This document shows positions 1-64,000 of a stretch of 64,000 nt of DNA, piece after piece. This DNA comes from Antedon bifida. Lineage: Eukaryota; Echinodermata; Crinoidea; Comatulida; Antedonidae. Below the pieces are notes generated by a model. The model saw only the letters and a list, made by a program, of their open reading frames with translations. It ran no database searches and was not told the origin of the DNA. Made by a program: the position numbers and the translations under genes. The stretch's first letter is position 1. Each line of letters starts with the position of its first letter. The DNA lies in the NCBI GenBank assembly GCA_963402885.1, contig OY727098.1, forward strand, positions 8,117,001 through 8,181,000, written 5' to 3'.

Positions 1-598
1 GTGGAGAAAAAGTCAAATTTATTAACAAAATTATCGTAGGCCTAGGTGGCTAGAAAGTGTTTCTGACATTACAGTACATATTGTTTATTACTGAACATAT
101 GCAGGTAGGTAGGTAGGTAGGCCTGGCCTAGAAAACTTGGTGTTGGATATCCCAGATGGTGTACGCTCGAGACTTTTTGTATAACTTAATATTAGCTTAT
201 AGCACACCCTCTATTGTTTACCCGAAATTTCTTGTTTTTTTTTTTCAATTTGGGAACTCTGAATTCATTGCTCTAAATTTGTGTAGTAATGATCAGTAGA
301 GAGAGACCATGTGAGCGAAAACATTCCGCTGTGGGTGATTCGTGACCACCAATCAAATAGCCAAAAGTCTCTACCGATCACGGAAAAGCTCAGCTTTGAT
401 TGGCTTACAATGACATCATATGACAAAATAAAAGCAGCATCTCCTAGCCTAGGCAGGATTTTAATTAGCGAAAAGTACATTATTTGCATTGTCCATACTT
501 CTAAAGGCTACAATAGTTGTCGCCATGTTATCCTGCAGTAAATAACCTATAATTATTTTCTATTTTAATTCTCAGTTGGGAACCACATTTTTTGAAGA
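1..598 (+). promoter_or_regulatory. Region upstream of the PIWI start codon (putative promoter/5'UTR)
   Basis: No coding exon is recognisable here. A CCAAT box (CCAATCA, 349-355) and an inverted one (ATTGG, 399-403) lie 200-250 bases before the ATG. That is compatible with a TATA-less promoter, but such motifs are common by chance. A pyrimidine-rich stretch ending in CAG at about 572-574 could be the acceptor of a 5'UTR intron, in which case the true promoter would lie further left or outside the window. A 76-codon open frame at 311-541 has no recognisable similarity and is treated as noise. Confidence 0.25.
101..122. repeat. (GTAG)n microsatellite
   Basis: About five units of a GTAG/TAGG tetranucleotide repeat upstream of the PIWI gene. 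A simple repeat with no further inference. Confidence 0.8.
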
Positions 599-19040
<18,442 letters not shown>

Positions 19041-20119
19041 AGATGTTACTGTTACTAGTTTATGTTATTAGTAAAATGATTTACTTTTTAATGCTTTGCA
19101 AATTAATGTTAAGTAAAATGTATGCATCATTAGTGAACTGTGTTAACTTGCATCCAAAACCATATAAGTTGTAGCAAATTTGTAACTATGCCTATGTCAA
19201 TTATTTTATTGTGAACCTTTAGATACAAAATTGGAAATCAAAGCAGAGATTTGTTGCAAAATGCAACAAATCTATATACTACAGATGTAGGTAATTCCTT
19301 AAGTATTATAGAAGAACCAATAGGACCAAATGTTTACCAGTGAAATTTTTGCCTCAGCTTTTAATTATATGAGGCTTGAAATTGTATTTTGGTTTTGCAA
19401 AATCATTTTAAAAAGTGTAAAGTTTAAGAAAGAGTGTGTAAACTAAGAGTGCTGCTTATTTTATACTTTATACTACTTTTGATGTTGATACATTTTAACT
19501 GAAGTTGTACACTAAATATTAAGCCAATACAGCATCGTACCAACTTGTAATATAATGTAAAGTTCATTTATAGCTTTTTAAATGTGTCTTTTTGTGTATT
19601 CATTTTTAGTATTACAGTGTAAATGGTACAAAGGAAGATGCAGTTTGTTTTCTAAGAAGAAAGATTATATTTTAATACTGTTTTTAGAAAAGATTTTGTT
19701 TTCATATTAACTATCATTACATAAATAATTTGTGATTTGATGGAGTTAATTGAATTAAATGTTATTTTAAGATGGTGTTGGTTTGAAATTTTGATTGGAA
19801 AACAAAATCTACAATATTCGGTACCTAATTTTCATGTGTTTTTTTTTATACACTTTCTACCATCAACATTCCAGTAGCTGTTGACTGCAAACAATAGTAC
19901 AGTATTCTTTTACTGTATTATGTTATCATTTTTATCAACCTATCAATTTGCTCATTTAATATAATGTATTATGTTTAGTTGTTAAACCACTTTTTTATGT
20001 TTTTCAAATTGGTGCTCAGTTTTATAGTAATTTTAGTGTTAGTGATAATAAAAATAATTTAATAAAAGTGAAATGAAGTGGTATATGACTTTTTTTCTGG
20101 TTAATGGCTGAAATCATTT

Positions 20120-20235
20120 TGTAAGGATGTGTGGCACAGTGTGTTCTGATCCAACACTTGTGTATTCTTAGCCAAGACACTTTACTCTCTCCACCCATGT
20201 GTGCAAATGAGTACCTGGTAAGGTCAAAACACAAT
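20120..20235 (+). mobile_element. SINE-like fragment between the convergent genes
   Basis: The words AGCCAAGACACTTTACTCT, CCACCCATGTGTGCAAATGAG and TACCTGGTA are the kind of body sequence I associate with tRNA-derived SINEs of invertebrate deuterostomes. No A or B box head was recognised, so only the body or tail would be present. Confidence 0.4.
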
Positions 20236-20294
20236 CTGCGCCGATTACTAGCTGCAACATGGAAGTATGTTCATTTTAAATTCATTACATTGTT

Positions 20295-20570
20295 TCATGT
20301 GATGGACAACCAACGCCGAGACTTTTCCTTTCCTGAGTTTTGCAGTTCAATTTGTTTAACAACGTCATCAAAATCAGTTTTAGAAAAGAGCTTAGACCCT
20401 GCAAATGTAATTTCCACACAATAATGCATAATAGTACCAGCTGTGAAAGATTCAGTTCTGTTCCCCAAGAAACTGTTGGAGTCATAGTAAGTCACAACAT
20501 TAACAATCATCATTGAGTCCGTGCATGCTTGCTTCTGAAGCTTTCTAAAGACAAATACTATAACTGTCAA
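20295..20570 (-). other. Orphan 91-codon frame downstream of CDH23
   Basis: The minus-strand frame begins MTVIVFVFRKLQKQ and includes NVVTYYDSNSFLGNRTESFT and FSKTDFDDVVKQIELQ. The composition looks like a folded protein rather than AT-rich noise. It lies just beyond the putative CDH23 poly(A) signal (20,591-20,596). I cannot name a family. It could be a decayed exon copy, a retrocopy fragment or chance. Confidence 0.25.
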
Positions 20571-20590
20571 GTTAATTATGAAAAAATAAC

Positions 20591-21428
20591 TTTATTTTAT
20601 AAAACATATCTCGTTGCCTCTTTTGCATAATGAAATGTACATTTACTATATTCTTTTTTACAAAAATTAATTTAACATTAATAGTACAGTAATAATTTGA
20701 TGTACTTGGTACAAATGTGAGCTTTATACCCTGCTTCACTATCCTCATGGTGAATGATTTTGGACAAAAAATTCATTCTGGTCTTTGTAGCAAATATTCT
20801 TCACAGTTAAAGAAAGAATAACTGATTTAATTTTATAAAATATTTTGTAACAGCTAAAGTACAATTTAGATTTTAAAATATTTTAGTTTCTTCTTTCCGA
20901 AAACAAATATTGTATTTACATCTTTAGAAGCATTTTGTGATAATATAGTATTTAGTAAACAATATAAAAAATATGATTTGGTACAACATTTGCGAATACA
21001 AAACAATTATATTGTAGCATATACAGTATGACAACAACTACTTAGAAGGCACTCTGTTAAGTATTAGAACTTGCTCATGCTTGAAACCCCAAACCAAAAT
21101 ATAATTTAACATATCTATTTGCAAGATTTCTCCAATAAGCAATTAATTCCCGGTTTTCAGTGTAATCATGTTAAACCTTACATGGCATATTGCATATCCC
21201 CAATTACAGGATTCCTTAATGATAATTTCTGCTTTATGGCTGAAAATACATTTTTATATATATATGAAAAATAGATTCTAAACAAAATTAATAGAAAAAT
21301 TATAAACTATTATGATTTAAAGAAGTTATAAACAAATGTTTTAAAAGTTGTATAAAAAATGAACACTTATGTAGAAAAAATTACAAAAATATGGATGAAA
21401 CATATCCATGTAATTTCCTCATTTATTT
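20591..21428 (-). other. CDH23: CDH23 3'UTR with putative poly(A) signal
   Basis: From the TAA at 21,429-21,431 the minus strand runs through AT-rich non-coding sequence to AATAAA at 20,591-20,596, the likely end of the transcript. TTTATT at 21,422-21,427 (AATAAA on the minus strand) is too close to the stop to be the main site. Confidence 0.45.
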
Positions 21429-24400
21429 TTAAAGGTGGGTTTCTTCTTCATGAAATGCTAAGTTGGTATACCCGCTGTTAGCATTGTAGTCAGAAATCTC
21501 CTGCATCAGTTCAACTGAAGAGTCATCGCTAAGGGCGACTTCGCCACCCATATCAATACGAAGTCTTTTATTGGCCTCCTCAGAGTCCTCGTCTGATTCG
21601 TCATTTCCATTTATGGTATATATATATGTTTTTGCTTTTGCAGTTGTTGTGGAGATATCAGAGTTTTTATCAGATTCATGTGTGGATGATTCGTCATCGT
21701 CACTAGACCCATCAGCAGATTCATTGATAGTATATGTGTGTTTTTTACAACCATTTTCTGAATCCGAGTCTGACTCTAATTCTGTTATATGGCCATTTGT
21801 AACTTGTTCACCATTTTGAACATCTTGTAATTTATATGTTGTCACACTTAACACTGTAGCCTGTGTTGATGAGGATGTTGAATCTGAAGAAACATCTCCA
21901 CATTCTGTTACCTCTTGGATGGTGGCTGGTTTTTTTAAAGTTGCATAAAGGTCATAACTTTGTAGCCGATTTTCTAACGATGAGCCATCCGTCAATGATG
22001 AGATCATTGATGCCTCTTCCTCGGCAATTGTGCTCAACTGATTGTCATATTCAAGTTCTGATCGATATGCAGCTGCTGATAGAGCAGTTTGTGAATCTGG
22101 TGATGTCAAATCATCTAGTATCTGGTTAATTTCCATTACCCTCTGTGATGTCAATATTCCATTGTGGCTATCCTCAAGACCAGATTCATGAATCGGAATA
22201 GCACGAGGTTCTTGTGATGCCCCACAGGCAACTAACTCTCGTTTTAACAGCTCAATTGAACTGACCTCACTGTTGTTGCTTGAGGATTGTCCTGGTGGAG
22301 GAGGAGGTGGTGGTGGTGGTAAGGCCTGTTGGATTGTGCCATTCTTGGCTCTGTGGTTGGAATCAAATGTGTTTGTACTAGAGAAAAAGTCCATTGGTCC
22401 ATCCTAACAAAAAATAAGAAAATAAAAAACAATGTAGAATTATTAATTTGATCAATTCATTTTTTATAACATTAATTCAAATTCAAATAATCTCTATTGC
22501 AATCTGAATAAACAGAGATAGAATTTTACATAGTATAAGATGAACATAAAAGTACATATTTGATAATAAATTTCTTTGACCTCTCTAATCTAATTTTTGG
22601 GAGAGTGAACTGTTTTTTAATTATTTCTTAAATTATAGAGGTGGTCAGGGGCAGTAAATGGTTTAATCGGTGCTCCCTATTAATATCTTTTCGAAGTATT
22701 AACAGGGATTAAACCCAGTGAGATCAAAGCAGTGTCATATGATACGTCAGGAATAATACATCGAACTGCTCGTTTTTGTATTCTTTCTAAATTATTTTGT
22801 TGTTCAAGAGTTAGTCCGGTGAACCACAATGGGCATGCATATTCCAGAACGGAACGTATAATAGTCGGTTAGAAATGACGCAAAGCACTCTCATCAAGTC
22901 CTCAACGGCGTAGTTGTTTTAAGAAGAAAGTCTACAATTACATTTCATCAGAATGCTTAATGTGGCCTTGCCAACTAAGATTATCTTGGATGACCACTCC
23001 TAACAATTTGGTTTGAGTAACTCTTTCCACAGCGGAATCTCCAATTGTTAAAGCAGGTAATAGGGATTTATTGCGCTTGCAGCTGACAATCATCTCTGTA
23101 GTTTTCTTTTGTTAATTTTCATACTATTGACAGTCGATGAATCTCATCCGTCACAGTTTGGAGCTCGCTAGGTTTACGCTTTGTGTTTCTTTCAGAAACG
23201 GTGATATCATCCATGTATTTGTTAATTGTAAGATTAGTTGATAAGTCATTGATGAAGACAATTAATAGGACAGGGCCGAGCCACGAACCCTGCGGGACTC
23301 CGCCATTCAGGGTGAGCCATGATGAAAGACATTTTCATATCTTCACCCTTGCAATATATATGTATATTTCATCCTGTAATTGGTGTTTACACTGTTGGAT
23401 GTACAATAAATAAATAAAAAAAAATTCTTTTACATAAAACGGATTCAATCCATTGGATTAAAACATAGCTAACTTCCATTTTGATTAATTTGTCAATTAG
23501 AATTTGATGACCTACAAGGTCAAGCGCTTTTTTGTAATCCAATAAAAGAACGCGCGTCTCATCTCCCAGTTTGGCATTGGAAAACAGTTCACACATCATA
23601 GATACAAGGGCGTCAACTGTAGAAAGACCTTTCATGCATCCACTCAGTCAGAAGACCACATTACCACTTATATGGTGCACATTTATATGACATTAGTCAT
23701 AACAAGTTTAAACTGGTTATTAAATTGATTGTAAATATATAAAATCCGTCTTTATACTCTCTAAGCTATGAATTGGTCAATTATTTATTTATCCCACTGT
23801 GAATGATGATGATAATAATAATGATATCCTGGATTTATAAAGCACCTAATGTTGTGAAACCTCTAAGGTCATTTCTGGATCAAATAATGATGGTATTACT
23901 TACCCTATATGGTACTTGACGACTATCAATCAAAGATATACTGTCCGGCCAGTCACTCATACTGTCTTCTCTATCAAGCCACATTGGATTATTACTACAA
24001 AATATAATTTAATTACTATAAGTATATAATAATAATAATAAGTTTACTAATAACATATTTGGTACATTTAATTACAACATGTTGATGAGTAAACCTAAGA
24101 AATAAATAAACACACGAGTGAAACCCAATAAACAGAAGAAAAATGCATCTTATTTAAAACCCATCATCATCAGTTGTTTAGATGATACTGTAAATACTGC
24201 AAATATTGAAATATTCATTGGATTCAGAATATTCCTATTATTACAGTGTACCACCATAGTAAAAAATGTGTCAAAATGTAATATTAAAAAGTTATGCTCC
24301 AAACAGAAAAAAGAGCTCTATTGTAGGAGACACCTCCAAGTAATAATTAAAACATGTTAAAAACAATGCATGCAATTTAAAATGAATTAACTGAAAATAA

Positions 24401-27400
24401 AAATGGGTGATAACAAAAACAAAAATTTCCTAATTTAAAAACTGTGAACCGTTCATCAACATCAATTTTACTTTCTGTTTATATAGTTTATTTAAAATAA
24501 CAAATGAGTTGATCATCATAACACAACTAAGTAGATTATAGTCATTTGATTGTAGGATTGATGTTATTTACTCTAGACAGTGCAGTTTGCCTTTTTTAAC
24601 AGCGATATGTACTCTAGAGATCGTTTTGTATGATTTTGTTTAATAACAAGACTTGGAATTGTTTCAAAAACAGAATTAGTCTAAATCAGCTTCAGTTGCC
24701 AATCGATTTTTTCTCATCGTTAGCCTACACTACAGAGCTAGGTGAGGAATATGTTGTTTGGTTGTTGACATAAATAAAAGTAGGTGTGTTATAAAACAAA
24801 TAATAAATGTTTTATATTCGTGCAATAGGGAAAATAATTTTATAAGTTGAAAGATAAAATGTCATATTTTCACCTTGGGAAAATATAATTTTTTATCTTT
24901 CACCTCATAAAATTATTTGCCCTATTGCACAAATATAAAACATTCGTTATTTGTATAACATTACACTATATTGAAATGTTTAAAGATATATTGACCCCCT
25001 GAAAAAAAAAATGAATATGCCATTATGATGTTCCATAATAGTTATTCACTTTGACAAAAAATTGGATTCGAAAAAAAATGATTTACCTGTAATTTTAATA
25101 AAAATAATTAAGCTGTAATTTAAAGCAAAAGTAAAATTGGCTGCCAGTCAATGGTTTTTTGGTTGAATTTAACCATTTGCTTTGTCTTTTTATGAGTAAA
25201 AACATTAATTTTTATTTATTTTTTATTTTAAAAAATCTGATTTATTCTTCATTTTTCATGTTTTTGGTGGACAAAACATCTTTAATTATTGCTGTGTCAT
25301 CAAATTAATCATAAAGATAAAAAAATATTGAAAAAATGAAATATAAGAAAATGCATGCATGGGAATTGGATGACAATTCAAAAACCAATGTAAACATTCT
25401 AAAGGAATAAAAGTACAGTCTTACATGCACACACGAGCAAGTTGATGTTGGGATCAGCAGACACCTTAGGGGTTATAAAATTGTTTCCGACATATACATT
25501 AGAGACCCATTTCCTTCAAAAATTGGGTTTCTGTTATTTATTTTACGGTAGGCATTGGTAAGAAAAAGAAAACAGTGCAAATGAGTTAGTTGCAAAGTAT
25601 ACACATGTTTTAGAATGTTTAATTTGGATTATGATTTATTCTTTTGCTATTAATTACAAAAACAACTTTAAAAATATAATATAACTAATTATTAATAATA
25701 CAAAATCATATAAACAATATGATGTATATATTGCTGTCCATTCTTCCTAGATTGTTTCTAGTGGTGCCAGTGGTCATTAAATGTAATTGTTAAAAGTGAA
25801 AACTACACAAACTGTTCTTACCCTTGGAAATCATATGGGTTCATTAGATTCTGAGAGTTTCCATAGCTAACACCATCTCGCATACTTAGTTTTTTTCTGC
25901 TGCTGTTATAAAATACATAATTTAGCATTGATAAATGTATTCATTAATGTATATAAATATATCCAAGTCATATCAGACCGTTGTGCTCGATATCAAAGTA
26001 TAAATAAAAAAACAGCAAAAAATTGGTTACTTCATTGTTATATTCACTCACTACAACATTGTTTCGCATTTTGCATAGCTGGCCATATATGACAGTATGC
26101 TTTATATTTAACCTGATGAGTGTGGCCAGCTATGTTTTACTTTAAATATTGTGCCAGTCCTGCGGTACATATCATTTCGAAACATGAGCTGCACTGACAA
26201 GATCTAATAAGATCGAAACATTACTGTCTGCAGATTGGATATTATTATTACTTTTGGGTTGTGGTCCCACAATTTGCATCAATCCAATTTCAATCACTGA
26301 ATGACAGTTACTTTTTATTTTATACATTTCATTATGTTTAAAATGTAAAAAACAACATTTTACAAAAAATATATATTATATTGCATTTTATTTTACATTT
26401 TGTCTAATTGATCTATGAGTCAAGAGACAATTCTGTGTATGCATGATCAATTAAATAGCATTAAACATTAAAAATAATAAAAAATAAACATTGTTGACTT
26501 ACTTTTTCTGCAAGCAACAGATTATAATACAAAAAGCAAGTGTGCCTATAAAGATGAGAATTGCAATAGCAATCAGTGCTATCTCCATTAGAGCCCATTC
26601 CTCTCCTCCTGAGTTTGTAACCAGAGGCTATACAATAACAAACAGTGTAATTAAATATACATTTTTATATTGACAAAAGAGTGCTGCTTTCTACCAGTGC
26701 CATATATTTAACAAAAATGGAAAATACGGTACTCCTCTAGTAAGTCTTTCACTGGATTCTACTATACCTTTACAATTCTCAACTTACATAAACTTCAGCA
26801 ATTCCAAACAGTGCATTGATCAAATCAGAATTTTGATCGATTCTGCTTATAATGAGATCAGCAGGCATAACTTGGTTTGTTTCTGGATCAATAACGTTAA
26901 TGCTAACGGATGTCATATCTTGAGCGACTTTACCATCCTCGGTAGTGTACAGGAGAATGTCATCAATAAACACTATCCCTTGTGTGATATTGCTCAACAA
27001 TCTATAAACATTTATGAATTTTATTTGCTTTATGTTGAGATACGAGAATCATTTTAAAACAATACCTATTATAAAATTACCAAGCATGTTAAATTTCTAT
27101 AAATAGTATTCATTCTTATAGTCAAGATATGATTTTCAGAAATACTTTTGCACTCACTCAATGCACTTATTATAAGCTTTGAATTACCCCTTCCTTTAAT
27201 ATTGGATTTAACCATTATTCTAAACTAACTTACTCAATGAGCTGTTCCTCTTTGGCTTTAACTTCTTCAATTGGTGCATTTATAACAATTACGACACGCT
27301 GATTAGGATCAAGCACATATATCTAAAAAATGTTGAATATTTGAAAATATCTTCAGTCAAGTTCAAAGATGGTTTGTGCACAGATTTTTAAAAACAATTT

Positions 27401-30400
27401 TATTTAAATTCTAATTCATGTATCCTAGAATTAAAAAAAAATTGGAAGAATTGGAATGCTCTATGAAATATTTTTTAAATCATGATCATTTGTGTTTTAA
27501 AATATACTGAAAATGTACTTAATTCAAAGTGAAGGCATTTAAATACTTTTAATTATCTTTTAAAGAATGACACTCATACTTAAAATTGCAAACCTTTTTC
27601 CATTTTGTTAGGTTTATTCACTTAATTCTTTCTGATATTTTATGGTTCAACCTAAATGTTGATAGGCACGTTTTCATCACTCAGAGATACTTTTAATATT
27701 CTGTTTGCTCATTCACATGCATTTAAATCATCATAATGTCCTCTTATCTCACTTTGGAACCGCAATCTGGTGTTGACTCCAAAACTATTTTATCATTTAA
27801 AAACAACCTTTTGCAATATAATACTACAAACAACTTTTGTGAATTTTGTTGTTGTAATTAAGATTTGCTAAGGGGAGGTTGCTTAATTAGCCACTAGCCT
27901 AACGGATATGTGGATATCTGGCCTCTCTAGGAGACTTATCTCTACACTAAAAATAAAAATGACATAAAAATAAGTAAAAAACAATAACCTTTAAAATTGC
28001 CAAAGAACTTATGCCAGATACCGTGTCTATCGCCCTCACAGTAACATCAAAATAGTCATAAGCATCTTGATTAACTTGCTTGTTCAGGGTAACCAGTCCT
28101 GTGTCTAAGTAGATAATGAATGTACCATCTGCCTCGGCTTGCGCATTGTTCTTATTGCTAGCGGTAGCTAAAATGGCGTATTCAGTTGATGTGTGTTTAT
28201 CACTATCAGGATCTTCAGCATTCATTTGGTAAACCTCAGTGCGAATATCAGCCTCTGCTGCAATTCCTTTAAAACATAATAAATTACATAAATTGAAATG
28301 ATCAACCTTGTCTACACTATCAAACTTTATGTGACAAAAAAATGTGATGTGACCATATATGAACATTATTTGTGTTATTTAAGATTCCAAAGACAACTAC
28401 TTGAATTTGGTTATGATTTTTTTTTTTTTCCAGATTTTTGACAATTATTTTCAGAATTAAGTGCATACCTGCAATATATTCATCTTTTGCAAAGACAGGG
28501 CCATTGTCATTGACATCCTCCAAGTTGACAATGACTTGTAACAAAGAAAGGTCGGTTTGTAAGTTAAATGTTGACCTTCTTTTCCTTTGTGATGTCACTG
28601 TGTAGTTTGGATCACTAGACACCTTGATGAGAAGAGTGATTGATAATGTAGCTTCACGATCTACACTTCCAATCAAGAACAACTCACCAGACTCTTTATT
28701 TAAGCTGAATGTCACAGGGTCATTACCATCTGCAAAAAGTAACATTTGGCAATTTTACTAATAAAAATACTAATAATGTAAACTCAGTAGCCATTCTAAT
28801 TTACACAAAAGATAAACGCTTCTTGTATTAATTTACACTACCAGTATATACAAATATATATCACAGGACAGAATTCAGTTGGATCAGAATCAACTAAGCA
28901 GAGTTTCTTAGTGTACCAATGACAGTAATACAGTATGTATTGTATGTGAAATCATCATTGACTCAAATGTGTACAACCCTTAAGCCCTCTAGAGTACAGC
29001 ACACATAATTTGCCCCTTTAAGAGATAACTTTATCAACGACAAAACACAATTCAAAATGACTGGAACACTGACAATCACCTACCTACTTACACACTGATT
29101 TAAAAAAAAATTAAAATAATGTCATGCAATTTGCTTTCCCAGAGAACTTATTTAGCTAACCTAATTTTGCTTATAAAAAACATACTGTATATATGTTTCA
29201 TTTCTGTTTGTTGAATATTAAAGTAACAATAAGACAATAATATAAATCCTACCAACAATAAAGTAGTAAAAATTTGATCCTTCATCTGGATCTACAGCAG
29301 CCATGATGGTACCAATGTAAGTTCCATCACTAGCCCCTTCTAAGACTGACAGTGATTGTACAGGGTAAACAGCAGGGTCTTCCCTAGCAAATCCTGGTTC
29401 ATTGTCATCTACATCAGATATCTCTATAATAATTTCCTGCTGGGTGGTTTGTCTAGGTACACCATTGTCTTTTGCAGTTAATATCAACTGAAAATGAATA
29501 ATACTGAATTAATGTTTTGATAAACATTTATATAAAAATTTATTTCTTAGGATTTTAGGTTTAAGATTTGGCTGTGGTTGTTTGCAGTCAAAGATCAGGA
29601 ATCTTTGCTCAGGAATTGCTGATAAGTTTTTATAGCATATACTCTATACGTTTTTCTTACCGTATATATTGCTTGTTCTTCCCTGTCAAAGGTAGTGTTG
29701 CTTAGTAAACTACCATTGTTGGGGTCGATTATAAACTTCTCAAGTATTTCACGATCTTGCATACGTGAATCATCAAATCCATATGTGATGATACTGCTAC
29801 TTCCAGCATCTCCATCTGTAGCTAATACTGTTGCGATCAAATATCTGGCTTCCACATTCTGTACAATTAATTTAATTATTTAAACATAATTTAAGATGTT
29901 TATAATAAAACTATATTAGACAAAGTGTAACACAAATACTAATATTTTCTTTTTTTCATATTTTGTTGCAGGTATTTTTTTTGTAATGCACAAATGAGGT
30001 TGAAAGGCAATGCTCTGTATTAAAATCATATATTAGCAGCGCATCCAATTGATTAGCAATTATAACACTGTACTTTGTAGTTGTATGGCATTAGTCGTTT
30101 AAAGATGTATTGTCCCCCTGAAAAAATAATTCTTACAATTTTTTTTGTTGAATATGCCATTTTAATGTCACCTAATAGTTATCCACTTTGAGCAAAAATT
30201 GGATCGAAAAAAAAATGTATTTACCTAAAAAAATTTATGAATGTAACCATTTATTTTATCATTTTATGGGTGAAAACATTATTATTTTTTTTCTACGAAA
30301 GTGATTAACTTCGATTAAAATTACAAAATAATCTATTCAAAGTCTGATTTTATTATTCTTTATTTTTCATGTTTTTGAGGAATAATACATCTTTAAAAAA

Positions 30401-33400
30401 GCATTTTACTATGTAAGATAGTTACTTTGATGAATAGTTAGTTTATTATGATTTTTTATTCTTTTAGCGGTTATTTCAATTTTAAGGATGCACCATCGAA
30501 TGATGTACCACTTGACGTGTGTATGTGTTTCTTGAAATCAAGATATAGGGTGAAAATATACAGCAGACTTTAACATCATAGACGCTACAAGCTAAATTTC
30601 AAATTTACCTCAGGAATGGTTAGCCTCTGTCCAGCCACTGGATACACAAACACTGGTTTATGATTATTCTCATCAGTGATTTTGACATCAACTATGATTG
30701 TACTTGATAATGGATTGTTACCTCCATCCATTGCCTTCACTACAAGTTCAAAGTTGAATATCTGTGGAGTTTGCTCATATAGTAATTCACCAGTTGAAAT
30801 AGTACCTGACTGTTGATCAATAATGAATACATCTAAAAATATAAACAGTTATTTTAATGAATTAATAACAATAATTAATAAGCAAAAATAACACTACAGT
30901 CTGTTTTTGAGGAGTCCACAACCTCAACCCTACGATGGTTGTGGGTTAGGTGAGAACATTATAAAATATGATTTTGAATTGCAATATGACACTATTTAGC
31001 TGGTGCTATGTTCAGAAGCTTTGACATTTAGCAACGGCATGTGTCAAGAAGTAGTGGTTGAGAAACGGAAATTGTTTATTTCAGGTAAAACATGAATAAA
31101 AACATATCGCTATTTTAAATATGTAGATACTGTGCAGACAGGACTTCATTCATTGTATTTGTACTAGTGAACATATTCCAGAATGGTTATAGTTATAATA
31201 TTATGTTTACCGCCAATATTTCCCTCGATAATGCTATATGCAACTTCCCCATTGGCTCCCGCATCCTCATCATTAGCAGTTACTGTGACAACAAAAGAGC
31301 CTACACTAGCACTTTCAAAAAGCTGGTAAGTTGATTGAGAAAGAGTCTCAAAATGAGGTACAACATCATTAATATCTTCAATAGTTATTGTGACCTGCAA
31401 GAAGTATTTTAAATATTTGCCATGAGTTAAGAATGGTTATAAAAATGTTTCGAACTTAATATATATGATCATATTAACATTATTTCAAAAACCATATATA
31501 AAAATGTGAACTTCCTGTTAAACCATTTTATTGGAGAAATACCACCAAAAAAATAAGATCTTAGTTAACTGGTAAATTACTTGAGTTGTCTTTGCCAATC
31601 CATCTTTGTTGCTGGCTTCAATGATGAGGTTGTACTCTGCAACAGATTCTCTGTCAAGCAATGCTATAGTCTGCAATATTCCTGATAATGTGTCAATAAC
31701 AAACTCCCCGTTACTCCCTCCAATAATGCTGTAAAACACTTGTGATGCATCAGTTCCCGCATCGCTGTCAACTGCACTGCACTTTCCAACTTCATGGCCT
31801 ATTAGAAATACATTTTTAAAGAAATACAATCAATTTTTATATATCAAATATGAAAGTTTAAAACACTAATAATTTTTTATAATAATTTATTCATGTATTC
31901 CTCATTTAAAATGACCTATAATATGATTTAAGTATGACACTCATTATGACACTAAGTATTTACTATGTAGAATCTGTCATAATGAAGAATGTGTAGTAAA
32001 AACTAAAAACTTTTCTGTTCATACCTATTGTAACATTTTCTGCAACAAAAAATGCATATGGAGCATTTAGAAAGACTGGTGAATGATCATTGACATCTTG
32101 TACACTGATGTCAAGTATAGTAGAGCCAACACGTCCACCACCATCATCTGCTTCAATATGTAGGCTAAATGCTCTTATTGACTCAAAATCAAGATTCTTT
32201 GCTGTTATGACGAAACCACTGTCAGCTATAAAATAACAAGTTTTTTTTGTTTTATACAATGTAGTTTGTATATCAGCAAAAACTTTAGACACAATATAAC
32301 ATTATGGCAAAAATAAAAGAAGGAAGAGCATTAAAGCTTAACACCACCAAACTATACCCATAAATTCTGTTTTGGTTAGTGTCAGCAAGTAGAATTGCAG
32401 GTGTGGAAAAACAATTCAGCGTGACTTACATTTGCAAATGATTAAAACAAATTTGTTCCTAGTCTATTTATTTACTTGAAATGTCGCTTTTAAAACCCTA
32501 TGCTAACACTTATCAGTTATCTTAACCTAACCATTTGTTTGTGATTCCATATATGGAAGGAAGGTCTGAGTTGCTGTTGGGCCAACTTGACGCGGCGGGG
32601 CCGAGATGGTTTATCGTCGGCTGGAGTACCTGAATTTTGTTTAATATAAGTAGCTTAGTTTATCCAATCTCATCCTTATATTGACATTTTTAGTTTTGAA
32701 CTGAAATCTTAGTTGTGTACATATTGTGTTGATTAAACGGGATTTTGTCAAATCAAATATATAGAAAATAGATAAGACTGTAAAATAAATTAATTGCAAA
32801 CTTACAGAGTATTTTAAAAGTACCATTGATGTTTCCAGATGTTATACTGTAGGAAAGCTCACTATTTTGATCAGCATCTATTGCTGTAACTCGAGCAACC
32901 TAAAACAAAAAAAAAGTGGGTAACTACAATAGTTGCATCAATAATGTATCTCTGAAATGTGTTTCTAATGCATGCTCTTTATCATATTTCATGTTGTATG
33001 ATTTTACAATAGTAACAATAATAATTACCACATTGTCAATTGAAGAATCTTCAGAAATATTTGCATAATAAACAGATAAAGTAAATGTTGGGTTATTGTC
33101 GTTGACATCACCTATGATAACATCAACAAGAGCTTGTGAAGACATCTGTGGTACACCATTATCAGAAATCTTAAAAAAAAAAACATTTTTAATTATATGT
33201 GTGGAATGCTAGCATGTTATTCAATAACATGATGATGAAATACATGCATATGGTCATCTTTTTAGTAGTGACTTTTTCTTTTTATTGTTATCTGTGAGAA
33301 ATTGATTGAATGAATATTACAATATTTAGACAGGTTTAAAGCTTAAAAACCTGTTTATCATGTTTATGATTTGATGATGGGTGTACAATTTCATATTGTA

Positions 33401-36400
33401 ATACATTTCCTTACATTAACTGTCAATGTTATGCTACTTGGATAGATTAATGACTCTCTATCCAATGAAACAAGTGTGAATAATTCTCCTGTAGATGAGT
33501 TGATTCTTAATAAAGATTGAAAATCTGTAAAACAAAAAAAAAGGAATTACTTGTTGTAATACAAAATTGTTTATGGTAATTAAGCAAGCATATGTAAAAA
33601 TCATTACTATGTAAACATACTATTTGACTAGATAAAGGAATCCAACAGCTTCTGATATAGTCCATGCATGCCCACCGTCCCACATCTTTATATTGTTAGT
33701 GTTAGATATTTCTTTATACAAAAAATTAAATATTCTCATTCCCTTTCTTAAAGGACTACTTTACCGAGAACCATATTTTGACAACATATTAGTGATATAC
33801 ATATGATTTCCGAACAATTGTGAGATTTACGATTTCGCTGTGCGTGCTTGCTGTACAGTCATCGCCGTAAATTGCTGTGGCGCCAAGTGTGCTTAACAAA
33901 ATCTACCTCATGAATTTTCACTGTTGTTAACATACTGGAGATGGGTACCCGTCATTTCAATTGCTAATTTGACCTGTATTTAGGCTTTGCCATAATGTTT
34001 AGTCTGTTATTTGAAGAAACACATATAGCAATTTACGGTAAAGTTGTCCTTTAACAGATGTCTATTAATATTATAATTACTAATGTTATATAGTAAATGA
34101 TCACCTTGATATGTTGTATCTATTATTGAAAATGTCAATTGGCTTTGAGAATCATCTGGATCAATTGCTTCTATGTGACCAATAAGAGTAGAAGCAGGTA
34201 AGTTTTCCTGGATATCAAATATATAGTGGTCCATTGATGGCAGTGGTGGAAACTCATTGACATCATCTACAGTAACAATAACCTTTGGGAAGAAAGAAAT
34301 GAAAAGTTAGGATTGAGCAAATTTAAAAATGAAAGTAATTGTATTATATTGAGTATCTGGTATAACAATAATGTTAATAACCCTAATATTATATTTGGGA
34401 GACATTATTAAACTGATATTTCCAGAGTCCATTATTTATTTACCTGTCATACTACTGTGATCAAAACATTATTGAAAAAAACATATAGGTGCTCTGCATT
34501 ATGGCAATGATGCAGTTCTCCTGATCTATATTATATATTGATGTTGTTTTGTTTGCTTTCAATGATCATGTAAATTCTCCCTTTTTTGCCACCAAACAGC
34601 AGGACATGTAAAAGGGTTTTCACCGATTCATTTACAGTATGTGGCAGGGTTGGTAAGGTACATATCATCTGAGACAGGTAGGGTGCATATCTGAGACAGA
34701 GTTTGAATCAAAACGATTTGCTTTTGTGACTCGAAAATAGAGTATAGATTAGTATAGTATAGTCAACCTTCTATTGACTATGTATAGTGCAAAAGGATTC
34801 TTTCATACCTGTGTCGAACTCTCCCGTCTGTTATTGGCTGAACCAGATGGATTATCTCTTGCTGTCACAGTGAGAGTATACACAGCTTCATTCTCCCTAT
34901 CTAATGGAGCTGAAACAATTATTTGACCCTGTCAAGAAAATATTTTAAAAAGCGTGAGTGAAAAGGCATAATAGTTGATGGTTAACTGTTGATCAGATTG
35001 GAATATAAAACTATAATATATTGTGCCACTAAAAGCTATCCTGAAAGTGGTCTTAATTTTATTAATTTCAATAAAATTAACCCTTTGAAGACGTGGCCCA
35101 TATTCCATACGGGGTAATTTACTGTCTCAGGACGCGAGGCCCGTATATGTACGGGTCGACATTTTGGGGTCACTGAATTGCACTTTATGAGCATTTGACC
35201 TTTGACCTAGGTAAAAAAAAAATTTCAGAAGGCCAAAACATTTCACATAACAACAAAACAAACAATTGCAGAAAGTTACAGTCATAAAATGTATTTTGCA
35301 TTTTTCCTAAACCTATTAAAAATTCCTTATTTAGCCTCAGTCACTTGGAGTAGAAACCTCACATCTTCAAAGGGTTAAAATGTAAAAATAACTTTCTTAT
35401 TTAAAATAATATAAACAAAGATACAATGGCTGAATAAAAAGAAGGTACATACAGTCATTTTATCAATGCTAAATTTGCCTTGACCTCCGGACAAGCTATA
35501 TTCAACCATTCCAAAGTTTCCTTCATCAATATCATCAGCTTTCACTTGTAAAACAGGGGCACTGACCATTACATTCTCAGAAATTCTAACATGATATTCT
35601 GTCTCATTAAACACTGGATTGTTGTCATTGATGTCAAGAATCAGCAGATCAAACTGTAGCATTCCTAGTAGGGTTGGAACACCACCATCTGATGCTTGGA
35701 TCAAAAAGACTAATTTCTCATTCGATTCTCTGTCTAATTCTTGGTTAAGAGTTACTTGACCAGTTGTGTTGTGAATTACTATAATATCTGTTTTGTTTAA
35801 TAAAGTGTACATAACTTGACCATTTATATCAGCATCAGGATCATAGGCCATAATGTTCAGGATGACATTACCAACTGGAGTACCCTCTGTAACACTCTCA
35901 GTTACAATGGGGCTGGCAAACATTGGTGCATTATCATTTTCATCACTGATTTCAATACGCACAACAGCTGCAAATTAAACATTAAAATCAATAAATAAAA
36001 AAATTAAAATAATTACTGAGCATGAACAGATATCTCTTAAGCTAGATAAACCAAACTACTGTAGTGTTGTAGACAAATTTAAATACACTATTCTTTTACA
36101 AAGAGAAAGTAAAAATGAAATAACAGTTATTACCGTTAGGGTCAGAAGTACTTGGAGCAATAAGAGTTTCTAGATCCTTGGCTTCCACAGTTATTTCCAA
36201 GCGTACAGCAATCTCGCGATCTATACCCTCATTTGCATAAATATCACCTGTAAGAGATTCTAGATGTACAAAATCCTGAAACATACTTGTATCTGATATT
36301 AAGTTACTGTTACCATCAAATGCAGTTATAGACACAATTGAGTAGGAGATGTTTGAGTTTGTATCATCATCCTCAGCATAGACAGTACCAATCAACATCT

Positions 36401-39400
36401 GGGCCGCTGAGTTTTCCTGGATGACGTAATTACTAATAACAGATGTAAATCTTGGAGGGCTGTCATTGACGTCCAGAACATAGAGGTTAACCATTGTGTA
36501 TCCTGTTTGAGGTGAAACCCCAATATCGGAAGCCGAAACAATCAGGTTGTAAATTTGTTGTTGTTCAAAGTCAAGAGGATTGGCAACCTAACAAAATTAA
36601 ATATGTGATTTGTAAAATACAGATGTAGTAAACAATATTATATAACACCTAAATAAAATCCTGTCATTTCATTGGACGATTGTGGGTCACATGGTGTGCA
36701 ATTATACTTACTGTATTGCTTTTGAAATACAACAGCGCCACCTATTTTTTACTTATGCCACGAAGAATGAATGTTATGACTGGTTTCACGATGGAAGTTC
36801 ATTTTTGGAGACGAGTGTTTGGATTCAACCCCACAATTGCACACTGCACCACACGCCATTACTAAGGTAAAACTACTATTACCCTCATTTACTTTATCTG
36901 ACCTGTGGTCTTTGAATTTTGTGGAAATCTGCTTACAAAACTGAAAAAAAAAAATAAAAAAAGAAAAGAAAAATACCTTACCTTAATGATACCATTTGAG
37001 TCAATAGTGAACTTATCCAATGCACCACTGTCAAGTTTGAAGGTCAAAGAGTAACCATCAGGATCGCTTGCAAATAGCTGAATAACATTTGTACCTAAAA
37101 TAAAATATATACTTAAAAGTTTATTTATTTAGAACCTGAAATGAGAGAGTTGATGAAATTAATTTGAATAAAATCAATACACATTTTGTGATGGACCACA
37201 TGACTAACAGCCAATCAACTGGCCTATTGTACTTCATAACAAGATTTTCAATATAGAAAAGATAACATATTTTATCTTAAATGACTCCAAGATAATAACA
37301 TGTAACAATCTATTTAAGAAGAGTAAGAAGATAGTGAGGAAATAAAATTATGTTCATAAAATATAGTATGGCAATAAATTACTAAGGCAAAAAATAAAAA
37401 CTTAGTAACAACAGTATAAATAATAATCGAAAACATCTTAGTAATCAAAGAGTAAATATTTTATCGCTAAAAATTTAGGTAATGTCATTTTACCTTGAAT
37501 GGCATTTTCAGCAATAGTTACATTAAGAACATCTTGAGAGAATACAGGAACTTCATCATTTACATTGGTAACAGTTATATTGATAGTAGCATAAGCTAAA
37601 TCACCTCCACTTTGTATTGCTTGTACATTAAAATAGTAAGATGCTTCTTCTTCATAATCCAACACAGAGGAAGTTGTAATTATACCTGAATAGATTAATC
37701 AATAAAACAATAATAAAACCCATCAATCGCAAATCACTGCATATTTCAGTAAATCTATATTTGTATAGTAGTTGCTTCTATCTTTCTGCACACTATGGTG
37801 TAACAATATTCCAAACTTTAATCTCTAAAAAAGCTGATGATTATTTTAAAACTAAATAAAGATGTATTCTATTCAATAAATTAATAAAGTGATTTTAACA
37901 ACACCATTACCTGTTTTTTGATCAATACTGAAAAATGAGGAGCCTCGACCCAGTAAAGCATAAGTAATATCATTACTTGAACCTGTATCTCCATCTAAGG
38001 CACTGATTGCTGTAAGCTATTTTAAAAACATAATTTTGGTTTAGATATAGAAACTGAATACAAATTTCATTCCAACTTTTGAAATTTTATTACTGCACAT
38101 TTTGTTTAGAAATTATCATAATAAACCAATATTTTCTAGTACTTACCATTTCAATTAATGTACCACTTGGCTGGCCCTCTTGTATTTGCCCATAATAGAG
38201 TAATGTGGAAAACTCAAGTGGTAACTCATTTATGTCCAATACTGTGATTGTTACTGTTGTAGTTGTCTGAAATTAAACATTAGGAATTAAACATAAATGT
38301 TTAATGATAGAGATGATGTGTCAATGTACTGAAAACATACTTGAGAGAACCTAAATGTTATAGTAATCAAGAATAACTATACTGTATATTTACCGTTCTA
38401 CTGTCTCCTAGGTTGTTCAAGTTATCTGTAGCAGTAATCACAAGTTCATATAAACTTTGAGTCTCGCTATCCAAACTTCTGTTGACAAATATCTCTCCAT
38501 TCATCTAAAAGATTGAATAACAATATATTCAGGCCTGTACACTGGGCCGTAAATTAAAATGGGATGGGGAATTTCACTTAATTAGACAGCTTATTTGGAA
38601 TTTTCAGAAGCAGCTCAAAACATGAACCTGTATTTAGTATTATTCTAATATTGTTTTAATTATCAAATATATATATATTGGGATTTTGTGAACTACAGGT
38701 ATCATCATAAAAGAAATATTCAATATTCATATTCATATCCAATATAAAATAATTACATATATTGTTTATTTATAAATGTATAATTAGTAATTCTTAATAA
38801 TTGAAAATTATACCTCATCCATTATAAATGCACCATTAGTATTTCCCTCAAGTATACTCAATCTGATTGGTTGAAATTCTTCACTGTCAATATCGTATGC
38901 CTCAACTTGAAAGATGCTAGCACCTACACTTTCATTTTCTGCAACACTGACTTGATATGGAAGGTTGTTGAACACTGGACTGTTGTCATTTTGATCCATT
39001 ACTTGAACATTTAATATCATCTAAAATAAATTAAATTGTTTAACTTTCGTTTTCAGTTGGCCATTAATCTTCAGTGGCATCACACAAGATTTCCAAAATA
39101 ATTACAAACAAATATGTAAAAGAACCATTGATTGGAACATTGCAATGCAATTAAACTAAATAAACGGCACATAAAATATTTAAATATTCAAATTCTATAA
39201 TTAATTATAAAGAAGAATGTACCATGCCAACTAGTGAAGGGCTTCCCATGTCTGCTGCCAAGATGGTGATATTGTATTCATTCTTCATCTCATAATCCAG
39301 AACTACATTCCCTTTTATTGATAGTATACCTGTTATAGTATTGATACTGAATGTATCTGAAAAATATAGATAGATTGTATTTGTTAATTATTGCAAATAT

Positions 39401-42400
39401 TTTTTGTTTTGTCTTAGATTAAATACTATTTACTACATTATAATAAATAAATTTGTATCCTCATCAACACCACTACGTCCTAATAAAAAAATAATTACAA
39501 ATTCGTTATAAGGTTGTTACTTAAAAACTATTACATTTTAATATTTATATCTTTGTCCAACCAATATCACAACTGTTTTGGAATAATAAATTACCTTTGA
39601 ATTGGAATAGTATATGGAAAAACCTACTTATTGTACAAATTGGAAGATTTTACAAAATTGTTATTTGACTAGAATTTTCTTCACAAAACAGGAATTGCAG
39701 AAAATAAAAACTGCCATTTCTGCCACGACGGCGAAATTGACTATATTGAAGCATTTCTTAATATCATGTTCTAAAGTAATAAGCCACTCTGGTATGGCAT
39801 TACAAAAATTATATTGTCGATTTCTGGAAGGGGTATCCACTTGTCAATCATTTTCGGAATAGATAATGATGAATATTGCTTCAAAAAGGACCTTTCGTTT
39901 AGAAATAATACAATATTAATTTACAATAATATTGTTTATTTGTATTAACTTTTACAGTATCCAATGAAACTTTCTTTCATATGACCTTTGTACTGTTTTG
40001 AAAAAAACAATATAAAATTAGGGAAACAGTGCTCATATTCGGAACATGATCTCATACTTGAGTCGAGCATAGTTTATTGGCCCCAGAGACATTTTTTCAT
40101 ACATTGATACAAAAAAATAATGAACTTTCGCCAATGAGCTATGCTCGACGCGATTATAAATTGCTATTTAGTTTGCTTCTGACAATCCTTGGCATTTGTT
40201 TACTTTATATTGTTTTGTATTTTTCTGTAATTTTTGTTGTGGTGAATCAATCGCATAAATTATCAACATCCTTTTCTTGGATTTGATTAATTAATTACCT
40301 GTCGATTCATTCCCCAATGAATAAAGAATGCTTCCACCGAGTCCAAGATCTGCATCTTGGGCAGTGTATGTTCCCAGGTATTCACCAGACCGTCCTTCGG
40401 GAATGACGAAAGGACCAACAAATGAGGAGGGAAATGTTGGGAAAACATCATTGATGTCCTCTACTTCCACTGTTAGCTAAAAACATTATGAAAAATTGTA
40501 TATCAAATGATTAACCTTCTAACCATCACATTTTATATAGGCATTTACTAATATCAAATCTTGGAAGATGTCAAGTGGAAGATTATCAAATGTAATTTAT
40601 TTTATTTATGTTATTTACTTACAGTTGTCGTGCCAGTTTGTCTGTTTTTATCACTTTGATCAGTTGCTGTGACTATAAGTAGATACTGTTCAGTGATTTC
40701 TCTATCAAGAGCCTTTATTGTTTTTATTAATCCCTAAAATAATCAACATTGCTCATAATTATTATTTTTTCATAAAATCGGATGTAAGTTAGGCATCTAC
40801 AGATGTTCCAAAATTGGGTAGCTTGCTTGGTGAAATGTGCCAAAAAATAATATGATCATGTAACACTACTTTTTAAATATATAATATAATAATAATAGAG
40901 AAGGAGAAAACATAGCTTGGGTTCAGTACCATAGGGCCTAGGCTTTGGAACAATCATATAGGTAATCGAAATCTTTGGACAGTTTAAGTTGACAGCTCTA
41001 TGAGCAATGTTTATTGGATGGGTGCTTTACAAATGGAATGATTGATTATGTAAGGTTGCTGTATGACTTTTTTGGTGTTTTCTATCATTTCTAAAAATAC
41101 TAAATACTAAAATGAATTAATGTTTTTTTCTAGAATATATTTTTTTCTTACCGTTGTAGAGTTAATAATAAACAAATTGTCAATGTTTCCTTCATTGATT
41201 GAGTATTCAACATCTCCATTGCTTCCAAAATCTGGATCATTTGCCATCATCATAGCAACCACAACCCCAACAGATGAGGGACCCTCAGCAATAGTGACTG
41301 ATTGGCTGGCTGGTTCAAATACAGGTGCATTATCATTGTCATCCAAAATAGATATGATTACATAAGTTGAAGCCTAAAAGTCAAACATATATTCCATGTG
41401 ACATCAATGTAAAATCTTGGAAAAGGTACATCAATGTAACACTTAATAAATAACGCAGCATTATTTACGGATTTGTCTTTTGCAAACATAAAAATATGTA
41501 TCTAAGTATCTAACCTGCATTGGTGGTTTGCCAAGATCTGTAGCAGTAACAGTAAGATTATACAATGCTTCAACTTCTCGATCCAAGTTGATATAAGTTG
41601 TTGTGATGTTACCCGAAACTGCATCTATAGTAAACACACCAGGATTTCCTTCAGTGATATCATATCGAATGTCACCATTCCCAACACTATCGGCATCGGA
41701 TGCTTGCACCTGGACCACAAATTCATTGGCCAAAGAGTTCTATAAAAGAAATTTAAGAATCAAGAAACGTATGAGAAAGACATTTTTAAAAAATTAACAA
41801 ATGAACAGGTTTATATAGACGTAAATTATGTTAAATTAGTTGAGACTCAAATTCAAGAAGTCAAAGGAGAGGGAAGGACAGGTCTATTCAGTCAAGAAGG
41901 TTGCCTTCTTATTCAGGCAAATCAAACAAATTATAAGTACACTACACTATATTACATTTATTTACTACAGAATTTAGAGTATAAATTTCTAATATGTATG
42001 GTCTGGTATTGTTGGTCAGTTACACACATACTACAGGTTTATAAGGCTATTAAGAAAACATCAGTGTTGCTCTTTTTTCATTTAAAATCTAGTGCATCCA
42101 CTGGAAGAAACAATGTAAAGCCTATGAAAACAGAGTGGTTGTTGAAAAAAAAACCATATATACCTCTTGAATGCTAGCAGTAATATATTCCTTGACAGTA
42201 AACTCTGGAGCATTATCATTTACATCCTGAACTGAAACTGTTATCAATAAGAAATTTTGCATTGAAGGGATCCCTCTGTCTGAAGCAGATACCTAAACAA
42301 ATATTAATAAACATTATTTATTTTATTTGGATACATTTTTATCACGCTTATCTTGTGTGTCGGTGAAAACAATATTTAATACTGCAAATCAAGGAAACCA

Positions 42401-45400
42401 ATTAAAATATATTAAATAAATAAACATTTTAAAAAATGTATAAGATGGAAGTTATAGTGTTATATTTAAAATTCTGATATACAGTACTTACATTCAGTAA
42501 AAAGGTTGATTTTGTTTCTCTATCAATTTCAGATGTTGTATTAATTTGAACCCAGTCATTAGTTAAAACTGATAAACTAAAAAAGTCATCTTCATTCCCA
42601 CTTACAAAATTATACAAAATCTACAAACAAAAGATAATTGTAATAAATATATGAAGTACTATACTGTATTATTGTTTAGTGTTTAGTTTAGTTTTTGATT
42701 GAAATAAAAAGCTGGCCATGTAATACAACCAGTAAAACTTTCTCATAGAACTAATTAACCTATAGCATGTGATACAAATTAACCAATCAAATGTCAATGC
42801 GTGTTTTAATAATTAATCAGATATAACAAATTGAAACAAACCTGTGAATTTGGACCAATTTGATCTTTGTCTGTTGCTATGAAGGAAACAACAAGACTAC
42901 CAACTGGGCAATTCTCCATCACTTCTGCAACGGTTTGGGAACCAACATTAAACATAGGCTTGTTATCATTCACGTCAAGGAGTATTACTTTAAATAAAGC
43001 TGAGCCTCTCTCTATACCATCAGATGCAAAGATTGTAAATGATATATCTGAACTAGCTTCTCTGTCAAGAAGGGCAATAGTTGTAATTTCACCCTAAAAA
43101 GAAATACAAATACATACATATTACTTAGGATAGGAAACAATCACATATTTGTATTGGCATTAAAAATAAAAAATTATTATTAACTTATATCAAACAATAG
43201 CTAGACCTCTTTTGCTCAATTGGGACATAGGGCCACTCTTGTGGTGGTTTACATAATTGATTTAACTAGTAGGGTTGTTAGACCAATAGAGGCTGAAAAC
43301 ATGACAATTAATTTAGGAATCCAATGGAATTTGGGTCGTCTGAGTCTATTTGTGGGTAATAAATGGTGATTTTTTTTTTAATGAAACAAACAATAATATT
43401 TTATAAATTGTTAACAAAATTCATTAGTAAAAATAGTCAAATATGGTACATAGAGTATCAAGTTATAGACATTTTTTAACAAGAAATTGTAAATATTGTA
43501 CCGTAGCAGGGTTTATCTCAAACAGGTTTCTAGCATCACTATTGGCATCAATGCTATACACGACTGATGTCTGTCCATCCCCATCCACTGCTGTTACCTA
43601 CAGACATAAAAAACAAACAATTATAACAGCTAAAAGCATTTCAGCAAATATTACTTTTAGGTCTAGATAGTTATTTGTATATATAGTATGTTACGTTTAT
43701 TTGTATGTTGTTAGCATTTAATTACTTATGAAAAATGACAAATTAACTTTTAGTAAGTAAATATATGTCTTTGAAGTTAGCTAGTTCCTGTTCCTTAATT
43801 AAATTAAAGGGACAGGTAAAATGTATAATTAATGAAAAACATGCAGGTATATAACCATTAGCAAGCTGGATCCATGTTTAACTGACTGGCAACAAATTGG
43901 GTTCAGCTTTTATTGATCACATAATTAAGTACACTGAAAAGATTAAGTTACACTTTCACTTTTTCCACTTAGAGGAGGGAGATTTAAGTGTCTGAATAAC
44001 TGCAGAAATAGGATACTACATTTGCATACCTGCATAACTAAATGTCCAATCATGACATTTTCACTAATATAAGCTGTATAAACTGTGTTCTCAAAGATTG
44101 GTACTTCATCATTCACATTAACAATCATAATCTCAACTTTTGCATATCCAACATTACTGGGTGGTGCCTGATCAGTTGCTGCCACTGTCAGTGTATAATT
44201 GCGATTGGTTTCATAGTCAAGACTTCTTCTTAATGATAAAGATCCACTTGTCGGGTTCAGACCAAACATATCCATCTGGTTGCCTACATGAAAATACACA
44301 ACTTACAACATAACAAAATAGATACTACTTGCGATCCACTGCAATGACCACAAAGTACTATTGATCATTATACATAAACACAACTTTAAGAAATCAAAGG
44401 CTTTATATAGTAACAAATGTTTCGCGCAGAAATACACAATGTTTGAAATAGGAATATGCCTAAGAAGTGAAAACACCTTGGCTATCAAGGAATGAAATAC
44501 AAAAAGAAACATTTGCAAACCTTCCATTAAAATAACATACACTTTTTAGTTAAGTGTTTAACAATCTGTTATTTAAACTACAAGTTGTTCATGTGTAGAT
44601 TGTGTAATAAATTACCATTGACAATGGTGTATGAGACAACACCAGCATCACCACTATCTGAATCTGTTGCAGACACCACTACCACAACATCATTCACTTG
44701 AGCATTCTCACTTAAATCAGGTCGTTGGTAAAGTTCTTGGGTAAACAGTGGCACTTCATCATTCACATCATCGACAGTAATGCGGACAGTTGCTAAAATA
44801 AATTAAGACATTAAAACCATAAGAAACAATGGAATGCAAAGAGCAAAAACAAAAAATATCTTGCTTACTTATTATATAAACACATCTCTATATATCTCGT
44901 TGTATATGTGCCAATTGAAGACAAATTTTTGTTGTTATACATTTAGGCTTTGTGTATATTTTCTGAGATTTGTTTACAAAAATGGCTTTACATTATCAGT
45001 GAAATTTCCCATAAAAACTAAAAATCATCAATTTATCATTTATTTACCAGTTGATTGTTGACCATCCGGATTAGCAGCCTGAACAAGAAGACTATGCAAG
45101 CTGACCGATTCAAAATCAAGTGCATTAATTCCCCGCACAATCTCACCAGTTGCACTCTCAATCATAAACATTGCATCATCATTTCCATTTATAATACTAA
45201 ATGCAATAACAGCATTTACACCTTCATCTGCATCACTCGCAGCAACTTGAATAATTGTAGTACCCATTGCAACAGTTTCTGCTATATTTGTTGTGTAGAT
45301 ATCATTTGTAAAAATAGGTTTGTTGTCATTGAAATCAAGAATTTGAATCATGACAACTGCAGTACTTGTCATTTGATCTGCTGTTATCGCACCATCTGTA

Positions 45401-48400
45401 GCCTGGATACTAAGGTTATAAGTAGAGATTGATTCTCTGTCTAGAGTGGTGGCTAGATACAAAAGACCTGTTGCAGGGTCAATTCTAAATACATTGCCAA
45501 TGTTGCCATTCATGATTGAGTAAGTTATTAAACCGTTATCACCTGGAATAAAATGACAGGTTAACATAATAATGTCATACACACTATATTAATAAACGGT
45601 ATCCTCATGTCAGTGTTTATAGTATCATTGATGTATAATTTTGTCTTGTTCACAACTGAAAGTGTTTATAAACTAACTGCATCTTAAGATAGTAAATACT
45701 ACTTACATTTTAGACATTCTACAATCAATAAGATTTCTATTGTTATGTGTTTCTTATTTATACTTGATGTATGTATTATTATCTGTTGTTGTATGAAAAA
45801 TAAATTCATTATTAAATTACATCTGCAGCATTCCTAATTCTGCGTTGGTAGGAGTTTAATTTATAAGAGATAATAAACATAGAACAAAAAGTTAACATTC
45901 TTTACCTTCATCAACATCTGAAGCAGATACTTCAGTAAGCAACGTTCCTGAAGCAGCATTTTCTCCGACTGACACATTATAAATTTCCGGAGTAAATTGT
46001 GGTGCATTATCATTAACATCCATCACAATGATTTTGACTGCCACATCAATAGAGTACTTTCCATCACTTACCAATGATTTGAGGGAATACTCAGTGATAG
46101 TTTCTCGATCTAAGGAGGTTTTTGTCGTAATTTCTCCAGAGGTGATATTGATTGTAAATTCCATTGATGTGTTTATGAATAAAAATGACAAACTTGAGGT
46201 AGAGTCTATATCTGAAACTTGTACCTAAATTAAACAGAAAAATTCATTTGCTTTAAAATAACATACAAATAATTTCTTTCGCATTTATCCTAAGCAACTG
46301 ACTAAAACATATTACAAATTGTCCTTTTAATAGGGATTGGCCGTAGTGTTAAACATTATACATAGCCCTCATTTGTTACACAGAAAATTGTCCACTATTA
46401 AGGGCCCCAAAGGAATGTACAGTACTACTACTCTCACTCCAGTTTATGGGCTTATTTTGATTTTGAAAAATTGAGCAAATAAAAACATTATGCACATTTT
46501 TATAAACATGCTATTATATTATTTATATAAACAAAATATCTTTCTGATTTTCAAAGTTTATTTTTGAATATTTCTTATATACTTTTATCTTTTCCTTGTA
46601 TGCTTTGTATATTATTATGATTTTGACCAATGAATTAATTAATATACTAATAGTATTAGTAATACATTGCATAGATTATTTACTACATAGTGTCTGTTAT
46701 AGGAAAAATATCTATTTGATTGCTTTGTTTGAGTTACCTAGACAGGCGCAAAGACAGAAAGTAAGACATTATCTAATACATAACTTAATCATTACCATTC
46801 CAACTGAAGTCCCTATTGGCGAATTTTCATTTACTGTAAAGATAAATTCAGAAAGGAACGATACTGGAGGATTGTCATTGACGTCAATAACCATAATTGA
46901 AATTTCAGCCAAGTTTGTGGCACTTCGAGACACATCTCCATCTGAAATACACAAATAGAATACAATTTTTCAGTACAAATCATTCAACAGTATTAAAGGT
47001 AGACATATACGAGTTGGAGCGTTAGTCTGCCAGATCATCACATTTATAAGTGAGATTCTGTAAACATTTGAAAATAACCCCAAAAAACTTACTATCTCTA
47101 ACATGAACAAACAGTGTGATGAAGCTAGATTCTTCTCTGTCAATTTCTGTCACTGTAAACAATTCCCCTGTGCTATCATTCATGAAAAAGGCTACATGTG
47201 GAGGATTTAGAGTGTATACCAGATCACTATTTTTCCCTTCATCAAAATCAGTTGCTTGAACCTATAATTAATAGCATCCAAGATTATTGTGATTGGTAGA
47301 AAAGTGGTTTTAGATAAAAGAGAAAATATTGTAGTGATTCTGAAAATCATAACACAAAAAAACATGGAAAAAACAAAATTGACAAATGACTATACCTGTA
47401 ACAATAAAGCAGGGGAACTTCCCTCGGTTAAATTAACAGAGTAAGAGTCATGGATCCATATGGGGTAATTATCATTTACATCCAATACTGTGATTATAAC
47501 AGTAGATTCTGTGTGCAGACTAGGCTGATGAAAATCCTCAGCTCTTATAAATAAAATGTACGATGCATTTTCTTCCCGATTTAGATGCTTGCTAAGTACT
47601 AAGTCACCTCCAGATGGACTCAGAGTAAATAATTCTGAAAATAATTTAAAATATACTAATTAGGTATAGATTATCAGATCTTATACAAATTTCAAATTTA
47701 GAATGCTAATGAAGTATATAAAATAAGATTCCTCAAGTATATTGGAAAAATTAAATTACAGCATTGATATTTTTAACATTCTTGATAGATAAACGTCACA
47801 TACCAACCGCCTGTGAAGTATGACTTCCATTTTTTCATTGTCTGTCTCTACACTTGTTAAGAAATGTTTATGTATTTTATTATATTTATTTTCATGTTGC
47901 TTATGATCCACTTCTGTTAATTTATAAGTTTATTTCTCTTTAAATGTTGAATGAAATGAAATGCACTAAAAAACTGCAGAAAGGTGAATGATAAGGAGAA
48001 AAAAATAACATCATTTTACCATTCTCATTGCCAGAAATAATTGAATATTTGATTTCAGCATTTAATAATGAATCTGCATCTGTAGCTGATACTTTACCAA
48101 TAGAGGTATCTGGCATCACATTCTGCATAAAAAGATGTATGGAATTTACATAAATACTGTAGGTCATAGTAATAATAATGATAACAAAATTGACAATTTG
48201 GCTCTCATCAAGATATATCCCGTTATCCTTGATATACGAGAAATAACTATTGATTATGTTTGGTAGATTAGTGAGAAAAGCGTGATGAGTGTTATTTTCT
48301 AAAGTATAATTCAAGATGGTCTTAAATTATTAAAATTTAATTACAAAAAACATAAATTTAATGTTATATAATTAGTAACAAAATTATGATTATTTATTAC

Positions 48401-51400
48401 AAACTAATGCTTACATGCTTAAAATTAAAAAAATAAATCCGTAAATGTTAAATGTATTACCTCTAAAACTTCAAAATTGTACTGTTCTTTGGTGAATACT
48501 GGAGCATTATCATTCACATCTTGAATGAATATTTCAACAATAGCTGTTGCCATACCAGTCCTAAAAAAACCAATAACAACAGTTCATATTAGTAACGGCA
48601 ACAGAATCAACCATATTCTCCATTTTGAACTGTGAAGCTTTTTCACCTTTCTATTTAATGTTCACAAGAACCAATAAATGTACTTTAATTATATTTACTT
48701 ACGCAGGTGGAACTGGCAATGATATAGCTTTAAATGTACTTTAATTATATTTACTTACGCAGGTGGAACTGGCAATGATATAGCTTTAAATGTACTTTAA
48801 TTATATTTACTTACGCAGGTGGAACTGGCAATGATATAGCTTTAAATGTACTTTAATTATATTTACTTACGCAGGTGGAACTGGCAATGATATAGCTTTA
48901 AATGTACTTTAATTATATTTACTTACGCAGGTGGAACTGGCAATGATATAGCTTCAGCACGAATTGTTAATGTAAATAAAGTTGTAGTCTCATAATCCAG
49001 TCGTCCAGTAGTTGATATATTCCCAACTAATGAATCAATAATGAAAAGCCCCTATAGAAACAACAATAACCACAATGTAAAGTATCTTTTTACACAATGT
49101 ATGTTGAATTTTATACCATGCAATAAAAATTACCATAAATTATCAATGATATTATAACAATTACTCCGAAAAAAGTTAGGCAAACCATAATGAATGTTTT
49201 TGAATATTTTTGAGTACAATGGTACAAATAATTTCATAAGGTGAAATATAAAAGGTGAAAATATAACATTACATCTTTCACCACTTTAATGCGCATGAAC
49301 CGCCATATAACAAAATTCAATAGGAACATAACAAAGTTGCACTCTTATTTATAACAAAATTGCACTCTTGATGACAAAAGAGTTCAATAGAGTAGATATT
49401 TAATATCATGTGACGCACAGTCCTAGAATCAAATGACAAAAATCTATTCAAATGTGCTATGATAATCATCCATGTTTATTAGTGGACCCTTTGACAAACT
49501 TAAATGTTATGAAAAATAAATTTAAATAAATAAAATAATGAATAAAAGATTATTTTACATCATCATTTCCGTCAATAATTGAATAAGTTGCAGCTGTGTT
49601 GTTGATGAGCTGGTCCCTGTCATTAACGGTGACTATGTAAACTTGTTCTCCTACTGTTGCATTTTCAGGTAAATATACAGTGATTAAATCTAAGAACAAA
49701 GATAAAAGCAAGTACAACTTATTATAGCTGTTTCTTGAGTGCATTTTATATATATGTATAAATTCATTCGTCTAAAGTATAATGTCAATACTGTACAAGA
49801 ACCTTCAGGCTCATCATAGCAGATGACGAAAGAATAATAATAATAATAACATTTTTTGTCATTTCTTTGTACTATCCATTCTGACTTTCTCTGACTCAGA
49901 GACGGTGTGTAGACCAGACGAAGTAGAAAAATAATATAGATTACTGTTGAAATTTTATAGTAATTAAATGAAGTAATATAGTGGATGTTATATCACACAC
50001 ATTGTTTAAATTGATGGTCATCCTTTGTGTCCTATTTTGCATGTGCGCATGCTTGTACCTCATACCTCATGTAAATATGATAATAAAAAGTAATGATCAA
50101 ATTTCAAATGGATACTTTCTCATTTTAATCTTTATTTGTTCATATTACTTACTATCTTCAAATACAGGGTCATTATCATTCACATCTGTAACTGTAATTG
50201 TAACAATAGCAAAAGATGACATCTGATTTAAACCTTGACCTCCATCCATAGCAACAACCTATGAAACAAATGGATCAAATTTAAATATTTTTAAATCAAT
50301 CAAATACATTTTCATTGTAATTCATGGGATAGATTGGCCAATTACATTTGGATACTTATTTCAAAGCTTGCAGTTTCCTTGCGTTTATTGCCATAGAATA
50401 TCACTGTTTTCAACTGTTTTTAAAATCAAAAACCCCTATCAGGGGCTCCCTTCTTCTTCTATTTTAAGGAGCAAACTTCATAGTTGAAGGCTACTGCTCC
50501 ACTAAGGGTCCCATTGTGACATCGGCAGCCAACTACGGCGCCAATACGTCTGTCCACGACAGTGTGTGTGTGTACGAATGAACTAGTACACCGGGGTAAC
50601 CCCCTACTCGTCTCGAAAGATGTACTAGGTTCTTTAAAGTGCACATGAGCCAGATGTACACTGGACCACGGTTTATAGTCCTTATCCGAGAAGACTTGTT
50701 CTACCACCAGAACCATGGAGCAAGTGAGCCTCGAACCCTTGCAAATGTTATGGCTATGGATTTCGGTTCCACTGTTTTAACCGCTCGGCCACACTCACTT
50801 TTCCATATTATGTATACTAATCTTAAAACATGCCATGAATCATGAAGATTTTGTGAGGTAATCGTTCAAAATTATTTATTATTAATCTGTTTCCATGACA
50901 TCTGTAAATTACATTTTAAAATGAACAATAGTATATCAATCTCCTAATGTTTTTAGTCTACGTATTTTTTATGCAAGTTTTATAACTAATACATTGATAT
51001 GATAGTGATATTGTTATTTTTGTATCATTTAGGTATTAATGTTTTTATATATCTATATAGTTGGTTGTAATTTTATGTGTGAAAAACTAATATTGTTAAA
51101 CTTATATTTTTTTTTGAATAAAGTTATTCGTATCATATCGGTACTGAAGTTGGATACAGACTTAATAATCATAAAAAGGGGCTTTCCTGTTATTGATCAA
51201 TTCGCCAAGAATTTGATTTCTAATTTTCCAGTGGAAAATCAGTATCTATCGTGATAGATTCCACACTTAAGTAGCTGCTGACAGGATGAAGCCTTAGCAA
51301 GCCAATCAACCGATTGAGAGTAGGCAACCCAAGTAATGAGACTGCGGTATAAAGCAGAGTTCATTAACTGTGTCATTTGATATAATCAATGTCTCTTTTC

Positions 51401-54400
51401 AGGTTTTCTGGTATAATAATAACTAATTTTTTCCAATAATACTTTTTTTATTTTTTAAATAATTTATTTAATTTAATTTTTATTTATGTTTCCATTGAGT
51501 TTCAGCATTGCCATTTCTGCCATTTGCCTTTGGAATTGAATTCGAACTTTGTTATGAATGTTGTATTTTTACTCACTTCAAAAACAACTGTATGCATTTC
51601 ACCATCTGCATCAAGGGCTGCTATTGAGGAAATTTTTCCAGACACAGCATTTACTGTAAAAAAGCTATTTGGTTGCCTCAGTGAATAAAGAATTGATGGT
51701 GTTCCAAACAAAGAACCATCGTTATCTGTTGCTGAAACATCCAACACTGTCTCTCCATTTGCTAGATTTTCTGGCACAATTGCTTCATAGCTTGGTTGCT
51801 CGAATACTGGTGTATTATCATTTATATCCTTTGTAAAAAACAAATATAAACATGACATAGTTAATGCTGCCAATGAGGAAAAGAAGCTGCCAATGAAGAG
51901 GTTTGTATTATTACATAAAGCTGTTTTTGCATTCATTAATTTTTAAAATAATAATATATTCCATAAAAAATTTCTGCATACATTTATATAAATTAAATAC
52001 TCACAGCAATATATACATTGATAGAAGCAAAATCTTGTAGACCTGCTGAATCTTCAGCTACCACTGTCATAACAACTGGATTCATAGTAGTAACCTCAAA
52101 GTCTAAGGCATCTATTGTGTAAACATATCCATTGCCATCATTGGTTGTTGTTATGATGAAGTTGTTGATGGATGTAGTTGTTTCTTTAGTTCCGTTTGAA
52201 AAAGTTTGTAAGAAATAGTATCTTACATAATTGTTGGAAACATCTGGATCATTTGCCTAATAATAAAATGTTTGAATTAATTTTCCAAATGCAAAAATTT
52301 AAAACCTAGCCTTGTTAATTAAATCTATCAGGTAAACAGAAAAATGAGATTGAAAGCAGAATACAAATACAGTGATTGTATAACAACATCGCGCTCAGTA
52401 GCGCCCGGTAGTTAACATGAACTGTCTATTTGGCAGTTTTTTACTAAATAAATTGCATAAAACAAACAATTAAATATCCAAATAGCATTTAACATGATGT
52501 TAGCATGCAGTTGATAACATTTGTTATCATAAAAACCCTACCATGTACCACCTACATGGCTTGGCACATGACCATCGACATTCAATTTAAGATGGAAGTG
52601 GGGAATAAATTGAGAAATAATAGCAGTAGGTGTGTTTAATCCATAATATAAAACATATATACTTTGCCTATGTTTCTGGTTAAAACTACTGTTTGGGTCT
52701 TGGCTGCTGGGGCTACAATTCAGTGAATGCCTACTATTTTGGAGACACTTCCCATAGTTTTAATCACAAACTCTCAAGACAAAGTGTATTTGTATATGAC
52801 TTACTCGGACAATTGTAACTTCTTTTCCAACACTATACATTTCATTTTCATTAATGTGAGCCTCATATAATTGCCTTGTAAATTGTGGAGCATTATCGTT
52901 GACATCCATCACATTCACTGTTACATTCTTAAATGCGCTCTTAGGTGGAATGCCACCATCTACTGCAGTCACTGTCAATAAATAGTTTTGTTTCTCTTCG
53001 TAGTCTAGTTGCTGTTCCACTGAAATTTCACCAGTTGTTGAATTGATCTCAAATCTGCAGGAGTTTTCAAAGTGTTTATAAAAACAAATCATTCTGATAA
53101 ACATGTATTGGAACAATTTATATTATTATTAGTTTGCTGTATAATCATTATGCTTATATTGATATAAAGTTTGCGGTACACCACATATATTAGTTCTGAA
53201 AAGAACTGTTGAGTTTCTCCTGAGGATGATCAAAGCATATTGATCGAAACGTCGAGAAACTCAACAGTTCTTTTCCGCAAACTTTATATCAACATTTGAT
53301 TTCGCCATGCAAACCTTCAAATAATACATTATGCTTTTATGAAATTTTTTTAAGTAGTTTATGTCAACTTCTGCATTGACGGACTTCTTAGAGAGTTTTT
53401 CCAACTTGAGTACCTAAGTCCTTGATTGACACTGAAATGTTTAAGCTGAGAATAAATTATGGTGCATACCTGTCTGACCCACTCAATGTGTAAGTGACCT
53501 CACCAAGTGACTCCAGATCATTGTCTATAGCAGTGACCTTTATTACAAAGTAACCAATCTCAGCACTTTCATATAGATCAGCAAAGTATGTTATGGAGGG
53601 ATCAAACGTTGGTGTATTATCGTTTTCATTGATTACATTAATCATGATTAATGCTTCACTACTTAATGTTTCAGTGGTAGAATCTGTAGCAATAATCTGT
53701 AAGAAAAAAATATGTTAGTCCCAGATTCTCCTTTTTGAATGTTCATATATGGTTTAGTTCTCTACATTCTATATTAAATACTAATTCCTGTCTAATTAAG
53801 ACGCAATAGGAGATTGAATGAAGCTGTTATGATAAAAAAGAAAGGTAGTCTTGGCGTAACGGGCCAAAAAATACAGGTTAAGTAGGTTTCTTTTTTTCTA
53901 CTCAACAAATTGTAGCTTATAGCTAGGTGAGAATATTTTCTAAATATTTTCCTGAAACTGTACTCTTCTCTAAAAATCATGTTCATTCTGGATGAGAGAC
54001 CGTATGTATATACCAAAGTGATGGTATAATGATAATATCGGACTAGCATGTGATAGGCATGGGTTTGAACAAATCTGTACCATACTAATTACATCCTCGG
54101 TAAGATGGTTTAATCTCATTTCCTCATCCTTCGGATGGGATGAAACGCCATTTGTTCTGTGTACATAGTGCATGTTAAAGAACTTTTTACACCATTTGAA
54201 AAGAGTAGGGGATAATATAGATAATGTAGGACAATATATCTTTAACATATCAACCCGACCATTGTACTGAGGTTTTTGAGAATATGAATCTCGTGCCCTG
54301 ACATTGCACTCTCACCTTGAGAGTGTTAAGCACTGGACAGCAAGCAAAACAATGCAGTGCAGCTGTTTCAGCATCATGTACAGTTTTTAAAAGCACAAGC

Positions 54401-57400
54401 AAATAATAGATAACTATAACTTTCCTTTTAAAAAACATAACAGATCATTTTTATTTATGAATCATTTGTATACTTACTTGAAGAGAGTATGATTGTCTAC
54501 TTTCATAATCAATGGATTGTAAAAGAGTAAGGTTAACCACTGTACTACCGGTAGCTTGCAGTGGATTCGGACTAAAAAGCTCAGAATACATGCCATGGAG
54601 GCGCAGTGTGAAATCTGCATTGGTTCCCTGATTATAAGATACAAACAAATACAATATTTCAATATTGCACAATTTTAAGTTCTAAAATGGTAAAATATTT
54701 TGTTATAATAAATATAGTTATTTGAAATAAAGTATGTTAAAGTAAATACTACTGCCATCATCATTGTTAACTTACCAAATCTGCATCACTCACTACAATC
54801 TGTAGAGGTAACTGTTGCCCATGTTGAGCAAATTCTGATATAGAAATATTATATTGTGATTTGCTGAAAGTAGGTGCCTGATCACTCACATCCTCTACCG
54901 ATATTGAAAAAGTGGTTTTAACAGTAGCATTACCACCTACTTCAGATGCCTAAAAACAGATTTTGAAATAAAAACACATTTATTTTCTTTATCTACTCTG
55001 GTTTTTTCACTCTTTGAAATTTAAAGACAATATCCTTGCATTTTTTCGATATAATTTAAGGTCACAAACTGCAATTTATGTAACAATAAATACTACATGT
55101 GCCTATTGCGATAATAATTTTCGTCTTAAAATGTGAAAAATAAGTTTACTCTAATAATTTAATTTAAGCGGCCCGCTATAAATACCAGCAAGCATTGCAC
55201 ATGGATTGATCATTTTGCTTCTGTAATGCACCCACTTTTGGTGGGATCGTGAAAATACCAGGTCTTCCCTGATTTGTTTTACAGATTCTGCCAAAATTCA
55301 ATTAATTCAGTAACGAAACAACGCCAGACTAGGCCTACAAAACTGAGCCTAGCTTTTTATCAGTAATTAACCATAGAATGTACATTTTAAGACAAGGGAT
55401 GACCTGGTTTAATGTTTTAAAATAATATATATATTTATAATAATATGCATTATTTTCAGAAACTGTTAACAAATAGTGTCTTTACAAATACATAATCTTT
55501 GTAAAATGCTTCAACTGACTAATTGTACACCACTCTGAATTGATGGGACGCACATATATGGTGCGTTTACAGAGAAAAGCAATGAGAAACAAATCACACA
55601 ATTTCTGTAATTCATTAAGAATATTTAGGAAACATGAATATGTATAATTACCATCACTGTAAGTTGTATAATACCAGAGAAGCCCTGCATTTCTCGGTCA
55701 ATGAAATCAATAACAGTTATGTTGCCAGTAGTTGGATCAATATGAAAGAGGCCTGCCTCATTTCCCTCAACAATACTGTAACTGATCATGTTTGGAACAC
55801 CAGTGTCTTGGTCAACCGCACTGACTGTGGTGACAACAGTACCCTAAAAGACAATGTTATACTACATAATGCTATGTATGAGGAATGATAGAGAACACAG
55901 AATATAATGATTCAATGTAAAGGGTTGGTGAACAACAATAATGATAAACAGATCAAAACTGTAATATACTCTTTTTTTATGATTTTCACTTACTATTGGT
56001 GCATTTTCTTGCACTGTTGTAGTATAGGGTTTATTTACAAAAACTGGCAGAGAGTCTTGGACATCTAGTACATCCAAAATAAATGAAGTGGTATTTTCAT
56101 AAGGTGGTGTTCCAAAGTCCTGTAAAAGTAAATTATGCTGTTCAAATACTCAATTTATAATGTTTATGTTAAGTAAGTCATTGTACTATTGATCTTATAA
56201 TATAGTACTACTTAATTGTATACTGATAGCATTACAAACTATATGAGCTATAGAAGTTAACTTACATTAGCTTTTATTGTAAACTGGTAAGATTTTGTGA
56301 CCTCATGGTTCAATGTTTCCTGTAAGCAAACTTCTCCAGATACTAAATCAACTGAAATAACTGAAGTATTCTGAAAATACAAATATTGGCAACTTTGACT
56401 ACAATATGAGTTAAGTACAGTAGTATCTCAAAACAAAAATGTTATTCATTTGATAAATGATAGTATAATTAGTAAACTATTAACTAATGTCACTAGAAAA
56501 TGTCACATGTACTTGTTGATGTATCAAAGATATTTACTACTTGTTGATGTATCACTGATATTTACTACTTGTTGATGTATCACTGATATTTACTATAACT
56601 GAACAAAGTGTGATTATGAAATACAGCACAAGCATCTTAAAAATCTAGCATAACTTGAATTTTTACACGATGGTATATAAAGTTGGTTTACACTTTCGGT
56701 ACTGATTTTAACCAACTCTGTTACTAATTAAGTTGAGTTGGATAATTAGTTATTGACAATTAAAATCAATTTAGGTTCAATTATTTGCTCCAAATAGGGG
56801 TATTTTCCGATAGTTTATTTGCGCTATATAAATCTATTATTATTATTATTATACAAACGTATTGATTGGCGATGAATGGAACATTCTAACCTCTCTCTCA
56901 GTATAAATATTTGATATAACACAAGTAGGTACATTTATGGGCCCTTGGGGGATAAACTTAAAACCTTTGACAATAAATACATAAACAATTTTTTGTCGCC
57001 TTTTGAAGTGCAAAACATTTCTTACTGTGAGTGTGGGTACTGTTAGATATATAAACACATATACAAATAAACTTTATTACTGACAGTTGCTTCTCAACGT
57101 TAATTGTATTAATTAATAATTCCAAAAAAATATAAACATTGTAGTCGTGCATCATGTATAAATCGTGCCATACCTCAAGTATTCGATATTCAGCACCTGT
57201 AATGCCTGTATCACTGTCAGTTGTTGAGATAGTAGTGATGACATAACCAACAGGTGTATCCTCCGCTATTGTAAATATATATGGTGTATTTACAAATTGA
57301 GGAGCATTGTCATTAACATCTAGAATAATAATAGAAGATGGAGCTTCAGTCTGTAAGAAGAAAAAAGCATTAAAGAATATTATCAAGTGGATTAATACTG

Positions 57401-60400
57401 TATACTCTACATAGAATATGCAATTTAACTGAATAAAAAGTGGCATGCAAAGTTATTAGCAATTATATAACACCTAAATAAATTCATGTCATTTGATTGG
57501 ATGAATGTGGGTCACATGGCATGCAATAGTATGCACTATTAAATGATCGTTTAATAGTACTTTTTTTCGTGTAAAAAAAATCTTTTCGCATTTGGAAAAT
57601 ATTTTGTTTTATACTATTGGACCGGGCTCCCAGAAAGTTTATTATATTATTATAAATTTTCCCTGGGAACACCAAATAGGAGGGATAAAAAATGGATTTA
57701 ATCATATGAAAATCCACACAGATAAAAGTTGTTGGACATTGTCCGCATATGTGTATACAATGTATAGGATGTAATGTATGGGATGCACAAAAATACCATT
57801 GACAGCAACTTTACTCTGTAAGTTTCCCCAGACAGTAGCCCAAAAATGCCTGTTGGCAATCATGCAAAGAGCCACACAGCAAATTCCTTTTACATTGTAA
57901 ATATTATCTTTTGGGATATACGAATACCGTTAACAGCACTTTATCCTGTAAGTTGCCCGAGACAGTAGCCACAAGTGACCACTCAAAAATGGTGTTATTC
58001 ATGTCAAGGGCCACATGGCTAATTCCTTTTGCATTGTAACTGTCACACATTGGGGTGCACAAAAATACCATTGACAGCAACCTTATCCTGTAAGTTGCCC
58101 CAGACAGTAGCCCAAAAATGCCTGTTGGGCCATACAAGATTTAATCATGGGAAGAGCTTATTTAGATGTTATATAAAACAAATAATGACTGTTTTATATT
58201 AATGTAATGGTACAAATAATGGCATTTGGTGAATGATGAAAGGTTAAATATTATCATATTATCATATTATATATATAACCTTTCATCATTCACCTCATGC
58301 CATTATTTGTATCATTACACTCATAAACATACATTATTTGTATAATATTAAATTAGTGATTACATATTACAAAGTGAAGTAGCAAATGAAATTCATTATT
58401 TCTAAGAATTCATTTACATTAATTTAGTTTATTTATTAACAACAATTAATTCTACAAAAAGACTAAATGCTGTTTACTGCTGATTTTGCTTGTCGGAAGA
58501 AGTTGTCAGGATTCGATCATGTAGGCCTTTCATGCACATTGGTTATAATAGGTCATGTGTAAAATGCTGAAATTAGTTTGTTTTTTTTATGCCATAAAAC
58601 ATTATATACTTACAGGATTATTTGTACCATCACTAATTGTAAATGAAACACCTATTACTATATCAGTCTGAAAATGAATCCACAAATTACATATTATATT
58701 TAACATATATATATATATATGATATTACAAAAAATCAGTAATGAAAGCACTCAGAAACTGAGTAAGTATGTGGCAAAATATATCAGGGAAAACATTATTC
58801 GGAGAGAGAGGGATCACACTTGATATTTTTTTAAATGGGTAAATGGGGGAATAACCTGCAACTTGCAGCATACTGGGCTGAATTACGCAAAGGTGTGGAC
58901 GACACAAGCCACAACATTCTTCTACCCTAAAGGTCCCTTTGTGTCGAGGACTGCCACCAAACGGCAGGTGTCGAGGCTTGCTGCCACCTGTTCGTCTGTC
59001 CACACAACGACAGGGGATGAATAAGGTTTATCGCAAATTGTGTGAGCGATGCATAATGGGAAGGGTTTGGGATCAATATCGCCACCACCAGTATATAAAG
59101 TTTGTATTATACGGTGGCGCTATTGCTCCAAAACCCTTCCCATCATGCATTGTGCAATGACATTTCTCGCGAAATCAAGGTATTTGTGATAAACCTTATG
59201 GACCAGTACACTGGGGTAACCCTCTACTCTTCCGAAAGATGAACTGGGTTCCTAAAAGTGCACACCAGATACACTTTTGAGTCTCCACCTTTAAGTCCTC
59301 CAGAACAATGGTCGAGGAGTGTCGCCTTGAACCTGTGCCTATTGTATAACTATGGTTTGGGGCGCTCCCGGCCTTAATCACTTGGCCACTTGACTGATGT
59401 TTTGGTACATGTGAAAGAATATATGTCCATGTTAAAGAATACAGAGGGCGCCCAATTTAATATATCTTGTATGAAAGACACTTTTTTTTATTTGTGAAGT
59501 TCAAGAACCGATTTGCTTGAATTTCAATAGGCATGTTCTGTAAGATATCTATTTACACATAAACCGAAAAATGATAACTTGAAAATTGTAGGCGTTATCC
59601 TGCTAACATACACACAAAGCAAATACTAAACTTGGCAAAATTCTATTTTGCAAGTAAAAATAAACAAGCGGTACATAATTCACACATACTGTAATGTAAA
59701 TGAATATGCGCTGTACCAAACTATTAACAACCACATTTGAATAATTACCAATCATGTAAGCATGCTGCTTATTATGGTGTTAATGGTATATGCACAAATT
59801 AACCATTAATTTGGCCATGCACTGAAATTATAGCTTGCTTGAATACAAACCAAATAATCAGTCTTGAAATAATGCATGCGAATAGTGTAACAGTCAAATA
59901 ATAGTTACTGTATTGTAGGTATGAGTCACGTAAGCATGATACTTTGCAGAGGCTGGTTGCCACTGGCAGTACGTGGCCACATCAACACATATTTTCTATT
60001 ATTTTTCAGAAATAAAGTTTACCTCAGCATCTAAGCCTTGGGAAATTCGAACTTGACCATTGACAGGTCCAACAGATAAATAGTTAGGTTGTGATTGATC
60101 CTGCTTTATTATTCCATAAGTAACTGAAGCACCCTCTGGATCACTTCCTGATAGTGTTAATATCAGACTCCCTATAAGAAAACAAATAAAACAATAATAA
60201 TTGAAAAATCATAATAGATATTTCATGAAAAATTCATGTGTTGTGAATGAAAGCGGTTGCTGTTATACTTTATGTAGACGGCCTTTTTTATTTTCTTATT
60301 CTTTACTGTCAAGAAAAATATACAAAACAGACAGAAATAAGTTATTATTATTATTATTATTATTAATAAAAAGAAATTATAAAGCTAATAATAAACTGCA

Positions 60401-60554
60401 GTTTATTTATTGTAGTTTATTTAGTTTGCACTTGATTTTAACCCTAAACAAATTTAAAATGTCTTACCAACTTCCTTATTTTCTTCAATTAAATATACCG
60501 CTGCTGGTTGGCCTAAAGTATCAAATTGTGGAATATCATCTGTGGGTGCATTAT
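21429..60554 (-). CDS. CDH23: Cadherin-23 orthologue: 61 coding exons, 32 EC repeats; signal-peptide exon not seen
   Basis: A long single-pass non-classical cadherin; in vertebrates it forms the upper part of the hair-cell tip link with PCDH15. Exons, 5' to 3': 60468-60554, 60023-60171, 58614-58667, 57174-57350, 56266-56370, 55994-56119, 55652-55843, 54776-54949, 54478-54627, 53470-53696, 52805-53054, 52005-52256, 51577-51828, 50153-50258, 49559-49689, 48927-49051, 48461-48560, 48020-48122, 47396-47634, 47093-47261, 46796-46941, 45906-46224, 45048-45542, 44616-44792, 44030-44283, 43502-43597, 42842-43093, 42492-42620, 42164-42292, 41515-41739, 41152-41373, 40623-40733, 40299-40476, 39223-39356, 38814-39020, 38394-38504, 38147-38266, 37911-38016, 37494-37685, 36982-37094, 36134-36587, 35453-35967, 34809-34928, 34105-34282, 33415-33524, 33029-33169, 32806-32899, 32025-32225, 31581-31798, 31211-31394, 30609-30832, 29661-29858, 29253-29487, 28469-28729, 27989-28266, 27234-27322, 26788-27001, 26503-26627, 25822-25902, 23904-23994, 21429-22403. 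All are GT-AG and every phase fits (11,870 nt, about 3,955 residues). Orthology rests on remembered human CDH23: the odd DVQD linker after EC2, the FP-x(4)-GPF start after EC18, the NNRRESSTQ loop, the membrane-adjacent domain (LLSNIT) and NPMWLD in the tail. The first exon enters EC1. Confidence 0.93.
22620..23640 (-). pseudogene. Decayed LINE reverse transcriptase in the last CDH23 intron
   Basis: On the minus strand the pieces appear in RT order but in shifting frames: KGLSTVDALVSM and VLLLDYKKALDLVGH (normally DFSKAFDxVDH), then NGGVPQGSWLGPV, KYMDDIT (catalytic YMDD), TKLLGVVIQDNLSW, RSVLEYACPLWF and LERIQKRAVRCII. About 110 bases of unrelated sequence separate the first two blocks (near 23,320-23,430). 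Stops and frameshifts make it a dead copy, in the same orientation as CDH23. Confidence 0.8.
24789..24960. mobile_element. Foldback element (172 bp), copy 1
   Basis: Almost the whole segment is one imperfect palindrome: the left arm (TATAAAACAAATAAT, AATGTTTTATATTCGTGCAA, TAGGGAAAATAATTTTATAA) pairs with the right arm ending TTTGTATAAC. A related palindrome lies at 58,171-58,350. It is probably a MITE that can form a long hairpin. It lies in the CDH23 intron at 23,995-25,821. Confidence 0.75.
24980..25285. mobile_element. TTAA-bordered MITE, family B, copy 1
   Basis: It begins TTAAAGATATATTGACCCCC and ends GGACAAAACATCTTTAA. The termini are inverted relative to each other and each outer end is TTAA. 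The interior shares GAATATGCCATT, ATTGGATTCGAAAAAAAATG-like and TTTTTCATGTTTTTG words with the copy at 30,099-30,396. TTAA target sites are typical of piggyBac and Kolobok elements; which applies is not determined. Confidence 0.8.
25286..25821. other. CDH23: Intronic sequence, nothing recognised
   Basis: AT-rich intron between the MITE and the juxtamembrane exon. No exon, long frame or structured repeat was seen. Confidence 0.4.
26503..28266 (-). other. CDH23: CDH23 EC32, membrane-adjacent domain and transmembrane helix
   Basis: Exon 27,989-28,266 completes EC32 (KDEYIAGIAAEADIRTEVYQ across the junction, similar to human EC27). Exons 27,234-27,322 and 26,788-27,001 encode the membrane-adjacent ferredoxin-like domain: QRVVIVINAP, LLSNITQGIVF, NVIDPETNQV and IDQNSDLINALFGI. 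Each has a counterpart in the human protein. Exon 26,503-26,627 carries a short linker and one hydrophobic helix (ALIAIAILIFIGTLAFCIII) followed by CCLQKK, a stop-transfer sequence that fixes the topology. Confidence 0.9.
27323..27988. other. CDH23: CDH23 intron, nothing recognised
   Basis: A 666-bp AT-rich intron between the EC32 exon and the membrane-adjacent domain exon. No extra exon or repeat was seen. Confidence 0.4.
30099..30396. mobile_element. TTAA-bordered MITE, family B, copy 2
   Basis: It begins TTAAAGATGTATTGTCCCCC and ends GGAATAATACATCTTTAA, so its first 13 bases are exactly inverted at the far end. It is about 300 bp and similar along its length to the copy at 24,980-25,285. 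It lies in the CDH23 intron between exons 29,661-29,858 and 30,609-30,832. Confidence 0.82.
33748..34054. mobile_element. TTAA-bordered MITE, family C
   Basis: The left end TTAAAGGACTACTTTACCG and the right end CGGTAAAGTTGTCCTTTAA are reverse complements at 18 of 19 positions, and both outer ends are TTAA. The interior (CGATTTCGCTGTGCGTGCTT, CAGTCATCGCCG) is CpG-richer than the intron around it. It is 307 bp with no open frame. One copy in this window. Confidence 0.82.
35081..35374. mobile_element. piggyBac-like MITE with TTAA target duplication
   Basis: TTAA (35,077-35,080) precedes CCCTTTGAAGACGTGG, and CACATCTTCAAAGGG precedes TTAA (35,375-35,378). The CCCTTTGA-type terminal inverted repeat and TTAA duplication fit the piggyBac superfamily. 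It is 294 bp long and non-coding. It lies in the CDH23 intron between exons 34,809-34,928 and 35,453-35,967. Confidence 0.85.
36640..36870. repeat. Dispersed repeat family D, copy 1
   Basis: TATAACACCTAAATAAA and the next 60 bases (TGTCATTTCATTGGACGATT, GTGGGTCACATGG) are nearly repeated at 57,470-57,580. Near the right end an inverted relative of the GTGTGCAATT motif occurs (about 36,836-36,858), suggesting a small inverted-repeat element. It is intronic. Confidence 0.5.
39357..40298. other. CDH23: 942-bp CDH23 intron with a small inverted repeat
   Basis: No exon was found. TCGAGCATAG near 40,065 pairs with CTATGCTCGA near 40,140. An 82-codon open frame on the plus strand (39,614-39,862) has no recognisable protein features and is not called a gene. 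Confidence 0.4.
48676..48954 (-). repeat. CDH23: Five-copy 56-bp tandem array carrying an exon end and its 5' splice site
   Basis: The period is exactly 56 bp, with repeat phases at 48,676, 48,732, 48,788, 48,844 and 48,900. Each unit contains, on the minus strand, the last bases of the exon (ATTGCCAGTTCCACCTGC), the donor GTAAGT, and 24 bases of intron. Only the rightmost copy is joined to the body of the exon (48,927-49,051); the other four lie inside the following intron, with donor positions at 48,871, 48,815, 48,759 and 48,703. The copies appear identical by eye, which implies recent expansion or homogenisation. Read-through of the first donor meets TAA at once (CCT GCG TAA). Confidence 0.95.
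49215..49500. repeat. Interspersed repeat in CDH23 intron, related to 7.8-8.2 kb
   Basis: GGTACAAATAATTTCATAAG and GGTGAAA words match the left arm of the foldback elements. TTGCACTCT, AAAGAGTTCAATAGAGTA and CATGTGACGCAC correspond to a block at 7,990-8,200. Boundaries are uncertain. Confidence 0.45.
50455..50800 (-). mobile_element. tRNA-derived SINE, copy 1
   Basis: On the minus strand an A box (TGGCCGAGCGGTTAAAAC, 50,774-50,791) and a B box (GGTTCGAGGCT, 50,727-50,737) have the spacing of a long-variable-arm tRNA (Leu/Ser-like). They are followed by a body containing TTTAAAGAACCTAGTACATC, TTTCGAGACGAGTAGGGGG and TTACCCCGGTGTA. The same body appears at 59,200-59,400 and, more decayed, at 54,010-54,330. 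Confidence 0.8.
50802..51576. other. CDH23: CDH23 intron remainder, nothing recognised
   Basis: AT-rich sequence between the SINE and the EC7 exon. A 71-codon plus-strand frame (51,039-51,254) ends in a block (TTTCCAGTGGAAAATCAG and following) with no recognisable identity. Confidence 0.35.
53159..53292. mobile_element. Foldback (hairpin) element, 134 bp
   Basis: TTGATATAAAGTTTGCGG at the left pairs with CCGCAAACTTTATATCAA at the right, and AAGAACTGTTGAGTTTCTC pairs with GAGAAACTCAACAGTTCTT nearer the centre. One arm has about 25 unpaired bases. The loop holds CTGAGGATGATCAAAGCATA, also present near 8,085. It lies in the CDH23 intron between exons 52,805-53,054 and 53,470-53,696. Confidence 0.82.
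54010..54330 (+). mobile_element. tRNA-derived SINE, decayed copy 3
   Basis: A B-box-like GGGTTTGAACAAAT at about 54,060-54,073 follows a degenerate head. The body includes CCTTCGGATGGGATGAAACG, GTGCATGTTAAAGAAC and GAAAAGAGTAGGGGATAA, which correspond to the body of the other two copies. It is in the opposite orientation to them. Confidence 0.6.
55040..55465 (+). repeat. Dispersed repeat family A, copy 2
   Basis: It has the same block order as the copies at 9,595-9,945 and 62,370-62,965, including CCTATTGCGATAAT, AATGTGAAAAATAAGT, GCGGCCCGCTATAAATACCA, CGCCAGACTAGGCCTAC and GGGATGACCTGGTTTAATG. It lies in the CDH23 intron at 54,950-55,651. It is non-coding. Confidence 0.7.
56371..57173. other. 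CDH23: CDH23 intron, short triplication and nothing else
   Basis: ACTTGTTGATGTATCA occurs three times between about 56,511 and 56,585 with roughly 33-base spacing, a small tandem repeat. The remainder is AT-rich, with an (ATT)n run near 56,837-56,851, and no exon is seen. Confidence 0.5.
57470..57590. repeat. Dispersed repeat family D, copy 2
   Basis: It begins TATAACACCTAAATAAATTC and matches the copy at 36,640 for about 80 bases through GTGGGTCACATGG. After that the copies diverge. Confidence 0.55.
57783..58140 (-). repeat. Three tandem units of about 131-140 bp (possibly ex-coding)
   Basis: AATACC(A/G)TT(A/G)ACAGCA recurs at about 57,792, 57,923 and 58,063, each followed by CTGTAAGTT(T/G)CCC(C/G)AGACAGTAGCC. 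On the minus strand, with frame shifts between units, each reads like WATVWGNLQDKVAVNGIFVH followed by an AKGI(S/C)xVALDxNN-type stretch. That is suggestive of a repeat-protein origin, but I cannot name the family. It is intronic in CDH23. Confidence 0.6.
58171..58350. mobile_element. Foldback element (180 bp), copy 2
   Basis: The left arm (ACAAATAATG, ATTAATGTAATGGTACAAAT, AATGGCATTTGGTGAATGAT, GAAAGGTTA) is the inverse of the right arm (TAACCTTTC, ATCATTCACCTCATGCCATT, ATTTGTATCATTACA, CATTATTTGTATAATAT). A short AT-rich loop separates them. It is related to the palindrome at 24,789-24,960. Confidence 0.82.
59021..59199. mobile_element. Inverted-repeat MITE, 179 bp, next to a SINE
   Basis: ATAAGGTTTATC at the left pairs with GATAAACCTTAT at the right. 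Inside, GCATAATGGGAAGGGTTTTG-like and AAAACCCTTCCCATCATGC also pair, as do GCGATATTGA/ATCAATATCGCC-like cores. It directly abuts the SINE that starts at about 59,200. It lies in the CDH23 intron 58,668-60,022. Confidence 0.75.
59200..59400 (-). mobile_element. tRNA-derived SINE, copy 2
   Basis: On the minus strand: A box TGGCCAAGTGATTAAGGCC (59,370-59,388), B box GGTTCAAGGC (59,324-59,333), then GTGCACTTTTAGGAACCCAG, TTCATCTTTCGGAAGAGTAG and GGGTTACCCCAGTGTACTGG. It aligns with the copy at 50,455-50,800 through head and body. Such heads carry an internal Pol III promoter; no functional tRNA is expected. Confidence 0.8.
60341..60366. repeat. (ATT)n microsatellite
   Basis: About eight ATT/TTA units in the intron between the first two CDH23 exons seen. 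Confidence 0.8.
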
Positions 60555-62369
60555 CTGGTAAAAATATTGATTTGGATCATTTAATAACAAACTATGATTA
60601 ATATAAAAGTACAATGGTACAGTAATGAAAAGTAAATGTAGGTAATGGCATTGCTAATAAAAGTAAGAAGAAATATTAAAAAATACATAATAACATAATA
60701 ATGGTTGATTGCTGAGACTCGGCTTGACAAATACAGTACACATACATAAACTTTTTGTCAAGGGTCAACATACTGTAAAAGTAAAATGTGTTTTTCGCAT
60801 GTGTAACGTGTGCATTGACATTTTGAAATGCTCAGATTATTTCTAATCAATTTAGAGAGCGTGTTTGATGGGGGTATAAAAATGCCTTTTTATTGTTAGG
60901 CACACACATTTTTATTATGTACAGCATGTACAGTAAGTAACCTAAGAAGACCATTCTTGCAATTGATATTTGTTTTTCATATGTGATAAATTCCATTCAT
61001 GTTGTCGAACTCTGAATGTAAAGAAACAATAGGCAATTTAATGCAAATTTTGTGTAAATCATGCCTACTTTTAATATATTTTAGCTCTTCAGAATGAAAG
61101 TTGACCACCTGTTTTTGTATGCATGTGCAATTTTGGCATATCGTATCTCGCATAACTTTTCTCGATTTCAAATTATTATTGCTGAAACAATCCTCTTACA
61201 TGAGATACAGTAGTCAACTGTGCCCAGACATTACCAGAACCAGACGACTGCGACATCAGATTGTGTATTGTACATAGTACTTGTACATTTTTAGAAAATA
61301 GATACACTGAATTATATGACATTTTTTTTTATATTATTCATATTTCGGAATACTGTATGTCATGTCAAAGAAAGAAATTTTAAATCATATAATTGATATG
61401 TTTATTAGTACTCTTTATGATTTATAATGGTTTTTAACACATTTATATAGTTCTAGCGTATACAAAATTGTTAAAAACACATCATTATCAATGATAATTT
61501 TAACCCAAAATAGGGGTTATCACAGACATTACATTATAAAATTTTATTCCATAAAACTCAAACATAGATTTTATGTAAATCAAAGGCAAAATGAAAAAGG
61601 GAACTCAAAATAAGCAAAGTGTTTACTGTAAGCAGAGACCCATACAAAACATAAAATAATAAGAAGTTAATATCAATAACACACATTATTATTAAACAAT
61701 TAAAAGTATAAACTTTTATTTTAGTTTTATATTTTTTACTTAGTAAGTGAAAATGTAATATAGAAATATTAGACAAATTTTATTTTAGATGTTTACAATA
61801 TTTTGATAAAGATCCAGTTTACAAGACATGTTTCAAGAGAACTGAGCTTTCAAATGCTGGGTGTCGGTGGGGAAAAAATTAGTCACCTGAGTACCAACAA
61901 AAGCCTATGCATACAAATAAGCAGTTCTTACACAAGTAGTGTTTTGGATTCATTGTTTTGAACATGAAAATTTAGTTTTTGTGGGTCTGTCTGTTTAAAT
62001 GTAATGCTTTTGACACAGATAACTGCTTATTATTAAACACATTTTTTTCTAGCTGCTTAATATACCCTGTAAGCAATAATTGAATCAGAAATAAATAAGT
62101 TTTTATTGACTAGTATACTACTACTGTAGATACATCAATTTAAAATTTCTAAAGTGTAATATCTGTGACAAAAAAAATATTGTGGAATGCTGGAATGCCC
62201 TGGCTCAGAATATTTGGTTTCTGGAAAATCTTGTTTTTAAATACAATTTCAAAAGAAATGATTTGAAATGAATGATAAATATTTAACGAAAGAGTTAGTA
62301 GTGTTGAATGAGTTTAGTATTGGGAGATTTGACAGTCAACTCATCATGATAAATGTTAAAGACCCCTTC
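60555..62369. other. CDH23: Upstream of the first CDH23 exon, no exon recognised
   Basis: The exon at 60,468-60,554 has a proper acceptor and enters in phase 1, so at least one more exon (signal peptide) must precede it. No minus-strand frame here combines an ATG, a hydrophobic core and a phase-1 donor convincingly. Near 62,165-62,200 a fragment resembling the terminus of the 1,538-2,742 element is present. Confidence 0.45.
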
Positions 62370-62965
62370 CCTGCAATTTTGGACATTTTTTGGAAAATAA
62401 TACATATATATCACTTTAAAAACATTAAACCATGTCATTCCTTGTCTTAAATGTACGTTTTATGGTAAATTATGATAAAAAGTGAGAAACAATGCACTAC
62501 CTAAGTAGCTTGCGGCGATCGACCTCTCGTGGACGGTCTTAGGCCTAGCCTAGCTAGGCTTAGTTTTGTAGGCCTAGCTGGTAAACATCGGTAACGTACG
62601 AACATCGTACGCTAGCTATATACCTAGCCTGACGTTGTATAGTTGCTGCATTAATTGTCTTTCTATTTTTGCCAGACTCCGTTGATACAAATTGGGGAAA
62701 ACCCGGTATTTTCGCTGAAAAGTTAGGAGTCTTCCATTTGTTTTGGCCTCACGATCGATCGAAAAGTGGGCGAATTACAGGTGAAAAACAAAAATATCAA
62801 TCCGCGCGCAATGCATTTTGGGATTTATAGCGGGCCGCTATAATTATTGGAATCGACTTATTTTTCACATTTTTAACCGTTTAAAGACGAAAAAAGTTAT
62901 CGCAATAGGACCATATAGTATTATTTTTACATTAAATATAGTTTGTGATCTTAAATTAGATCTAA
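62370..62965 (-). repeat. Dispersed repeat family A, copy 3 (longest)
   Basis: Read on the minus strand it follows copy 2 block by block: CCTATTGCGATAAC, AAAAATGTGAAAAATAAGTC, AGCGGCCCGCTATAAATCCC, then a CpG-rich segment with repeated GCCTAGCTAGGC words (62,500-62,640), and finally ACAAGGAATGACATGGTTTA. It is about 600 bp, longer than copy 2 by the CpG-rich segment. If the CDH23 promoter lies nearby, this is the only CpG-rich stretch in the last 3.4 kb, but its repeat nature argues against it being the promoter. Confidence 0.65.
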
Positions 62966-64000
62966 AAAACGTAGGGAAGGGGGCTTTAAGCTGTAGTCCT
63001 ACAGTAAGTTAAATGAATTTCTATGGATCTTGTCTATTTATACATTCACTACAGGCTAATACTTGTAACTGCTATTATCCTGCCTGGACAACAAAATTAA
63101 ACAATCAGTTAATATACCCTTATTTGTAAAAAAAATAAAGAGCATGGCAATATAGTTATGAGAAGAGAAGTTTTAAGGTGAATACAGTTATAATAAAATT
63201 ATTTTATGACTGATGATTTTTAAATTAGTTATGACTTTCTGTAGTAGTATCTGTAGTATCGGCCTCACCAAAGAGAACAAATACAAACTCTATCGAGTTA
63301 TAAGGAAAACAGATAAAATTATGGGTACCAAATCTGAGGATTTAGATAGCATGTGTAACGAATTGCCAAAATCATAATGTCTGATTCTGCCCATCCCTTG
63401 CATTCATTTGTTATGTGCAGATCAGGTAGACTATGTCATCCTTTGACAAAAACAAATAGGTTTAACAACTCCTTTATTCTCTCCTCAATTCGTCTCTTTA
63501 ACAAACAATTTGTAAGATAATTACTGTAATTACTTTTAATGAACTGTACATAGGCCTACAATGTATTTGATTTATATATCTAATTTTTTTATAATGTAAT
63601 TGTATACTATTAATTAAAATAAATAATTTAATTATATTAAATTATTACTTACAATTAAAATACTTACAATCTATTTTTATATGGGAACTTGCTATTTTTA
63701 TCTTTTTTGTCTTTTTGTGTTATTCTTTCTGTTTTGATGTTTTATATGGTGTTTTTATTACGAATGTAACAGGGAGCGGAGTCTCAAATTTTATATTTAT
63801 TATGTGACAATAAAGTATATCTATGTCTATGTTAGTACAGTACTTAAATATATATTATCATGTTTCTGCTGCAAAAAATTCATAAATTATGTTTATTGTA
63901 TCATAAGATAGTTCAGAGAAGATACACAAAGAAACAAAGTTATTAAAGAATTCTTACACAGTAAAAGCAGATAATATAGAGAGAGTCAAATCACTATTCA
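62966..64000. other. Right end of the window, nothing recognised
   Basis: AT-rich sequence without exons or structured repeats that I can support. It may be the first intron or the upstream region of CDH23. Confidence 0.35.

Follow-up and report, generated by a model that had tools for sequence, protein, structure and literature searches.

The window, a stretch of 64,000 nucleotides from the crinoid Antedon bifida, harbors on its minus strand a CDH23-like gene, which was found by a splice-aware scan of that strand. CDH23 contains 27 EC repeats. The partial gene model (21472..60554) joins 58 exons into 3838 codons without a stop; its ends are uncertain, and three exons (49051-48927, 48560-48461, and 48122-48020) were placed by hand around the tandem array described below, from splice signals and frame rather than automatically. 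The automatic exon 48320-48020 was replaced, and the first gene model had missed the exon at 48927..49051. On the plus strand, coding exons at about 3475-12024 resemble a Piwi gene, and an 829-residue open frame at 13447-15933 has the look of a non-LTR retrotransposon protein.

The long matches to the predicted protein among the best 120 of 7412 are mostly named cadherin-23, with identities of 33-39%. The closest of these best 120 by identity come from Saccoglossus (38-39%), and Branchiostoma is lower (33-36%), as judged from the matches listed and the alignment. Saccoglossus CDH23 aligns in a single stretch that covers model residues 29-2000. EC1-3 align to the CDH23 structure 5w4t_C in one stretch as well; CELSR1 and two protocadherins reach higher totals, over several stretches. 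Seven inter-repeat linkers lie upstream of the array-bearing exon, which is therefore EC8 if the model begins in EC1, and under that condition the original prediction of a CDH23 EC8 exon is supported. No transcript-derived, near-identical protein was found among the matches listed, in which the top identity is 36% (best 120 of 6583); further searches for such a protein gave top identities of 39% (best 120 of 7412) and 43% (best 120 of 341).

The EC8 exon (48927..49051, minus strand) is 125 nt long, and its final 28 bases form the exonic part of the first unit of a tandem array. The array occupies 48675..48954 on the minus strand, starting one base before the 48676 given originally, and consists of 5.0 copies with a period of 56 bp, 100% matches, and 0 indels (TRF score 560; the runner-up among the 8 TRF rows for the 64-kb window scores 158). 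Direct unit-by-unit comparison likewise finds 5/5 units identical, which bears out the five predicted 56-bp copies and sharpens their “near-identity” to complete identity. In an alternative register the last unit carries one mismatch, at base 48955, which lies beyond the array edge. Each unit, read on the minus strand, is made of 28 exonic bases ending in TGC and 28 intronic bases (not 24, as predicted) starting GTAAGTAAAT, with one GTAAGT donor at the end of the EC8 exon sequence. The unit thus spans an exon–intron boundary, for which both the frame and Saccoglossus CDH23 speak. In DNA searches of the 315.6-Mb genome that scored only the best candidates, the array and the 801 bases around it each came up at one place. 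Elsewhere in the same gene, a near-perfect array of 28 bp × 3.1 copies (56510-56595, 96% match) lies in the intron between the model exon that ends at 57174 and the one that starts at 56370, away from splice sites.

The donor reads TGC/GTAAGT, where the slash marks the exon end. The “strong” donor of the original prediction holds for the full match at +1 to +6, but the match is poor at -1, where the last exon base is a C. This is the sole C at -1 among the 57 donors of the gene model, a biased count since the model disfavors C there. The donor matrix gives C at this position almost no weight, which biases donor scores, including the -4.86 of the exon-attached donor. The five equivalent donors are located at 48921..48926 (the exon-attached copy), 48865..48870, 48809..48814, 48753..48758, and 48697..48702 (the intron-proximal copy), all on the minus strand. 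As predicted, splice signals and frame identify the first of these, with exon end 48927, as the sole donor whose use keeps the frame open through the acceptor at 48560. Use of the second to fifth donors would retain 56, 112, 168, and 224 nt, respectively. In every one of these four cases an in-frame TAA is kept right after the junction alanine (residue 865 of the partial model), in agreement with the immediate read-through stop that had been claimed. The intron (48561..48926) measures 366 nt as assembled and 142 nt minus the four extra copies, which is also the length left by the fifth donor; the shortest of the 57 modeled introns is 127 nt, near this pre-expansion length. Use of the exon-proximal donor would hence keep the protein intact, and use of the intron-proximal donor would keep the intron at its expected pre-expansion length.

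The next coding exon (48461..48560, minus strand, phase GC/G) reads TGMATAIVEIFIQDVNDNAPVF. Joining 48927 to 48560 yields VPPATGMATA, which aligns gapless with VDPATGSATA of Saccoglossus CDH23; in the wider view the window protein (SLPVPPATGMATAIVEI) and the Saccoglossus protein (GVPVDPATGSATATVTV) are gapless across the junction. Eleven other aligned proteins have 2- or 4-residue gaps immediately before it. From the gapless Saccoglossus alignment, donor 48927 and acceptor 48560 form the junction that the protein requires.

This array was compared with other repeats of the genome. Ten 10-kb stretches were sampled; as one consists of N throughout, 90 kb was readable. Near-perfect arrays, defined by at least 96% match, a period of at least 20, and at least 3 copies, number 3 in this sample and 2 in the window with the EC8 array counted, and on these counts they are common in the genome. 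A satellite-like array of 23 bp × 72 copies (84% match) was noted at L006 8346-10000. When three spaced GTAAGT motifs were sought on either strand of the window and sample (154 kb), the EC8 array alone matched, with 3 matches. Genome-wide, three GTAAGT at array-like spacing gave 951+996 matches versus 2368+2233 for the reversed pattern, and three MAGGTRAGT gave 66 matches at 12 places versus 90 at 17 places for the reversed 9-mer; the places were counted by hand, and a few are single matches that are possibly not arrays. No excess of donor-bearing arrays over the reversed control was thus found genome-wide (12 versus 17 places), and since places with the donor 9-mer are no commoner than reversed ones, a donor-specific process is not needed.

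Five of the 12 MAGGTRAGT places, picked for a coding-looking unit, were examined, and L014 was added from the GTAAGT matches. In four of the five the array lies at the end of an open reading frame flanked by splice signals, and two of these frames give Pfam matches above cut-off. The first of these two is the end of a STAT5-like coiled-coil exon (STAT_alpha, E 9.3e-10; L013, G000:C1:2676001-2678500, minus strand) with 15 full copies of 69 bp. Its AAG/GTRAGT donors are intact in 15/15 copies, 36 of 1035 positions in the full copies are off the majority base, and a stop lies directly past the first donor. The second is a DUF2045 exon end (E 1.4e-9; L015, G000:C12:27264501-27266200, minus strand) with 9.0 copies of 69 bp at 99%, in which read-through stays open and would add 23 residues for every copy. 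A third exon, which reads NELTYIDTSPQTVLRLQDR and ends in 10.0 copies of 55 bp (L016, G000:C15:571201-572700, minus strand; Pfam match below cut-off, E 0.14), continues in phase, as judged by eye, into another exon of that locus. Its CAG/GTAAGT is made by the duplication junction, and the far-end donor reads CAG/GTACAG. This exon and a fourth, which reads MDSFDVAVEYWENAIDSAPNPPQ, carries 4.7 copies of 55 bp, and has no family match, probably end in similar arrays. No clear coding exon was found at the L014 or L017 arrays.

Tandem duplications of this form are known from amphioxus, where, in the account of PMC3087553 (source Canestro 2002), “mirages” are minisatellite-like tandem duplications of exon–intron boundaries in globin and Adh3 genes. 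Their units measure 10-72 bp in Adh3 and 150-160 bp in the globins, and many carry splice signals. The mirage of BflGb6 has 6 and 3 units in two haplotypes, BflGb9 is a further mirage globin, and Adh3 is reported to be unstable in the soma (PMC3087553). The EC8 array shares the structural features described there, a boundary-spanning unit and, at 56 bp, minisatellite size. It differs from the mirages of that account in that all five copies are identical and in that it lies in a CDH23-like gene, in a genome outside the cephalochordates whose CDH23 is at least as near to that of a hemichordate as to that of amphioxus; it is known here from one assembled sequence. The EC8 array resembles an established type of repeat that changes fast and is probably harmless.

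Other systems resemble it in part. The human OCT1 (SLC22A1) variant rs35854239 is also a tandem duplication that creates an equivalent downstream donor with frame shift and truncation; in contrast to the EC8 array, PMC8137991 describes one extra 8-bp copy confined to the intron start, a polymorphism common in humans for which splicing was measured. In human segmental-duplication genes, boundary minisatellites (mean 30-bp units, 4 copies) similarly alter gene structure, but the part of PMC2812944 used here concerns recent paralogs and novel introns taken from transcripts and describes no arrays of an original donor. Tandem duplication with splice signals is likewise reported in intron gain, as in potato RdRp (PMC4974935), where the duplication crosses an intron–exon boundary, in fission yeast (PMC3629103), with multi-copy 24-nt arrays, and in Drosophila (PMC2891723). 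Whereas these cases, as their sources present them, form a new intron, no new intron or acceptor is evident in the EC8 array. No multi-copy donor array was found in the titles and abstract openings of the literature searched.

From this material, the EC8 array is best explained as a recent mirage-type minisatellite that arose across a splice junction; in this reading, which we hold with good confidence, the exon-proximal donor is in use and the array lies silent in the intron. The proposed mechanism would start with a tandem duplication of a 56-bp segment that covers the 3′ end of the EC8 exon together with 28 bases at the start of its intron. Subsequently, the duplicated segment may have expanded to five copies via slippage or unequal exchange. 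The first copy remains attached to the full exon and the last one to the full intron, so neither the original exon nor its donor would have been disrupted. The spliceosome most likely pairs the exon-proximal donor 48927 with acceptor 48560 and would remove the array with the intron, and a tandem duplication over a donor would be harmless if the exon-proximal donor wins. The array is real, probably recent, and most likely neutral. The sequence itself shows the array, the identity of its copies, the gene, the frame, and further such arrays in the genome; how the array arose by mutation, which donor is chosen, its neutrality, and any variation in copy number are what we infer.

The unit ends share no microhomology (GCTG/AAGC versus TTTA/TTGG). 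PMC5730883 traces tandem duplications to breaks with protruding ends that are repaired by cNHEJ, and gives microhomology for nearly all duplications formed without cNHEJ. A cNHEJ origin of the array is a plausible route and not a demonstration. Concerning age, 0 differences in 224 compared positions put the divergence of the copies below about 1.3% (95% bound, copies taken as independent). Complete identity fits the recent expansion of the original prediction, but homogenization of copies within the cluster, a trait of mirages, mimics youth and would give the identical picture: the feature that it would leave, 5/5 identical units, is one that youth alone would also produce.

The choice of donor is where the main alternative enters. 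If the intron-proximal donor 48703 or a mixture of donors is used, much of the mRNA would keep up to 224 extra bases with an immediate stop and would be lost to decay, which would make the array a hypomorphic or null CDH23 allele of the sequenced individual. Human work favors this outcome insofar as the intron-proximal of two comparable donors is preferred, for a reason that PMC6002489 gives as not known; equal U1 binding to both donors in complex E is attributed there to Hodson 2012. Use of 48703 would leave the 142-nt intron, and intron definition might favor this donor, with 142 nt near the modeled minimum of 127 nt. The 8-bp donor duplication of OCT1 diverts 38-52% of minigene transcripts but just 0.3-0.6% in liver (PMC8137991), so that it is cited on both sides. 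In DOK7, two donors 11 nt apart are both used (PMC5585400), a case too distant to decide here. Against a damaging allele, the amphioxus Adh3 and globin data suggest, as related in PMC3087553, that mirages leave regular splicing undisturbed while being unstable in length. The STAT5-like array, with 15/15 donors intact and a stop after the first, points the same way, as such arrays apparently persist in genes that are likely needed. The persistence of this diverged array despite the stop past its first donor suggests use of the exon-proximal donor in this animal. A damaging EC8 allele appears unlikely.

An error of assembly, either a wrong copy number or an expansion in silico, is improbable. 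Perfect copies are a hard case for assembly, and one amphioxus mirage came out wrong in a draft genome (PMC3087553). However, the assembly used here contains the STAT5-like array, whose 15 copies can be told apart, which shows that not every such array is an artefact, and the window and the STAT5-like array sit in contigs of 28 and 33 Mb.

It is highly improbable that the array is functional, with its extra donors binding U1 as decoys or enhancers, splicing or stability tuned in this way, and copy number acting as a dial. The U1 footprint covers 23 nt upstream and 12 nt downstream (Sharma 2011, as cited in PMC6002489). The 56-bp spacing exceeds these roughly 35 nt and would leave room for five U1 next to one another, so that U1 binding by each copy is plausible. 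With C at -1 (the biased count noted above), the donor might also need help. Speaking against a function, neither the places with the donor 9-mer nor the GTAAGT matches exceed their reversed controls, and RNA folding of the array region is unremarkable (z -0.86; 20/100 shuffles fold equally well).

The intronic copies had further been proposed as 25-base pseudo-exons, each of the four pieces (the first at 48871..48895, minus strand) having an AG before it and GTAAGT after it. These pieces are not credible exons: the AG preceding each copy lacks a pyrimidine tract and scores -2.73, the best other AG in the unit scores -1.42, and the lowest of the 48 first-model acceptors scores 0.03 (the model accepted positive scores only). 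Introns between copies would be 31 nt long versus 127 nt for the shortest of the 57 modeled, where the model floor was 45 nt. Inclusion of 1, 2, or 4 pseudo-exons would break the frame, and 3 would leave it open. Pseudo-exons from array copies are thus unlikely on sequence grounds. The Rogers model of intron gain, in which the duplicated segment provides both the GT and a usable AG of a new intron, fits poorly, as the unit AG is poor, the spacing is 31 nt, and the existing intron is just longer. Although repeats across such boundaries are known, or have been proposed, to give rise to exons or introns (PMC4974935, PMC3087553, and PMC2812944), such a process is barely conceivable here, in a unit without a good acceptor, with such short inter-copy introns and pseudo-exon numbers that mostly break the frame.

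The EC8 array, read as a mirage spliced from its exon-proximal donor, is a further case of a known kind, in a large gene and with others in the same genome. Tentatively, arrays of about 5-15 equivalent donors may recur in this genome, outside the cephalochordates, with the spliceosome reliably taking the exon-proximal donor. If this is true, 5′ splice site choice here would follow an exon-definition rule, opposite to the human intron-proximal preference. Such arrays would then be ready-made tests of the rule, and the in-frame DUF2045 array, with its added residues for each copy, would serve as a natural reporter. The graded series of about 5, 9, 10, and 15 copies, in and out of frame, offers a natural test of the first versus the last of identical donors. 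Donor-array exons may also defeat gene prediction: the automatic model skipped EC8.
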